Below are positions 1 to 64,000 of a DNA stretch of 64,000 nt, in pieces. Under the pieces are notes generated by a model, which was given only the letters and a program-made list of their open reading frames with translations, had not been told where the DNA came from and ran no database searches. Positions within the stretch are counted from its first letter, which is position 1; each line of letters starts with the position of its first letter. Source of the DNA: Zoogloea oleivorans. GTDB lineage: Bacteria > Pseudomonadota > Gammaproteobacteria > Burkholderiales > Rhodocyclaceae. The DNA lies in the NCBI RefSeq assembly GCF_008107625.1, contig NZ_SDKK01000016.1, positions 1 to 64,000 of the forward strand, given 5' to 3'. The position numbers and the translations under genes were made by a program.

Positions 1-3000
1 CAACACGCCCCCGGTCGCCACCGACAACGCCAACACCGTGCCCATCAACGGACCGGCCAGTGGCAACGTCCTCACCGACGCCACCCCCGACAGCGATCCG
101 GACGGCAACCCCCTGAGCGTCGCCAGCTTCACCGTCGCCGGGCGCCCCGAGACCTTCGCCCCCGGACAGACCGTCACCCTCACCGGGGTCGGCACCCTCG
201 TCATCGCGGCCAACGGCGACTACACGTTCACCCCGGCACCCAACTACGCCGGGGCGATCCCCGTCGTCACCTACACCCTCAGCGACGGGCTCGGCGGCAC
301 CGACACCGCCACCCTCAGCCTGACCATGGGGAGCAACACGCCCCCGGTCGCCCTCGCCGACACCGGCAGCACCGACCAGAACACCGCCCTGACCCACAAT
401 GCCCCGACCGGCGTCATCAGTAACGACAGCGACGTGGACGGCAACACGCTGCAAGTCACCCACATCGCAGCGGGCAGCACCACGGCAGACGTGACCAGCG
501 GCGGCACGGCGATTGGCGGCAACTTCGGTAACCTGCTGATCAACCCGGACGGCAGCTACACCTATACCCCCGACGCCGCAGCCAAGGCCCTCACCCAGGG
601 CCAGTCGGCCACCGATGTATTCACCTACACCATCGCCGACGGCAACGGTGGCACGGCCACCACCACCCTGAGCATCGACGTCACCGGCAAGAACGACGCC
701 CCGATCACCGGCGGCGTGGCGACCGGCAATGTCACCGAAGACGGCGTTACCACCGCCAGCGGCGCCCTGACGATTTCCGACGCCGATGCCGGCCAGTCCA
801 GCTTCGTCCCGCAAACCATCACCGGCACCTACGGCACCCTGACCCTGCAGGCCGGCGGCAGCTGGTCGTACAGCCTCAACAATGCCGACGCCAGCGTGCA
901 GGGCCTCAAGCAGGATCAACAGGTGGTCGATCACATCAACGTGACCACCGCCGACGGCACGCTGAAAGAAGTGGCCATCACCATCACCGGCACCAATGAC
1001 ATTCCGGTGGTCGGCAACGCTACCGTCAATGTCTCCGAGGAAGGCCTCACCGGGAGCATCGCCGACACGAGCGGCACGCTGGACACCACCAACCTCACCA
1101 CCACCAGTGGCACCATCGGCGTGTCGGATACCGACGGCAACACCCTGGTCGCCACCCTCACGGCGCCCACCACGTCTCTCAGTTCGGGCGGTGTGGAAAT
1201 CACCTGGAGCGGCAGTGGCACCCACACCCTGGTCGGTAGCGCCGGCACGACCGAGATCGTCCGGGCCACGATTGCCGACAACGGCAACTACACCGTCAAG
1301 CTCTCCGGCCCCCTGGATCACCCGGTCACCACGTCGGAAGACACCCTCAGCCTGGCCCTCGGCATCAAGGTCAGCGACGGCATCACCACCACCACCAGCA
1401 CCCTGACGGTCATCGTGGAAGATGACGCACCGATCGCCAGCAACGTGAGCCAGAACATCGCCGTCGCAACGGTGGACACCAACCTGCTGATCATTCTCGA
1501 CAACTCGGGCAGCATGAACACCTCGGACGGCGTAGACGGCACCACGCGCCTGAAGTCTGCCGTGGAAGCCCTCAAGCAGCTCATCAACCGCTACGACGAC
1601 TTTGGTGAAGTTCGTGTCCGCATCGTCACTTTCAACAGCAAGGCCAGCGCACTTGGCACCACTTGGACCGATGTCGATATTGCCAAAGACCAGCTGACCC
1701 TGGTCACACCGACCGGGACCACCAACTACGACTCCGCCATCACCGCCGGTCAATCCGCCTTCGCCTCCACTGGCAAGCTCGCCTCCGGCCAGAATCTGGT
1801 CTACTTCCTGTCGGACGGCCAGCCCAACCCGGGCACGGAAATCGGCACCGCTGACGAAACCGCCTGGAAGTCGTTCCTGCAATCGAACAACGTCACCAGC
1901 TACGCCCTCGGCATGGGTACCGGCGCAGCGCAAAGCCCCCTCGACCCCATCGCCTACGATGGTGTCACCCAAACAAATCTCAACGGCCAGGTGATCACCG
2001 ACTTCAACAACCTGTCGAGCGCCCTGCAAACCACCATTCCGCAGCCCGCCAGTGGCGAGCTGCTGTCCGGCGGCCTGTTCGGCAGCACCACCGGCTTCGG
2101 TGCCGACGGCGGCAACATCCGCGCGATCACCGTGGATGGCGTTACCTACAATTACGACGCTACCGCCAATGGCAGCGTGACGGTCACTGGCGGCGCCAGC
2201 CACGGCACCTACTCCACGACCACCCACCAGCTCACCATCACAACGGCCGCCGGCGGCACCCTGGTGGTGAACATGAACACCGGCAGCTACACCTACACGC
2301 CAATCGCCACCGTCAGCACGGCACTGAAGGACGGCTTCTCCTTCGTGCTGGTGGACAAGGATGGCGATCTGGCCGGGGCAGACGTCGCCTTCGATATCAG
2401 CCGGGCCGCCTCCAGCGTGATCAACCTGAGCAGCACGACCACCGTGATTGACAGTAGCAAGCTCGGCCTGACCGGCGAGTACTACGGCTACAACGAAACC
2501 ACATCGGCAACGAATACCAGCACCCATGCCGACGACACGACGCTCGGCAACCTGGATCACGTCTCCGACATGGTCAGCATCATCGACGGCCGCAGCGGCG
2601 AAACCCTTGTCGGCACCTATGACGCCGCCCCGGCTTCCAGCGCGGACGCCACTTTCAGTGCCGACAAGATCGACTACGGCTTTGGCTACACCACCGGCAC
2701 CACCACGGTCGGCGCGGTCAACGGCAACCTGGGCGCCAACCCGACCCTCGGCGCAGACCTGGCGGTCAACAGCGGCGCGCTCTACAACTTCCTGCGTGGC
2801 GGCACCGTCGGGTCGGACGCCAGCACCCTGAGCACCACGAGCGGCCTGGGCAACACCACCGACTCCGGGATTCGTCTGGTCGGCCTGATCAATCTGAACG
2901 GTGGCACCTACGACATTCGCGTCACCGCCGACGACGGTTTCCGCCTCAACATCGGGGACCAGACCGTGGCCATGTTCGACAACATCCAGTCGCCGACCGC

Positions 3001-3730
3001 CCGCACTTACACCGGTGTCAGCCTTGCCGCCGGCCTGCAGCCGATCGAAGTCCTTTACTGGGAACAGGGAGGCAACGCCCGTCTGCGCATTGAAGTCAAG
3101 CTGAGCAGTGAGCCCGACACCAGCTACAAGACCCTCGGAACGGATGACTTCGCCCTCTTCAGCCCCACCAGTGCCCCCGTGCTCGGCGACCTGCAGGACA
3201 TCACCGAGGACTCGACCCAGAACGGCCAGTGGCTGGTTCGCACCGGCCAGGAGCAAACCGGCACCAGTGGCAACGATCAGATCACCGGCAGCGACGGTCA
3301 GGACATCATCACTGGCGGAGCCGGCAACGACACCCTGACCGGCGGACTCGGCTCGGACACGTTCAAGTGGACCCTCGGCGATGCGGGCACCACCACCAAG
3401 CCGGCACTGGACGCCATCACCGACTTCAACAAGGCCAGCGAGAGCTTGGGCGGCGACGTGCTCGACCTGCGTGACCTGCTGCAGGGCGAAAGCCACACCG
3501 GGACGGCAGTGGGCAACCTGGGCAGCTACCTGCACTTCGAGAAGTCCGGTTCGGACACCGTGGTGCATGTCAGCACCAACGGCGGCTATACCGGCGGCAC
3601 CTTTACCGCCGTCGCCACCGATCAGAAAGTGGTGCTGCAGGGCGTCGATCTGACCAACGGCGGCGCCCTCGCCACCGACTCGCAGATCATTCAGGACCTG
3701 CTCACCAAGGGAAAACTCAGCGCCGACTGA
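1..3730 (+). CDS. Giant type I secreted RTX adhesin, LapA-like (5' end outside window)
   Basis: This is the C-terminal part of a very large surface adhesin; the reading frame is open to the left edge, so the start lies upstream. It begins with Ig/cadherin-like repeats: the motif NTPPVA recurs at nt 2 and nt 335, a 333-nt period. A VCBS-type repeat follows (about nt 690-1010). A von Willebrand A domain (about nt 1471-2030) has a MIDAS motif, DNSGSM, with later TGTTNYD and LSDGQPN. A PA14-like domain (about nt 2460-3170) follows. Glycine/aspartate-rich RTX calcium repeats (GGAGNDTLTGG, nt 3262-3390) and a C-terminal type I secretion signal (LDLRDLLQG region) end the protein. The neighbouring lapG-, lapD- and tolC-like genes indicate a c-di-GMP-controlled, protease-released biofilm adhesin. 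The inner-membrane ABC transporter and membrane-fusion genes are not in the window. Confidence 0.9.
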   Translation, partial: NTPPVATDNANTVPINGPASGNVLTDATPDSDPDGNPLSVASFTVAGRPETFAPGQTVTLTGVGTLVIAANGDYTFTPAPNYAGAIPVVTYTLSDGLGGTDTATLSLTMGSNTPPVALADTGSTDQNTALTHNAPTGVISNDSDVDGNTLQVTHIAAGSTTADVTSGGTAIGGNFGNLLINPDGSYTYTPDAAAKALTQGQSATDVFTYTIADGNGGTATTTLSIDVTGKNDAPITGGVATGNVTEDGVTTASGALTISDADAGQSSFVPQTITGTYGTLTLQAGGSWSYSLNNADASVQGLKQDQQVVDHINVTTADGTLKEVAITITGTNDIPVVGNATVNVSEEGLTGSIADTSGTLDTTNLTTTSGTIGVSDTDGNTLVATLTAPTTSLSSGGVEITWSGSGTHTLVGSAGTTEIVRATIADNGNYTVKLSGPLDHPVTTSEDTLSLALGIKVSDGITTTTSTLTVIVEDDAPIASNVSQNIAVATVDTNLLIILDNSGSMNTSDGVDGTTRLKSAVEALKQLINRYDDFGEVRVRIVTFNSKASALGTTWTDVDIAKDQLTLVTPTGTTNYDSAITAGQSAFASTGKLASGQNLVYFLSDGQPNPGTEIGTADETAWKSFLQSNNVTSYALGMGTGAAQSPLDPIAYDGVTQTNLNGQVITDFNNLSSALQTTIPQPASGELLSGGLFGSTTGFGADGGNIRAITVDGVTYNYDATANGSVTVTGGASHGTYSTTTHQLTITTAAGGTLVVNMNTGSYTYTPIATVSTALKDGFSFVLVDKDGDLAGADVAFDISRAASSVINLSSTTTVIDSSKLGLTGEYYGYNETTSATNTSTHADDTTLGNLDHVSDMVSIIDGRSGETLVGTYDAAPASSADATFSADKIDYGFGYTTGTTTVGAVNGNLGANPTLGADLAVNSGALYNFLRGGTVGSDASTLSTTSGLGNTTDSGIRLVGLINLNGGTYDIRVTADDGFRLNIGDQTVAMFDNIQSPTARTYTGVSLAAGLQPIEVLYWEQGGNARLRIEVKLSSEPDTSYKTLGTDDFALFSPTSAPVLGDLQDITEDSTQNGQWLVRTGQEQTGTSGNDQITGSDGQDIITGGAGNDTLTGGLGSDTFKWTLGDAGTTTKPALDAITDFNKASESLGGDVLDLRDLLQGESHTGTAVGNLGSYLHFEKSGSDTVVHVSTNGGYTGGTFTAVATDQKVVLQGVDLTNGGALATDSQIIQDLLTKGKLSAD

Positions 3731-3750
3731 GTCTGATGGCGCGGTAAACG

Positions 3751-3784
3751 AAGGGAGGCTCCATCGCGGAGCCTCCCTTTTTTC
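3751..3784. terminator. Rho-independent terminator between adhesin and lapD-like gene
   Basis: A 12-bp perfect stem (AAGGGAGGCTCC at 3751-3762 pairing with 3768-3779) has a 5-nt loop and is followed by a T run. The A-rich start of the stem lets it act in both directions, which suits the convergent genes on either side. Confidence 0.9.
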
Positions 3785-3814
3785 ATATCAGGGCGATGTG
3801 CCCCGACAGGCACT

Positions 3815-5743
3815 TCAGCTGGCAGCCAGCCGGCGCGATGCCTCAGGCCCGGTCATGCCGCTCACGCCCAGATGAGCCGCCGCAGCCCACTCGTCGGCGG
3901 TATGCACCTGCTCCGCGTACACCACCACATCCAGCCCGCGGGCCACATCCACGATCGCCTTGACCAGGCGCTGCAGGCCGACGTCCTCATGCAGGCTCGC
4001 CACAAAGCTGCCATCCAGCTTCAAATACGCCAGCTGCAACGCATACAGGCGCGGCAGGGCCGCCAGCTGACGACCAAAGTGCTCGATGCCAAGATGCGTC
4101 CCATGGCGTGCCAGCACCTCCGCCAGCGCCTCCAGACCAGCCAGATTGGCATCCAGCCCGCGCTCGCTGACCTCCACGGAAATTCGCGCCGCATCGGCCC
4201 CGGCCCGCGCCAGCAGTACATCCAGCTGGTCGAGAAAACCCGGTTCGAGGAGCGAACGCGGCGCCACGTTGATGGCGATCGGATCGGGCGATCCGGCCAG
4301 ACTTGCAATGCCCAGCCGCAGCGCCTCAAGGTCGCAGGCCGACGCCAGGCCGACCCGCACCGCCGCCGGCATGAACTGCCCGGCGGTCAACACCGCCCCA
4401 CCATCGGGGGCCGGCAGACGCAGCATGAACTCCCGATGAATCAGGCTGCCGTCACAGGCCAGAACCGGGTAGCTGATCAGGGTGAACTCATGGCGAGCCA
4501 GCGCCCCCTCCAGCATTTCCCGCCAACGGCCCTCGCCGGGAGCCGGGATCGGCAAGGGAGCGCCGTCCGGCTCGGCGACCACGCCCCCCTCCGCCTCGGC
4601 CCGCATCAGCGCTGAATCCACCCGGGACAACAACGCACCGGGCTTGTCATCGCGCCGGTAGGCAACCACCGCCGCAGCCATCCGCAAGCCCCGCTCGACC
4701 CCCACCTGCAGATCGAGGGCGGCCACCGCACTACGGGCCTGCTCCAGCAAGCGCCGACCCGCCGACAATTCAACGCCCGGCAGCAGAATGGCGAATTCGG
4801 CGCCACCAAGACGAGCCAGCGAAACCTCCTCCCCGCCCTCGACACTGCTCTTCAACGCCTCGCCAACGGCGGCCAGCCACTCGTCGGTACGCAGCCGCCC
4901 GAGCTGCTGGTTGAGCACCGCCAGATCGGCAATGCGCAGCACGCCCAGGCAACCGCCCGGCGGCACATCGACATCGGACAACACACGGCGCAGCTCGCCA
5001 TTGAAATACATCCGGTTGAGCAGCCCGGTACCCGCATCATGGCTGCTTTCGTCACGCAGACCGGCAATCCGCGCCGCCTGCTCGGCAAACAGGGAGCGTA
5101 TCCGCTCGGACATGTGGTTGAGGGCACGGGCCATGCTGCGCAGCTCCACCACCTTGGGCTCCTCGAGCACCCGGAACTGACCGGCGCCAATGGCCTCGGC
5201 CTGCTCGGCCATTTCTTCCAGCGGACGGCGCACCCAGCGCAACAGCGCCGACACCCCCATCGCCCAGAACAGTCCGATGGCCAGCATCAGGCTGCCCAGC
5301 TGAAGCATGCCCCGCCACAAGGCCCGGTAGGCGTACCCCCGGGCGGCAATCACCGTCACCTGCCCGGTCTGACGCCAGCCGTCGCTGACCAGCGCCTGCC
5401 CCGGACGGACATCCATCGGCAGCAGGGTCACCAGCCACTCGGGCACACCGGCCCCGTCGGGCTGGGAACGCTCCACCAGCACCTTGCCGCCGGCATCGGA
5501 GAAACGGATCAACTGGTAATGCCCCCCGTCAAACAAGGCGGTCACCAGCAACTCCGCGGTCGCCACATCCTTGCTCTGCTGGGACATGGACAAGGCCAGC
5601 GACACCGCACCGTCACCGGCCTGGGCCTGCAGTTGCTGCTCAAAATAGGTGCGGGCCGTCAGCAGGCTCACCGTGAATGCACCGGCCAGCACCACCGCCA
5701 TCGCCACCACCACACTGATCCACAGCCGTCTTAACAGGGACAT
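3815..5743 (-). CDS. lapD: LapD-like transmembrane c-di-GMP receptor (degenerate GGDEF/EAL)
   Basis: A 642-residue inner-membrane protein. It has a transmembrane helix at about residues 8-30, a periplasmic LapD/MoxY-type domain to about 145, a second helix at about 147-168, a HAMP linker, a GGDEF domain (about 235-390) and an EAL domain (about 405-640). The GGDEF signature is degenerate (GGAEF) and the EAL signature reads REF at the expected place, so both domains look catalytically inactive, as in Pseudomonas LapD. In that family c-di-GMP binding to the EAL domain makes the periplasmic domain sequester the protease LapG, keeping the adhesin on the surface. The gene lies 10 nt after the lapG-like gene, with an AAGGA ribosome site. 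Function is inferred from architecture and neighbours. Confidence 0.88.
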   Translation of the reverse strand: MSLLRRLWISVVVAMAVVLAGAFTVSLLTARTYFEQQLQAQAGDGAVSLALSMSQQSKDVATAELLVTALFDGGHYQLIRFSDAGGKVLVERSQPDGAGVPEWLVTLLPMDVRPGQALVSDGWRQTGQVTVIAARGYAYRALWRGMLQLGSLMLAIGLFWAMGVSALLRWVRRPLEEMAEQAEAIGAGQFRVLEEPKVVELRSMARALNHMSERIRSLFAEQAARIAGLRDESSHDAGTGLLNRMYFNGELRRVLSDVDVPPGGCLGVLRIADLAVLNQQLGRLRTDEWLAAVGEALKSSVEGGEEVSLARLGGAEFAILLPGVELSAGRRLLEQARSAVAALDLQVGVERGLRMAAAVVAYRRDDKPGALLSRVDSALMRAEAEGGVVAEPDGAPLPIPAPGEGRWREMLEGALARHEFTLISYPVLACDGSLIHREFMLRLPAPDGGAVLTAGQFMPAAVRVGLASACDLEALRLGIASLAGSPDPIAINVAPRSLLEPGFLDQLDVLLARAGADAARISVEVSERGLDANLAGLEALAEVLARHGTHLGIEHFGRQLAALPRLYALQLAYLKLDGSFVASLHEDVGLQRLVKAIVDVARGLDVVVYAEQVHTADEWAAAAHLGVSGMTGPEASRRLAAS

Positions 5744-5753
5744 TTCTTTTCCT

Positions 5754-6458
5754 TCAAGGCGTATAGCCTTCCGAACGCATGCGCAGAATCAGTTCCCGCC
5801 AGCGCGACACCCGATCCACCGGTGTCGAGGCCTGGGCAGCCCCGCCAACAAAAACGCCCTGCATGTTGAAACTGAACACCGGAGCCAGATCCGGGCGCGC
5901 ACTGGCCGGGCGGATCTCCGTGATGAGATTGTCGAGCACCAGCGGCACGGCTTCCGGTGTCGGGTAATAGCTGAGAACCATGTGGGCCTGGGTTATGCTG
6001 CTTGCAGGCCCGCCGATGCGCGCTCGTACATAAGTCATCCGCAAACGCCCTTCGGCGACGCCCAATTCACGCAGGGTAAAGTATTTCGCAAAGACGAAAT
6101 CCTCGCAGTCACCGGCGCCGCGCCCCAGGGTTTCCAGCGGCGTCGCCCAGTAATCGGCTTGGGCCCATACCACCATGTCATCGGCAAAGCGGGTGCGCCG
6201 ATTGAAAAACTCATTGACCCGGCGTAACTGCTCTTCCTCTGCCAAGTCACGCCAGCCACCAACGGAATTGCGCCACAACTCGACCGCGTCCGCCGCCGCC
6301 GCCCCATAGCGCTGCAGGGCCACCTGCCGCATCCGCTCTATTTCAAAGCCCCCCCACACCAGCCCCGCCGCCAGAACGCCGGCAAGCCCCAGCGCCACGC
6401 GCCGCCGGCAGGCAGCAACGATGGAGCGAAATAAATGGGGACCGGCAAAATGGGACAT
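5754..6458 (-). CDS. lapG: LapG-like periplasmic cysteine protease (transglutaminase-like, BTLCP)
   Basis: A bacterial transglutaminase-like cysteine proteinase. The catalytic triad is visible: Cys in GDCEDF, His in QAHMVL and Asp in VLDNL. An N-terminal hydrophobic segment (LGLAGVLAAGLVWGG) gives export or anchoring in the periplasm. In the known system LapG cuts the N-terminal region of the adhesin and releases it when LapD is not bound to c-di-GMP. The start is uncertain. I chose the ATG at 6458 (234 residues); a TTG at 6485 would add nine residues, and neither has a strong ribosome site. It is first in a two-gene operon with lapD, divergent from the tolC-like gene. Confidence 0.88.
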   Translation of the reverse strand: MSHFAGPHLFRSIVAACRRRVALGLAGVLAAGLVWGGFEIERMRQVALQRYGAAAADAVELWRNSVGGWRDLAEEEQLRRVNEFFNRRTRFADDMVVWAQADYWATPLETLGRGAGDCEDFVFAKYFTLRELGVAEGRLRMTYVRARIGGPASSITQAHMVLSYYPTPEAVPLVLDNLITEIRPASARPDLAPVFSFNMQGVFVGGAAQASTPVDRVSRWRELILRMRSEGYTP

Positions 6459-6595
6459 GGATCGAATCAGGAAACGGCATTTCAAAACCTGGATTGCATA
6501 ACCAGCATGGCCGGCGACAAAAAGACACGAATAGCATCAGAACAACGGCCGGGCGGCGAAAAAATTAAGTTTTGTCTGCGCCGAACCGTAGATTG

Positions 6596-6610
6596 TGAAT
6601 AATTTATTCA
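6596..6610. promoter_or_regulatory. Perfect inverted repeat in the lapG/tolC divergent intergenic region
   Basis: TGAATAA, one base, TTATTCA form a perfect 7-1-7 inverted repeat. It lies in the AT-rich part of the space between the divergent lapG-like and tolC-like genes. The form is that of an operator for a dimeric regulator, but I recognise no specific family, so the role is an inference. Confidence 0.35.
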
Positions 6611-6765
6611 TTGGCACAAGATCAGAACCTTAGACGAAGCAAAGCGCAAATAATGCGCAACGTCGAATAAAGGCCACGCATAGAATCGCTTCGCCTGAAG
6701 TGACAAGCCGGCAAGCTCTGCTCGCTTCACTTTTAATTCGAGCCTTACGATCTCCCGCTAACGAG

Positions 6766-8610
6766 ATGACCATGTTCAAAGCAACCCAGCTTTCCGTCAG
6801 TCTGGCCCTGTCCCTCATGGCCATGTCCGCATCCCAGGCCGGCGTACCCGGCACGCTGCCGGATGCCATCGAGAAAGCCATTCTCCGCAATCCCGAAGTC
6901 CTGGCCCGTCTGCACGATTACCAGGCCTCCGATGCAGAACGCGACGTTGCCCGCGGTGGTCTCTTCCCGCGGATCGACCTTCAGGGCTACACCGGCCGCG
7001 AGCGCCGCGAGACACCGACCAGCCCGTCCGAAAGCTACACCCGCCCCGGCTACCAGTTGCAATTGCGCCAACTCATTTTTGACGGCTTTGCTACCCAGAA
7101 TGACGTGAAGCGCCTCGGCTATGCCCGCGCCGTGCGCTATTACGAACTGCTCGGCACCACCGACGAAACCGCCTTCGAAGCGGCTCGCGCCTATCTCGAC
7201 GTGCAGCGCTATCGGGATCTGAGCAAACTCGCTCAGGAAAACTGGGCCATCCACAAGGAAACTGTCGACCAGATCGAACGCCGCGTCAAAGCCGGCGTCG
7301 GTCGCCGGGTCGACCTGGAACAAGCCTTCGGCCGTCTCGCCTTGGCCCAGTCCAACTGGCTCACCGAAAGCTCCAACCAGCACGACGTCAGCCAGCGCTA
7401 CCAGCGTGTCGTGGGCGAAGCCCCGGCCGACACCCAGCAGCCGCTGCCCACCTTCAGCAACAAGCTGCCGATGGAAAAGGACATCCTCAAGCTGGCCATC
7501 GTCGACAACCCCGGTTTTCGTGCCGCAGTGTCCAACATCCGCTCCTCCCGCGCCCGCATCGACGTTCAGCGCGCCAACAACGTGCCCACAGTCGAACTGC
7601 GCGCCAGCACCGGCATGGACAAGAACCTGCTCGGCGTCACCGGTGAGACCAATTCAACGGCCGTTCAGCTGATGCTCAACTGGAACCTCTTCAAGGGCGG
7701 CTCCGACGAAGCCCGCATCCGCCAGTCCCACGAGCAGCTCTACAACGCCACCGACCTGCGCGACAAGGCCTGCCGCGACATCCGCCAGCAAACCGCGATT
7801 TCCTGGAACGACGTCAAAAAGTTGAAGGAGCAGCTTGGCTACCTGGAACAGCACCAGCTTTCCACCGAAAAAGCCCGCGACGCCTATCGTCAGCAGTTCG
7901 ACATCGGTCAGCGCAGCCTGCTCGACGTACTCAACACCGAGAACGAACTCTTCGATGCCAAGCGCGCTGCCGTGCGGGCCCGCTATGACCTGAGCCAGGC
8001 CGAATTGCGCGTCCTCACCCAGACCCACCGCATCCTGCCGAGTGTTCAGCTGGCCCCCGTGGCCAAGAATGGACCCGACGAAGCCACTGTCACCGATCCG
8101 GCCGAAGACGAGAACCTGACCTGCAGCACCGAACTGCCGACCGTTCAGCCCCTCGACACCCTCGGCGCCATGCGGGGTCGCCCACAGCCTGCCGAGGTCA
8201 TCCTGCCGGGAGCAGCAGCCACCGCTGCAGCAGCCGTCGCGCCTGCAACAGCGACTGCCGCGGCAACGACGGCTGCCACCGCGCCTCTCGAACCTCTGGT
8301 CAAATCATGGGCTGCAGCCTGGTCGGCCAAGGATGTCCCCCGCTACAAGGCCTTCTACTCCACCCACTTCAAGCCCGAACAGGGCAGCCTGGACGCCTGG
8401 CTGGCCATGCGCGCCAAACGGATCAACAAGCCCGGTGAGCTTTCCGTTGAAGTGGACAAGCTAGCGGTGCGCAGCCTGTCCGCCACCTCGGCCGAAGCCA
8501 GTTTTGTCCAGCACTACCGCTCGCCGGACTTCAAGGATACGACGAACAAGACCCTTGAGTACCAGCTGGAAAATGGTCAGTGGAAGATCATCCGCGAATC
8601 GAACCGGTAA
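6766..8610 (+). CDS. TolC/LapE-family outer-membrane channel with C-terminal NTF2-like (Cds6-type) domain
   Basis: An outer-membrane efflux protein of the type I secretion TolC family, probably the exit channel for the adjacent adhesin. After a signal peptide ending in ASQA there is the usual duplicated TolC helical/beta barrel region (about residues 25-440), with typical motifs such as RQLIFDGF and WNLFKGG. An Ala/Thr-rich linker (nt about 8210-8283) then leads to a domain of about 105 residues (nt about 8284-8607). It resembles the NTF2-like Cds6 domain seen behind L,D-transpeptidases (AAAWSAKDVPRYKAFYS; HYRSPDF; GQWKIIRE). That fusion is unusual for TolC. Start chosen at ATG 6766, with another ATG at 6772; a GTG at 6700 would put 22 residues before the signal peptide. 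Confidence 0.9.
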   Translation: MTMFKATQLSVSLALSLMAMSASQAGVPGTLPDAIEKAILRNPEVLARLHDYQASDAERDVARGGLFPRIDLQGYTGRERRETPTSPSESYTRPGYQLQLRQLIFDGFATQNDVKRLGYARAVRYYELLGTTDETAFEAARAYLDVQRYRDLSKLAQENWAIHKETVDQIERRVKAGVGRRVDLEQAFGRLALAQSNWLTESSNQHDVSQRYQRVVGEAPADTQQPLPTFSNKLPMEKDILKLAIVDNPGFRAAVSNIRSSRARIDVQRANNVPTVELRASTGMDKNLLGVTGETNSTAVQLMLNWNLFKGGSDEARIRQSHEQLYNATDLRDKACRDIRQQTAISWNDVKKLKEQLGYLEQHQLSTEKARDAYRQQFDIGQRSLLDVLNTENELFDAKRAAVRARYDLSQAELRVLTQTHRILPSVQLAPVAKNGPDEATVTDPAEDENLTCSTELPTVQPLDTLGAMRGRPQPAEVILPGAAATAAAAVAPATATAAATTAATAPLEPLVKSWAAAWSAKDVPRYKAFYSTHFKPEQGSLDAWLAMRAKRINKPGELSVEVDKLAVRSLSATSAEASFVQHYRSPDFKDTTNKTLEYQLENGQWKIIRESNR

Positions 8611-8647
8611 ACCTCCAGGGCCGCCCGCCAAGGCGGTCACCGACAAT

Positions 8648-8677
8648 AAAAAAGGGAGCCAGGCGGCTCCCTTTTTT
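8648..8677. terminator. Bidirectional Rho-independent terminator
   Basis: The stem AAAAAAGGGAGCC pairs with GGCTCCCTTTTTT around a 4-nt loop. It separates the tolC-like gene from the convergent Rieske oxygenase gene. Confidence 0.92.
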
Positions 8678-8697
8678 ATTTCACGCACCCCTGTCCC

Positions 8698-9801
8698 TCA
8701 GAAATGCGGCTGCATGATCCGGCGATAGAATTCGTGGAAATGCTGCATCCCGTCTTCATAGGGTGACTGGTAAGGACCGACTTCGTTGCGCCCTTCCTTC
8801 ATCAATGCCAGACGCCCCCGATCCATGCGCTCGCCGATGTCATCATCCTCGATCGCTGTTTCCATGTAGGCAGCCTGTTCGGCTTCAACGAAATCGCGCT
8901 CGAATTCCAGGATGTCTTCCGGATAGTAGAACTCGACCACATTCGTGGTCTTGTTGACATCAGTGGGAATCAGCGAACTGACCACCAGCACGTGGGGATA
9001 CCACTCGACCATGATATTGGGGAAATAGGTCAGCCAGATGGCGCCGTGCTTGGGCATTTCGCCGCCGTGATAGCTCATCACGGCCTCGTGCCAACGCTTG
9101 TAGGTCGGCGAACCCGGCTTCTGCAGGGACGTAATGCCAACCCGCTGCACCGAATACCACTCACCAAACTGCCAGGTCAGATCGTCACAGGTGACAAATT
9201 TTCCGAGACCCGGATGATAGGGCTCAACGTGGTAGTCCTCGAGGTACACCTCGATGAAAGTCTTCCAGTTGTAGTTGCACTCGTGGATTTCGACCTTGTC
9301 GAGCTTGTAGCCAGCAAAATCGAGTTCGGAAGCGACTTGCATGCCCGCCAGATCGGCGTTGGCCGAGCGCGGCCCCTTGAACTGCAGGCCGTGCCAGTTC
9401 TCGAGCTTCTGGCGTTGAAGATTCAGGCAGGGGTTTTCGGAAAAATGAGGCGCACCGATCAGCAGGCCGTCGGGGTTGTAGGTCCAGCGATGAACCGGGC
9501 AAACGATATTGCTGTTCGCCACGCCCGAGCCCTCCAGCATGATCGCCTGCCGATGCCGACAGACATTCGACATCTGGTAGCAGGCATCGTCCCGGTTGAT
9601 CAGCAACCGGGAATGATCCAGCCACTCGAGGGAGCGATACTGGTTGGCTTCCGGCACCATCAACTCGTGACCCACGTAGCCGGGACCGGCATCGAACAGC
9701 AGCCGCTTCTCCAGCTCGAAGATTTTTTCGTCGAAGTACCACGATACCGGCAACTGGGAAATGGCCGGCGCAAGAATTGCCTGAGAAGCAGCGTCAGACA
9801 T
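8698..9801 (-). CDS. Rieske non-heme iron oxygenase, alpha subunit family
   Basis: A 367-residue aromatic-ring-hydroxylating-dioxygenase-type protein. The Rieske [2Fe-2S] ligands are visible as CRH and CPVH, about 20 residues apart (about residues 82-106). The mononuclear iron site follows as DYHVEPYH, with the later acidic ligand probably in the EDDD stretch near residue 320. No ferredoxin or reductase partner gene is beside it, so electrons must come from elsewhere. It stands alone next to isoprenoid genes, divergent from xseB. The substrate cannot be read from the sequence; 'aromatic' is only the family name. Confidence 0.85.
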   Translation of the reverse strand: MSDAASQAILAPAISQLPVSWYFDEKIFELEKRLLFDAGPGYVGHELMVPEANQYRSLEWLDHSRLLINRDDACYQMSNVCRHRQAIMLEGSGVANSNIVCPVHRWTYNPDGLLIGAPHFSENPCLNLQRQKLENWHGLQFKGPRSANADLAGMQVASELDFAGYKLDKVEIHECNYNWKTFIEVYLEDYHVEPYHPGLGKFVTCDDLTWQFGEWYSVQRVGITSLQKPGSPTYKRWHEAVMSYHGGEMPKHGAIWLTYFPNIMVEWYPHVLVVSSLIPTDVNKTTNVVEFYYPEDILEFERDFVEAEQAAYMETAIEDDDIGERMDRGRLALMKEGRNEVGPYQSPYEDGMQHFHEFYRRIMQPHF

Positions 9802-9848
9802 CCCGAACCCCCTGATCCAAAGCGAAAGCCCGAAACGTAAAGCACACT

Positions 9849-9854
9849 ATTATA
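9849..9854 (-). promoter_or_regulatory. Candidate -10 element for the Rieske oxygenase gene
   Basis: A perfect TATAAT reads on the minus strand about 48 nt before the Rieske start codon, in a short AT-rich block (about 9845-9862). I see no convincing -35 at 17 bp, so confidence is low. Confidence 0.35.
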
Positions 9855-9929
9855 TAGTATTACGCGTTTGACCTGAAGCCCGTCGATAGGCTATTTTTAC
9901 GGTTTGCTTCCCGTGAATTCCGGCCGAGC

Positions 9930-10157
9930 ATGGTCAAAACACCCACACCCAAGTCCCCCGGCTTTGAAGCCGCCGTCTCCGAACTGGAAATCATCGTCCA
10001 GGAAATGGAAAACGGCCAGCTTCCCCTCGACCAGGCCCTGACCGCTTATCAACGCGGCACAGCCCTGCTTCGCCACTGCCAGGACGTCCTCGGCAAGGCC
10101 GAGCAGACCATCCACATTCTCGAAGCCAACGCCAATCCGGAGCAGACCCCGTCATGA
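9930..10157 (+). CDS. xseB: Exodeoxyribonuclease VII small subunit
   Basis: A 75-residue protein with the family's features: FEAAVSELEIIVQEMENGQLPLDQAL at the start and a central helical pair. XseB binds several to one XseA and is needed for single-strand DNA degradation to oligonucleotides. The length matches the family. It begins the xseB-ispA-dxs order common in proteobacteria and overlaps ispA by four bases (ATGA). Confidence 0.95.
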   Translation: MVKTPTPKSPGFEAAVSELEIIVQEMENGQLPLDQALTAYQRGTALLRHCQDVLGKAEQTIHILEANANPEQTPS

Positions 10158-11050
10158 ACACGCGCAGCTTCAGCCAGTGGATGAGCGACATCCAGCAGCG
10201 CACGGAAACCGCGCTCGACCACGCCCTGCCGGCCGCCGCCATCGCCCCCGCGCGATTGCACGAGGCCATGCGCTACGCCGTACTGGGCGGCGGCAAGCGG
10301 GTGCGGCCGCTGCTGGTGCACGCAGCCGGCCAGCTCACCGGTGCCAGCCCGGAGCGCCTCGACCGCGTCGCCTGCGCCCTCGAGATGATCCACGCCTACT
10401 CGCTGGTCCATGACGACATGCCCTGCATGGACGACGATACCCTGCGCCGCGGCAAGCCCACCGTGCATGTGCAATACGACGATGCCACCGCCCTGCTGGT
10501 CGGCGACGCCCTGCAGACGCTGGCCTTCCTGCACCTTTCCGACGCGCCTGTCAGCGACGATCCACTGCGCCAGATCGCCATGATCCGGCAACTGGCCCTG
10601 GCCTCCGGCTCCCGCGGCATGGCCGGCGGACAGGCCATCGACCTGGCCTCGGTCGGCGCCCAGCTCAGCCTGGCCGAACTCGAGTTCATGCATATCCACA
10701 AGACCGGCGCACTGATCCGGGCTTCCATCGGCCTTGGCGTACAATGCGGCCGGAGCCTGAGCGAAGAGGAGACAGCCTCCCTCGATCATGTGGGCAAGGT
10801 CATTGGCCTGCTGTTCCAGGTAGTGGACGACATCCTCGACGCCGAGGCGGATACGGCCACCCTTGGCAAAACGGCCGGCAAGGATGCTGCCAACGACAAG
10901 CCCACCTACGTGAGCCTGCTTGGCGTTGTCCGCGCCCGTGAGCTGGCCGAGGAAATGTGTCAGGACGCCCTCGACCGCCTCGCCCCTTTTGGTGATGCCG
11001 CCAGGCGCCTGTCCGAACTCACCCGTTTCATCGTCCGTCGACAGTTCTGA
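10154..11050 (+). CDS. ispA: Farnesyl diphosphate synthase (geranyltranstransferase)
   Basis: A polyprenyl synthase of 298 residues, making farnesyl diphosphate from IPP and DMAPP/geranyl diphosphate in the cytoplasm. The first aspartate-rich motif is DDMPCMDDD and the second is DDILD, which bind the magnesium-diphosphate. GGGKRVRP near residue 50 is the IPP-binding segment. It starts inside the end of xseB and is followed 52 bp later by dxs, so supply of precursors and their condensation are coexpressed. Confidence 0.96.
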   Translation: MNTRSFSQWMSDIQQRTETALDHALPAAAIAPARLHEAMRYAVLGGGKRVRPLLVHAAGQLTGASPERLDRVACALEMIHAYSLVHDDMPCMDDDTLRRGKPTVHVQYDDATALLVGDALQTLAFLHLSDAPVSDDPLRQIAMIRQLALASGSRGMAGGQAIDLASVGAQLSLAELEFMHIHKTGALIRASIGLGVQCGRSLSEEETASLDHVGKVIGLLFQVVDDILDAEADTATLGKTAGKDAANDKPTYVSLLGVVRARELAEEMCQDALDRLAPFGDAARRLSELTRFIVRRQF

Positions 11051-11102
11051 GCTCCGGCCCGACGAATAAAAAGAACACCCATTAACGACCCGGTAACCCG
11101 GA

Positions 11103-12998
11103 ATGCCTCTTGCAACGCAGCCCGCCACACCCCGCGCCAGCCTGCTGGACAGCATCGCCTCGCCCGCAGACCTGCGCAAACTCGACCCCAGCGAACTCCC
11201 CCAGCTGGCCGACGAGCTGCGCACCTTCCTGATCGATTCTGTCTCCCGCACTGGCGGCCACCTTTCATCAAACCTCGGCACCGTCGAGCTGACCGTTGCC
11301 CTGCACTACGTCTTCAACACCCCCGACGACCGCATCGTATGGGACGTGGGTCACCAGACCTACGCCCACAAGGTCCTCACCGGGCGGCGTGACGGAATGG
11401 CCAGCCTGCGCCAGTATCACGGCATCTCCGGCTTCCCGCGGCGCAGCGAGAGCCAATACGACACCTTCGGCACGGCGCATTCGTCCACCTCGATCTCCGC
11501 CGCCCTCGGCATGGCCGAAGCGGCCCGCCTGCGTGGCGAAGACCGCCGTGCCATCGCCGTCATTGGCGATGGCGCCATGTCGGCCGGCATGGCCTTCGAA
11601 GCGCTCAACAACGCGGGCGACATCCACGACACCAACCTGCTGGTCATCCTCAACGACAACGAGATGTCCATCTCGCCGCCGGTGGGGGCGCTCAACAAGC
11701 ACCTGTCGCGCCTGCTGTCCGGCAAGATCTACAACGGCGCCCGCAAGATCGGCAAGCGCTTCCTCGAAAACCTGCCGCCGCCGGTCTTCGAACTGGCCAA
11801 GCGCACCGAGGAGCACGTCAAAGGCATGGTCATGCCGGGCACAATGTTCGAGGAGTTCGGCTTCAACTACATCGGCCCCATCGATGGCCACGACCTCGAA
11901 TCCCTGCTCCCCACCCTGCAAAACCTGCGCACCCTCAAGGGCCCGCAATTCCTGCACGTGATCACCCGCAAGGGCCAAGGCTACAAGCTCGCCGAGGCCG
12001 ACCCGATTCTCTATCACGGGGTCGCCAAGTTCGACCACGTCGCCGGCATTGCCACCGGCAAGGACGCCAAGAGCAGCAAGCTCACCTACACCCAGGTCTT
12101 CGGCGACTGGCTGTGCGACATGGCCGAGATCGACAAGCGCCTCGTCGCCATCACCCCGGCCATGCGCGAAGGCTCCGGCATGGTCCGCTTCGCGCATGAG
12201 CACCCCGACCGCTACTACGACGTGGGAATCGCCGAACAACACGCACTGACTTTCGGTGCCGGCCTCGCCTGCGAAGGCTTCAAGCCGGTAGTGGCGATCT
12301 ACTCGACCTTCCTGCAGCGCGCCTACGATCAACTCATCCACGACATCGCCCTGCAGAACCTGCCGGTGATGATGGCCATCGACCGGGCCGGCCTGGTCGG
12401 CGCCGACGGCGCCACCCATCACGGTGCCTTCGACCTGTCCTTCCTGGCCTGCGTCCCCAACCTGACGATTTTCTGCCCTGCCGACGAAAACGAGTGCCGG
12501 CAAATGCTTTACACCGCCTATCAGCATAACGGCCCCACCGCCGTCCGCTACCCCCGCGGCAGCGGCCTCGGCATCAAACCCGAAGCTGCCATGAGCACCC
12601 TGCCCATCGGCAAGGGCGAAGTCCGCCGCCCCGGCCAGCGCATCGCACTGCTGGCCTTCGGCAGCATGCTGGGCGCCGCGCTGAAAGTCGGCGAACAGCT
12701 CGACGCCACCGTCGCCAACATGCGTTTCGTGAAACCCATCGACCGGGAGCTGATCCTCAAGCTCGCCGCCGAACACGAACTGCTGGTCACTCTCGAAGAA
12801 AACGCGCTGATCGGCGGCGCTGGATCGGAAGTGACCCGTGTGCTGCACGAAGCGGGCGTTCAGGTCCAGGTGCTGCAACTCGGCCTGCCCGACCGCTTCG
12901 TTGACCATGGCGACCAGGCCCAACTGATGGCCGAAGTCGGCCTTGATGCACCCGGCGTCCTCAAGCGGATTGAAGAGGCCTATCAGCCGAATAGTTGA
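11103..12998 (+). CDS. dxs: 1-deoxy-D-xylulose-5-phosphate synthase
   Basis: A 631-residue thiamine-diphosphate enzyme of the MEP isoprenoid pathway, joining pyruvate and glyceraldehyde 3-phosphate. The TPP-binding motif GDGAMSAGM...NDNEMS is present (about residues 150-185), as are the transketolase core region ([15 protein letters not shown]) and the C-terminal transketolase domain. Length is standard. It is the last gene of the xseB-ispA-dxs run, and its stop overlaps the candidate folE2 promoter. Confidence 0.97.
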
Positions 12999-13023
12999 GT
13001 GCGTTTGTCGGGAATGATAGGAT
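12995..13023 (+). promoter_or_regulatory. Candidate sigma-70 promoter for folE2
   Basis: TTGAGT (12995-13000) and TAGGAT (13018-13023) are separated by exactly 17 bp, each matching four of six consensus bases. The -35 overlaps the dxs stop codon. Transcription would start about 50 nt before the folE2 ATG. Confidence 0.45.
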
Positions 13024-13080
13024 CAACTCACCAAGGGGCCTCAGATCCCCATTCCCCAACAAGATTTACCGAGAACAGTC

Positions 13081-13890
13081 ATGACTACGTGTGAAGCCCA
13101 CAACCCGATCCCGGACGTCCAGAACTCCGCGGACTCCCGCCAGCTGGCCATCAACAAGGTCGGCATCAAATCCATTCGCCACCCGATCAAGGTGCAGGAC
13201 AAGAATGGGGGCGTGCAACACACCATCGCCGTCTTCAACATGTACGTCGGCCTGCCCCACAATTTCAAGGGCACCCACATGTCGCGCTTCGTGGAGATCC
13301 TGAACAGCCACGAGCGGGAGATCTCGGTTGAGTCCTTCGAACCGATGCTGCGTGAAATGGTGAAGAAGCTCGAAGCGGAAACCGGTCACGTCGAGATGAC
13401 CTTTCCCTACTTCATCAACAAGGCGGCCCCGGTTTCCGGCGTACAGAGCCTGATGGATTACGAAGTCACCTTCATTGGCGAGATCCACGAAGGCGGCGTC
13501 TATGAGTTCACGATGAAGGTTGTGGTACCCGTCACCAGCCTGTGCCCGTGCTCGAAAAAAATCTCCGCATACGGCGCCCACAACCAGCGCTCCCACGTCA
13601 CGGTAACCACCACGACCAACGATCACCTGTGGATCGAGGAACTGGTCCAGCTGGTCGAAGGACAAGCCTCCTGCGAGCTCTACGGCCTCCTCAAGCGCCC
13701 CGACGAGAAGTTCGTTACCGAGCGCGCCTACGACAACCCCAAGTTCGTCGAGGACATGGTGCGCGACGTGGCCGGTTGCATGGCACTCGAGCCGCGTATT
13801 GATGCCTATGTGGTGGAATCCGAGAACTTCGAATCCATCCACAATCACTCCGCCTACGCACTGATCGAACACGACAAGCGCGCCAAGTAA
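13081..13890 (+). CDS. folE2: GTP cyclohydrolase FolE2 (type IB)
   Basis: A 269-residue GTP cyclohydrolase IB, which opens GTP to 7,8-dihydroneopterin triphosphate, the first step of tetrahydrofolate (and queuosine) synthesis. The family's conserved cysteine lies in [11 protein letters not shown] and is followed by GAHNQRSHV. The N-terminal [10 protein letters not shown] is typical. FolE2 tolerates metals other than zinc, and in some bacteria is a Zur-regulated backup for FolE; here I see no Zur box and cannot tell whether folE exists elsewhere. Confidence 0.95.
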
Positions 13891-13907
13891 TCCAGGCGAC
13901 GCAGACG

Positions 13908-13939
13908 AAAAAAAAACGGAACCGAGGTTCCGTTTTTTT
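13908..13939. terminator. Bidirectional terminator between folE2 and rplS
   Basis: CGGAACC (13917-13923) pairs with GGTTCCG (13926-13932), flanked by a run of nine A and a run of seven T. The arrangement serves both convergent genes. Confidence 0.92.
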
Positions 13940-13954
13940 CGTACTGCCAGAAAC

Positions 13955-14365
13955 TCAGCCCTGGGCAGCTTGAGCCTTGGCCTTGGCCTTGGCAGCGAAA
14001 GCCTTGTAGTCCAGCTTTTCCTTGATCCGGGCAGACTTGCCCGAACGGCTGCGCAGGTAGTAAAGCTTGGCACGACGCACATCGCCGCGACGCTTCACTT
14101 CGATACTGGCCAGCAGCGGGGAGTAGGTCTGGAACGTACGCTCCACACCTTCGCCAGAGGAAATCTTGCGAACGATGAAACCGGAGTTGAGACCGCGGTT
14201 ACGCTTGGCGATAACGACGCCTTCGTAAGCCTGCAGACGCTCGCGGGTGCCTTCCTTAACCTTGACCTGAACGACAACGGTATCGCCCGGGGCGAATTCC
14301 GGGATCGCCTTGCCTTGGGTCAGACGGGCAATTTCTTCCTGTTCCAGCTGATCAATCAGATTCAT
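13955..14365 (-). CDS. rplS: 50S ribosomal protein L19
   Basis: L19 sits at the 30S-50S interface. The 136 residues include the conserved core ([20 protein letters not shown], then [26 protein letters not shown]). The C-terminus carries an Ala/Lys tail ([12 protein letters not shown]) that makes it longer than the usual 115-120. It is the last gene of the minus-strand rpsP-rimM-trmD-rplS operon, 92 bp after trmD. Confidence 0.97.
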
Positions 14366-14432
14366 GCGTAACTCCTGAAAAATAAATGGGGCCAGTGGCC
14401 TTTCGTGCAGAGCAGGTCGCCACCTGGTTACA

Positions 14433-14451
14433 CGGCTTTGTTATGAAGCCG
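14433..14451. other. Small hairpin between trmD and rplS
   Basis: CGGCTT and AAGCCG pair around a 7-nt loop in the 92-bp gap between trmD and rplS. It could act as a processing or partial attenuation site giving more L19 than TrmD, but it lacks a T run. This is speculative. Confidence 0.2.
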
Positions 14452-14457
14452 GTAAAA

Positions 14458-15237
14458 CTACGCTACCGACTTCTTTTCTGCTCGCTGAAATGCTTCCAGC
14501 AAACGGAAATCTTCCTTGCTCAATGTACGCTTGGCCAGCATGTCCGGCCGCCGCAACGCGGTCTGACCGAGGGATTGCTGCAAACGCCAGCGCCGGATTT
14601 CCGCATGATTACCAGACAAAAGCACATCCGGCACAGCCATGCCTTCGTAACTCACGGGGCGGGTGTAATGCGGGCAGTCCAGAAGACCGTCGACAAACGA
14701 GTCTTCAACGGCCGAATCTTCATCGTTGAGCGCACCAGGCAACTGCCGGATCATCGCATCAAGCAAAACCATCGCCGGCAACTCTCCTCCGGAGAGAACG
14801 AAGTCACCGAGTGAAATCTCTTCATCCACACAACGCTCAATCAAGCGCTGGTCAACACCTTCATAACGGCCACACAGCAGAACAACAGCGGGCTCGGCAA
14901 CCAGTTCCAGTATTCTCTGGTGATTGAGGGGCCGCCCCTGGGGCGAAAGATAGATCACCCGCCCTGCGCTACCCACAGACTCAATCTGTCGTGCCTTGGC
15001 CGCCGAAATGGATTTTTCCAGCGGACCGGGAAGCATCACCATGCCGGGACCGCCGCCATAGGGGCGATCGTCGACGGTGCGGTGACGGTCTTCCGTAAAA
15101 TCCCGCGGATTCCAGCAATTCAGCTCGTAAAGCTTCCGCTCCTGCGCCCGCCCGGTAATGCCGAACTCGGACAGGGCAGAGAACATTTCCGGAAACAGCG
15201 TAACGACATCGTAGGCCTTGCGGCCTGCTGCTGCCAT
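14458..15237 (-). CDS. trmD: tRNA (guanine-N1)-methyltransferase TrmD
   Basis: A SPOUT-family methyltransferase that forms m1G37 in tRNAs, preventing frameshifting. Visible motifs are [10 protein letters not shown] at the start, [11 protein letters not shown], the knot segment [10 protein letters not shown] and [15 protein letters not shown] chose the ATG at 15237, which overlaps the rimM stop (TGATG), giving 259 residues; an in-frame GTG at 15255 would add six. It is translationally linked to rimM in the S16 operon. Confidence 0.96.
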
Positions 15238-15776
15238 CACCAGTCGGCTTCCCACTCAACCTGAACGGTCCGCGCGACCATGTCCACCGTTGTCACGTAA
15301 CTGGCAACAAAAGGGATCAGACGCTCGGTTTCGCCATCCTGAACCTGAAGCACATCATGGGCGCCAGTGGACAACAAACCGCTCACTTTGCCCAGCACCA
15401 CACCGGACGTGTTCCGCACTTCCAGTCCGACCAGGTCAGCCCAGTAGTATTCATCCTTGTCCGGCGGCGGCAGCGCATCTCTGGGAGCTGCGATGTAGTA
15501 GCCGGTGACGGCTTCGGCGCCGTTGCGGTCGGGCACTTCGGCAAATATGGCGATCACACCACCCTTGCCGTGTGCTTTGCAGCCATTCAGGGTGTAAGGC
15601 ACCCAATCCGAGCCATCCGGATCCGTACCAAGCCACCACCTGGGCATCTGCTTCCAGGACAGCGGGTCATCCCCGAAAGGATGAACCTTGACCCAGCCTC
15701 CCACGCCAAAAGGAGCGGCTATCCGCCCCAGAACGATCATTTGCGGTTCGGGCGAGAGGCTCTGACTATCCGACAC
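15237..15776 (-). CDS. rimM: Ribosome maturation factor RimM
   Basis: A 179-residue 16S rRNA-processing factor that helps assemble the 30S head near S19. The RimM N-terminal barrel ([20 protein letters not shown]) and the C-terminal PRC-like barrel ([11 protein letters not shown]...[13 protein letters not shown]-type segment) are recognisable. Start is a GTG at 15776, just after the rpsP stop; the alternative ATG at 15740 would remove the first twelve residues and lacks a ribosome site. Confidence 0.95.
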
Positions 15777-15777
15777 T

Positions 15778-16029
15778 TCAGGCAGCAGCCTTGGCAGCCT
15801 GCTTCACGAGGCGGGCAACGGTATCGGACAACTGGGCGCCGTGACCTTGCCAGTGGGACAGACGCTCGGTGTTAACCACGAGGCCCTGAGCATTGCCGGA
15901 AGCGACCGGGTTGTAGTAACCGATACGCTCGATGAAACGGCCGTCGCGACGATTGCGGGAATCGGCAGCAACGATGTTGTAGAAAGGACGCTTCTTGGAG
16001 CCGCTACGGGCGAGACGAATAACAACCAT
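15778..16029 (-). CDS. rpsP: 30S ribosomal protein S16
   Basis: S16 is an 83-residue small-subunit protein, here starting [20 protein letters not shown] as in the family. The start at 16029 was chosen from this conserved N-terminus; the frame stays open upstream to 16143 but that extension has no homology I recognise. It is the first gene of the rpsP-rimM-trmD-rplS operon, one base from the rimM start. Confidence 0.97.
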
Positions 16030-16234
16030 GACTTGTTCCTGATCCGATGGAATGGGAAAAACGTCGGATACTAAATCACGAATCGAAAAACCGCAAGAAC
16101 GCAGGGGCACGAAGTACGCATACAACCACATTTGGCGCAGCAAGCAGCACTTCCGGGCTGTCCTTCCGATTCAGAACACATGATCCGGGGGAAGTTATTT
16201 ACAATAAGGGCCTAGCCCCGAAATACCGCAGGCA

Positions 16235-17703
16235 ATGAGCGCCGCTGACCCCCCCTATTCCGATCGCACAGCACCAGTTTTTGACTGGCTCGCCACCGAA
16301 CTGTCCGCTGATGCCGACCTGGAGCTCGCCACCCTCGTCCGTCACCTTGAAGACCTGGCGCGCCCTGAGGTCAGTCGAAAACAGTTCCAGCGGTGCCTGG
16401 GCCTTCTGCACGCCCGCAGCATCGCGATCAGTCACCTGTTCCGCGAGCGGCTTGCTTCGACGGCCCTGCCCCTGACGATCGGCCTCCACCGCTCGGCAAC
16501 CCGACTGGTGTCAGCCCTCGGCAAAATTTCTGCGGGCTACGACGAAAGCCTCGATGAAATCCGCCATCGACTGGTACGCGGCTCACGCCACAGCCCTGAA
16601 TCCATCAGCGCCGGGGCGCTCGACATCCTCGGCGAGCAACTCACCATCTCTCACCTTGCGGGCAACAGCGCACCTTTCGAGTTCTGGCTGCACGCCCACG
16701 CATTCTTCCGGGACAGCCGGCCCGATGCGCTTGCAGACAGCGCGCACGGAAACACAGCTGGCGCCTACAAGTATCTCCTGTCCTTCTCCGCATCCCAGCC
16801 GGAAGGCCTCACTGGCCATGAGCTGTGCTGGCTTGCCGAATACCTGACGGACAACGCCGACAGCACGGCCATCACCACCACGCCCCCCGGCGAAGATGAA
16901 CTGGGATGGTTCTGGATTGACCCGGACCAGGACACCCCTCCGATTTCCATCAGCCGTCGCGAACCACCCAACGTTGACGGACTGATTTATTTTTCAGCTG
17001 AGGAACTGGCCCGCCGCGCCACCGCCCTCATTGATCAGCTGGAAAGCGACGGCCCTGCGCCTGCCGGGCTGCCGCAGGGCCTTGAGCGAGCAGAAGCGGC
17101 AACCCTTCTGCGCCGCGTCAGGGACTATTGGGCCTGCCCACCCAAGCGGGAACACTCGCGCCGTCGCAACCAGTACGCAGTGCGTGTCTGCTGTGGCCTT
17201 GAACCCATCTGGAAGATGCTCCGCGAAGCAGGCTCAGCCCGGCAAACGCGCCACGCCTCAGAATGGATGGTGGTGAACGAGAGCCCGACCGGTTACGCCA
17301 TCATGCAAGTGACCGGCACCGCAAACGACCTCAGTCCGGGCATGGCACTGGCGCTGCGCCGCAACGATGACGATCTGTGGACGCTGTGCGTCGTACGCTG
17401 GATCCGCACCGAAACGCCCGAGCAGATTGAGCTCGGGCTGCAGGTCATCGCCAACACCGCCAAACCGGTCACCGTCGGATTCCGCAACGTCAACCAGACT
17501 CGCCCCATGCGGCCCGCCCTTGTCCTGCCACCGGTCGCGGCCCTCGGCAGAGGGCAATCGATCCTGGCACCTGCCGGCACCTATTCGGCGCGCCGCTTCA
17601 TGCTGGTTTCCGACATCAATCGACTCTACATCGCCCAGGGCCGACTGCTCAGCCTCGACATGCAGACCGCCGCCGTGGAGCTCTTCCAGTACGAGATAGA
17701 CCC

Positions 17704-17716
<13 letters not shown>
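16235..17716 (+). CDS. Conserved hypothetical protein with PilZ-like C-terminal region
   Basis: A 493-residue soluble protein with no signal peptide or membrane helix. The first 300 residues are mostly helical with no domain I know. From about residue 310 a segment with RRRNQYAVRV followed by NESPTGYAIMQV and a beta-rich stretch (LSPGMALALRR, LGLQVIA) resembles a PilZ c-di-GMP-binding barrel (RxxxR followed by D/NxSxxG), though the spacing and the Asp-to-Asn change make it divergent. If right, it is a cytoplasmic c-di-GMP effector. It lies divergent from rpsP and overlaps the convergent YihY gene by 13 bp. The function is not established. Confidence 0.6.
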
Positions 17717-19958
<2,242 letters not shown>

Positions 19959-19971
19959 GCCAGACTCCACG

Positions 19972-21504
19972 TCAGATCTGGGGATTGACCCGCTCCAGCT
20001 TGGCGTGGAGTTTATTCAGCGCATTGAGGTAAGCCTTGGCAGACGCAACGATGATGTCCGTATCGGAACCCTGACCGTTAACAACCCGATCATCCTTTGA
20101 CAAACGCACCGTCACCTCACCTTGGGCATCGGTACCGGTCGTGATCGCGTTCACCGAATAAAGCAGCAACTGGGTACCGCTGTCGGCCACGACCTCGATG
20201 GCCTTGAAGGCCGCATCGACCGGTCCGGAACCACAGGCCTCGGCTTTCGCTTCCTTGCCACCCACCGACAGGGTCACCCGGGCACAAGGAGTCTCACCAG
20301 TCTCGGAGTGAAAGGACGACGAGACGAGCCGGAAGTGCTCTTTCGGCTCCGAACTTTCATCGCTCATCAGCGCCTGCAGGTCTTCGTCAAAAATCTCGTG
20401 CTTCTTGTCGGCCAGCTCCTTGAAGCGCGCGAAGGCGTGATTGAGCTGCTCTTCCGAATCGACCACCACCCCCAGTTCCTGCAAGCGGGAGCGGAAGGCA
20501 TTGCGACCGGAATGCTTGCCCATCACCAGCTTGTTGGCGCCCCAGCCCACATCTTCGGCACGCATGATCTCGTAGGTTTCACGATGCTTCAACACGCCGT
20601 CCTGGTGAATACCGGACTCGTGGGCAAAGGCATTGGCACCGACGATGGCCTTGTTCGGCTGAACAGGAAAACCGGTAATGCCTGACACCAGCTTGGAAGC
20701 CGGGACAATCTGGGTGGTATCGATGCGCGTATCACAGTGGAACACGTCCTTGCGGGTCCGTACGGCCATGACGATCTCTTCGAGCGCGGCATTGCCGGCC
20801 CGCTCGCCCAGACCGTTGATGGTGCACTCGACCTGACGCGCGCCGGCGCGCACCGCAGCCAGCGAGTTGGCAACAGCAAGGCCCAGGTCATTGTGGCAAT
20901 GCACTGACCACACCACCTTGTCCGAATTGGGGACCCGCTCGATCAGCGTACGAATGGTGTCGGCGAACTGCTCCGGCACGTTGTAGCCCACCGTGTCGGG
21001 GACGTTGATCGTCGTCGCACCGGCTTTGATGACGGCATCGAAGATCCGGCACAGAAAATCAATTTCCGAGCGCCCGGCATCTTCGGCCGAAAACTCGACG
21101 TCGTTGGTATATTCGCGCGCCCAGCCAATGGCCTTTACCGCTTGCTCGACCACCTGATCGGGGGTCATGCGCAGCTTCTTCTCCATGTGGATGGGGCTGG
21201 TCGCGATGAAGGTGTGAATCCGGCCCGACGCCGCCGGACGGATGGCCTCGCCGGAACGACGGATGTCATTCTCATTGGCCCGCGCCAGCGAACAGACGGT
21301 GGAATCCTTGATTGCCTCAGCCACAGCACGAACCGCCTCGAAGTCGCCGTTGGAGGCTGCCGCAAAACCCGCCTCGATCACGTTGACCTTCATGCGCTCC
21401 AGCTGACGGGCAATGCGCAGCTTCTCATCCCGGGTCATCGACGCACCGGGGCTTTGCTCGCCGTCGCGCAAGGTCGTGTCAAAAATGATCAGCTGCTCGT
21501 TCAT
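19972..21504 (-). CDS. leuA: 2-isopropylmalate synthase
   Basis: The first enzyme of leucine synthesis, condensing acetyl-CoA with 2-oxoisovalerate. The 510 residues show the DRE-TIM barrel motifs [23 protein letters not shown] and [10 protein letters not shown], and a C-terminal regulatory domain for leucine feedback. The ATG at 21504 has an AGGAG site. It is the last of the minus-strand ilvB-ilvH-ilvC-pssA-leuA group; the 116-bp gap before it shows no clear attenuator. Confidence 0.97.
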
Positions 21505-21620
21505 GATGGGCTCCTGCCGGGTTCCTTGTATTGGATTGAACAGCGCCCCGGCCGTTCAAACGGGCGGGGGCGCAAAGGGATGCAAATCAGGTTTTTGGTG
21601 CCAGGGAAGGCATCGTCCAA

Positions 21621-22409
21621 CTATAAATCAGACTTTTCCGGCCCGGCAATCGCGGCGCTACGCTTGCGCGCCTTCAGCCAGTTCCATGCACCAAGCACAT
21701 AGCCGGACAACGCGTAGCACAGGAAGAGGCCGAACAAGACACCCGGCGGATAGCTGGAAACCAGCAAAAACCCGAGCACGAAGGCAATGATGACGATGAA
21801 CGGCACGCTGCGACGCAGGTTGATTTCCTTGCCGCTGTAAAACAGCACGTTAGTGACCATCGATACACCGGCAAAGATCGTCAGTGCGCAGCCATACCAC
21901 CGCACGGTTTCGCCCGCGATGCCGTTGTCAATCATCACCCACACCAGGCCCGCCACCAGCGCAGCCGCGGCCGGGCTGGGCAAACCCTGGAAATAACGCT
22001 TGTCCACAACGTCGATATTCGTGTTGAAGCGCGCCAGACGTAGCGCGGCACCGGCGCAGTAGATGAAGGCCGCCATCCAGCCGAGCTTGCCCATGCCCTT
22101 GAGGGCCCATTCGTACATGATCAACGAAGGCGCAGCACCGAAGGACACCATGTCGGACAAGGAGTCGTACTCGGCACCGAAAGCACTCTGGGTTCGGGTC
22201 AGTCGCGCAACGCGGCCGTCGAGCCCATCCAGCACCATGGCGATGAAAATCGCCACTGCAGCCTGTTCGAATAACCCGTTCATCGCCTGGACGATGGCGT
22301 AGAAACCCGCAAACAGCGCAGCCGTTGTGAACAGATTGGGAAGAATATAGATTCCCCTGCGACGCCGTTCGGGGTTCAACAGGGGCTTACGGGATTGCAG
22401 ATCGGCCAT
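21621..22409 (-). CDS. pssA: CDP-diacylglycerol-serine O-phosphatidyltransferase
   Basis: A membrane enzyme that makes phosphatidylserine, precursor of phosphatidylethanolamine. The CDP-alcohol phosphotransferase signature is complete: DGLDGRVARLTRTQSAFG followed by EYDSLSD. Several hydrophobic helices are present. Start at ATG 22409 (262 residues) is preferred; a GTG at 22436 adds nine residues and neither has a clear ribosome site. The position between ilvC and leuA is typical of betaproteobacteria. Confidence 0.94.
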   Translation of the reverse strand: MADLQSRKPLLNPERRRRGIYILPNLFTTAALFAGFYAIVQAMNGLFEQAAVAIFIAMVLDGLDGRVARLTRTQSAFGAEYDSLSDMVSFGAAPSLIMYEWALKGMGKLGWMAAFIYCAGAALRLARFNTNIDVVDKRYFQGLPSPAAAALVAGLVWVMIDNGIAGETVRWYGCALTIFAGVSMVTNVLFYSGKEINLRRSVPFIVIIAFVLGFLLVSSYPPGVLFGLFLCYALSGYVLGAWNWLKARKRSAAIAGPEKSDL

Positions 22410-22477
22410 GGAGGGGACGATATGTGGAGTCGGCACTGATTGTAACGCAGGACAATGCTTCAGGCCCTGAAAACGAC

Positions 22478-22506
22478 ACGAGGGACTTTCGTCCCTCGTA
22501 TTTTGC
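22478..22506 (-). terminator. Hairpin after ilvC, probable terminator
   Basis: ACGAGGGAC (22478-22486) and GTCCCTCGT (22491-22499) form a perfect 9-bp stem; read on the minus strand the loop is GAAA. The T run after it on the minus strand is short and interrupted, so termination of the ilvBHC transcript may be partial and allow reading into pssA. Confidence 0.55.
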
Positions 22507-22521
22507 GCAAGTCAGGCTTGA

Positions 22522-23538
22522 TCAGTTCTTGGACTGGTCAACCAGCTTGTTCGCCTTGATCCACGGCATCATGTCGCGCAGTTGCTCACCAACCACTTCG
22601 ATCGGGTGGACCGAGTTCAGACGACGACGGGCAGTCATCGACGGGTAGTTGGTCTTGCCTTCCTGGATGAACATCTTGGCGTATTCGCCAGTCTGGATGC
22701 GCTTCAGGGCATTGCGCATGGCAACACGGGACTGCTCGTTGATCACTTCGGTGCCGGTAACGTACTCGCCGTACTCAGCGTTGTTGGAGATCGAGTAGTT
22801 CATGTTGGCGATGCCGCCTTCGTACATCAGGTCGACGATCAGCTTCAGTTCGTGCAGGCACTCGAAGTAGGCCATTTCCGGAGCGTAGCCAGCTTCGGTC
22901 AGGGTTTCGAAGCCCATCTTGACCAGCTCGACAGCGCCGCCACAGAGAACAGCCTGCTCGCCGAAGAGGTCGGTTTCGGTTTCTTCGCGGAAGTTGGTCT
23001 CGATCACGCCACCCTTGGTGCCGCCGTTGGCAGCCGCGTAGGACAGGGCGATGTCACGGGCCTTGCCGGACTTGTCCTGGTACACAGCGATCAGGGAAGG
23101 CACGCCGCCGCCCTTCAGGTACTCGGAGCGAACGGTGTGGCCGGGGCCCTTCGGCGCAACCATGATCACGTCCAGATCGGCACGCGGGATGACCTGGTTG
23201 TAATGCACGTTGAAGCCGTGAGCGAAGGCCAGCACGCCGCCTTGCTTGATGTTCGGCTCGACGTCGTTCTTGTAAACGTCGGGGATGTTTTCGTCCGGCA
23301 GCAGGATCATGACCACGTCGGCGGCACGAACGGCTTCGGCCACTTCGGCCACCTTCAGGCCAGCGCCTTCGGCCTTGGCCCAGGAGGCACCGCTCTTGCG
23401 CAGGCCAACCGTCACATTGACGCCGGAGTCGCGCAGGTTTTGCGCATGGGCATGGCCCTGGGAACCGTAACCAACGATCGTTACCTGCTTGCCCTTGATC
23501 AGGGAGAGGTCCGCATCCTTATCGTAATAAACCTTCAT
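22522..23538 (-). CDS. ilvC: Ketol-acid reductoisomerase
   Basis: A 338-residue class I enzyme converting acetolactate to dihydroxyisovalerate with NADPH and magnesium. The nucleotide-binding loop is [13 protein letters not shown] and the knotted C-terminal domain carries metal ligands in [12 protein letters not shown] and [17 protein letters not shown]. It follows ilvH by 55 bp in the ilv operon. Confidence 0.97.
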
Positions 23539-23593
23539 TTCATGCCTTTCTGACTAAAGAGGAGCAAATCGCGGGAGAGCACAGCCTCCCGAA

Positions 23594-24085
23594 TCACACT
23601 TTCAATACCCGGTCGCCACGGCCAATGCCGCAGATTCCGGAGCGTACGGTTTCAAGAATCAGCCCGCTGTCGATGGCGCCGACGAAGGAGTCGAGTTTGG
23701 CCTGGGTACCGGTCAGCTCGATCACATAACTCGCGTCGGTCACGTCAATGATGCGGCCGCGGAAAATTTCCGCCATCCGCTTCATTTCCTCGCGATCCTT
23801 GCCCGTTGCCCGCACCTTGACGAGCATCAGCTCGCGCTCGATGTGGGCAGACTCGGAAAGATCCACCACCTTTACCACTTCCACCAGCTTGTTCAGCTGC
23901 TTGGTGATCTGTTCGACGACATCGTCCGAACCGGACGTAACGATCGTCATGCGGGACAAGGAGGTATCTTCGGTGGGCGCCACCGTAAGGGACTCGATGT
24001 TGTAGCCCCGCGCGGAAAACAGGCCTGAGACGCGCGACAGCGCGCCGGCTTCGTTCTCGATGAGGAGAGAAATGACGTGTCTCAT
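23594..24085 (-). CDS. ilvH: Acetolactate synthase small (regulatory) subunit
   Basis: A 163-residue regulatory subunit with an N-terminal ACT domain (MRHVISLLIENEAGALSRV) that binds valine and activates IlvB/IlvI. Start set at ATG 24085 by the conserved N-terminus; the frame is open to 24178 but that extension is not part of the family. It lies 111 bp after ilvB. Confidence 0.96.
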   Translation of the reverse strand: MRHVISLLIENEAGALSRVSGLFSARGYNIESLTVAPTEDTSLSRMTIVTSGSDDVVEQITKQLNKLVEVVKVVDLSESAHIERELMLVKVRATGKDREEMKRMAEIFRGRIIDVTDASYVIELTGTQAKLDSFVGAIDSGLILETVRSGICGIGRGDRVLKV

Positions 24086-24196
24086 ATTCGTGTTCTTCTG
24101 GATGACCAGGAGCTCGCGCAGCCAGTTGGCGTCGAGCTCCGGAGATGACTTGGGAGGCGGCCGCAGCAGACTCGTCACGACTGCACTCCCCGCGAA

Positions 24197-25909
24197 TCAG
24201 AGGTCCTCGGCCGACAGGATCATGTCCGTCAGGCCCTGGCCACCCTTGACCATGGGATACACGTTCTCGGTCGGATCAACCTGGAAATCCATGAACACCA
24301 GATCGTTCTTCTGCTTGAACGCTTCCCGCAGGGCACCTTCCACATCACCCGGCTTGTCCACCTTGATGCCGACATGCCCGTAAGCTTCGGCGAGCCTGGA
24401 AAAGTCAGGCAGCGCATCCATGTAGGATTCGGAATAACGATTGCCGTGGAACAGCTCCTGCCACTGACGCACCATGCCCAGGAAACCGTTGTTCAACAGG
24501 ATCACCTTGATCGGCAGGCGGAACTGCTTGCAGGTGGACAACTCCTGGATGTTCATCTGGATCGAGCCTTCGCCGGTAATACAGGCAACCGGCGACCCGG
24601 GATGGGCCAATTGCACCCCCATGGCCGCGGGCAGACCGAAGCCCATGGTACCTAGACCACCGGAATTGACCCAGCGACGGGGCTTGTCGAACTTGTAATA
24701 CTGGGCGGCCCACATCTGGTGCTGACCAACGTCAGAGGTAACGAAGGCGTCACCACCGGTCACTTCCCAGAGCTTCTGCACGACGAACTGGGGCTTGATC
24801 AAGCCCTCTTCGCCCTGATTGAACTTCAGGCAGTCACGCCGGCGCCATTCCTCGATCTGCTTCCACCACACGCCGAGGGATTGCGGTTCGGGCTTCTCGG
24901 CGGTGTTGTCGAGGAGCGCGAGCAGTTCGCCCAGCACTTCACCCACGTCGCCAACGATGGGCACATCCACCTTGACGCGCTTGGAAATCGACGACGGATC
25001 AATGTCGATATGGATGATCTTGCGCGGCTCGGACGAAAAGTGCGCCGGATTGCCGATCACGCGGTCATCGAATCGAGCACCGACGGCAAGCAGCACGTCA
25101 CAATAATGCATGCCCATGTTGGCCTCGTAGTTGCCGTGCATGCCGAGCATGCCAACAAACTGACGATCCGTCGCCGGATAGGCGCCAAGCCCCATGAGGG
25201 TGTTCGTACAGGGGAAGCCAAGCTTGCGGACCAGCGCCGTGAGCTTGTCGGCCGCATCGCCGAGCACCACGCCGCCACCGGCATAAACCATCGGCCGCTT
25301 GGCTTCGAGGAGAAGCTGCAGCGCCTTCTTGATCTGCCCGTGATGCCCCTTGACCACCGGATTGTACGAGCGCATCGACACCGTTTCCGGGTAGGCAAAC
25401 TCGCACTTCTGGGCCGTGATGTCCTTCGGGATGTCGACAAGGACGGGCCCGGGCCGACCGGTCTTGGCCAGATAAAAAGCCTTCTTGATCGTCTCGGCAA
25501 TATCCCGCACGTCACGCACAAGGAAATTGTGCTTGACGCAGGGACGGGTGATCCCGACCGTGTCCACTTCCTGGAAAGCATCCTGGCCGATTGCCGCAGA
25601 CGGCACCTGACCGGAGATGATGACCAGAGGAATCGAGTCGCAGTAGGCCGTCGCAATGCCAGTTACCGCATTGGTGGCGCCGGGACCAGACGTTACCAGC
25701 GCAACGCCCACCTTCTCGGTGGAACGCGCGTAGCCATCAGCCGCATGAATGGCAGCCTGTTCGTGGCGCACCAGCACGTGACGCACCTTGTCCTGCTTGA
25801 ACAGCTCGTCGTAGATATACAGGACAGCACCGCCGGGATAGCCGAAAAGATAATCGACCTTTTCTTCCTGGAGACACCTGATTACAATTTCCGCACCGGT
25901 AATTACCAT
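24197..25909 (-). CDS. ilvB: Acetolactate synthase large (catalytic) subunit
   Basis: A 570-residue thiamine-diphosphate enzyme making acetolactate or acetohydroxybutyrate, the first common step to valine, leucine and isoleucine. GYPGGAVL holds the catalytic glutamate region's start, and the TPP-binding motif is GEGSIQMNIQEL...LNNGFLGM. The FAD-binding middle domain is present. It heads the ilvBHC operon behind a good promoter at 25948-25976. Confidence 0.97.
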   Translation of the reverse strand: MVITGAEIVIRCLQEEKVDYLFGYPGGAVLYIYDELFKQDKVRHVLVRHEQAAIHAADGYARSTEKVGVALVTSGPGATNAVTGIATAYCDSIPLVIISGQVPSAAIGQDAFQEVDTVGITRPCVKHNFLVRDVRDIAETIKKAFYLAKTGRPGPVLVDIPKDITAQKCEFAYPETVSMRSYNPVVKGHHGQIKKALQLLLEAKRPMVYAGGGVVLGDAADKLTALVRKLGFPCTNTLMGLGAYPATDRQFVGMLGMHGNYEANMGMHYCDVLLAVGARFDDRVIGNPAHFSSEPRKIIHIDIDPSSISKRVKVDVPIVGDVGEVLGELLALLDNTAEKPEPQSLGVWWKQIEEWRRRDCLKFNQGEEGLIKPQFVVQKLWEVTGGDAFVTSDVGQHQMWAAQYYKFDKPRRWVNSGGLGTMGFGLPAAMGVQLAHPGSPVACITGEGSIQMNIQELSTCKQFRLPIKVILLNNGFLGMVRQWQELFHGNRYSESYMDALPDFSRLAEAYGHVGIKVDKPGDVEGALREAFKQKNDLVFMDFQVDPTENVYPMVKGGQGLTDMILSAEDL

Positions 25910-25947
25910 CGCGCACCCGAAGCTGTATCGGCAATGTGAAACGTTGA

Positions 25948-25976
25948 ACCATACCGCCGACCAGGCAATTGGTCAA
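25948..25976 (-). promoter_or_regulatory. Candidate sigma-70 promoter of the ilvBHC operon
   Basis: On the minus strand TTGACC (25971-25976; five of six consensus bases) and TATGGT (25948-25953; four of six) are 17 bp apart. This gives a leader of about 30 nt before the ilvB ATG, too short for a classical leader-peptide attenuator. Confidence 0.6.
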
Positions 25977-25997
25977 GGCGCGCCCATCCATACTCCG

Positions 25998-26027
25998 TTG
26001 CCGTCGGCAGGCGCTTTGCCATATCCT
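25998..26027 (+). promoter_or_regulatory. Candidate promoter of the ECF sigma operon
   Basis: TTGCCG (25998-26003) and TATCCT (26022-26027) are 18 bp apart. If used, transcription would begin near 26034, downstream of the only conventional in-frame start (TTG 25969) of the sigma gene. This is tentative. Confidence 0.3.
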
Positions 26028-26079
26028 GCCGAACATTGAAGGGGCTGCCCCGAGCCCCAGACCAAAGAGGATCTCTCCC

Positions 26080-26643
26080 CTGCCCTCCCGCCTCGAACTA
26101 TCGGACTTTCTCGCCAGCGTCGAAAAACGGGCTTTCAAGCAGGCCATGTTCGCGGTTCGCAACGAAGAATCGGCCCTCGACATCGTGCAGGACGCGATGA
26201 TGAAACTCGCCGAAAAATACGGCGACAAGCCCCTCGCCGAGCTTCCGATGCTTTTTCAGCGCATCCTGCAGAACGTCATTCGCGACTACTACCGTCGCCA
26301 GAAGGTGCGCAGCATGTGGACCACCCTGCTGTCGGCATTCTCAGGCCCGGAAGACGACGAACATGACCCCCTCGAAAGCCTTGAATCGGCTGATAGCGAC
26401 CACAAGAGCGAGTCTCCTCAGGCACAGCTTGAACAAAGGCAAACGCTGGGTGTCATAGAAAGGGAAATTGAAAAGCTTCCGCTTCGTCAACGCGAAGCCT
26501 TCCTGATGCGTTATTGGGAGGAAATGGACATAGCCGAAACAGCCGCAGCCATGGGTTGCTCCGAGGGCAGCGTCAAAACGCACTGCTCGCGAGCCACACA
26601 CACGCTTGCGGCGGCACTTGCAGCGAAGGGCTTAACACTATGA
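26080..26643 (+). CDS. ECF-type RNA polymerase sigma factor (betaproteobacterial DUF3619-operon type)
   Basis: A sigma-70 family factor. Region 2 reads SALDIVQDAMMKLAEKYG...LFQRILQNVIRDYYRRQK and region 4 reads LPLRQREAFLMRYWEEMDIAETAAAMGCSEGSVKTHCSRA, with an acidic linker between. The start is unclear. The frame has no ATG or GTG near the conserved N-terminus (ELSDFLASVEKRAFKQA). The only common start is a TTG at 25969, which gives 37 unmatched residues and overlaps the ilvB -35. I favour a CTG at 26080 (187 residues), 9 nt after AAAGAGG, but this is not certain. The stop overlaps the DUF3619 start (ATGA). Confidence 0.85.
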   Translation: MPSRLELSDFLASVEKRAFKQAMFAVRNEESALDIVQDAMMKLAEKYGDKPLAELPMLFQRILQNVIRDYYRRQKVRSMWTTLLSAFSGPEDDEHDPLESLESADSDHKSESPQAQLEQRQTLGVIEREIEKLPLRQREAFLMRYWEEMDIAETAAAMGCSEGSVKTHCSRATHTLAAALAAKGLTL

Positions 26644-27014
26644 ATGACCAGGACTTTCACCGCCGGGTTCGGCAGCACCTCAACACTTCGGCACGGAACA
26701 CCTCCCCGTCTGTAAGCCTGAACCTCCACGAGGCACGGCAGAAAGCATTGGAGCGTCAAAAAGTTGCTGTACGCGGGCTTAGCGTCGCAGGCCTCGGCCA
26801 AATCTTGTCCGAGCACATTCGCCCACGCGGCAAGACCACGCTCGCCCTGCTTTTTGTCCTGCTTCTTGCGCTGGGGAGTGGCTTCCTCGGGCACCTGCAA
26901 CATACGGCAGATCTTGAAGAAGTGGATAGCGCGCTGCTCGCTGACGACCTTCCGATTGACGCCTACCTGGATCGCGGATTCGACGCATGGGTTCAAAACA
27001 ATTCGCCCGAGTAA
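26640..27014 (+). CDS. DUF3619 single-pass membrane protein, possible anti-sigma factor
   Basis: A 124-residue protein with a cytoplasmic N-terminus (NDQDFHRRVRQHLNTS), one membrane helix (TLALLFVLLLALGSGFLG, about residues 67-84) and a short acidic periplasmic tail. The topology and its ATGA overlap with the sigma gene suggest an anti-sigma role, but DUF3619 has no proven function that I know. The next gene overlaps its 3' end by 28 bp. Confidence 0.8.
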   Translation: MNDQDFHRRVRQHLNTSARNTSPSVSLNLHEARQKALERQKVAVRGLSVAGLGQILSEHIRPRGKTTLALLFVLLLALGSGFLGHLQHTADLEEVDSALLADDLPIDAYLDRGFDAWVQNNSPE

Positions 27015-27637
27015 GCGCTGCGCTGGCGCTTGTCTGCTCGACCCAGGTATCCGCCATCCCCCCGCTTACACCACCTGCCTGGAATGACCTGACGCCCGCC
27101 CAGCAGCGCACTCTCACACCGCTGGCGAAAGAATGGAAAGATCTGCCGGACGAGCGCAAGCGGAAGTGGGCAGGCATTGCAGACCGCTTCCCCGGATACA
27201 CGCCGGAGGAGCAATCTCGCCTGCAGCGACGCATGCAGACCTGGATCACCCTGACCCCGGAGCAGCGCATGGTCGCCCGGGACCAGTATCGCAACCTGCA
27301 ACGCATTTCTCCGGAAAAGCGTGAGGCCTTGCGGGAAAAGTGGAATGCCTACCAGGATCTGCCCAGCGAAGAAAAGCAGCGCTTCACCGAAGCCGCGGCA
27401 AAACCTGCAACCAAACCTGTCATCCCGAAGATTGGTGCGCCACCGATCAAACCCCTGAGCGCGCCGCTACCCCCGCGAGCAACCACCCGCAAGATAACGG
27501 TCCCGCCGCCGCCTCCGCCTCCGGCTGCACCTCCCGCCCCAGCAATCGTTCCTCCGGCAAGCCCGCCAACAGCCGCCGTGATGGTCGAACCCGGCACGGC
27601 AAGTACCGTACCGGCCATCGCCCCCACAAAACCCTGA
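26987..27637 (+). CDS. DUF3106 periplasmic protein with proline-rich tail
   Basis: A 216-residue exported protein: signal peptide cut near QVSA, then a helical DUF3106 region of repeated units (LTPAQQRTLTPLAKEWKDLP; LTPEQRMVARDQYRNLQRISPEKR) and a Pro/Ala-rich C-terminus. The repeats resemble the metal- or stress-responsive periplasmic regulators of sigma systems (for example LTxxQ-type proteins), which is an analogy only. It sits between the DUF3619 and RDD genes. Confidence 0.82.
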   Translation: MGSKQFARVSAALALVCSTQVSAIPPLTPPAWNDLTPAQQRTLTPLAKEWKDLPDERKRKWAGIADRFPGYTPEEQSRLQRRMQTWITLTPEQRMVARDQYRNLQRISPEKREALREKWNAYQDLPSEEKQRFTEAAAKPATKPVIPKIGAPPIKPLSAPLPPRATTRKITVPPPPPPPAAPPAPAIVPPASPPTAAVMVEPGTASTVPAIAPTKP

Positions 27638-27645
27638 ACCGATTC

Positions 27646-28122
27646 ATGTCCCAAAAATCCACTGCCACCGGGGCACGCCCCCCGGAGCGGCAGCCTGCCG
27701 AACTGGCAGGCTTGCGGCGACGCCTGGCCAGCATGCTTTACGAGTCACTCCTGCTGATCGGGGTGCTGGCCCTGACCTTTCTGGTCCCGCTCCTCATGCT
27801 CGGCATTGGAACAGGCTACACGCCTGATGGCGGAGTACTGTGGGTGTATGTCTTCCTGGTGCTCGGCGCGTACTTTCTCTGGTACTGGCGCCGGGGCGGC
27901 CAAACCCTGGCCATGCAGACCTGGAAGCTCAAGATTGTCGACCTCAGCGGCGACACGGTTTCCTTGCGTCAGGGCTGGCTGAGATATGCGCTGGCCTGGC
28001 CTTCGGTCCTTTTCTTTGGCGCCGGACTGTTCTGGGCACTGTTTGACCGGGAACATCAATTTCTGCACGACCGCCTGGCCGGAACCCGAATCGTCCTGCT
28101 GTCGGTCACCCCACAGGACTGA
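27646..28122 (+). CDS. RDD family membrane protein
   Basis: A 158-residue inner-membrane protein with the RDD pattern: LRRRLASMLYESLLLIGVLALTF at the start, two further helices and a C-terminal HDRLAGTRIV. The family name comes from conserved Arg and Asp residues; function is mostly unknown, with some members acting as ion exchangers. Start ATG at 27646. It is the last gene of the sigma operon, convergent with lptG six bases away. Confidence 0.88.
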   Translation: MSQKSTATGARPPERQPAELAGLRRRLASMLYESLLLIGVLALTFLVPLLMLGIGTGYTPDGGVLWVYVFLVLGAYFLWYWRRGGQTLAMQTWKLKIVDLSGDTVSLRQGWLRYALAWPSVLFFGAGLFWALFDREHQFLHDRLAGTRIVLLSVTPQD

Positions 28123-28128
28123 AAACGC

Positions 28129-29205
28129 CTAGCGGCGCTCTACCCACCACATCATCCCCATCGCCGCCAGCAGGAAGACGACGCTTGGCGTGAGCGCCGC
28201 GACAGCCGGAATCCAGCCATTGATGACACCGAGGTTGGAGAACAAGCCGTTCAGCAAGTGAAAGCCGACCCCGATCATGATCCCGGAGAACACCTTCAGG
28301 CTGACTCCGCCCATTCGGGTCTGCATGTAACCAAAAGGCAGGGCGAGCCCCATCATCACCAGCGCGGCAAAGGGGTAAGCCAGCTTCTTCCACAGGGCGA
28401 TTTCGTAACGGGTGGTCTTCTGGTTGTTCTCGTCGAGATGCCGGATGTACGAATACAGCGTCTCCACCGACATGCGCTCTGGCACCACCATGAGCACAGA
28501 CAAGACATCCGGCGTGAGTTCCGAACGCCAGATCAACTCAGGCATGCTCACCGTCTCGGTCCGGTCTCCCAGAAAACGCGTCTGCCCAACCGTGCGCAGC
28601 CGCCACCCTTCCTTGCTGTCATAGACACCGACCGCCGCATCGCTGATCGACACCAGCATCGCACGGTCGTCGAATTCGTAGATACGCACTCCCTGCAGGG
28701 ACGTATCGGGCAGCACGCTGCGCACATTCACGAAACGCTTGCCATCCCGCACCCACAGCCCCGTACGCAACTCCTGGGAAACCATGGAGCGGGTTGCCGC
28801 CAGACGCCATTGCTGGGCGGCCCTTTCAGCAGGCGGGGCCAGATACTCGCCAAACACGAAGGTCAGCAGCACAAAGACACTGCCGATAGACAACAAGCCC
28901 AGCAGAAAGCGCCAGGTAGACAGGCCTGAAGCCCTCAGCACGGTGATTTCGGAATGCCGTGCAAGCGTCGTCAGCGCGTACAGCGTACCGATCAGGACCG
29001 CGATCGGCATCAATTCGTAGACCCGGCCGGGCATGATCATCGCTACATAGATCGCGGCATGATGCAGCATGTAGCCATTCTTGCCGATCTCGTCCAGTTC
29101 ATTAACGAGATCGAAGAAAGCGAACAGCCCCAGAAAGGCCAGCAGCACCAAGGCAACCGCCGAGTAGATCTCCCGGCTCAGGTAGCGGATATAAACGGAA
29201 ATCAT
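28129..29205 (-). CDS. lptG: LPS export ABC transporter permease LptG
   Basis: A 358-residue permease of the YjgP/YjgQ family, partner of LptF in the LptB2FG complex that extracts lipopolysaccharide from the inner membrane. It has N-terminal helices (YIRYLSREIYSAVALVLLAFLGLF), a periplasmic jellyroll domain and three C-terminal helices (KVFSGIMIGVGFHLLNGLFSN). Its ATG overlaps the lptF stop (TGATG). Confidence 0.95.
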   Translation of the reverse strand: MISVYIRYLSREIYSAVALVLLAFLGLFAFFDLVNELDEIGKNGYMLHHAAIYVAMIMPGRVYELMPIAVLIGTLYALTTLARHSEITVLRASGLSTWRFLLGLLSIGSVFVLLTFVFGEYLAPPAERAAQQWRLAATRSMVSQELRTGLWVRDGKRFVNVRSVLPDTSLQGVRIYEFDDRAMLVSISDAAVGVYDSKEGWRLRTVGQTRFLGDRTETVSMPELIWRSELTPDVLSVLMVVPERMSVETLYSYIRHLDENNQKTTRYEIALWKKLAYPFAALVMMGLALPFGYMQTRMGGVSLKVFSGIMIGVGFHLLNGLFSNLGVINGWIPAVAALTPSVVFLLAAMGMMWWVERR

Positions 29206-30281
29206 CAGCGCCTCCGCCAACGGGCAAACACGCTGAGGCGGCGATAGAAAAGCACCGCCAGCACCCCCATCATCATCAGGTGAGGCGCCCACAGACCGAT
29301 ATCGAAACGCATGCGCCCCTGCCCCACCCACGCCTGGCAAACGCTGAGCGCGTTGCTGTAAATCAGATATACGAGGATCGCCAGGATCAGATTGTTCGCC
29401 CGACCGGCCCGTGGATTCACGAAGGAAAGCGGAATGGCCAGCAAAGACAGCATCAGGGCGAGAACAGGAGCACTGATCCGTGCCAGCAGTTCTCCCCGGT
29501 TGCCGTTACTGGGCTCGCTCAGCAAGATCGGCAGGGGCAGCGTTTTGGGCTGGCGCGGCCCGCTGCTCGCCTCCTTCGATTCCATCCTGATCTGGTAGCG
29601 CTCGAACTCCATGACCCGGTAACTCGGCGTTCCGGGCGTGCCTTCGTAACGTCTGCCATGCTCCAGCACCACGAAACGATTGCCTGCAGCATCGGTTTCC
29701 ATGTGCCCCTGGGAGGCCACCATCACGCCCAGACGGCCATGCTGCATGCTGCTGGCGAAGACATTGCGGACCCGCCCTTCTTCGCCGGATAGCGCCTCGA
29801 CGAAAAACACCCGCTCGCCCCCGGATGATTCACGGAACATGCCCGGGGCCACCCGGGAAACGTCGTCCCGATTGTTCAGTTGCTCCTTGTACTCGACGCT
29901 CTTCTTCTGCGCCCAGGGCGCCACGAACAGCGACAGGGCAGCGATCAGGATCACCACTGGCACGGCAAAGCGCAACACCGGGCGCACCCACGCGGTGAGC
30001 GGCACGCCGCTGGAGAACCAGACAACCATCTCCGAATCCCGGTAACTGCGGGACAGGGACATGAGAATCGCAATGAAGACCGTCAGGGACAGCACCACCG
30101 GCATCTGGGCAATGGCCCCGAAACCGATCAGGGCCAGCACGGCATCGGCAGGCACACGCCCCCCCGCCGCCTGGCCGAGCAGACGGATGAGGACCGTGGA
30201 AATCAGGATCGCAAACAGCGCCACGAAAACCGCTACGGCGTTCTGCGTGAATTCGCGCTGAGCGGCTCGGAGAAAAATCAT
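29205..30281 (-). CDS. lptF: LPS export ABC transporter permease LptF
   Basis: A 358-residue YjgP/YjgQ permease with helices at both ends and a central periplasmic domain (about residues 120-260) that passes LPS to LptC/Lpt[25 protein letters not shown] near the C-terminus is characteristic. First in the lptFG operon, divergent from pepA as in most betaproteobacteria. Confidence 0.95.
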
Positions 30282-30387
30282 GCGGGAAAAGTATCAGCGC
30301 CGGCTGGCGACCGTTTTGACGTTCGCCGGGGTGCCGGCCATAATGTGGCGCGACGTCCCTTTGACGCGTGTTTCCAAGGAGAAGCGG

Positions 30388-31875
30388 GTGGAATTTACCA
30401 TAAAGGCCGGATCGCCGGAAAAACTCAAGAACGGCTGTGTGGTGGTTGGCGCGTTCGCCGGGGGAGATCTGACCGTAGCCGCCAGAGCTCTCGACAATGC
30501 CAGCGACGGCGCGATTGCCGCAGTGCTCGCCCAGGGTGACCTGGACGAGAAGGCCGGCAGCACCCTGATGCTTCACGCCGTACGAGGCGTTGCGGCGCCC
30601 CGCGTGCTGCTGGTCAGCCTCGGCAAGGCCGATGCGCTCTCCGACAAGGTCTACCGGGATGCCGTCGGCGCTACCGCCAAGGCACTCGCCGGCTCGGCGG
30701 CCGGCGACGCCGCTTTTTGCCTGGCCGACATCGACATTCCCGGTCGCGACCTGCCCTGGCGTCTCGCCCAGGCGGCGCAGATCCTCAAGGACAGCACCTA
30801 CCGCTGCGACGAGCTGAAGTCCAAAAAGGAAGAGTCGCAAAAGGGCATCAAGAAGCTCGTCTTCGTCGCCAGGCACAAGGATGCCGCCGCGCTCGAAACG
30901 GCCGTGCTGCGTGGCGAAGCGGTCGCCGATGGCCTGGCCCTCGCCAAGACCCTCGGCAACCTGCCCGGCAACGTGTGCACGCCGGGTTACCTGGCCACTG
31001 CCGCCAAGAAACTCGCCAAGGATCACAAGATCAAGGTCGAGATCCTCGAACGGGCCGACATGGAAAAGCTGGGCATGGGCTCGCTGCTGTCCGTGTCCCG
31101 GGGCTCCCACGAACCCCCCAAGTTCATCATCCTTCACTACAAGGGTGGCAAGGCCAAGGACAAGCCGGTCGTACTGGTCGGCAAGGGCGTCACCTTCGAC
31201 TCGGGCGGGATATCCCTGAAGCCCGGCGAGGGCATGGACGAAATGAAATACGACATGTGTGGCGCCGCCAGCGTGCTCGGCACCTTCAAGGCCATCGCCC
31301 GCATGGAGCTGCCGATCAACGTGATCGGCCTGATTCCGGCCACCGAAAACATGCCCGGTGGCTCGGCCACCAAGCCTGGCGACATCGTCACCTCCATGTC
31401 TGGCCAGACCATCGAAGTCCTCAACACCGACGCTGAAGGCCGCCTGATCCTGTGCGACGCCCTCACCTACGCCGAGCGTTTCGACCCGGCTGCGGTGGTG
31501 GACATTGCCACCCTCACCGGCGCCTGCATCATCGCTCTGGGCAACGCCACCTCCGGGCTGATGGCCAACGACGACGCCCTCGCGGCCGAGCTTCTGGCCA
31601 GCGGTCAGGCGTCCGGCGACAAGGCCTGGCAACTGCCCATCTGGGACGAATACCAGGAGATGCTCAAGAGCAATTTCGCCGATATCCCCAACATCGGCAC
31701 CAAGGGCGCCGGCGCAATTACCGCTGCGTGCTTCCTGGCTCGTTTCACCAAGGCCTACAAGTGGGCACACCTGGACATCGCCGGGCCGGCCTGGAAATCG
31801 GGTGCAGAGAAGGGTTCCACCGGTCGGCCGGTGCCTCTGCTCACCCAATTCCTGATCGATCGCGCCGCCGAGTGA
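30388..31875 (+). CDS. pepA: Leucyl aminopeptidase (cytosol aminopeptidase A)
   Basis: A 495-residue M17 metallopeptidase that removes N-terminal amino acids, using two metal ions; PepA can also bind DNA. The signature NTDAEGRL is present, with the metal-binding [13 protein letters not shown] and KYDMCGAA. I set the start at GTG 30388 because it is preceded by AAGGAG and gives [13 protein letters not shown] as in homologues; the upstream frame is antisense to lptF. Confidence 0.96.
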
Positions 31876-31894
31876 AAACGCAGACGCTCCCGGC

Positions 31895-32326
31895 ATGACC
31901 GAGATCCGCTTCTACCACAACGCCCCCGACCGCCTGCGGGTGGCCTGCGTGCTCGCTGCCAAGGCCAGCGGCGGGGGTCACAAGGTATCGGTCTTCGCAC
32001 CGGACGGGGGCGTCGCACGGCATTTCGACCAGATGCTGTGGAGCTATCAGCCCCTCGCCTTCGTTCCCCACGTGGCCGCCGGCTCAACGCTGGCCGCCGA
32101 AACGCCGGTGGTCATCGGCAGCACTCTCGCAGCCCTGCCCCACCACGATGTGCTGATCAATCTGGGGGAAACGCTGCCAGCCGGTTTCGAGCGCTTCCAG
32201 CTGGTGCTCGAGATCGTCGGCCCGACCGACCCCGAACGCCAGGCCGCCCGCGGGCGCTATCGCAGTTACAAGGATGGGGGCTACACCCTCAGTGCCCACG
32301 ATCTGGCCCAACGGAGCGGCGAATGA
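31895..32326 (+). CDS. holC: DNA polymerase III chi subunit
   Basis: A 143-residue chi subunit linking the clamp-loader (through psi) to SSB. The N-terminus (TEIRFYHNAPDRLRVACVLAAKA) and VINLGETLPAGFERF-type segment fit the family, and the place between pepA and valS is the standard one. Its stop overlaps the next start (ATGA). Confidence 0.93.
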   Translation: MTEIRFYHNAPDRLRVACVLAAKASGGGHKVSVFAPDGGVARHFDQMLWSYQPLAFVPHVAAGSTLAAETPVVIGSTLAALPHHDVLINLGETLPAGFERFQLVLEIVGPTDPERQAARGRYRSYKDGGYTLSAHDLAQRSGE

Positions 32327-32811
32327 GCATCACCCCCAACCCCGAAATGGAAGTCTCCCTCGACGACGAAGAGGCCGAACATCTCATCGCCAGGACCGAT
32401 GCCCTGATCCATCGTCATGAGAGCTTTGCAGCCCCCTCCGAAACCGACGACCTGCCGGTGCTCACCGACGTGGTGGACGAACGGATCGAGCCCTACATCG
32501 GCGAGACCAGTCCAATCATCCTCGAACCGGTCACCCCGGCAGCGGAACTCCCGGAAACCCGCGCCGAACCCATCTTTACGCTGCTTCCCGGCACGGTCGA
32601 CCAGGCCGAGCGCCTCGTCGCCCTCGACACGGCGATCAGCCGGCACATCGAGGAATGGGTCGCCAATGAATTGCCCCAGCTCGTGTCCCGCGAACTGGAC
32701 GATCTGGCCGAACGCCTGCGCGACGCGGCCGCGGCTCACCTGCGTGCCACCCTCCTGCCCCTCGTCTCCGCCGAGATCGCCGACCAGCTCGACAGCCCCC
32801 CCGACGCATAA
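32323..32811 (+). CDS. Conserved hypothetical protein between holC and valS
   Basis: A 162-residue acidic soluble protein I do not recognise. The first 95 residues look disordered and acidic; residues about 100-155 form amphipathic helices (LDTAISRHIEEWVANELPQL, then DLAERLRDAAAAHLRATLLPL). It overlaps holC by four bases, so it is probably co-translated with chi. An analogue of the DNA polymerase III psi subunit, or a helical DUF seen in Rhodocyclales, are possibilities, but nothing in the sequence settles this. Confidence 0.75.
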   Translation: MSITPNPEMEVSLDDEEAEHLIARTDALIHRHESFAAPSETDDLPVLTDVVDERIEPYIGETSPIILEPVTPAAELPETRAEPIFTLLPGTVDQAERLVALDTAISRHIEEWVANELPQLVSRELDDLAERLRDAAAAHLRATLLPLVSAEIADQLDSPPDA

Positions 32812-32861
32812 CTCTCGGTCACCCGCCAAGTCTTGCCGGCGGTCAAGCGGGGTGCATCCGC

Positions 32862-32867
32862 TATAAT
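32862..32867 (+). promoter_or_regulatory. Candidate -10 element for valS
   Basis: A perfect TATAAT lies 30 nt before the valS ATG at 32897. The nearest -35-like TTGCCG is 23 bp upstream, too far for a normal sigma-70 spacing, so the -35 is weak or absent. Confidence 0.5.
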
Positions 32868-32896
32868 CCGCGTCTTTGCCTTCAAAGACAGAACCC

Positions 32897-35761
32897 ATGG
32901 AACTGGCCAAGAGTTTCGAGCCGGCGGAGATTGAGCGCCGCTGGTATGAGCACTGGGAAACGAGCGGCTACTTTGCCGCCGGTCTCGACCGCAGCAAGCC
33001 CGCGGATCAATCCTTCTGCATCCTGCTGCCGCCGCCCAACGTCACCGGCACCCTGCACATGGGTCACGGCTTCAACCAGACGCTCATGGACGCGCTCACG
33101 CGCTACCACCGCATGCGCGGCTGGAACACCCTGTGGCAGCCCGGCACCGACCACGCCGGTATCGCCACCCAGATCGTCGTCGAACGCCAGCTCGACGCCC
33201 AGGGCATTTCCCGCCACGACCTCGGCCGCGAGAAATTCCTCGAGAAGGTCTGGGAGTGGAAGGAATACTCCGGCGGCACCATCACCCAGCAGATGCGCCG
33301 CATGGGCACCAGCCCCGACTGGAGCCGCGAGCGCTTCACCATGGATGCCGGTCTCAACAAGATCGTCACCGAAACCTTCGTCCGCCTCTTCAACGAAGGC
33401 CTGATCTACCGCGGCAAGCGCCTGGTGAACTGGGATCCGAAGCTGCACACCGCCGTGTCCGACCTGGAAGTGGTGCAGGAAGAAGAAGATGGCTTCATGT
33501 GGCATCTTAACTACCCGCTTGCCGACGGCAGCGGCAGCCTCACCGTCGCCACCACCCGCCCGGAAACCATGCTCGGCGACACCGCCGTGATGGTGCACCC
33601 CGAAGACGAGCGCTACGCCCACCTGATCGGCAAGACCGTCAAGCTGCCGCTGGTGGATCGCGAGATCCCGATCATCGCCGACGAATACGTCGACCGCGAG
33701 TTCGGTACCGGCGTGGTCAAGGTCACCCCGGCCCATGACTTCAACGACTACGCCGTCGGCCTGCGCCACGGCCTGCCGATGATCACCGTGCTGACCCTCG
33801 AAGGCACTGTGCCGGATGCCGGCACAGTCGTCACCCACGGTGTGGTCAGCGGCTCGACCCCGCTGCCGGCCAGCCTCGTCGGCCTCGACCGCTTCGAAGC
33901 GCGCAAGCAGGTGGTGGCTCAATTCAAAGCCCTCGGCCTGCTCGGCGACATCAAGCCCCACAAGCTGCAAGTGCCCCGTGGCGACCGTACCGGCGTGGTC
34001 ATCGAACCGATGCTCACCGACCAGTGGTTCGTCGCCATGTCCAAGCCGGGCGAAGACGGCAAGTCGATCACCGAGAAGGCGCTGGAAGTCGTCTCCTCCG
34101 GCGAGATCGAGTTCGTCCCCGGCAACTGGGTCAACACCTACAACCAGTGGCTCAACAACATCCAGGACTGGTGCATCTCCCGCCAGCTCTGGTGGGGCCA
34201 CCAGATTCCCGCCTGGTACGGCGACAATGGCGAAACCTTCGTCGCCCACAGCGAGGACGAAGCCCGCAGCCTGGCCGACAAGGCCGGCTACAGCGGCGCC
34301 CTCAAGCGCGACCCGGACGTCCTCGACACCTGGTACTCGTCGGCCCTGTGGCCCTTCTCGACCCTCGACTGGACACCGGAATACCCGGCCCAGTCGAATG
34401 ACGCGCTGGACCTGTACCTGCCGTCCACCGTGCTCGTCACCGGCTTCGACATCATCTTCTTCTGGGTGGCGCGCATGGTCATGATGACCAAGCACATCAC
34501 CGGCAAGATCCCGTTCAAGCACGTTTACGTGCACGGTCTGATCCGCGATGCCGAAGGCGCGAAGATGTCCAAGTCGAAGGGCAACGTGCTCGACCCGATC
34601 GACCTGATCGACGGCATCGGCATCGACGCCCTGGTGGCCAAGCGCACCACCGGCCTGATGAACCCCAAGCAGGCCGCCAGCATCGAGAAGAAGACCCGCA
34701 AGGAATTCCCCGAAGGCATCCCCGCCTTCGGCACCGACGCCTTGCGTTTCACCTTCGCCAGCCTGGCCAGCCCGGGCCGCGACATCAAGTTCGACATGAG
34801 CCGCTGCGAGGGCTACCGCAACTTCTGCAACAAGTTGTGGAACGCCACCCGCTTCGTGCTGATGAACACCCAGGACAAGGACTGCGGTCTCGACAATCAC
34901 GATGCCACGGCCTGCACCGGCGCCTACCTGGACTTCTCCTTCGCCGACCGCTGGATCGTCAGCCGCCTGCAGCGTGTCGAAAAGGAAGTCGAGCAGCACT
35001 TCGGCGAATACCGTTTCGACCTCGTCTCCAAAACGGTTTACGAGTTCATCTGGGACGAGTACTGCGACTGGTACCTGGAATTGGCCAAGGTGCAGATCCA
35101 GAGCGGCACCGAAGCCCAGCAACGGGCTACCCGCCGCACCCTCTTGCGCGTGCTCGAAACCATCCTGCGCCTGGCTCACCCGATGATTCCCTTCATCACC
35201 GAAGAGCTGTGGCAAACAGTCGCCCCGCTGGCCGCCCGCAAGGACACCGACAGCCTGTGCCTGGCCAGCTACCCGCAAGCCGACCTGGGCAAGCTCGACG
35301 AAACCAGCGAAGCCGACGTCACCGAGCTGAAGGCGCTCATCTACGCCTGCCGCAACCTGCGTGGCGAGATGAACATCTCTCCGGCCCAGCGCATGCCCCT
35401 GATCGCCAGCGGCAACGCCGAGCGCCTGAAGAAGTTCGCCCCCTACATCGCCGGGCTGGCCAAGCTCTCCGAAGTGCAGGTGGTGGATGAAATCAGCACC
35501 GAAGAAATGGCCCCCGTCGCCATCGTCGGCGAGCAGCGCCTGATGCTCAAGGTCGAGATCGACATCGCCGCCGAGCGGGAGCGTATTTCCAAGGAAATCG
35601 CCCGCCTCGAAGGCGAGATCGTCAAGGCCCACGCCAAGCTCGCCAACGAGAGCTTCGTGGCCCGCGCCCCGGCCGCGGTGGTGGCCCAGGAGAAGGAACG
35701 CCTGGCCAACTTCAGCGCCACCGTCGACAAGCTCAAGCCCCAGCTGGCCAAGCTCGTCTGA
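32897..35761 (+). CDS. valS: Valyl-tRNA synthetase
   Basis: A class I aminoacyl-tRNA synthetase of 954 residues. The HIGH motif is HMGH (in [10 protein letters not shown]) and the KMSKS motif is KMSKSKGN. The editing domain, the anticodon-binding domain and the C-terminal coiled coil ([19 protein letters not shown]) are present. ATG 32897 gives [18 protein letters not shown] as in homologues. It follows the holC pair, with its own -10 element. Confidence 0.98.
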
Positions 35762-35780
35762 GCAAACAGGCGTCAAATTG

Positions 35781-35813
35781 AAAAGGGCCACGCAATTGCG
35801 TGGCCCTTTTTTT
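35781..35813. terminator. Strong bidirectional terminator between valS and tusA-like gene
   Basis: A perfect 30-base palindrome (13-bp stem with a four-base AATT loop) starts with AAAA and ends in a run of seven T. It can stop both the valS and the convergent tusA-like transcripts. Confidence 0.95.
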
Positions 35814-35830
35814 GGCTCATCCGGTACGGA

Positions 35831-36061
35831 TTACTTGCGGCGCAGGAAAAAATCGTAGGCGTTATCCGGTAATTCGTTGTGGGCAACCAGCTCATTGCCG
35901 GTCTGTCGGGCGAAGGCCGCAAAGTCCTTCACCGATCCCGGGTCCGTCGCGAGGACATGAAGCACCTGGCCAGCCTGCATTTCTGCCAGCGCCTTCTTGG
36001 CGCGCAGAATAGGCAGTGGGCAGTTCAGGCCGCGGGCATCCACTTCCTTGTCAAAATCCAT
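35831..36061 (-). CDS. TusA/SirA-family sulfur-carrier-like protein
   Basis: A 75-residue TusA-like protein with the signature LNCPLPILRAKKAL; the cysteine of CPxP carries sulfur as a persulfide in the family. The fold's later part (DPGSVKDFAAFARQTGNEL) is complete. Single TusA-like genes act in tRNA thiolation or in sulfur oxidation/trafficking; which applies here cannot be told. Start ATG 36061; the frame is open ten residues further up without homology. Confidence 0.93.
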   Translation of the reverse strand: MDFDKEVDARGLNCPLPILRAKKALAEMQAGQVLHVLATDPGSVKDFAAFARQTGNELVAHNELPDNAYDFFLRRK

Positions 36062-36300
36062 TGTGTGACTCCATCTTCGAGAGGCGATCAAGGCCGGATT
36101 CTAACGCGACACGCGATTTTGGCCGAGGCCGGGCAAACGCACTTCGACGCAGTGCAAAAAAGACCGTGATTCTGTGAAATAATGACCATAGAAAAACCAT
36201 GTCATACCCAGATCGATACCCTTAGCGGCAGTATCGGCGCGCCAGAGCTTGTCTGGCAAGGCTTTCCCCAACCCCAACAATTCCTCCAAGGTAGACCAAC

Positions 36301-36666
36301 ATGCGCTCGAACATGCTCCAGACGGTTCTCAATGACCTGAACGGCACCTCCGCAGACATCGAAGCTTCAGCCATCATCTCCTCCGACGGCCTGATGATGG
36401 CCGCACTGCTCCCCAACACCGTGGACGAAGACCGGGTGGGTGCCATGAGTGCCGCCATGCTGTCCCTCGGTGACCGGACTGCCCGGGAACTGGCCCGCGG
36501 CGGCCTGGAACAGGTTCTGATCAAGGGCGAAAAGGGCTATGTGCTGATGGTCCAGGCTGGCGCCGATGCCGTGCTCACCGTGATGGCCAAGCCGAATGCC
36601 AAGCTGGGCCTGGTCTTCCTCGATGTCCGCCGGGCGGCAGACGCCATCGGCCGAATCCTCGGATGA
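36301..36666 (+). CDS. Roadblock/LC7 domain protein
   Basis: A 121-residue single-domain roadblock/LC7 protein. Typical segments are DIEASAIISSDGLMMAALLP, the helix DRVGAMSAAMLSLGDRTARELARGGLEQV and the final strand/helix LGLVFLDVRRAADAIGRIL. In MglB and the conservon CvnB proteins this fold dimerises and acts on a small GTPase. It opens a run of seven genes that ends in a Ras-like GTPase and a second roadblock-like protein; the GTPase is its probable partner. Confidence 0.9.
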   Translation: MRSNMLQTVLNDLNGTSADIEASAIISSDGLMMAALLPNTVDEDRVGAMSAAMLSLGDRTARELARGGLEQVLIKGEKGYVLMVQAGADAVLTVMAKPNAKLGLVFLDVRRAADAIGRILG

Positions 36667-36682
36667 GCGGACTGTGCAAGAC

Positions 36683-37153
36683 ATGAATCTCGACCACATT
36701 TCGGGAGATCCAGTCGAGCATGTGCTGACCCATGCCGACGGCACCCGTCGCCGCGTTTATGTGACATCAATCGAAAAGCCCTACCCGCACGGCAAGCTGA
36801 TCGTCTCGCGGACCGATACCGCCGGGATCATCACCCAGTGCAACCAGTCCTTCGTCGACATGTCCGGCTACGCCAGGGAAGAGTTGATTGGCCAGCCCCA
36901 CAGTCTCCTGCGTCACCCCGGGATGCCCGCCGCAGCCTTCCGTGACCTGTGGGACACCGTCAAGGCCGGGCATCAGTGGCACGGTTATGTAAAAAATCTG
37001 CGCAAGGATGGCGGGCACTACTGGGTCCATGCCGCAGTGGTTCCCAACATCCGCAACGGAGAAATAGTCGGTTATACCTCGGTACGGCGCGAGCCCTCCC
37101 GGGAGCATGTCGCAGCCGCCGAATTGCAGTACCGGGAGATGAACGGACAATGA
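36683..37153 (+). CDS. Aer-like PAS domain sensor protein
   Basis: A 156-residue protein consisting of little more than one PAS domain. The segment TDTAGIITQCNQSFVDMSGY, then the LLRHPGMPAAAFRDLW motif and GHQWHGYVKNLRKDGGHYWV are as in Aer, where the pocket binds FAD and senses redox state. No transducer, kinase or output domain is attached, so it must act through a partner. Start ATG 36683, with a GTG at 36674 as alternative. Its stop overlaps the next start (ATGA). Confidence 0.88.
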   Translation: MNLDHISGDPVEHVLTHADGTRRRVYVTSIEKPYPHGKLIVSRTDTAGIITQCNQSFVDMSGYAREELIGQPHSLLRHPGMPAAAFRDLWDTVKAGHQWHGYVKNLRKDGGHYWVHAAVVPNIRNGEIVGYTSVRREPSREHVAAAELQYREMNGQ

Positions 37154-37896
37154 GTTTCAACTTCACCGTAAGTCCCAGCTTTCCCAACGAGCGCATCTCG
37201 GACTGGTACATCTTCAACACCTGGCTGCAACGCTCCCTGTCCCTGCCCATTCACCTGGAGCTCTACGACAATTTCGGCGCCCAGCGGGCCGCCATTGCGG
37301 CTGGCAAAGTGGACATCATCCATGCCAACCCCTTCGACGCGTCCCTGCTGGTGCGGGAAAAAGGTTTCCGGGCCATCGCCCGGCCGGAAGGTCCGCCGGA
37401 CGAGATGGTCATCGTCAGCGCCGCCGAAAGCCCCGCCCAAGGCATTCCCGATCTTCAGCCCGGAACACGCCTGGCGTGCACCGACGACCCCTGCGTCAAC
37501 ACCGTCGGACGCATCCTGCTCGAACCGGCCAATCTCGACACCGGCAACACCGTCGAGCTCCGCCGCGAAACCTACATCCAGGTTGCCAAGGCCATCCTGC
37601 GCGGCGAAGCCGATATCGGCTTTTTCCCGGTAGCCGCCTTCAACGCGCTGTCGTCCCTTGTCCGGCGAGACATTCGGGTACTGGTCACCAGCGACACACA
37701 GGTGATCCAGCACGTTTTCCTGGTGGGCCCAGCCCTTCACGACCGGGTCGACGAGATGACCCATCTCCTCCTCACGATGCACGAGACGGACAAGGGCCGC
37801 AGCATGCTCGAAGCCCTCGGAGCCAGTCGCTGGCAAAACGTCCAGCAAGAGGATGTAGAGTTCATGATCGACATTATTTCCACGTTAACCCAGTGA
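37150..37896 (+). CDS. PhnD-like periplasmic-binding-protein fold without signal peptide
   Basis: A 248-residue protein related to the phosphate/phosphonate substrate-binding PhnD family (FNFTVSPSFPNERISDWYIF; AAIAAGKVDIIHANPFDASLLV; GEADIGFFPVAAFNAL). Unlike transporter binding proteins it begins directly with the fold: no signal peptide or lipobox, and the start is fixed by the ATGA overlap with the PAS gene. It is therefore predicted to be cytoplasmic, probably as a ligand-sensing component rather than an ABC transporter part. No permease or ATPase gene is near. Confidence 0.82.
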   Translation: MSFNFTVSPSFPNERISDWYIFNTWLQRSLSLPIHLELYDNFGAQRAAIAAGKVDIIHANPFDASLLVREKGFRAIARPEGPPDEMVIVSAAESPAQGIPDLQPGTRLACTDDPCVNTVGRILLEPANLDTGNTVELRRETYIQVAKAILRGEADIGFFPVAAFNALSSLVRRDIRVLVTSDTQVIQHVFLVGPALHDRVDEMTHLLLTMHETDKGRSMLEALGASRWQNVQQEDVEFMIDIISTLTQ

Positions 37897-38369
37897 TCCT
37901 CTTCATCGCCGACAAGGGCCGGCCGGAACGTATCCGTCATCCTGCACCACCAGCGGTCTTCGGACTGCCGGTGCGCACACTGGGAATTGCCTCCCACTGG
38001 TGCACCCCGGCAACGGGGACACTGCTGGCCGCCGAAATCGGACGCAAACCGACCAACCTGCACCTGCATGTACAACGCATCTCCCTGTGGCGCAGCCTCG
38101 GCGACGAAGCGCGGGCGGCTGCCGCGGTGATTGACCTGTGGATCGTCCTCGGGCCCCACGGCAGCGGCTTGCGTACCCACATGCTGCACGATCACTATGC
38201 AGCCCTGGAAGAGCAGGATCTGGGCATTTACCTGAGCGAGCGTCTGGATGACGGCATCCGCCGTCACGATCCACGGATTGCCCTTCCCGACGTCGTACTC
38301 GCCAGACCGGTCGACGGTGACATATGCTTCCTGAGGGTCGCTACCAGTCCTCATGAAGGCATCCGCTGA
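37893..38369 (+). CDS. Hypothetical protein of the GTPase/roadblock cluster
   Basis: A 158-residue soluble protein with no family I recognise. It starts at a GTG overlapping the previous stop (GTGA). The sequence alternates strands and helices (VILFIADKGRPERIRH; LGIASHWCTPATGTLLAAEIG; VIDLWIVLGPHGSGLRTHML; DGDICFLRV), suggesting a small alpha/beta fold. Its conserved-looking glycine/histidine stretch at about residues 80-100 could be functional. The overlap on both sides implies stoichiometric expression with the neighbours. Confidence 0.75.
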   Translation: MILFIADKGRPERIRHPAPPAVFGLPVRTLGIASHWCTPATGTLLAAEIGRKPTNLHLHVQRISLWRSLGDEARAAAAVIDLWIVLGPHGSGLRTHMLHDHYAALEEQDLGIYLSERLDDGIRRHDPRIALPDVVLARPVDGDICFLRVATSPHEGIR

Positions 38370-39597
38370 ACGCCCCCCCTCCCGGCATCACCAGCTTACC
38401 GCCCACCGTGAATCCGTCATGAGCCGCCACACCACCCTCCCCGGCCCGCACCTGACCGCCCTCTACCTGCTCCACGCAGGCAGCATGGATGTCCGGCTGA
38501 TCAGCCTTTCCGTGGAACGCCACTGGAAACATGCAGTGCGCCTGGTGCCGACGCTGGATGAAGCCCGGGTCGTCCTGGTCGACTGTGATCGTCCGGGCGT
38601 TGAAGCGGCCTTCGAGCAACTGGGCCCTTATCCAAGCGCCGGCATCGTGTGCTACGCCTTTCACCCGAAGGACCATGCCCTGCGCTTTCCGAACCGGCTC
38701 ATCCTGGGCAAGCCACTCAATCTGGATGCCCTGCCCGGCATCCTTGCCAAGGCCGCCAACGACACCGCGGCCATCAAGGCTACCGTCACAGCACGCCGCC
38801 AGGTGCCAGCACCAGTACCAACGCCCCCCATGGCAGCCGTGGAAACCCCCAGCTCCCTGGGCCACGGACTGCACATGGATGAAGAGCGTGACCTGTGCGG
38901 CGCCATGGACGACATTCCCCTCACCCCAGGCACGCCTCTCAGCGAAAAACTCTTTTTCGCCCCCGACCAATACCTGATCGGCCACCTCTCCCGGGCTGTC
39001 GAACAGGCCGTCGCCTCAGGTCGCCCTCATGTCATTTCCGGCCTGCCGCACCTCATCGGAGTCCAGCCACAGCCATTGCCGGTGTGTGTCACGGCATTTC
39101 GCGGCAACCAGTTGCGGCCCTTTTCCATGACCCAGTTGCCGCACGCCACGGCACGCATCGTCAGCGCCCTGATCTTCAGTGAATCCGTAGGTACCGAGAC
39201 AGTTTACGCGGCCGAGGATTTTCTCTGGAACATCGCCGCCTGGGCCGCCCGTGGCCGCCTGCCCGTGGGCACCGATCCCTACCAGAGGGTACGCCTGAAA
39301 GCCTGGCCCAACTTTACCCAGGCCTTCCTTTCACCCCACGCACTGCGCATAGCAGCCTTGTGGACACGCACCTGGGCCAGCCCTGTGGAGATCGCCACGC
39401 AGCTGGCCATCCCCCATCGTTATGTGTTTTCGGTATTCTCGTCAGCCCACTTCTCCGGGCTGCTGGACCGGAACGCACCGACCGTTGCGCCCATCGCGGT
39501 CATACCCGTTGCCGCACACCCCTCCCCTTCTCCCAAACAAGAACAACGGCCATCGATTCTGTCCCGAATTCTCAGAAAGCTCCTCAATGCGGTCTGA
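38353..39597 (+). CDS. Pseudo-receiver protein with C-terminal helical (wHTH-like) region
   Basis: A 414-residue soluble protein. Residues about 30-145 look like a response-regulator receiver fold (VVLVDCD at strand 3, ILGKPLNLDALPGIL with the strand-5 lysine-proline), but the usual acidic pair and phosphorylation site context are altered. The middle is variable and Pro-rich. The region IAALWTRTWASPVEIATQLAIPHRYVFSVFSSAHFSGLLD (split here: about residues 335-375) has the look of a winged helix, as in the DUF742 proteins of conservons. The start at 38353 overlaps the previous gene by 17 bp; ATG 38419 is an alternative. The assignment is structural intuition, not homology. Confidence 0.68.
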   Translation: MKASAERPPSRHHQLTAHRESVMSRHTTLPGPHLTALYLLHAGSMDVRLISLSVERHWKHAVRLVPTLDEARVVLVDCDRPGVEAAFEQLGPYPSAGIVCYAFHPKDHALRFPNRLILGKPLNLDALPGILAKAANDTAAIKATVTARRQVPAPVPTPPMAAVETPSSLGHGLHMDEERDLCGAMDDIPLTPGTPLSEKLFFAPDQYLIGHLSRAVEQAVASGRPHVISGLPHLIGVQPQPLPVCVTAFRGNQLRPFSMTQLPHATARIVSALIFSESVGTETVYAAEDFLWNIAAWAARGRLPVGTDPYQRVRLKAWPNFTQAFLSPHALRIAALWTRTWASPVEIATQLAIPHRYVFSVFSSAHFSGLLDRNAPTVAPIAVIPVAAHPSPSPKQEQRPSILSRILRKLLNAV

Positions 39598-40147
39598 ACG
39601 CGCCCGCCACAACAAGATCATTTTTTCCGGCACCGTCGGTGCTGGCAAAAGCACGGCCATCGCAGCCCTCAGCGACATCCCGCCCGTCTGCACCGAAGCC
39701 GTCGCCAGCGACGAGACTGCTGCACTGAAGAAGACCACCACGGTCGCCATGGACTACGGCCTGCTGAACCTGCCTGACGGCGAAAAAGTGATGCTCTACG
39801 GCACCCCCGGGCAGGAACGTTTCAGCTTCATGTGGGAAATCCTTTCGGAAGGCGGCATCGGCCTCGTCCTGCTGATCAACAACGCCAACGTCGACCCGCT
39901 CAAGGATCTCGAAAACTATCTCGCCGCGTTCAAGAAGTTCATCGCCAGCACGGCGGTGACCATCGGCGTAACCCACATGGACCGCGCCCAGGAACCCGGG
40001 CTCGATGCCTACCGGAAAAAGCTCGCCGAACTCGGCCACGATCCGCTTCCTGCCGTTTTCCGGGCCGACGCACGCAATCGCGAAGACGTGGCCACGCTAG
40101 TCAAGGCACTCCTCTACACCCTCAACCCCGGATTGGTCGATGCTTGA
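39587..40147 (+). CDS. Small Ras/MglA-like GTPase (COG2229/CvnD type)
   Basis: A 186-residue P-loop GTPase. G1 is GTVGAGKST, the switch II/G3 region is YGTPGQERF (Gly in place of the usual Asp of DxxGQ), and G4 is THMD in place of NKxD. These variants are normal for the COG2229 GTPases that pair with roadblock proteins in actinobacterial conservons and for MglA relatives. It is encoded between the pseudo-receiver protein and a second roadblock-like protein, overlapping both, and is the likely switch of this cluster. Confidence 0.88.
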   Translation: MRSERARHNKIIFSGTVGAGKSTAIAALSDIPPVCTEAVASDETAALKKTTTVAMDYGLLNLPDGEKVMLYGTPGQERFSFMWEILSEGGIGLVLLINNANVDPLKDLENYLAAFKKFIASTAVTIGVTHMDRAQEPGLDAYRKKLAELGHDPLPAVFRADARNREDVATLVKALLYTLNPGLVDA

Positions 40148-40772
40148 GATTATTCCCGGCTCCCACCTGACCGTAACGCCCTACGGCGCATGGCAGGCCG
40201 TAACCCGTGCGGATCAGACGCCCCAGCGGCAAGTTCTGCTCGGCGTCCTGCGCGAAGCCATAAGCCCCCTGCTGAGCCTTGAGTCGATCCGCACATGGAC
40301 CGGCGAAAGCGACCCGGAGGCCGCGCTCGAACATCTGCTCAGGCTGCAGGAAGACGCCTGCCTCGAAGCCTGGCCACGGCCGCGCATGGCCCCCATTGGC
40401 ACCCTCGAGGCCACGCTGCCCGAACTGCTCGCTGCCCTCAGCGACAGCGGACAGGCCGTGCTGGCCGATCACATGGGCTTCTGCCTGGCGATTGCCGGCT
40501 ATCCGACCGACACCGGCGAAGCGCTGGCCGCCCTCGGCGCAGACATTCTGTCAGTGGCCGAACGTCAGTCTGCAGCGCTCTCCAAACTGGGCGACCACCT
40601 GCTCGACGGCTGGGGCAATGTGGATGCCGCCGGCGTCAGCGGATTGAGTTTCTGGCCGATGCACGTCGGGCGCACCCGCCTGGCCCTCACCGTCAGCGGA
40701 CGCCCGCGCTTCAACCAGCGCGCCTTCGCCGACCTGGTGTGGGCCCTGTACGTGCGCTACGGCCAGATCTGA
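40140..40772 (+). CDS. Roadblock-like protein with N-terminal helical region
   Basis: A 210-residue protein. The last 130 residues (AVLADHMGFCLAIAGYPTD; ALGADILSVAERQ; FWPMHVGRTRLALTV; FNQRAFADLVWALYVRYG) follow the roadblock/LC7 pattern of strand-helix-strand-strand-helix, though with weak sequence similarity. The first 80 residues are helical. It overlaps the GTPase gene by eight bases. I infer it is the second roadblock partner of the GTPase; this needs structural support. Confidence 0.65.
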   Translation: MLEIIPGSHLTVTPYGAWQAVTRADQTPQRQVLLGVLREAISPLLSLESIRTWTGESDPEAALEHLLRLQEDACLEAWPRPRMAPIGTLEATLPELLAALSDSGQAVLADHMGFCLAIAGYPTDTGEALAALGADILSVAERQSAALSKLGDHLLDGWGNVDAAGVSGLSFWPMHVGRTRLALTVSGRPRFNQRAFADLVWALYVRYGQI

Positions 40773-40788
40773 ACAGCAGGCAGTCCGC

Positions 40789-42228
40789 TCAACGCTGTTC
40801 GCGGCGCTCGCGCAACTGTTCGGCCAGCAGGGCACTCACCTCGCGCAGGCGCGAATCCACCGCCGAGTGCTCGAAAAAGTCCCCGTCGCCCGCCGCCTGG
40901 GCAAGGCTGAGCTGCTGGGCTGACGCCGCGTAGTTACCCTGAATGGCGTACACCTCGGCGAGCGAACGATGCTGGGCCAGGCGCTTGCCCAGCGCCGCCT
41001 CGGCCCGCGCCCGCAACTCCCACAGGGTTGCATTGCCCGGCGTCGTCAGGACTTCTGCCTTCGCCACCGTCAAGGCATCGCCGGGACGCCCCGCATCGAC
41101 CAGCGCACCCAGTTCGCCGTAAATCAGTCGCCGGGACTGGGGAAAGCGGACGCGCGCCTGCGCAAACACCTTTGCCGCACCGGCCGGATCGTCGTGGGCC
41201 AGGCGCAGGTCGCCCTCCAGCCCGTCGATCATCGCCGAAACCACCCGCTGCTTGCGCAAGTCGGCCATGGCCCGATCCGCATCGGCAAGACGCTTGGTGC
41301 TGAGATAGGCCCGCACCAACCCGTATTGCGCCGCCACCGTGGGGGGGGTTGCCCGTGCCGCCCTTTCAAACTCCTCGACAACCTCCCGGGAGGCCATGCG
41401 GCCCACCTTCAGCTTGGCCCGCACCAGCTGGAAATCGAGGGAGTCCGGCACCTGCCGGTAAGGCATGCTGGCGACCCGGCTCTCCATTTCAGTGATCCGC
41501 TCACCGGTCAGCGGGTGGGTGCGCAGATAGGCCGGCGCATTGTTTTCGTAGAGCCGGCTGTTCTTCTGCAGACGCTCGAAAAAGCTCGGCATGCCGCGCA
41601 CGTCGAAATCCGCCGCCGCGAGGTTCTGTACCCCGAGCCGATCGGCTTCGTTCTCGAAATCCCGTGAATAGGCCAGTTGCGAACTCAAGCCTGCCGCCTG
41701 ACCGGTCATGATGGCCGCCTGACTGACCTGCGAACTCGACTTGGCCGCCAGAATCGCCACCAGCAGCGAAGCCAGCATCAGCACGCCGAACTGCCCCTGC
41801 TTGCCGACCATCCGGGCAATGTGACGCTGGGTGACGTGGGCGATTTCGTGGGACATCACCCCGGCCAGTTCCGACTCGCCCTGGGCGGCCAGGATCAGCC
41901 CGGTATGTACCCCGATCTTGCCACCCGGCATCGCAAAGGCGTTGAGCGACGGATCATTGACACCGAAAAATTCGAAGGGCAAGCCCGCCCCCGGCCCCGC
42001 CGCCACCAGGCGATCGCCGAGAATGTTCAGGTAATCCTCAACCTCCGCATCCTGCAGGTAGGCCGGATCTTTCCAGCGGATGTCACGCATGATCTGCGCG
42101 CCAATGCGCTGCTCGGCCAGCGGCGAAAGGTCACTCGAAGCACTATCGCCCAGGTCGGGCAGGCTCTGGGAAAAGCTGCGCGGCACCAGGGCCACGCACA
42201 GCAGGGCGGCGATCAGACGTTTTTTCAC
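40789..42228 (-). CDS. bepA: M48-family periplasmic metalloprotease with TPR tail (BepA-like)
   Basis: A 479-residue exported protease. A signal peptide ([18 protein letters not shown]...) precedes an M48 domain with the zinc motif HEIAH in [12 protein letters not shown] (about residue 130) and the downstream glutamate ligand in ENEADRLG. The C-terminal 180 residues are TPR-like helices. BepA assists LptD maturation and degrades misassembled outer-membrane proteins. Convergent with the roadblock cluster, divergent from moaC. Confidence 0.92.
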
Positions 42229-42272
42229 GATGCTATGATACGCGACCCTACCCAGCGGTTCCCCACAGCCCG

Positions 42273-42752
42273 ATGAGCGACGTTTTCACCCACTTCGATG
42301 CCCACGGCCAGGCGCACATGGTCGATGTTTCCGCCAAATCCGAAACCCGCCGGGTCGCCCGTGCCGAAGGGCGCATCGTGATGGAGCCGGCCACGCTGAC
42401 GAAAATCCTCGCCGGTGACAACAAGAAAGGCGACGTGATCGGCATCGCCCGCATCGCCGCCATCCAGGGCGCCAAGCGCACCGCCGACCTGATTCCCCTG
42501 TGCCACCCAATCCCGCTGACCCGGGTCACCGCCGACTTCGTCGCCGAGGGCAACAACACCATCCGCTGCACGGTCACCGCCGAAACCGTTGGCCGCACCG
42601 GCGTCGAAATGGAAGCCCTCACCGCCGTGCAGGTCGGCCTCCTCACCATCTACGACATGTGCAAGGCCGTCGATCGCGGCATGACCATGGACGGCATCCG
42701 CCTGCTCGAGAAGGAAGGCGGCAAATCGGGGCACTGGAAGGCGGAAGGCTAA
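42273..42752 (+). CDS. moaC: Cyclic pyranopterin monophosphate synthase (molybdenum cofactor)
   Basis: A 159-residue MoaC, which acts after MoaA in molybdopterin synthesis, turning the 3',8-cyclo-GTP into cyclic pyranopterin monophosphate. The active-site elements LCHPIPL and [23 protein letters not shown] are intact. It stands alone; a TATGAT at 42234-42239 is a possible -10. Confidence 0.96.
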
Positions 42753-42812
42753 GGCGAAGCACGAATGCTCCGCTATGCCTTCATCGCTGCCGCTCAATGA
42801 TCAGGACCGACG

Positions 42813-45155
42813 TCAGATTTGGGGTGGGTCCGTCTCGCGTGCCGGGTGACGATGCTTGCCTGCTGCAGCGATAAAGCCGGCCGCACCATCATCAAGCGTA
42901 TCGACGCCCGCCAGCAGGATGCCCGGATCGGGCCTCCCCGACGCCAGCGTGTTGGCGATACCGGCTTTGTCGAGCAGGGCATTTGCGGCGCCAAGGGCCA
43001 GGATAGTCTTGCCGTGGCGATACTGGTTGGTCACGAACTCCAGTGTCTGCCCGTATCCGGCCAGCCGCGTTACCCCATCACTCCCATCGGGCAAAACGAG
43101 CGCGTCGAACAGTACTGGCGGTGAATTCTCCAGCGTAGCGGTCGCCTCCACCGACTCACCGTCGGCGGTGCTAACCGGACCGAGCCGGGGCGCGATGATG
43201 CTCACGACGGCGCCGGCAGCGCCAAGAGCAGCCTGAACGGCCACGATGGAAGCGCCGTGCACGCCGTCGGCAACCAGGATCGCCACCTTGCGGGTGCGGA
43301 TCCCGCCGTCGCCGGGCAACGCTGCAAGGGACAGTGCGGGCGACTGGGTCACTTCGGGAGGGATACATTTCGCCAACGCCTTCGGCATGGCCTCGGGCAA
43401 TTCCATGCCTAGTCCGTCGGCGATTTTCGCGGCCATGTCGGCGGACACATTCACCAGCGAGGCCAGCATGCGTTCGCGGATGGCCGGCACGGTGAGCTTG
43501 CTCAGTTCGAAGCGGAAGCCACCAATGATGTGCGCCTTTTCGAGCTCGGTCTGGCTCTCATAGAACAGGGTAGCCTGGGTGTAGTGGTCGGCAAACTTCT
43601 CCGGCTTGCCGCGTAGCTTGTCGCCTTCGAGCGGTTCCGGGAAAGACACGAAACCCGCCGCACCGGCCTGGAACGGGCAGCCGCCGCCGAGCGAGTTGGG
43701 CTCGTAGGCAACCTTGCCACGCGGGATGGCCTGGCGGTGCAAGCCGTCGCGCTGGTTGTTGTGGACGGGTGCCAGCGGTGCGTTGATCGGGATCTCGTGG
43801 AAGTTTGCCCCACCCAGCCGGGTGATCTGGGTATCGACATAGGAATGGATACGGCCCGCCAGCAGCGGATCGTTGCTGAAGTCGATGCCGGGCACCACAT
43901 GCGCGGTACAGAAGGCGACCTGCTCGGTCTCGGCAAAGAAGTTGTCGGGGTTGCGGTTAAGCACCATACGGCCGACCGGCGTCACCGGCACCAGTTCTTC
44001 GGGGATCAGCTTGGTGGCGTCGAGCACATCGAAGCTGAAGCCTTCGGCCTGGGCTTCGGTGAAGATCTGCAGGCCGAGCTCCCATTCCGGGTATTCACCG
44101 GCTTCGATGGCGTCCCACAGGTCACGACGATGGAAATCGGAATCGGCGCCGGCGATCTTGACCGCCTCATCCCAGACCAGCGAATGCGTGCCGAGTTTGG
44201 GCGTCCAGTGGAACTTGACGAACTGCGACTCGCCCGCCGCATTGACCAGCCGGAAGGTGTGCACGCCGAAGCCTTGCATCATCCGATAGCTGCGCGGGAT
44301 ACCGCGGTCGGACATCACCCACATCAGCGTGTGCGTCGTTTCCGGCATCAGTGAAGCAAAATCCCAGAAAGTGTCATGGGCCGAAGCCGCTTGCGGCAAG
44401 CCGTTGTGCGGTTCGGGTTTCACGGCGTGGATCAGGTCCGGGAACTTCATCGCATCCTGGATGAAGAAGACCGGGATGTTGTTGCCGACCAGATCCCAGT
44501 TCCCCTCGTCGGTGTAGAACTTGACGGCGAAACCGCGCACATCGCGCGCCGTATCCACCGAGCCCCGTTCACCGGCGACCGTCGAAAAGCGGACGAAGAC
44601 CGGCGTGATCTTGCCCGCCTCCTGGAAGGGTGCCGCGCGGGTGAGGTCGGTCAGCGACTGGTAGGCCTCGAAATAGCCGTGGGCGGCTGATCCGCGCGCA
44701 TGAACGATGCGCTCGGGAATGCGTTCGTGGTCGAAGTGGGTGATCTTCTCGCGCAGGATGAAGTCTTCCAGCAGGGTCGGCCCGCGCAGGCCGGCTTTCA
44801 GCGAATTCTGGTTGTCACCGACGGCGACACCCTGATTGGTCGTCAGCACCTCACCAGCCGAGTCGACGCGCGCCCGGTCGAGCGAGGCGGCATCGCCGCC
44901 GGTCTTGGCCGAAATATTGGTTTCGCTGAGGGTGCTGGCCGATGCCAGATCGGAGTTCGGCTCCTGCGTCTGCCCGGCCGATGGCGAAATCGCATTGTCA
45001 CGCCCGAACTCCTTGCTCTTGTTGGCGTTGTACGGCATTGACGCAGCGAGGGCCTCGACGGCGGTGGCTTGTTGGGCCAGTGCGTCGGCGGCACCGGGGT
45101 CGATTGCCGGGGTAGGCTTCCTGGCAGCCATCGGTTGGGGATCAGTCTTTTTCAT
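42813..45155 (-). CDS. katE: Catalase HPII (large-subunit clade 2 catalase with DJ-1/PfpI-like domain)
   Basis: A 780-residue monofunctional haem catalase. The catalytic histidine is in [10 protein letters not shown], asparagine is in [10 protein letters not shown], and the proximal tyrosine is near [15 protein letters not shown]. The C-terminal 150 residues ([24 protein letters not shown]) are the flavodoxin/DJ-1-like domain of large catalases. ATG 45155 has AGGATGA before it; the frame is open to 45197 without homology. A perfect inverted repeat at 45189-45205 lies just upstream. Confidence 0.96.
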
Positions 45156-45188
45156 GGGGTCATCCTGAGTGCGTGATGGTCGTGGCCA

Positions 45189-45205
45189 AGCAAGCAATGC
45201 TTGCT
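45189..45205. promoter_or_regulatory. Perfect inverted repeat upstream of katE
   Basis: AGCAAGCA, one base, TGCTTGCT form a perfect 8-1-8 inverted repeat, 34-50 bp before the katE start. It could be an operator or a promoter hairpin. It does not look like the OxyR consensus. Confidence 0.3.
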
Positions 45206-45311
45206 AACGGCATGAATGAACGTCAGGGCCGGCCGTCCGGTTTGCTGCGCTCAGCCACATGCTCATGAACGGGGTTTTTTTCAGGAAAGGATTGGACATA
45301 CCGGATTTTCT

Positions 45312-45800
45312 TCAGCCGCGGGCGGCGAGAAGATCGGCTTTGCGCGCCGCCATTCGGGCGCCGAGTTCGACCAGATCCAGGGAAGAGGCCTTGACCTTGG
45401 GAAACATCTCACCCTGCTCTTCCTTGACGTGGTGTTCGACGTATTCGGACAGCACCTTGACCTTGGCGTCGTAGATAGCGCCGTCGGGTTCGCCCTCTTC
45501 CAGTTGTGCGATCAGATCCTTGATGCTGCCATGCTCGACCGTGGCCTCCGGCACCAGGAGTTTGTCCTTCAATGCCGCCTTGATAGCCGGGTAGAAGATC
45601 CCTTCCTCGATCTGTACATGCACGCTCAATTCGGTACAAATCTCGGCGACAAGCGCCTTCTTCTTTTTGCTGGAATCCGCTTTTTCGTAATCTGCAAACA
45701 AATCGCTGACCGCTCCATGATCAGCCCTCAGCAACGCGATGGCGTCCTTTGCGGCAGTGGGGGTCTTCGTTGTGGTGGTGGTCTTGGTGGTAGTAGTCAT
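45312..45800 (-). CDS. Hemerythrin HHE domain protein
   Basis: A 162-residue helical protein with the di-iron ligand pattern of bacterial hemerythrin-like proteins (LRADHGAVSDLFADYEK; HVQIEEGIFYPAI; VEHGSIKDLIAQLEE; VEHHVKEEQGEMFPKV). The N-terminus is unusually Thr/Lys-rich (TTTTKTTTTTK). Such proteins bind oxygen or NO or repair iron centres. It sits 157 bp upstream of katE on the same strand, fitting an oxidative-stress set. Confidence 0.9.
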   Translation of the reverse strand: MTTTTKTTTTTKTPTAAKDAIALLRADHGAVSDLFADYEKADSSKKKKALVAEICTELSVHVQIEEGIFYPAIKAALKDKLLVPEATVEHGSIKDLIAQLEEGEPDGAIYDAKVKVLSEYVEHHVKEEQGEMFPKVKASSLDLVELGARMAARKADLLAARG

Positions 45801-45808
45801 GGCGGCCC

Positions 45809-46043
45809 TTAGGGTGATTGCAGGTCTGGAAGTGTCATGCCCATAACATCGGCAAGAACTTGCACGGTAGTGTCCCGGCGCAGCCGAGTCTGTGGGATGA
45901 CGAACATAACCAGGCCGTCATTTGGGTGACCCGCTCCTCTCCTGCCTGACCAGCGCAATGTCATCGACACCCTCCCGCCGGATTTTCGCGCCCAACTCTT
46001 CGTCGGCAATCAACTCGCGGGCGTTATGTAGGCTTGCGCACAT
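45809..46043 (-). pseudogene. Frameshifted 3' remnant resembling a DUF421 (YetF) membrane protein
   Basis: On the minus strand, nt 46043-45918 read SLHNARELIADEELGAKIRR then EGVDDIALVRQERSG before a stop. A second frame continues with NDGLVMFVIPQTRLRR. Joined by one frameshift these look like the C-terminus of DUF421/YetF proteins (xEDELLxxLRxxGVEDLAEVRxAYLExDGxISVI). No membrane part is present. The rest of the 45801-46151 gap holds nothing else I can support. Confidence is low because the match is short and judged by eye. Confidence 0.3.
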
Positions 46044-46151
46044 ATGTGGGCGTATTTCAGGTTCACACTGAGTTCATGGTGCTGGCGTCATGCGGCACTC
46101 GCGTATTCGCAAAAGGACGAAACACCCCATCGACAATCGTGGAATGAAGTT

Positions 46152-46865
46152 ATGCCTTCCTTAGCCGCCGCAGTATCCGTTTCGTCCTTGCTCGCGTCTC
46201 TGCACGTCTTGGTCAGACGCTTCCTCACGTTGGCGACGATGGAAGGCCAGCAAGCCGGCCAGAGGCTGTTGTCGATGCTGGGGCTGGCCCTGCTCGCCGC
46301 GGGCCTGGCAATCACCGGCTGGATCGGGCTGCTGGCATGCCTCGTCGTCGCCCTCGTTCAGCACAACATCGTCAGTTGGGGAGTCGCGCTGGGGCTTGCG
46401 GCGCTGCTCAGTTTCGCCGGCGCCGGCGGACTTGTACTGATGATCATGCGGCGCAGCGCGAAGCCGCTTTTCGCGGCGACACGGCGTCAACTGGGGGCGT
46501 ATCGCAACCAGGAAATCGAGGTGAATGACAGCTCGCCGCCGCGCCTTCCGTACGAACAGGAACTCGAGGAAGGCCGGATGGCCGCCCATGCCGAATACCA
46601 AGTGCTGCGCAAGCGCTTGCGGCGCCGCATCGCCTCGCCGCTGGTCATCGGCGGCGGTGTGCTCGCCGGAATCGCTGCCGGGTATCTCGTGGGTGGCCGG
46701 CGCCAACCCAAGTACCCGCTTGCCCCCAGCCGCCCGAGCGCCTGGATGCAAGTCCTCGGCTCACTGCGCGTGCTGACGCCGCTGTGGATTGCACTCCGTT
46801 CTGCGCCCCGAGCGCAAGCGGATGACGGGGAAAAAGCGGCCGCGGGAGAGCGTCATGAATCTTAG
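46152..46865 (+). CDS. Phage holin-X (superfamily III)-like membrane protein
   Basis: A 237-residue membrane protein. Two adjacent helices (LLSMLGLALLAAGLAITGWIGLLACLVVALV and WGVALGLAALLSFAGAGGLVLMI; about residues 38-100) match the Holin-X/PHIST pattern common in small accessory proteins of stress cassettes. A third helix follows near residue 170. I start at ATG 46152, preceded by GGAATGAAG; the frame is open from 46044. It overlaps the YihY-like gene by 11 bp. Confidence 0.72.
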   Translation: MPSLAAAVSVSSLLASLHVLVRRFLTLATMEGQQAGQRLLSMLGLALLAAGLAITGWIGLLACLVVALVQHNIVSWGVALGLAALLSFAGAGGLVLMIMRRSAKPLFAATRRQLGAYRNQEIEVNDSSPPRLPYEQELEEGRMAAHAEYQVLRKRLRRRIASPLVIGGGVLAGIAAGYLVGGRRQPKYPLAPSRPSAWMQVLGSLRVLTPLWIALRSAPRAQADDGEKAAAGERHES

Positions 46866-47763
46866 GCAGATCAGGGGCCTGATCGGCAAATCGGTCAACG
46901 CGTGGCTGGACGATTTCGCGCCGAGCATGGGCGCCGCCCTGGCCTACTACACCCTGTTCTCGATTGCCCCGCTGCTCATCATCGTCATCGCCATCGCCGG
47001 TCTTGTGTTTGGTCAGGATGCCGCCCGCGGCGAAATCGTCGCCCAGATACAAAGCCTGATCGGACGCGACGGCGCCATCGCCGTGCAAGGGCTGCTGAAA
47101 AGCACCAGTGAGCCCGCCCAGGGATTCGTTGCCATCGTGCTCAGCACGATCATGCTGATGATCGGCGCGACGACCGTGTTCGCGGAATTGCAGAGCGACC
47201 TCGACCGCATCTGGCGCGTCCCCGCCCCGGCAAGGCAGATGGGCATCCTCGTCTTGCTGCACACGCGCCTGCTTTCTTTCGGCCTGGTGCTCGGGCTCGG
47301 ATTCCTGCTCCTGGTCTCGCTGGTGATCGGTGCGGCAATCGCCGCCGTCGGCAAATGGTGGGACGGTTACTTCGCCGGTTGGGAGGCAATTTTCCACGCC
47401 ATTGATTTCTGCATCTCCTTCGCCATTTCGACTGTTCTGTTCGCGATGATCTACAAGTTCATGCCGCGCGCCAGAATCGCCTGGCAGGACGTCTGGATCG
47501 GCGCGACGGTGACGGCGCTCCTGTTCGAAATCGGCAAACTCCTCATCGGCCTCTATCTGGGGAAAACCAGCGTCGCATCGGGTTTCGGGGCGGCCGGTTC
47601 GCTGGTCGTGCTGCTGGTATGGGTCTATTTCGCGGCGCAGATCTTTCTGCTGGGGGCCGAATTCACCTGTGCCTACGCACACGAACGCGGCTCGCAAGCG
47701 GAACTGTCCGGGCAGCGGTCGGCGCCGGTTGTGTCGAGCCTCCCGGGCCAAGCGGACCGCTGA
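46855..47763 (+). CDS. YihY/BrkB-family inner-membrane protein (second copy)
   Basis: A 302-residue YihY-family protein with six membrane helices and the motif PSMGAALAYYTLFSIAPLLIIVIAIAG at the start and FGAAGSLVVLLVWVYFAAQIFLLGAEF at the end. It lacks the C-terminal soluble domain of the copy at 17704-18957. ATG 46855 has GGGAGAG upstream. Its neighbours (hemerythrin, katE, holin-X) suggest an envelope/oxidative-stress accessory cassette. Confidence 0.9.
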   Translation: MNLRQIRGLIGKSVNAWLDDFAPSMGAALAYYTLFSIAPLLIIVIAIAGLVFGQDAARGEIVAQIQSLIGRDGAIAVQGLLKSTSEPAQGFVAIVLSTIMLMIGATTVFAELQSDLDRIWRVPAPARQMGILVLLHTRLLSFGLVLGLGFLLLVSLVIGAAIAAVGKWWDGYFAGWEAIFHAIDFCISFAISTVLFAMIYKFMPRARIAWQDVWIGATVTALLFEIGKLLIGLYLGKTSVASGFGAAGSLVVLLVWVYFAAQIFLLGAEFTCAYAHERGSQAELSGQRSAPVVSSLPGQADR

Positions 47764-47919
47764 AGTTTGCCGAATGGCAGCCATACCTTTCGCGCAGGCA
47801 TAAGGGGATACCCCGACTATCCACATTAGATATCTGAATGCACTATGCCGTTCGGCACTACGCAGGCTGGCACACGATCTTGCGGCGCGTCCCCTCTTCC
47901 ACTCTTCAGGAGACAAGTA

Positions 47920-48408
47920 GTGAATCAGAATCTGGTATCCATCGAGTTTTCCGCCGAGACCCTCACCCGGCTCGACGGGGCGATCGGGATCATCGAGGAA
48001 ATCTTTGCACCCCTCATCAAGCTGTCGGCCGGGCAGGTAAGCAGCCTCAACAAGATGGGGGACAAGTCGGAGCATTTCTGCCGCCAGACGCTGGCCGTTC
48101 TCGAGCAGAACCGGGGCATCCTGCCGGCGGACTTCGATCTGGGCGAAGTCCAGCGGGATCTGCTCGCCTTCGACACCCTGCGGCCCCGCTTGCGGCGTAT
48201 CCGGGACTTCATGGCCAGGGGCGAGGACACCGAGATGGCCCTTGGCAGCGATGTATTCACCGCGGCACTACAGGGCTATGCGCTGATGAAGCTGTTCAGC
48301 AAGAGCGAGAGCCTGGAAGATTTACGCGAGGCGATGGCCATCCTGCGCCCCGGCCGCAAGAAACCGGCCCAGACCGGCGAGGCGGGTAGCAACGGAGGCG
48401 GTAACTAA
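47920..48408 (+). CDS. Conserved hypothetical protein
   Basis: A 162-residue soluble helical protein beginning at GTG 47920, seven bases after a good AGGAG. Helical stretches: SAETLTRLDGAIGIIEEIFAPLIKL; MGDKSEHFCRQTLAVLEQ; LRPRLRRIRDFMARGEDTEMALG; FTAALQGYALMKLF. The C-terminus is Lys/Gly-rich and probably disordered. I recognise no family. It is flanked by a spacer and by a 21-bp tandem repeat array (48440-48649). Confidence 0.75.
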   Translation: MNQNLVSIEFSAETLTRLDGAIGIIEEIFAPLIKLSAGQVSSLNKMGDKSEHFCRQTLAVLEQNRGILPADFDLGEVQRDLLAFDTLRPRLRRIRDFMARGEDTEMALGSDVFTAALQGYALMKLFSKSESLEDLREAMAILRPGRKKPAQTGEAGSNGGGN

Positions 48409-48439
48409 ATCGCGGGAAGGAAGGGCCGGGCAAAAAAGC

Positions 48440-48649
48440 GCCAATTTAATGCCGGCGAGGGCCGACTTAATACCAAAAAGTGCCAACTTCATCGCCCCGG
48501 CCCCCGACCTGATCCTGAAGCCCCCCGAGTAAATACCGGCGAGCGCCGAGTTGATCCCCCGGCGCCCCGCCGCCATCCCGAAACGCCCTGCCTCAATGGC
48601 CGCAAGGGCCGACCTGATCCCGAATGGCGCGGAGCGAATGGCTCCGACA
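48440..48649. repeat. Degenerate 21-bp tandem repeat, ten units
   Basis: Ten contiguous 21-bp units with core GCCGACYTRATNCC run without interruption (unit starts at 48440, 48461, 48482, 48503, 48524, 48545, 48566, 48587, 48608, 48629). Plus-strand reading gives heptads such as ADLIPKS, AELIPRR, ADLIPNG, with one stop (TAA at unit 5). The minus strand reads through as INSALAG/IKSALAG heptads. No real gene clearly contains it. It fills most of the 385-bp gap between 48409 and 48793, before soxY. Confidence 0.8.
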
Positions 48650-48793
48650 AAATCGCATACCGCTCCCGAGCCTGGAAACCTTAGAATGGGCGCCGATCCG
48701 GCAGCACCGACAAGGACAGATTTTGGAGCAACCGATGCGTCACCCGCCTGGCTTCGCCCCTCTCGACCTCCACGCCCCGAAGGCCGGCGCCCG

Positions 48794-49261
48794 ATGAACG
48801 GCCGCCGGAACTTCCTGCAATCCTTCGGCAGCGCCATGGCCCTTGGCGGACTACTCGGCCTTGGTCTGCTGAAACCCGGCCCGGCCCTGGCCGTCGACTT
48901 CAACCGCGCCGCCTTCGACACCAAAACCGCCGCCGATGCCCTGCGCCTGATCGGTGCCGCCGGCGCCGAAACCAGCCGCGACATTTTTCTCAAGGTCCCG
49001 GAAATAGCCGAGAACGGGGCCTCCGTGCCTGTTGAGGTCGCCAGCAATATTCCCGGCACGACGCGTCTCTCGGTGCTGGTGGACAAGAATCCCTTCCCCC
49101 TCGCCCTTCAGTTCAACTTCGCCCCCGGGGCGGTCGCCCGCTTCCAGGCGCGGCTGAAAATGGCCGAAACCTCCCGCCTGCGCATCGTCGCCACAGCCGG
49201 CGACAAGCACTACACGGTGTTCCGCGAGGTGAAGGTCACTGTTGGCGGCTGCGGCGAATAA
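48794..49261 (+). CDS. soxY: Thiosulfate-oxidation carrier protein SoxY
   Basis: A 155-residue SoxY. It starts with a twin-arginine signal (NGRRNFLQSFGSAMALGG), so SoxYZ would be exported folded, and ends with the sulfur-carrying cysteine in GGCGE, close to the family's GGCGG. SoxY covalently carries thiosulfate-derived sulfur on that cysteine in the periplasm. Start ATG 48794 is fixed by the signal peptide; the frame upstream runs into the repeat array. soxZ follows by 14 bp. Confidence 0.92.
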   Translation: MNGRRNFLQSFGSAMALGGLLGLGLLKPGPALAVDFNRAAFDTKTAADALRLIGAAGAETSRDIFLKVPEIAENGASVPVEVASNIPGTTRLSVLVDKNPFPLALQFNFAPGAVARFQARLKMAETSRLRIVATAGDKHYTVFREVKVTVGGCGE

Positions 49262-49275
49262 GCGAGGAAACCCGA

Positions 49276-49593
49276 ATGCCCGATCCGATCAAGATCCGCG
49301 CCACCGTAAAAGGCAGCGATGGCGAAGTCCGTGTTCTGCTGCCCCATCCGATGGAATCCGGCCTGCGCCACGATGCATCCGGGCATGCCATGCCGGCCCA
49401 CTACATCACCTCGGTCATCCTCAGCCTGAATGGCCGTCCGGTCATCGAAGGTGGCCTGGGCACCGCCGTTTCGGCCAATCCACTGTTCGCCTTCCAGCTC
49501 ACGGGGGTCAAGGCCGGTGACAAACTGGCGGTGGCCTGGCTCGACAACAAGGGCCAGCGAGGCAGCGCGGAAAGCACTTTCACGGCAGCCTGA
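49276..49593 (+). CDS. soxZ: Thiosulfate-oxidation protein SoxZ
   Basis: A 105-residue SoxZ, the partner of SoxY, with the Ig-like fold (DPIKIRATVKGSDGEVRVLLPHPMESGLR, AHYITSVILSLNGRPVIEG). It has no signal and would travel with the Tat-exported SoxY. No soxXA, soxB or soxCD is in the window, so this is an orphan pair here. Confidence 0.94.
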   Translation: MPDPIKIRATVKGSDGEVRVLLPHPMESGLRHDASGHAMPAHYITSVILSLNGRPVIEGGLGTAVSANPLFAFQLTGVKAGDKLAVAWLDNKGQRGSAESTFTAA

Positions 49594-49723
49594 CATACCC
49601 CATCGGCCGCCCGAAAATGTAATGGCCCCGCGCAAGACAGGGCCACACCATCGGGACTAGAATGGCCCGCACCTGTGCAGCCCCGTATCGGGCAGCAGGC
49701 ACGCTCCCCCAACAGCCGATGGC

Positions 49724-51235
49724 ATGCCCATGAGCCACGAAATCGAACTCAAGCTCACCCTTCCGCCGAAGGCGCTTCCCGCCCTGCGCCGTCACCCGCT
49801 GATCGCCGACGCGCCCCGCGAAGGGCGCACCTGCACCCTCGAAAACACCTATTTCGACACCGCCGAACTGGAACTGCGCGAACGCCGCATGGCCGTGCGC
49901 ACCCGCAAGGCCGGCAACCGCTGGCTGCAAACGGTGAAGTGCGCTGCCGAGTCCAATGGTGGCCTGTCGTCCCGCCCCGAATGGGAGCAGCCCTACGCCA
50001 ACGGCAGTTTCGACTTTTCCGCCATCGACCGGGACGACGTGCGCAACCGGCTTGAAGCCCTGCAGCCGCAGCTGGTACCGGTGTTCACCACCCATTTCAA
50101 GCGCGAAACCTGCATCCTCACGCCGAGTGAAGGCGTCAAGGTGCTGGCCATGATCGACAACGGCAGCATCCAGGTCGGAGAACATTCGCGCCCCCTGTGC
50201 GAACTCGAACTGGAGCTGGTGGAAGGCGATCCGCGGGAACTCTACGCCCTCGCCCTGCAACTGGCCGAAACCCTGCCCCTCACGCCGGAAAACGTCAGCA
50301 AGGCCGAGCGCGGCTACCGCCTGTTCTCCAACCATGCCCTGCGCCCGGCCAAGGCCAAACCCTCCCGCCTGTCCCCCGAGCAGTCACCGGTGGACGCCTT
50401 CCGCATCATCGGCTTCGACTGCCTGGCCCTGTGGCAGGCCAACGAATCCGGCGCGCGGGAAAGCGACGACCCGGAATTCATCCACCAGTTGCGTGTCGCC
50501 CTGCGCCGCCTGCGCTCGGCCCTGCGCCTGTTCAGCCCGGCCCTGCCGGCAGAGTTCGTCAAGCGCTGGTCCGACGGGCTCAAGGATGCCGCCGATGGCC
50601 TTGGCGCGGCCCGCGACCTGGACGTGATGCTCGCTGAAGTGCTCAGCCCGGTGGCCGAGTCCGGCCTTGCCGACGACGCCACCCAGCGTCTGATTGCGAT
50701 GGCGGTGGATCGTCGTGACCGCGAGAAGGCCGCCACCCGCGAGCAGCTCCTCGCCGCCAGCCACGGCCGCCAGATGCTGGCCCTGGCCTCAGACCTCTAT
50801 GCCCTCGAGAGCGATGCCCTCGTCAAGTCGGCCAACCTCACCACCTTTGCCCGCCTGCAGCTCACCCAGTTGAGAAAGCGCGCCCGCAAACGTTTCACCA
50901 CCGCCGCCGACCTGCACGCCGACAAGCTCCACGAGCTGCGCGTGTCCCTCAAGCGCCTGCGCTACGGCATCGAATTCCTGCTCCCGCTGCTGCCCGAAAA
51001 GGCCACCGTGCGCTTCGCCAACGAAATCGCCGAGATCCAGGAAACCCTTGGCTATCTCAACGACGAATCGGTTGCCCGCAGCCGTCTCAAGGCCTGGGCC
51101 GGCAAGGATCCGGAACTGCGCAGCGGCGCCGCCTTCGTCGCCGGCTGGCACGCCCCCAAGATCGCCCGCCTGCGCAAGAGCGTGCTGCCCGCCCTTGAAC
51201 CGATCCTGTGGGGCAAGACCCCGTGGCGACGCTAA
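49724..51235 (+). CDS. CYTH-CHAD domain protein (inorganic triphosphatase-like)
   Basis: A 503-residue protein: an N-terminal CYTH domain (EIELKL metal-binding motif at the start; residues 1-200) that usually hydrolyses inorganic triphosphate, and a C-terminal CHAD domain (about 225-500; FIHQLRVALRRLRSALRLF; LHELRVSLKRLRYGIEFLLPLL), a helical basic polyphosphate-binding module. Related proteins associate with polyphosphate granules. Start could be ATG 49724 or 49730. sixA follows. Confidence 0.92.
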   Translation: MPMSHEIELKLTLPPKALPALRRHPLIADAPREGRTCTLENTYFDTAELELRERRMAVRTRKAGNRWLQTVKCAAESNGGLSSRPEWEQPYANGSFDFSAIDRDDVRNRLEALQPQLVPVFTTHFKRETCILTPSEGVKVLAMIDNGSIQVGEHSRPLCELELELVEGDPRELYALALQLAETLPLTPENVSKAERGYRLFSNHALRPAKAKPSRLSPEQSPVDAFRIIGFDCLALWQANESGARESDDPEFIHQLRVALRRLRSALRLFSPALPAEFVKRWSDGLKDAADGLGAARDLDVMLAEVLSPVAESGLADDATQRLIAMAVDRRDREKAATREQLLAASHGRQMLALASDLYALESDALVKSANLTTFARLQLTQLRKRARKRFTTAADLHADKLHELRVSLKRLRYGIEFLLPLLPEKATVRFANEIAEIQETLGYLNDESVARSRLKAWAGKDPELRSGAAFVAGWHAPKIARLRKSVLPALEPILWGKTPWRR

Positions 51236-51320
51236 GGAGGCCAATTTGATGGATTCATCATCCGGTAACCTGGCTGTTCCAGACTCCTGCCCTCTTTCGA
51301 GGGACGAGGAGACAAGAAAA

Positions 51321-51773
51321 ATGGATTTGCTGCTATGGCGTCACGCCGAAGCGGTGGACGGCCTGCCGGACAGCACCCGTGAACTGACCGAGCGCGGCAT
51401 CCGCCAGGCCCACAAAGTGGCCGAGTGGCTGGAAAGCCGGCGGCCCAAGAAGCTGCGCGTACTGGTCAGCCCCACCACCCGCACCCGCCAGACGGCGAGT
51501 GCCTTCACCAAGGATTTCGAGATTGTGCCGGCCCTCGCCCCGGGCCATGACATCTCCGGCATCCTCGCGGCCTGCGGCTGGCCGGGGGGCGGTGGCTCGG
51601 TGCTGGTGGTCGGTCACCAGCCGGAACTGGGGCGCCTGGCGGCCCTGCTCCTGTCCGGTCAGGAAGCCGACTGGACAATCAAGAAAGGCGCTTTGTGGTG
51701 GTTCAGCAACCGGGTGCGGGAAGATGAAACGCAAACCGTACTGCGCGCCGTGATGCCCGCCGATCTGGTCTGA
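51321..51773 (+). CDS. sixA: SixA-type phosphohistidine phosphatase
   Basis: A 150-residue histidine phosphatase; the catalytic motif is RHAEA (in LLLWRHAEAVDG) with a later VVGHQPELGRL. In E. coli SixA removes phosphate from HPt domains or PTS protein NPr. Start ATG 51321 aligns with the family (MDLLLWRHAEA) behind GAGGAG; an ATG at 51249 has an even better AAGGAGG and would add 24 residues. It follows the CYTH-CHAD gene closely. Confidence 0.92.
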   Translation: MDLLLWRHAEAVDGLPDSTRELTERGIRQAHKVAEWLESRRPKKLRVLVSPTTRTRQTASAFTKDFEIVPALAPGHDISGILAACGWPGGGGSVLVVGHQPELGRLAALLLSGQEADWTIKKGALWWFSNRVREDETQTVLRAVMPADLV

Positions 51774-51791
51774 AACACGCTGCGCCGAATT

Positions 51792-51820
51792 GAAAAAGCC
51801 ACCGCGAAGGTGGCTTTTTC
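51792..51820. terminator. Bidirectional terminator between sixA and pntB
   Basis: GAAAAAGCCACC pairs with GGTGGCTTTTTC around a 5-nt loop; the A/T ends suit both convergent transcripts. Confidence 0.92.
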
Positions 51821-51838
51821 TTTGGTTTCAGACAAGGC

Positions 51839-53215
51839 TCAAACCGACATCGCCTTCACGTGCTGAATCACTTCGCCAATCGCCTGCTGGGCCGAGCCGT
51901 ACAACAGCCGGGTGTTTTCCTTGTAGAACAGCGCGTTCTCGATGCCCGAGTAACCCGTGCCCTTGCCGCGCTTCACGACGATGACGTTCTGCGCCAAGTC
52001 GGCGTTGAGGATCGGCATGCCGTAGATCGGGCTGGATTTGTCGGTGCGTGCCGAGGGGTTCACCACGTCGTTGGCGCCGATCACCAGCGCCACGTCGGCC
52101 TGGGCGAAGTCGCCGTTGATCTCTTCGAGGTCGAAGATCTTCTCGTAGGGCACGCCGGCTTCGGCGAGCAGCACGTTCATGTGGCCCGGCATCCGGCCAG
52201 CCACCGGGTGGATCGCGAAGACCACCTCGACACCGGCTTCTTCGAGCAGTTCGGCCATTTCCCACACCTTGTGTTGGGCGCCGGCCACCGCCATGCCGTA
52301 GCCCGGCACGATGATGACCTTGCTGGCGTAGCGCATCAGGGCGGCGGCATCCATCGCGCCGAGTTCCTTCTGCTCGCCCTCGACGGCTTCGCCACCACTG
52401 GCCGCACCGGCCATCGGCACGAAGAGGATGTTGCTGATCGGCCGGTTCATGGCCTTGGCCATCAGCTGGGTGAGCAGCGTGCCGGCGGCGCCAACGACGA
52501 TGCCGGCGATGATCAGCGCGGGGATGCCCATCACGAAGCCTTCAAAGCCCACGGCCAGACCGGTGAAGGCGTTGAACAGCGAGATGACCACCGGCATGTC
52601 GGCCCCGCCGATCGGCAGGGTGATGATCACGCCGAGCAGCAGCGCCAGCACGAAGAAGGCGCCAACCAGCAGCGGGTCGATGGTCGGGGCGATGACGATG
52701 GCGGCGCCAACAGCGATAGTCACCAGCGCCAGCACGATGTTCACCGCGTTCTGGGCGGGCAGCCGGAAGGCCTTTTTCATGACGCCCTGCAGCTTGGCCC
52801 AGGCGATGACGGAACCGGAGAAGGAGACCGCGCCGATCAGCGCGCCGAGGGTGGCGAGCAGGGTGACGACGACGCCGTGCATTTCACCGCGGGCGAATTC
52901 GACCGCGGCAATCGCCGCCGCGGCGCCGCCGCCCATGCCGTTGTAGATGGCGACCATCTGCGGCATGTCGGTCATGGCGACCTTCTTGCCGGAGATCCAC
53001 GCCACCGCCCCGCCAAGGGTGATGGCGAGGAGCATGAGGGCGAAGTTGTTCATGCCCGGGGTGAGGAAGGTGACCACGGTGGCGAGCACCATGCCGACCC
53101 CGGCCCAGACGATGCCTTTACGCGCCGACACCGGCGAGCTCATGCCCTTGAGGCCGAGGATGAAGAGGATCGCGGCGACGAAGTAGCTCGCGTCAATCAG
53201 CCATTTCATCGCCAT
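51839..53215 (-). CDS. pntB: NAD(P) transhydrogenase subunit beta
   Basis: A 458-residue membrane subunit with eight or nine helices and a C-terminal NADP(H)-binding domain (VIIVPGYGMAVAGAQHKVWEM). PntB and the two-part alpha subunit form the proton-translocating transhydrogenase that makes NADPH from NADH. Its ATG overlaps the stop of the preceding alpha-part-2 gene (TAATG). Last in the pnt operon, ended by the terminator at 51792-51820. Confidence 0.96.
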   Translation of the reverse strand: MAMKWLIDASYFVAAILFILGLKGMSSPVSARKGIVWAGVGMVLATVVTFLTPGMNNFALMLLAITLGGAVAWISGKKVAMTDMPQMVAIYNGMGGGAAAAIAAVEFARGEMHGVVVTLLATLGALIGAVSFSGSVIAWAKLQGVMKKAFRLPAQNAVNIVLALVTIAVGAAIVIAPTIDPLLVGAFFVLALLLGVIITLPIGGADMPVVISLFNAFTGLAVGFEGFVMGIPALIIAGIVVGAAGTLLTQLMAKAMNRPISNILFVPMAGAASGGEAVEGEQKELGAMDAAALMRYASKVIIVPGYGMAVAGAQHKVWEMAELLEEAGVEVVFAIHPVAGRMPGHMNVLLAEAGVPYEKIFDLEEINGDFAQADVALVIGANDVVNPSARTDKSSPIYGMPILNADLAQNVIVVKRGKGTGYSGIENALFYKENTRLLYGSAQQAIGEVIQHVKAMSV

Positions 53216-53499
53216 TATTTCTTCTCCTTCGACTTGAACATGGCGAGCATGCGTTCGGTGACCACGTAGCCGCCGGCGGCGTTGGCCGCACCGAGCAGCA
53301 CGGCAACGAAGCCGAGGGCCTGCTCGAGCGGCGTTTCGGCCTGGCCGAGGGCGATCATGCCGCCCACCAGCACGACGCCGTGCACAAAGTTGGAGCCGGA
53401 CATCAGCGGGGTGTGCAGGATCACCGGCACACGGGAAATCACCTCGTAGCCGGTGAAGGCGGCGAGCATGAAGATGTAGATTGCGACAAAGCCGTCCAT
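53215..53499 (-). CDS. pntAB: NAD(P) transhydrogenase subunit alpha, part 2 (membrane part)
   Basis: A 94-residue subunit with three hydrophobic helices (FVAIYIFMLAAFTGYEVI; FVHGVVLVGGMIALG; LGFVAVLLGAANAAGGYVV), the separate C-terminal membrane piece of PntA found in split transhydrogenases. It lies between alpha part 1 and beta. Confidence 0.94.
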   Translation of the reverse strand: MDGFVAIYIFMLAAFTGYEVISRVPVILHTPLMSGSNFVHGVVLVGGMIALGQAETPLEQALGFVAVLLGAANAAGGYVVTERMLAMFKSKEKK

Positions 53500-53513
53500 G
53501 GGGTCGTCTCCGG

Positions 53514-54638
53514 TTACAGGCCGAGGGCCTGCTTGACGCCGGCGTGGCGCAGCTCGCCGGCGTGGGTGAGGCAGGCTCCCGCCATCACTTCATCTTCCCA
53601 GTCGAGGACCAGGTTGCCGTCCTTGATGAAGGGCGAGATGAAGTTATAGAGGTTCTTGGCGTACATATCCGAAGCATGCACGGGCATGCGGCTGGGAATG
53701 TGCGTCGGGCCGATGATCAGCGTCTGGCCGATCCAGACCTTCTCACCCGCCACGGTGCCGGCCACGTTGCCGCCGGTTTCGGCCGCCATGTCGACGACAA
53801 CGGAACCAGGCTTCATGCGTGCCACCATCTCGGCCGACACGATGACCGGGGCCTTGCGGCCCGGAATGGCGGCAGTGGTGATCAGCGCATCGCACTCGGC
53901 GATGGCACGACCAAGCTTCTCGGCCTGCTGGCGCTTCTCGTCGTCAGTGAGCTCGCGGGCGTAGCCGCCGGTGCCGGCTGCCGACACGCCGGTGTCAACA
54001 AACTTGGCGCCCAGCGACTCGATCTGCTCTTTGGTTTCCGGTCGCACATCGTAGCCGGAGACCATCGCGCCGAGACGCTTGGCCGTGGCAATGGCTTGCA
54101 GACCCGCCACACCGGCGCCGATCACCAGCACCTTGGCCGGACGGATGGTGCCGGCCGCGTAGGTGAGCATCGGGAAAAACTTGGGGCTGTGATCGGCAGC
54201 GATCAGCGCGCATTCGTAGCCGGCTACCGCGGCCTGGCTGGACAGTACGTCCATGCTCTGGGCACGACTGATACGCGGCAACAGTTCCAAAGCGAAACAG
54301 GTGATGTTTTTTTGGCGCAAAACTGCAACACGTTCGGCGCTCGACCAAGGTTGCTGCAGGCCGACCAGAACCGTACCCGCTTTCAGTTGCTGCAAGGCTT
54401 CGACACCCAGCGGCTGTACCTGCAGGATCACGTCGGCCTTCTGCAGCACGGACAGCCCGTCACCGGCCAGTTCGGCCGGAGCGTAGTCCTCGTCCTGGTA
54501 ATACGCCGACGAACCGGCTCCCGACTCGAGCAGCAATGCTGCGCCAAGTCCTTGATACTTCTTGGCTACGTCCGGGACCAGCGCAACGCGGCGCTCTCCT
54601 GGCGTAAGCTCTTTGGTCACACCGATGACCAGGGGCAT
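53514..54638 (-). CDS. pntAA: NAD(P) transhydrogenase subunit alpha, part 1 (NAD-binding)
   Basis: A 374-residue soluble dI domain that binds NAD(H), related to alanine dehydrogenase (PLVIGVTKELTPGERRVALVPDV; VLVIGAGVAGLQAIATAKRLGA). Starts at ATG 54638 with AAGGAG upstream. First gene of the three-gene pnt operon. Confidence 0.96.
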   Translation of the reverse strand: MPLVIGVTKELTPGERRVALVPDVAKKYQGLGAALLLESGAGSSAYYQDEDYAPAELAGDGLSVLQKADVILQVQPLGVEALQQLKAGTVLVGLQQPWSSAERVAVLRQKNITCFALELLPRISRAQSMDVLSSQAAVAGYECALIAADHSPKFFPMLTYAAGTIRPAKVLVIGAGVAGLQAIATAKRLGAMVSGYDVRPETKEQIESLGAKFVDTGVSAAGTGGYARELTDDEKRQQAEKLGRAIAECDALITTAAIPGRKAPVIVSAEMVARMKPGSVVVDMAAETGGNVAGTVAGEKVWIGQTLIIGPTHIPSRMPVHASDMYAKNLYNFISPFIKDGNLVLDWEDEVMAGACLTHAGELRHAGVKQALGL

Positions 54639-54795
54639 GGAAGCTCCTTATTAGTAGGTAGTTGGAATTCTGTTATCGTCGCAAGAGGGTTTTGACGACG
54701 ATACAAACCTGGCTGCAGTCGCCCGGGGGCATCCCCGGATTCCCGTAAAATCCTGCACAGCAATCCGGTTATTACATCCGAATATCGCCAATAAG

Positions 54796-55878
54796 ATGCG
54801 AAAGTCTAGCAAGAAACGAACCCGCCTAACCCGAAAGTTAGGGTTACCCCCAGGATCCCTGGTGCATATCGGCGAGATCAAGACCGAAAAGCCGAGCATC
54901 ACGCTGATTGAATTCGATGCACATGGCGTCACCGAGACGCGCTTCGACTCCCTCGAAGCATCCCGGCTCCATCAGCCCACCCGGGCAAAAATGTGGCTCA
55001 ACGTCTATGGGCTGCACGATCCGGCAGTGATGGCCGAGATCGGCCGACGCTTCAAGCTGCACCCGCTGGTTCAGGAAGACATCCTGAACACCCACCAGCG
55101 ACCGAAGAGCGACGAGTATGCCGATTACCTCTATATCGTCGCTCGCTGCTTCGATTTCGATACGGAGAGCAGCACACTCAACTCGGACCAGGTCAGCATC
55201 GTCCTGGGCCGCAACTTCGTGCTGACTTTTCAGGAGCAGGCTACCGGCGCCTTCGAAGCCATCCGCGAACGCCTGCGGGCCGAACACGGGGCGATGCGCA
55301 GCCACGGCACCGACTATCTGGCCTACGCCCTCCTCGACACGCTGGTGGACCGCTACTTCGTGATGCTCGACAACCTCGGCGACATGACGGAAGACCTCGA
55401 AGACCTGGCCCTGAGCAACCCCAATCCGGCACTGCTGGCCGAGATAAACCGGGTCAAGCATGAGGCGCTCATGCTGCGTCGGGCCGTCTGGCCCTTACGG
55501 GAAGTGCTCAACACACTGTCACGGGCCGACAGCAGTTTCTTTACCGCCGACACACGCCTCTATCTGCGGGATATCTACGATCACACGGTGCATGTCCTCG
55601 AATCCCTGGAATCGGTACGCGACTCGCTGGCCGACCTGCTCGACATCTATCTGTCCAGTGTCAGCAACCGGCTCAACACCGAGGTACGCATTCTCACGGT
55701 GCTGACCACCCTGTTCATGCCGGCAACGTTGATTGCAGGGATTTTCGGGATGAATTTTCGCGTTATGCCCCTCCTTGAGGAGCAGGACGGTTTCGTTATT
55801 GCAATGGGGATGATGGCCGTTGCGGCAACCCTGATGGCCGCCGCCTTCTGGCGCAGGAACTGGCTCAAAACCCGCTAG
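54796..55878 (+). CDS. corA: CorA-family magnesium/cobalt transporter
   Basis: A 360-residue 2-TM-GxN channel. The cytoplasmic funnel occupies about residues 1-290, followed by two C-terminal membrane helices with the GMN signature in AGIFGMNF. Such proteins form pentamers carrying magnesium, nickel or cobalt ions. Its stop codon overlaps that of the convergent PP2C gene in a shared CTAG (55875-55878). Confidence 0.94.
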   Translation: MRKSSKKRTRLTRKLGLPPGSLVHIGEIKTEKPSITLIEFDAHGVTETRFDSLEASRLHQPTRAKMWLNVYGLHDPAVMAEIGRRFKLHPLVQEDILNTHQRPKSDEYADYLYIVARCFDFDTESSTLNSDQVSIVLGRNFVLTFQEQATGAFEAIRERLRAEHGAMRSHGTDYLAYALLDTLVDRYFVMLDNLGDMTEDLEDLALSNPNPALLAEINRVKHEALMLRRAVWPLREVLNTLSRADSSFFTADTRLYLRDIYDHTVHVLESLESVRDSLADLLDIYLSSVSNRLNTEVRILTVLTTLFMPATLIAGIFGMNFRVMPLLEEQDGFVIAMGMMAVAATLMAAAFWRRNWLKTR

Positions 55879-56714
55879 GCGCTCAGTACCGGGAAGCCAT
55901 TCTGGACCTTGGGTGGCACTTCCACCAGCTTCACGACAGCCAGGGAAATGTTGTCACCGCCGCCCCGGGCACGCTGCCGGGCCAGTTCGATGAGCATGGA
56001 AGCCGCATCACGAGGCGACTGGTTGGCCAGGATCTGCCCCATTTCGGCTTCCGTTATATAGGCCCACAGGCCATCCGAGCACAGCAGGAAAGCATCGCCC
56101 CCCACCAGTGGTGAGGCATGTCCCACGTCCACCCGCGGCTCCCGTTCGGACCCCAGGCACGACAAGAGCACGTTGCGATTGGGATGGCGCAGCGCGCCTT
56201 CGGCATCCAGACGCCCCTTGCGCACGAGTTCCTCGACGAGGGAATGGTCGACGCTGCGGGTGACCAGTGCGCCGGCCCGGAAGTGATAAAAGCGCGAATC
56301 ACCGCAATGGGCCCAGTCGGCCCGGTCCGGCTGCATCATGAAAACCACGGCCGTACTGTGCGGGTCCTGCTCACTGGTGAAGCGGGTCAGCTTGATGACG
56401 ATATGGGCTTCGTCAACGATACCGCGCAGCAGATCGGGCGCACTTTCGGAGGCGGGGGCAAAAGCTTCGAAATTCTGTCGGGCCTTGAGGATCACCTGCT
56501 CAGCGGCCATCGCCCCACCGGAATGCCCACCCATCCCGTCGGCAAGAACCGCCATCAGGGTTCCCTTGCGGCTCGGGTGAGCAAAAACGGCGGCCCTGTC
56601 CTGCTGTTCGGTACGATCACCGGTGTGCTTGGCGACGCAGGCTTCAGCCTGATAGCGTTTTTTTGCCGTTACCGAATCCGGCGCCGACAGCGACGAGAAG
56701 GTCGGATTCAACAT
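55875..56714 (-). CDS. PP2C-type serine/threonine phosphatase
   Basis: A 279-residue PP2C/PPM phosphatase. Metal-binding aspartates are visible in RTEQQDR, LADGMGGHSGG, SDGLW and GGGDNIS. No extra domain. Bacterial members reverse Ser/Thr kinase action; no kinase gene is near. I chose ATG 56714; the longer frame to 56864 has no homology. The 231-bp gap to the glc operon shows nothing clear. Confidence 0.92.
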   Translation of the reverse strand: MLNPTFSSLSAPDSVTAKKRYQAEACVAKHTGDRTEQQDRAAVFAHPSRKGTLMAVLADGMGGHSGGAMAAEQVILKARQNFEAFAPASESAPDLLRGIVDEAHIVIKLTRFTSEQDPHSTAVVFMMQPDRADWAHCGDSRFYHFRAGALVTRSVDHSLVEELVRKGRLDAEGALRHPNRNVLLSCLGSEREPRVDVGHASPLVGGDAFLLCSDGLWAYITEAEMGQILANQSPRDAASMLIELARQRARGGGDNISLAVVKLVEVPPKVQNGFPVLSA

Positions 56715-56945
56715 GACGCGATGCGCGCCCGAAGAAAAGTCCAACCGGACACGCGAGGACGGGATATCCCTTGAATACCCTCGTGCCTCACCGTGTCGGG
56801 GCGATAAGCTGACGACCGGAGTTCGGGATTCTGGAAGGGGAAGACGCCACGCTTGTTCACACAATTACTCCGGGTCACAGCCAAGCTTCATGATTCACGA
56901 AGTTTAACTGTTTATCTCTTACAGAAAGAAGGCCCTATCCGGCTT

Positions 56946-58193
56946 TCAGGGCGATTCCGTGATTTTTTCATCAATCAGCTCAATCCAATGTTGAACGGGT
57001 ATCACGGCAGTGGTGCATAAATGCTCAATGCAACCAATATTTGCCGAAGCGATTCGTTCTCCGCGCCCTTCCTGAAGTGCCGCCAGCTTGTTGTCGCGCA
57101 ACTGACGTGACAGCGCCGGTTGCAAGAGTGAGTAGGTACCTGCCGAGCCACAGCATAAATGCATATCCCGAACAGGTACAAGCTCAAAACCGGCGGCCGT
57201 CAGCAAGCCCTCGACCACCCCCCGGATTTTCAGGCCGTGCTGAAGACTGCACGGCGCGTGAAAGGCGATCTTGCGGGTCGGCCGGCCAGCCACCTTTGTG
57301 GCCAGGATCGCCTGTAATGCCGGCGCCTCGGCCAGCACCACCTCTGCCACATCACGACTCAGGGCGGCCACCCTTGCCGCCTTGGCCGCATAGTCCGGAT
57401 CGCCCTTGAGCAGATGGCCGTAATCCTTGACCTGCACACCGCAGCCTGACGCCGTAACGACAATCGCCTCGACCTCCCCGGCGGCGATGCCAGGCCACCA
57501 CGCATCGATGTTGCGGCGGGCGTCATCCCTGCCCCCCTCCTGATCCTGAAGGTGGAACTTGAGCGCCCCACAGCAACCGGCGGCCGGCTGTTCGACCAGC
57601 GAAATCCCCAGCAGATCGAGGACGCGCGCCGTCGCCGCGTTGATGGACGGACGCATGGCGGGCTGCACGCAACCGGCCAGCACAATCATCTTCCTGGCGT
57701 GGCGGCGTACCGGCCAGCGCCCCGCCTGCGAGCTATGTGGCACCTGCTCGGCCAGCGCCCGCGGCAGCAGCGGCCGAAGCAGACGTCCCACGCCCATCGC
57801 CGTACCAAAGAGGCCACTGCGCGGCACGAACTCCCGCAGTGCGATGCGCTTGAGCCGGTCGGCGCCGGTGCGCGGCACCTGCTGCTCGACCACATGGCGG
57901 CCGATATCTGCCAGACGCCCGTACTCGACACCCGATGGGCAGGTCGTTTCGCAAGAGCGGCAAGTCAGGCAGCGATCCAGGTGCAAGCGCGTCTTTTCAG
58001 TGGCGGGCCGGCCTTCCAGCACCTCTTTGATCAGATAGATGCGGCCCCGTGGCCCGTCCAGCTCGTCGCCGAGCAGCTGGTAGGTCGGACAGGTAGCGGT
58101 GCAGAAGCCGCAGTGCACACACTTGCGCAGGATCGCTTCGGCCTCGTGCCCCTCCGGCGTGTCCTTGATGAAATCGGCGAGATTGGTCTGCAT
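56946..58193 (-). CDS. glcF: Glycolate oxidase iron-sulfur subunit
   Basis: A 415-residue electron-transfer subunit of glycolate dehydrogenase. Two [4Fe-4S] motifs are seen at CVHCGFCTATCP and CLTCRSCETTCP, followed by two CCG domains (AAGCCGAL; LCCGSAGTYSLL). It works with GlcD and GlcE to feed electrons from glycolate to the quinone pool. It starts three bases after glcE stops. Confidence 0.95.
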   Translation of the reverse strand: MQTNLADFIKDTPEGHEAEAILRKCVHCGFCTATCPTYQLLGDELDGPRGRIYLIKEVLEGRPATEKTRLHLDRCLTCRSCETTCPSGVEYGRLADIGRHVVEQQVPRTGADRLKRIALREFVPRSGLFGTAMGVGRLLRPLLPRALAEQVPHSSQAGRWPVRRHARKMIVLAGCVQPAMRPSINAATARVLDLLGISLVEQPAAGCCGALKFHLQDQEGGRDDARRNIDAWWPGIAAGEVEAIVVTASGCGVQVKDYGHLLKGDPDYAAKAARVAALSRDVAEVVLAEAPALQAILATKVAGRPTRKIAFHAPCSLQHGLKIRGVVEGLLTAAGFELVPVRDMHLCCGSAGTYSLLQPALSRQLRDNKLAALQEGRGERIASANIGCIEHLCTTAVIPVQHWIELIDEKITESP

Positions 58194-58196
58194 GGC

Positions 58197-59261
58197 TTAC
58201 AAGCCCTCGTACAGGCGGCCGGGGTTCAGGACTCCCGCCGGATCGAATGCATTCTTGAGATTGCGCTGCAGGGCCATCAAGGCGGCCGGCAGCGGGTGGA
58301 AGACGGCGCTATCCCGTTCACCATGGCGAAACAGGGTTGCGTGGCCGCCAAGGAGTTCGGCGCAGGCCCGGATCTCCTTTGCCGGCGCCACCGAGCACAG
58401 CCAGCGCTGAGCCCCGCCCCACTCCACGAGTTGCTCGCCCGGCAGGCTCGCTGACAGTGCATCGGTGGGCACGGACAGCCGCCACAGGGGTGCATCCGCC
58501 TGGAAAAAAGCGTCGGTGTGATCACGCAGGCCGCGCCAGAAGGCATCCGCAACGTCTGACGACAAACGCTCGCCACCGAGGCGGACCGTCGCCGCATCGA
58601 CAGCCGCTTTTGCCCCCGACAGACGCAGCGTCAGCACCCCGTCGCGCCAAGCACTGGCCGACACCGGCAAGGGTTGACCAGCGCACACGTTAAGCTGATG
58701 CAGTGCCGCCGCCTCAGCCATGGAAAAGCGCAACGTCGCCTCCGCCACTGGCCGGGGCAACACCTTCAGCGACACGTCGACAATCAGGCCCAGCGTGCCG
58801 AGGCTGCCCGCCAGCGCCCGCGAGACGTCGTAGCCGGCCACGTTCTTCATGACCTCGCCGCCAAAGCGGAGCAACTCGCCGCGGCCGTCGATGATCCGCG
58901 CGCCAAGGACGAAATCCCGCACGCCGCCAGCGGCCGCCCGGCGCGGTCCGGCCAGCCCGGCTGCCACACAGCCGCCAATGGTGCTACCTGTCGCAAAATG
59001 CGGTGGCTCAAAGGCGAGCATCTGGCCCCGCGCCGCCAGCGTCGCCTCCAGCTCGACCAGCGGCGTGCCGGCGCGTACCGTCACCACCAGCTCGCTCGGC
59101 TCGTAATTGACGATGCCGCTGCACATGCGGGTATCAAGCAGCTCGCCGACAGCCTGCCGACCGTAGAAATCCTTGCTGCCACCACCACGGATGTGGAGGC
59201 TCCGGCCCTCTGCCGCAGCAGCGCGGATGCGCTCGCGCCAGACGTGGATCAGATCGTTCAC
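58197..59261 (-). CDS. glcE: Glycolate oxidase FAD-binding subunit
   Basis: A 354-residue FAD-binding type 4 protein related to GlcD but shorter (LHIRGGGSKDFYGR; ATGSTIGGCVAAGLAGPRR; RFGGEVMKNVAGYDVSRALAGSLGTLG). Start is a GTG at 59261 behind GGAGACAAGAG. It lies between glcD and glcF. Confidence 0.94.
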   Translation of the reverse strand: MNDLIHVWRERIRAAAAEGRSLHIRGGGSKDFYGRQAVGELLDTRMCSGIVNYEPSELVVTVRAGTPLVELEATLAARGQMLAFEPPHFATGSTIGGCVAAGLAGPRRAAAGGVRDFVLGARIIDGRGELLRFGGEVMKNVAGYDVSRALAGSLGTLGLIVDVSLKVLPRPVAEATLRFSMAEAAALHQLNVCAGQPLPVSASAWRDGVLTLRLSGAKAAVDAATVRLGGERLSSDVADAFWRGLRDHTDAFFQADAPLWRLSVPTDALSASLPGEQLVEWGGAQRWLCSVAPAKEIRACAELLGGHATLFRHGERDSAVFHPLPAALMALQRNLKNAFDPAGVLNPGRLYEGL

Positions 59262-59281
59262 TCTCTTGTCTCCATCGACAA

Positions 59282-60796
59282 TCAGAAGCGCGGCAAATCG
59301 GGGTGAGCCTGGCGCTGGGTGTGCCCCATGCGTTCACGACCGTATTCGGCGCAGCGGTTGAGGGTTGGAATAGCCTTGCCGGGGTTGAGCAGGCCCTCCG
59401 GATCGAAAGCCGCCTTGACCCGGTGGAAGGCGACGATTTCCGGGGTGGCAAACTGGCTGCACATCTGGTTGATCTTCTCGATACCGACCCCGTGCTCGCC
59501 GGTGATGGTGCCGCCGAGCGCCACCGACAGCTCCAGGATCTCGGCGCCGAAGGCCTCGGCAGTGTGCTGGTCACCGGGCTTGTTGGCGTCGAAAAGAATC
59601 AGTGGATGCAGATTGCCGTCACCGGCGTGAAAGACGTTGATACAGCGCATCGCGTACTTCTTCTCCATCGCCTGGATGGCCAGCAGCATTTCGCCGAGAC
59701 GCTTGCGCGGAATGGTGCCGTCCATGCAGTAATAATCCGGCGAGATCCGCCCCGCCGCCGGAAAAGCGGCCTTCCGCCCGGCCCAGAAACGCAGGCGCTC
59801 GGCCTCGTCGCGGGAGACGCGGATTTCAGTGGCGCCACTGTCTTCCAGCAGCACACGCACGCGGCCGATTTCCTCGGCCACTTCCTCCGGCGTGCCATCC
59901 GATTCGCACAGCAGAATCGCCTGGGCATCCAGCGGGTATCCGGCGTGGACGAACGCCTCGACGGCGACGGTGGCCGGCTGGTCCATCATCTCCAGCCCGG
60001 CCGGAATGATGCCGGCAGCGATGATCCGCGCCACCGCATCGCCGGCCTTCACCACGTCGTCGAAGGCCGCCAGCACGCACTGGGCGAGCTGCGGCTTGGG
60101 CGTCAGCTTGACCGTGACTTCGGTGACCACCGCCAGCATGCCCTCCGAACCGGTCACCAGCGGCAGCAAATCGTAGCCGGGCGCATCCAGCGCCAGGCTG
60201 CCGAACTCGACGATCTCGCCGGCGATGGTCACGCCACGCACCTTGAGCAGGTTGTGGATGGTCAGGCCGTACTTGAGGCAATGCACGCCACCGGAGTTTT
60301 CGGCCACGTTGCCGCCGATGGTGCACGCGATCTGCGACGACGGATCCGGCGCGTAGTACAGACCGTAGGGCGCCGCCGCCTCCGAGATGGCCAGATTGCG
60401 CACACCCGGCTGCACGACAGCACGGCGGGCATGGGCGTCGATCTTCAGGATCTTCTTCAGGCGGGCCAGGGACAAGACCACGCCAAAGCGGTGCGGCATC
60501 GCCCCGCCCGACAAGCCGGTTCCGGCCCCCCGCGCCACCACCGGAACTTTCTGCGCAGCACAGATTTTCAGGATGTCGACGACCTGCACTTCGGTTTCCG
60601 GCAAGACCACCACCAGCGGCACCTGGCGCAGCGTCGACATGCCGTCGCACTCGTAGGGCGGCAGGTCTTCGGCCTCGTGGAGCAGGCTCGTGGCGGGCAG
60701 CACGCGAGACAGGGCCGCGACAAGGCGGCACTTGTCCACCTGCGAAAAATCGCGCTCGGCCGTACTGAAGCCGGGCGCTTCCAGAGTCTTGCCCAT
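59282..60796 (-). CDS. glcD: Glycolate oxidase catalytic subunit
   Basis: A 504-residue FAD-linked oxidase oxidising glycolate to glyoxylate. The FAD-binding region has VARGAGTGLSGGA and TIGGNVAENSGG, and the C-terminal FAD-linked oxidase domain has FHAGDGNLHPLI and GEHGVGIEK. ATG 60796 follows GAGGAG by eight bases. Between the two lies ATGAAGTGATG, a two-codon out-of-frame ORF whose stop overlaps the true start. Fur-box-like sequences lie 36-76 bp upstream. Confidence 0.95.
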   Translation of the reverse strand: MGKTLEAPGFSTAERDFSQVDKCRLVAALSRVLPATSLLHEAEDLPPYECDGMSTLRQVPLVVVLPETEVQVVDILKICAAQKVPVVARGAGTGLSGGAMPHRFGVVLSLARLKKILKIDAHARRAVVQPGVRNLAISEAAAPYGLYYAPDPSSQIACTIGGNVAENSGGVHCLKYGLTIHNLLKVRGVTIAGEIVEFGSLALDAPGYDLLPLVTGSEGMLAVVTEVTVKLTPKPQLAQCVLAAFDDVVKAGDAVARIIAAGIIPAGLEMMDQPATVAVEAFVHAGYPLDAQAILLCESDGTPEEVAEEIGRVRVLLEDSGATEIRVSRDEAERLRFWAGRKAAFPAAGRISPDYYCMDGTIPRKRLGEMLLAIQAMEKKYAMRCINVFHAGDGNLHPLILFDANKPGDQHTAEAFGAEILELSVALGGTITGEHGVGIEKINQMCSQFATPEIVAFHRVKAAFDPEGLLNPGKAIPTLNRCAEYGRERMGHTQRQAHPDLPRF

Positions 60797-60831
60797 CACT
60801 TCATCTCCTCGTTCTCGGAATTCACTTTTTT

Positions 60832-60850
60832 AAGAATCATTGTCATTAAT
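60832..60850 (-). promoter_or_regulatory. Fur-box-like sequence facing glcD
   Basis: On the minus strand this 19-mer matches about 13 of 19 positions of the Fur consensus (GATAATGATAATCATTATC). It lies 36 bp before glcD, beside a better match at 60854-60872. Confidence 0.4.
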
Positions 60851-60853
60851 CAA

Positions 60854-60872
60854 TATAATGATATTGATTCTC
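60854..60872 (+). promoter_or_regulatory. Fur box upstream of the P19/FTR1 iron operon
   Basis: TATAATGATATTGATTCTC matches 15 of 19 bases of the Fur consensus. Its first six bases are also a perfect TATAAT -10, so bound Fur-iron would block polymerase directly. The gene order downstream is an iron-uptake operon, which supports the assignment. Confidence 0.68.
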
Positions 60873-60970
60873 GTTTAGATTACACACGACGAAAGCACTG
60901 TGCTTTCCGACAACAGAGTATGCCAACAATCGTTCAGACCCAGCTGCCCGAGCCCTCAGGAATCCATGTC

Positions 60971-61516
60971 ATGTCGCCCAACCGTACCCTCATTGCTGCA
61001 CTAAGTCTTTCCGCCCTCCTCTCCGGCGCAGCCCACGCCCTCGAGTACCCCATCGGCGTTCCGCAGCAGCGCGCCGGAATGGAAATCGCCGCGGTTTACC
61101 TGCAACCGGTCGAAATGGAGCCGGAAGGCCACATGCGCAAGGCCGTGGATTCCGACATCCACATCGAAGCCGACATCCACGCCCTGGCCAACAACCCGAA
61201 CGGCTTCGAGGAAGGCGCCTGGATTCCCTACCTGCTCGTCAAGTTCGAGGTCTCGAAGATCGGTGGCGACTACAAGATCGCCGGCGACTTCATGCCGATG
61301 GTCGCCAACGACGGCCCACACTACGGCGACAACATCAAGCTGGCCGGACCCGGCAAGTACAAGGTGAAATACACCGTGCTGCCGCCGTCAGCCAATCCGC
61401 AAGCCCACTTCGGCCGCCACACCGACCGCGCCACCGGTGTTCGCCCATGGTTCAAGCCCATCGAGGTTGAGTACGAATTCACCTATGTCGGCATCGGCAA
61501 GAAGGGCGGCTACTGA
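60971..61516 (+). CDS. P19/Tp34-family periplasmic iron-transport protein (FtrA-like)
   Basis: A 181-residue exported protein. After a signal peptide (TLIAALSLSALLSGAAHA) the mature part has the P19 features: EYPIGVPQQRAGMEIAAVYLQ, a Met/His/Glu-rich copper- and iron-site (MEIAA, HIEADIHA) and GPHYGDNIKL. In Campylobacter P19 and the FtrA group it works with a FTR1-type permease in ferrous/ferric uptake. ATG 60971 is chosen for the signal peptide; ATG 60920 would add 17 residues. Confidence 0.9.
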   Translation: MSPNRTLIAALSLSALLSGAAHALEYPIGVPQQRAGMEIAAVYLQPVEMEPEGHMRKAVDSDIHIEADIHALANNPNGFEEGAWIPYLLVKFEVSKIGGDYKIAGDFMPMVANDGPHYGDNIKLAGPGKYKVKYTVLPPSANPQAHFGRHTDRATGVRPWFKPIEVEYEFTYVGIGKKGGY

Positions 61517-61518
61517 TC

Positions 61519-62994
61519 ATGCGCTTCGTTCAACTGAGCGCTGCGCTCGTCGCGGCAGGACTGACCCTGCCCGCCCTCGCCGGCCCGACTGAAGCCGCCC
61601 TGCTGGAGAAGCTGGCCGCCCGCCTGGAAAGACTGGAGGCCCGCAACAGCGAGCTGGAAAGGGAAGTGAAGGCGCTGAAGGGTGAAAGCACCGAAATCGC
61701 CCGGGGGCTCGACAGCCCGCGCCTGTCCGAAAACGAGCCGGAACTGACCGTACGTCTCAAGGCCGTCGAGAAGGATGCGCTGGAGATGAAGAAGGCTGCC
61801 CGCATCGCCGAATCGCTGGAAGGCATCAAGGTCAGCGCCGCACTGGCCACCGTCGGCCAGCACGCGGCCGGTCTGCCGCAGCACATGGACGGCGGCAGCA
61901 GCCAGTTGAACTACCGCGCCGATGTCTCGGTGGAGCTGCCTCTGGCGCCGCTCGGCGACATCGAGCACAAGCTCTTCGCGCACCTGCGCATGGGCCAGGG
62001 CCTCGGCTTGAATGCGGCCTTCTCGAACCTCGGCCATTTCGCCAACACGCCCAATTCGCTGGCCTTCCGCGCGTCCGGCGCCAACCCGGACGACTCCGTG
62101 GCCATCCTCGGCCAGGCTTGGTATCAAGCGGCCATTCCGCTGCCCTTTCTCGGCTTCAAGCCCTACTCCCGCGAAACGCTGGAACTGACTTTCGGCAAGA
62201 TGGACATCTTCGGCTTCTTCGACCAGAACGCCGCCGCCGGCGATGAAGCGAAGCAGTTCCTGAATTCGGTCTTCGTGCATAACCCGCTGCTCGATGCCGG
62301 GCGCGAAGCCGGCGTTGATGCCAACGGTTTCCAGCCGGGCTTCGTGGCGTCTTACCTGAACCACGTGGACAAGGCGCGGCCCTGGCGTCTGTCGATGGGT
62401 GTTTTCGGTGCCGGTGAACGGGGCGCCAACTACCAGCGCAGCCTGTCCTCGCCGCTGTTGATGGTGCAGGCCGAGAAGCAGCTGAAACTCTTCGGCGGCC
62501 TGAGCGGCAACTACCGGGCCTATGGCTGGAACCGCAGCCAGGGCGTCGACTACGACGGTACGCTGACCCGGCACACCGGCATCGGTGCCTCGGTGGACCA
62601 GCGTATCGGCGACGGTATCCGGGTCTTCGGGCGCTACGGCAAGCTGGTCAATGGCGAGTTGCCGTTCAACCAGGCCGCCACGCTCGGGGCGGAGTTTTCC
62701 GGCAGCTACTGGAATCGTGGCGCGGACGCCTTCGGCATCGCCAGCGCCTGGCTGCAGTCGGGCAAGGCCTATCGCAACGCGCCGACAACGGCCTGGCTCG
62801 ACGACAACCAGACCCTCGTCGCCTACAGCTTCGTCCCGCAAGGCGCGGAGAAGCTCACGGAAATCTACTACCGCTACCGCCTGTCACCGCAGTTCGAACT
62901 GACACCGGACTTCCAGTACGTCACCAACGGTGGCGGCAACGCGGACGCGAAGGCCGTCAAGGTCTTCGCCCTGCGCGCCAATATTGCCTACTGA
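61519..62994 (+). CDS. Outer-membrane porin-like protein of the iron operon
   Basis: A 491-residue protein: signal peptide ending in ALAG, a coiled-coil stretch (residues about 25-110; LEKLAARLERLEARNSELER) and a C-terminal beta-barrel-like region rich in aromatic residues ending in Tyr (RANIAY), typical of outer-membrane proteins. The coiled coil and barrel resemble OprB/OprO-like or S-layer-homology porins. It starts three bases after the P19 gene, so it is co-translated. Its substrate is presumably iron or an iron complex, by context only. Confidence 0.75.
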   Translation: MRFVQLSAALVAAGLTLPALAGPTEAALLEKLAARLERLEARNSELEREVKALKGESTEIARGLDSPRLSENEPELTVRLKAVEKDALEMKKAARIAESLEGIKVSAALATVGQHAAGLPQHMDGGSSQLNYRADVSVELPLAPLGDIEHKLFAHLRMGQGLGLNAAFSNLGHFANTPNSLAFRASGANPDDSVAILGQAWYQAAIPLPFLGFKPYSRETLELTFGKMDIFGFFDQNAAAGDEAKQFLNSVFVHNPLLDAGREAGVDANGFQPGFVASYLNHVDKARPWRLSMGVFGAGERGANYQRSLSSPLLMVQAEKQLKLFGGLSGNYRAYGWNRSQGVDYDGTLTRHTGIGASVDQRIGDGIRVFGRYGKLVNGELPFNQAATLGAEFSGSYWNRGADAFGIASAWLQSGKAYRNAPTTAWLDDNQTLVAYSFVPQGAEKLTEIYYRYRLSPQFELTPDFQYVTNGGGNADAKAVKVFALRANIAY

Positions 62995-63005
62995 TCGACC
63001 AGCCC

Positions 63006-63356
63006 ATGCCCCTCAAGAACCCCATGAGATCCACGCTTCTTTCCGTGCTCACCGGCTTGCTCCTGGCCTCGGGCGCGGCCGGCGCCGACGACATGCCGAC
63101 CTTCAGGCTGCTGATGAAAGACGGCCACTTCTTCCCTGAAACGCTGGAAGTCCCCGCCAACACGCGCTTTCGCCTGGAGGTGAAAAACGAGGGACCGGGC
63201 GCCACGGAATTCGAGAGCCTTGAACTGAAAAAGGAACTCGTCCTCGCCCCCGGCGTCACGCGCAACCTGGTTTTCTTTCCAATGAAGCCGGGCAGCTACA
63301 AGTTCTTTGACGACTTCCACCCGGCAACCGGCCAGGGCCGGATCGTCGCCAGATAA
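63006..63356 (+). CDS. Cupredoxin-domain periplasmic protein (FtrB-like)
   Basis: A 116-residue small cupredoxin-fold protein with a signal peptide (LLSVLTGLLLASGAAGA). The core (DGHFFPETLEVPANTRFRLEV; GATEFESLELKKELVLAPG) matches the cupredoxin_1 proteins between P19 and FTR1 genes. The classical copper ligands are not all evident. It would pass electrons or assist metal oxidation before permeation. Starts ATG 63006 or 63024. Confidence 0.88.
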   Translation: MPLKNPMRSTLLSVLTGLLLASGAAGADDMPTFRLLMKDGHFFPETLEVPANTRFRLEVKNEGPGATEFESLELKKELVLAPGVTRNLVFFPMKPGSYKFFDDFHPATGQGRIVAR

Positions 63357-63371
63357 GCAACGGAGCGGCCC

Positions 63372-64000
63372 ATGGGTAACGCGTTTTTTGTGGTCTGGCG
63401 GGAAAGCCTTGAAGCCTTCCTGATCGCCGGCATTCTCTACGCCTGGCTGAAAGCCAACGACGACAGTGGCAAGGGGCGGCAGGCGCTGTTCCTTGGCCTG
63501 GGCGCCGGGGCCGGTCTCGCCCTTCTGCTCGGCTGGGCACTGTTGAGCGTGCAGGACGGCTTGAGCGGTGACGCGCTCGAAGCCTTCCAGACCGGCACGC
63601 TGCTGGTCGCCGCCGGCCTGATCACCCAGATGGTGCTGTGGATGCAAAAGCACGGCCGGTACATGAAGGCACGCCTGCACGCCGACCTTTCCGCCGCCAC
63701 CGCACGCGGCGGCCACCTTGGTGTGGCCGTTGTAGCCGCTCTGGCAGTGGCCCGCGAAGGAGCCGAAACAGTGATTTTCCTGTACGGCCTGGCGCAAGGC
63801 GGCGAACTGCAGGCCCTGGCCTTCGGCAGCGTCGCCGGTTTTGCTGCCGCCGGCGCCACCGCCTGGCTGGCCGCCCGGAGCCTGGCGCGCCTGAACATCG
63901 GCGTACTGCTGCGCCTCTCGTCGATTCTGCTACTGGTGCTGGCCTCGGCCCTGCTGGTTGCCGCCATCGACCGAATGATCGGCGTCGGCTGGCTGCCACC
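63372..64000 (+). CDS. FTR1-family iron permease (3' end beyond window)
   Basis: The frame is open from ATG 63372 to the window end (about 209 codons seen). The two REXXE motifs are RESLE (residues 10-14) and REGAE, as in FTR1/EfeU/FtrC permeases. Several membrane helices alternate with short loops. It completes the P19-porin-cupredoxin-FTR1 order; the usual following ferredoxin-like gene (FtrD) would be outside the window. Confidence 0.93.
   Translation, partial: MGNAFFVVWRESLEAFLIAGILYAWLKANDDSGKGRQALFLGLGAGAGLALLLGWALLSVQDGLSGDALEAFQTGTLLVAAGLITQMVLWMQKHGRYMKARLHADLSAATARGGHLGVAVVAALAVAREGAETVIFLYGLAQGGELQALAFGSVAGFAAAGATAWLAARSLARLNIGVLLRLSSILLLVLASALLVAAIDRMIGVGWLP

Follow-up and report, generated by a model that had tools for sequence, protein, structure and literature searches.

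A seven-gene operon around a small Ras-like GTPase in Zoogloea oleivorans, with predicted sensor proteins

Genes of the operon and their protein families

The window, a 64,000-nucleotide stretch of Zoogloea oleivorans DNA (contig NZ_SDKK01000016.1), holds a signalling operon of seven tightly packed forward-strand genes at 36301-40772, with a small Ras-like switch protein at its centre, as seen in Table 1. We refer to the genes as A to G, in the order A-B-C-D-E-F-G. A sequence-only reading had described seven co-directional, closely spaced genes, all of which were found on this strand with their coordinates confirmed. A and B are separated by 16 nucleotides, and the pairs B/C, C/D, E/F and F/G overlap by 4, 4, 11 and 8 nucleotides, respectively. 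The D/E spacing is a gap of 49 nucleotides with the E start at 38419 and an overlap of 17 with the start at 38353. The start at 38353 was considered less likely because several relatives begin at the position of 38419; the start codons of relatives were chosen by a script, which bears on this comparison and on the N-terminus of C. A promoter and terminator scan gave no match on the forward strand. The neighbours of the operon in the window are valS, tusA, bepA and moaC, none of which hints at pili.

Table 1. Genes and protein regions of the operon
Feature	Position	Strand	Details
A: roadblock/LC7 protein, MglB-like	36301-36666	+	121 aa; Robl_LC7 4.7e-16, 58.8 bits
B: stand-alone Aer-type PAS	36683-37153	+	156 aa; N-terminal extension, no output domain
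C: PhnD-fold solute-binding-like protein	37150-37896	+	248 aa; no signal peptide; Phosphonate-bd 130.5 bits
D: all-helical protein	37893-38369	+	158 aa; GTG start
E: receiver-containing protein	38419-39597	+	392 aa (414 aa from ATG 38353)
Receiver-like domain of E	38455-38796	+	residues 35-148 of the 414-aa reading; structure model, Foldseek
C-terminal basic amphipathic helix of E	39556-39588	+	helix H402-412 in the model
F: MglA-type small GTPase	39587-40147	+	186 aa; ATP_bind_1 46.1 bits, small_GTP weak
G: second roadblock-like protein	40140-40772	+	210 aa; Robl_LC7 through relatives

Profile matches and a motif alignment agreed with the MglA-like GTPase that had been proposed for F. Its P-loop reads GTVGAGKS and its G3 motif YGTPGQERF, while G4 is THMD, with no Lys (39971-39982), and G5 is DAR (40067-40075). 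Most motif positions were invariant or near-invariant in the alignment of F (A1), with D161 and R163 invariant, and F is 56% identical to a Snodgrassella alvi F. The assignment of A as a roadblock protein was confirmed by its Robl_LC7 match, and nothing else in the genome matches PF03259 at E<=0.001. Of the seven proteins A is also the best conserved, with a mean column identity of 79% over 28 beta- and gammaproteobacterial sequences, as would be expected of a hub. When specificity positions in A were compared between loci with B/C (60 sequences) and loci without them (42), only position 32 passed, and it was not informative. The second roadblock proposed for G was supported through its relatives, 30 of 38 of which matched Robl_LC7 at E<=0.5 (best 1.5e-5), but the window protein itself had no match at E<=0.5.

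The nearest structures to B were the E. coli Aer PAS (2.3e-37), in line with the Aer-like PAS first suggested, and 3ewk, "Sensor protein" (1.1e-28), which we take to be MmoS. The FAD contacts of Aer are H53, R57, W70, N85 and R115 (PMC9668731). By our own count against Aer, B carries all five of these mapped contacts (H73, R77, W90, N105 and R135), and its G48 corresponds to Aer residue 28. B is therefore predicted to be an FAD redox sensor. The nearest solved structures to C were PtxB, PhnD-type, AioX-type and ArrX chains, and its Phosphonate-bd match had an E-value of 8.7e-38. In an alignment of 28 sequences with script-picked starts, the N-terminus of C lies close to the first conserved strand, and the window protein has no strongly hydrophobic stretch (maximum KD19 1.16). 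The cytoplasmic PhnD-like fold claimed for C thus held. A role as a periplasmic transporter protein was rejected because a signal peptide is lacking and none of the seven proteins has a Pfam match to a transporter component. In the C profile, another loop aligned with the STSS region of PtxB, presumably the phosphonate/phosphite-binding Ser/Thr loop of that protein. From its sequence, C is predicted to be a cytoplasmic ligand sensor.

The structure model of D (pLDDT 85.9) consists of helices only. Many TPR proteins were among its top Foldseek matches, none of them significant, and TPR_14 was found at E<=0.5 in 22 of 56 family members, the window protein not being one of them. In the nine members whose match positions were compared, the better TPR matches lie beyond residue 140-170, where the alignment with the window D has already ended. 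Longer members of the D family bear a TPR-like C-terminal extension, which is absent from this short form. Since the TPR matches sit in that extension, D was not taken as a TPR protein, and without this part an effector role for it is a guess. Nor were FimV and SgmX taken as homologues of D, their matches being weak (0.02 and 0.013) and to one larger homologue (L166). E is made up of a receiver-like domain, a middle region, a helical region consistent with a winged helix-turn-helix (wHTH), a Pro-rich linker and a basic amphipathic C-terminal helix. The receiver that had been noticed in E was recovered with its structure model (pLDDT 84.8), as most of the 50 Foldseek matches listed were receiver domains (best E 6.9e-4). 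The linker is variable in the alignment.

Conservation in Zoogloea and distribution in the class

Conservation within the genus was examined by tblastn in 19 orthologous Zoogloea loci. All seven genes were present in the same order in 13 of the 19, with G in L039 cut by a contig end, and the remaining six run past contig ends. Both flanks, valS-tusA and bepA-moaC, were visible in 12 of the 13 complete loci; no bepA match was found between G and moaC in L050, one of the six loci at contig ends. A was 93-100% identical (14 loci), F 81-94%, G 70-93%, C 74-89%, B 74-82%, D 60-80% and E 54-78%. Truncated pieces gave lower values: 78% for F in L050, 58% for G in L039, and 63% and 71% for C in L045 and L044, respectively. 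The flanking valS was 86-93% identical, with cut pieces at 84% and 95%. The grouping of the seven genes, found complete and in one order in 13 of 19 congener loci, is more than chance.

Two further sets were used beyond the genus: the 80 named loci closest in F, and an even sample of 274 genomes of the class, 47 of which have F at E<=1e-20. In 50 of the 80 named loci (five of these 50 are Zoogloea) all seven families lie together on the same strand, and they were found in 8 of the 46 F-positive class-sample loci. These counts, with those from Zoogloea, bear out the expectation that the genes are conserved together elsewhere. The locus is modular. In the class sample, E and F are adjacent in 36 of 46 loci, G adjoins F in 19, and E, F, G and A are all present in 18. 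B and C always occur together there (9/9) and always with A; they are absent from the other 37 F-positive loci and the sensors are therefore optional. C follows B in 54 of 54 cases, and A precedes B in 53 of 54. Among the named loci D-E-F-G-A-B-C is commoner than the window order A-B-C-D-E-F-G, and this synteny of B and C with A, in two different gene orders, is kept in Zoogloea, Methylococcales, Thiothrix, Halothiobacillus and others. One genome has D-E-G-C-A-B-C without F (L176).

Other genes were found beside the operon. In 6 of the 80 named loci and 4 of the 46 class-sample loci, A has a protoglobin gene as its immediate neighbour, and Pfam confirmed its identity in 4 of 4 tested. A gene for 143-186 aa beside A in five loci (L109, L111, L144, L150 and L157) had no notable Pfam match. 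The largest recurring flank group, judged by eye, was receiver/kinase-like open reading frames (16 of 71 loci), with varying position and strand.

Relation to known Mgl and roadblock systems

The Group 3 MglA core of beta- and gammaproteobacteria, composed of E, the GTPase and one or two roadblocks, was described in 2014 in a genome survey (PMC4316618). Group 3 was defined there by a G4 motif without the Lys of [NT]KxD and a G5 with DAR, next to a neighbour protein with a receiver-like N-terminus, a wHTH-like C-terminus and a variable linker between them. F has these motifs (THMD and DAR), E has this architecture (Foldseek receiver matches, variable linker and a wHTH-consistent model), and two MglB-type roadblock proteins are coupled to them, A recognised directly and G through its relatives. 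The published mglA of Snodgrassella is also Group 3 (PMC11112851), and these systems share with the operon the same E, the same type of GTPase, the roadblocks and the lineages. Membership of the operon in this family, as an extended Group 3 MglA (mgl) locus, is well supported by sequence comparison. Compared with Group 3 MglA as published in the accessible parts of these papers, the operon adds D, the Aer-type PAS B and the cytoplasmic PhnD-fold C. In the open-access literature we recognised no paper that describes an mgl locus together with B, C or D. The sequence-only reading had considered the whole set undescribed; the core is published, and as far as our searches of the open-access literature show, it is the sensory extension, B and C with the mgl core, that is new. 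That reading had also seen a signalling cluster of GTPase and roadblock proteins whose sensory parts are out of the ordinary, and the families found bore this out.

The likeness to actinobacterial conservons that had also been proposed was not upheld. Like the operon, conservons (Group 2/AGPS) combine a roadblock and an MglA-family GTPase in one operon, and some have cytoplasmic accessory sensor-like proteins (CvnF, GAF; PMC13343842), but they differ in the G4 motif and belong to another phylum. Profile searches found no histidine kinase domain of the CvnA type in the seven proteins. DUF742, which we take to be the CvnC protein, had no match in D or E, in E relatives (24 families) or in D relatives (25 of 41 families listed). 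Together with the Group 3 style of G4 and G5, this led us to reject a conservon. The MglA/MglB/RomR module of Myxococcus xanthus (Group 1) likewise joins a GTPase and a roadblock to a receiver partner, RomR, and has a TPR effector for pili, SgmX. It belongs to another MglA group, and no PAS, PhnD or protoglobin partner was noticed in the parts of its literature available. In HGbRL of Methylacidiphilum a heme globin is fused to a Roadblock/LC7 domain (PMC4476040), as expected if protoglobins act on A. It is one fused protein with a different globin class, however, and the available part of that paper describes no seven-gene operon.

Candidate inputs and outputs of the switch

Our preferred reading, held with moderate confidence, is an extended Group 3 Mgl switch in which B and C signal to A, A with G acts on F, and E and D pass the output on, likely to type IV pili. 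In this G-protein switch, located in the cytoplasm and centred on F, sensor proteins would plug in as inputs; of the two roadblocks, G would belong with F and A with the sensors. B, binding FAD, would report cellular redox or respiratory state, C, kept in the cytoplasm, would report a small molecule, and a protoglobin beside A would be an addition of some relatives. We infer that A and G have GAP or exchange activity on F and that B, C and the globin act on A. The sensors would then alter how A, with G, acts on F, and the operon would need no kinase of its own for the GTP/GDP state of F to track redox conditions and metabolites. E and D would be the effectors and pili the probable output, leading to surface attachment or flocculation. 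The globin-roadblock fusion HGbRL and the actinobacterial accessory sensor CvnF8 speak for this reading; the 37 class-sample loci that lack B and C, the L176 locus without F and the absence of clear specificity positions in A speak against it. A broader claim is tentative and somewhat doubtful: that this is a widespread, previously unrecognised kinase-free signalling in which exchangeable FAD-PAS, PhnD-fold and protoglobin sensors gate a roadblock hub, and thereby a Ras-like GTPase that reaches pili through the receiver/helical pair.

Another possible explanation, although an unlikely one, is that E is a response-regulator-like DNA-binding protein controlled by F and the roadblocks, and that the operon regulates genes. 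The receiver fold of E and C-terminal helices consistent with a winged helix in the model of the whole protein fit this explanation, and the 2014 survey suggested transcriptional control from a Phyre2 prediction of a receiver and wHTH (PMC4316618). However, the conserved RYVF, where the recognition helix is presumed to lie, has an aromatic and not a basic character, and the basic amphipathic tail is more suggestive of an element for docking or membrane contact; both features are still compatible with DNA binding. The motif of this tail, a pattern written after viewing the sequences, was present in 44 of 45 homologues, and the hydrophobic moment of the window's helix was matched by 0.28% of shuffles.

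Somewhat less probable is that an unlinked histidine kinase phosphorylates the receiver of E and thereby sets F, with B and C modulating the kinase and not A. D79, K120 and P121 of E are invariant and D77 is near-invariant in 45 homologues, so with this receiver fold an unlinked kinase could feed in. The proposal that a PAS and a ligand-binding fold replace the kinase was therefore too simple. CvnF8, a cytoplasmic accessory sensor of the related actinobacterial system, stimulates the kinase CvnA8 (PMC13343842), which also favours such an input. Against it, none of the seven proteins has a kinase domain and the receiver/kinase-like neighbours vary in position and strand. Canonical receivers carry an acidic pair, and this pair was not evident in the E alignment.

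As to the output, PilM was over the cut-off in 45 of 47 F-positive genomes compared to 157 of 227 without F (p=2.9e-5, uncorrected for phylogeny), or in 44 of 47 without the borderline genome G593 (p=2e-4, also uncorrected). Presence of PilM and F was read by eye from search listings and then tested statistically. One locus (L187) has the order D-E-F-G-A-protoglobin-pilB-pilC-pilD, the single case of direct pilB-C-D adjacency among the 46 class-sample loci. A tblastn search with pilB, pilC and pilD of all loci from L091 on otherwise gave no more than weaker pairs resembling pilB/pilC, found in L151 and L174. In Snodgrassella, mutation of mglB alters soft-agar spreading, and this mglB is an orphan far from the operon (PMC11112851). 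The link of the operon to motility or surfaces is thus indirect. It is improbable, yet conceivable, that the output is efflux, the formation of exopolysaccharide or flocs, or some other process of the envelope, and that the association with pili reflects shared ancestry. Zoogloea are floc formers, PilM is over the cut-off in 202 of the 274 class genomes overall, and, by eye, an RND-type efflux operon and/or groES/groEL lies beside five of six E-F paralogues without A, B and C (not L055). The excess of PilM in F-positive genomes over the class background, the Snodgrassella phenotype and MglA biology point instead to pili.

It is very improbable that B and C are passengers, transcribed along with the other genes but serving purposes of their own that are unconnected to the GTPase: they are missing from 37 of the 46 F-positive class-sample loci and a C-type paralogue without a roadblock lies elsewhere in the window's genome, but B and C stay with A across several lineages and two gene orders, and C adjoins A in two loci without B (L101 and L149).

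In the parts of the sources consulted, the inputs of Group 3 MglA are unexplained. The seven-gene form offers candidates for them, namely a flavin sensor of the Aer type and a cytoplasmic binding protein, joined in other species by a protoglobin. What a bacterial Ras-like GTPase listens to therefore becomes testable in Zoogloea, Methylomonas and Methylotuvimicrobium. Should pili or attachment prove to be the output, the operon would link respiratory state to floc and biofilm formation in wastewater and methane-oxidising bacteria.

Layout and classification of the cluster

The seven plus-strand genes, here called A to G in their order along the DNA, encode a roadblock protein (A), an Aer-type PAS protein (B), a PhnD-fold protein (C), a helical protein (D), a receiver-containing protein (E), an MglA-type GTPase (F) and a second roadblock-like protein (G). 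The run is bounded by a tusA-like gene and a bepA-like M48 protease gene, and the spacing of the seven genes goes from an 11-base overlap to a 49-base gap. The host genome comprises 107 contigs with a total of 5.68 Mb. Zoogloea is a floc-forming genus of activated sludge. Pfam families were found for A (Robl_LC7), B (PAS), C (Phosphonate-bd) and F (ATP_bind_1), four of the seven. NCBIfam matched A, C and F only below its cut-off and gave no match for D, E and G.

Coordinates of the cluster, its flanking genes and the loci discussed individually
Feature	Sequence	Coordinates	Strand	Basis or content
Genes A to G	window	36301-40772	plus
tusA-like gene	window	35831-36091	minus	named from translation
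bepA-like M48 protease gene	window	40789-42228	minus	named from translation
L100	locus L100	1446-8555		A-B-C-D-E-F-G, then A-E-F
L154	locus L154	5006-7960		long E homologue
L171	locus L171 (own genome, contig 38)	6372-7139		second C-type protein
L172	locus L172 (own genome, contig 29)	6321-7544		second E paralogue
L176	locus L176 (G479)	4820-10064		D-E-G-C-A-B-C
L187	locus L187 (G512)	8144-12851		D-E-F-G-A-protoglobin

The sequence-only reading had likened this set to the actinobacterial conservons. Conservon membership was rejected, as no histidine kinase domain and no DUF742 match were found, and the cluster agreed with the published Group 3 Mgl system (PMC4316618) on all three features tested. 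What is new is a sensory extension that is both conserved and optional (B and C in this cluster, a protoglobin in other loci), the extra protein D, and a modular split into D-E-F-G and A-B-C. No description of these was recognised in the open-access literature; as our search covered that literature only, one may exist elsewhere.

The GTPase F has the P-loop GTVGAGKS, the G3 motif YGTPGQERF, the G4 motif THMD and the G5 motif DAR, and the last two match the description of Group 3 MglA (PMC4316618). G from the window had no Robl_LC7 match, while 30 of 38 of its relatives had one at E ≤ 0.5 (best 1.5e-5). The model of E (pLDDT 85) returned mostly receiver domains among the Foldseek matches listed, one of them at E ≤ 0.001. 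D79, K120 and P121 are invariant and D77 is near-invariant in the homologue alignment, and a basic amphipathic helix motif ends 44 of 45 E homologues. One E homologue (L154) lies in an open frame of 985 aa, more than twice as long as is usual; neither Pfam nor NCBIfam matched it at E ≤ 0.05. For B, the best solved relative was the E. coli Aer PAS, and all five of the FAD contacts mapped are present. The closest solved chains to C were PtxB and a phosphonate-binding protein, followed by AioX-type proteins and ArrX; no signal peptide was found among 28 homologues, the starts of the relatives being chosen by script.

The model of D is helical (pLDDT 86). Foldseek gave no significant match, with TPR proteins frequent in the list, and 22 of 56 relatives matched TPR_14 at E ≤ 0.5. 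D was rejected as a TPR protein, a result counted against the model, since, in the members examined, the better matches fall in a C-terminal extension absent from D of the window. In six E-F-G-A loci (L159, L161, L164, L165, L166 and L169), including Snodgrassella, Eikenella and Vogesella, the gene immediately upstream of E encodes a larger protein whose C-terminal part was matched by a profile of the long D family at 38-86 bits. This larger protein has a hydrophobic start in all five cases not cut off (L164 is cut by a contig end), which we read as resembling a membrane anchor.

Conservation and block structure

A search of 60 genomes with F matched 21, own genome included: 19 of 22 congeners (all but G010, G012 and G014), one of 24 genomes from other families, and none of 13 from other genera of the same family. 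A profile of E, scoring at most six candidates per genome, was run against 300 genomes of the order and matched 25, among them our own and four from other genera of the family, two of these weakly. The supposition that the seven genes belong together was borne out. All seven occurred in the same order in 13 of 19 congener loci (G is cut in L039), and 12 of these 13 are flanked on both sides, by valS-tusA and bepA-moaC. The remaining six loci run off their contigs; in one, L050, no bepA match adjoined G. Identity among congeners was higher for A (93-100%) than for full-length valS (86-93%).

Beyond the genus, named genomes contained at least 462 relatives of F, and the 80 loci most similar in F were searched with profiles of the seven families built from the congener loci. 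Of these best 80, 50 had all seven families on a single strand, five of the 50 being Zoogloea. The order was D-E-F-G-A-B-C in 39 (four near contig ends), A-B-C-D-E-F-G in six (one near a contig end), and a variant in five. Locus L138, from Methylotuvimicrobium buryatense 5G, has the order D-E-F-G-A-B-C. Since these loci had been picked by F similarity, an even class sample was also taken. Of its 274 genomes, 47 had F at E ≤ 1e-20, giving 46 loci with the window left out; at least one (L177) shares its contig with a named locus. In 36 of the 46, E and F were adjacent, E, F, G and A were all present in 18, and E-F-A without G was the commonest pattern (13). All seven were found in eight, with one further contig-end case of F-G-A-B-C. 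B and C occurred together in nine loci and neither was found alone; among the best 80 of at least 462 named loci, C followed B in 54 of 54 and A preceded B in 53 of 54. The 37 F-positive loci without B and C were counted against our model, as was L176, which has no GTPase gene between its E and G; the class search found no F at E ≤ 1e-20 in that genome.

A second, paralogous cassette was found by tblastn in 12 loci (two are short contigs), with F identity of 43-59%. It contained E in 11, G in five and D in five, and A, B or C was matched in none; D-E-F-G therefore behaves as a block separable from A-B-C. In five of six loci examined, the genes beside the cassette were identified by eye as an RND-type efflux operon, groES/groEL or both; L055 has neither. 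In the host genome, a second E paralogue (L172; 407-aa open frame, one TGA inside the longer profile match) lies near groES/groEL and an RND-type efflux gene, where congeners keep E and F together. The profiles detected no F, G or D in the surrounding 14 kb, which counts against the model. In L100, the full set is followed in tandem by a second A-E-F set.

Proposed sensors at roadblock A and possible pilus output

A protoglobin gene directly adjoins A in six of the best 80 named loci (of at least 462) and in four of 46 class-sample loci (L183, L184, L187 and L195), and Pfam confirmed the identity in all four proteins tested. Five other named loci (L109, L111, L144, L150 and L157) have a 143-186-aa gene directly before A, perhaps another sensor. 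The host genome has a second C-type protein (L171, 275 bits) of a 'CPHDTAKN' subfamily with no roadblock gene nearby; this subfamily adjoins A in Derxia (L101) and L149. In Methylacidiphilum, a fusion of a globin with a roadblock domain has been reported (PMC4476040). In the related actinobacterial system, accessory proteins go with kinases without an extracytoplasmic sensory domain, and CvnF8 stimulates CvnA8 (PMC13343842). The gene neighbors of A, the Methylacidiphilum fusion and CvnF8, taken together, suggest that roadblock A is a plug-in site for sensors. No signature in A separated loci with sensors from those without, and this was counted against the model.

PilM was over cut-off in 45 of 47 F-positive class genomes compared to 157 of the remaining 227 (Fisher p = 2.9e-5, phylogeny ignored), and in 44 of 47 compared to 158 of 227 without the borderline G593 (p = 2e-4, phylogeny again ignored). 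In L187, the protoglobin gene is directly followed by pilB-pilC-pilD; a tblastn search of loci L091 onward with these three genes found, besides this case, no more than weaker matches to a pilB/pilC-like pair, in L151 and in L174. According to a Snodgrassella study, mutation of an orphan mglB about a megabase from the operon altered soft-agar spreading and gut colonization, and its authors' transposon screen found all three mglB genes beneficial (PMC11112851). From the PilM association, the pil genes of L187 and the Snodgrassella mglB phenotype, pili are therefore a plausible output of the cluster.
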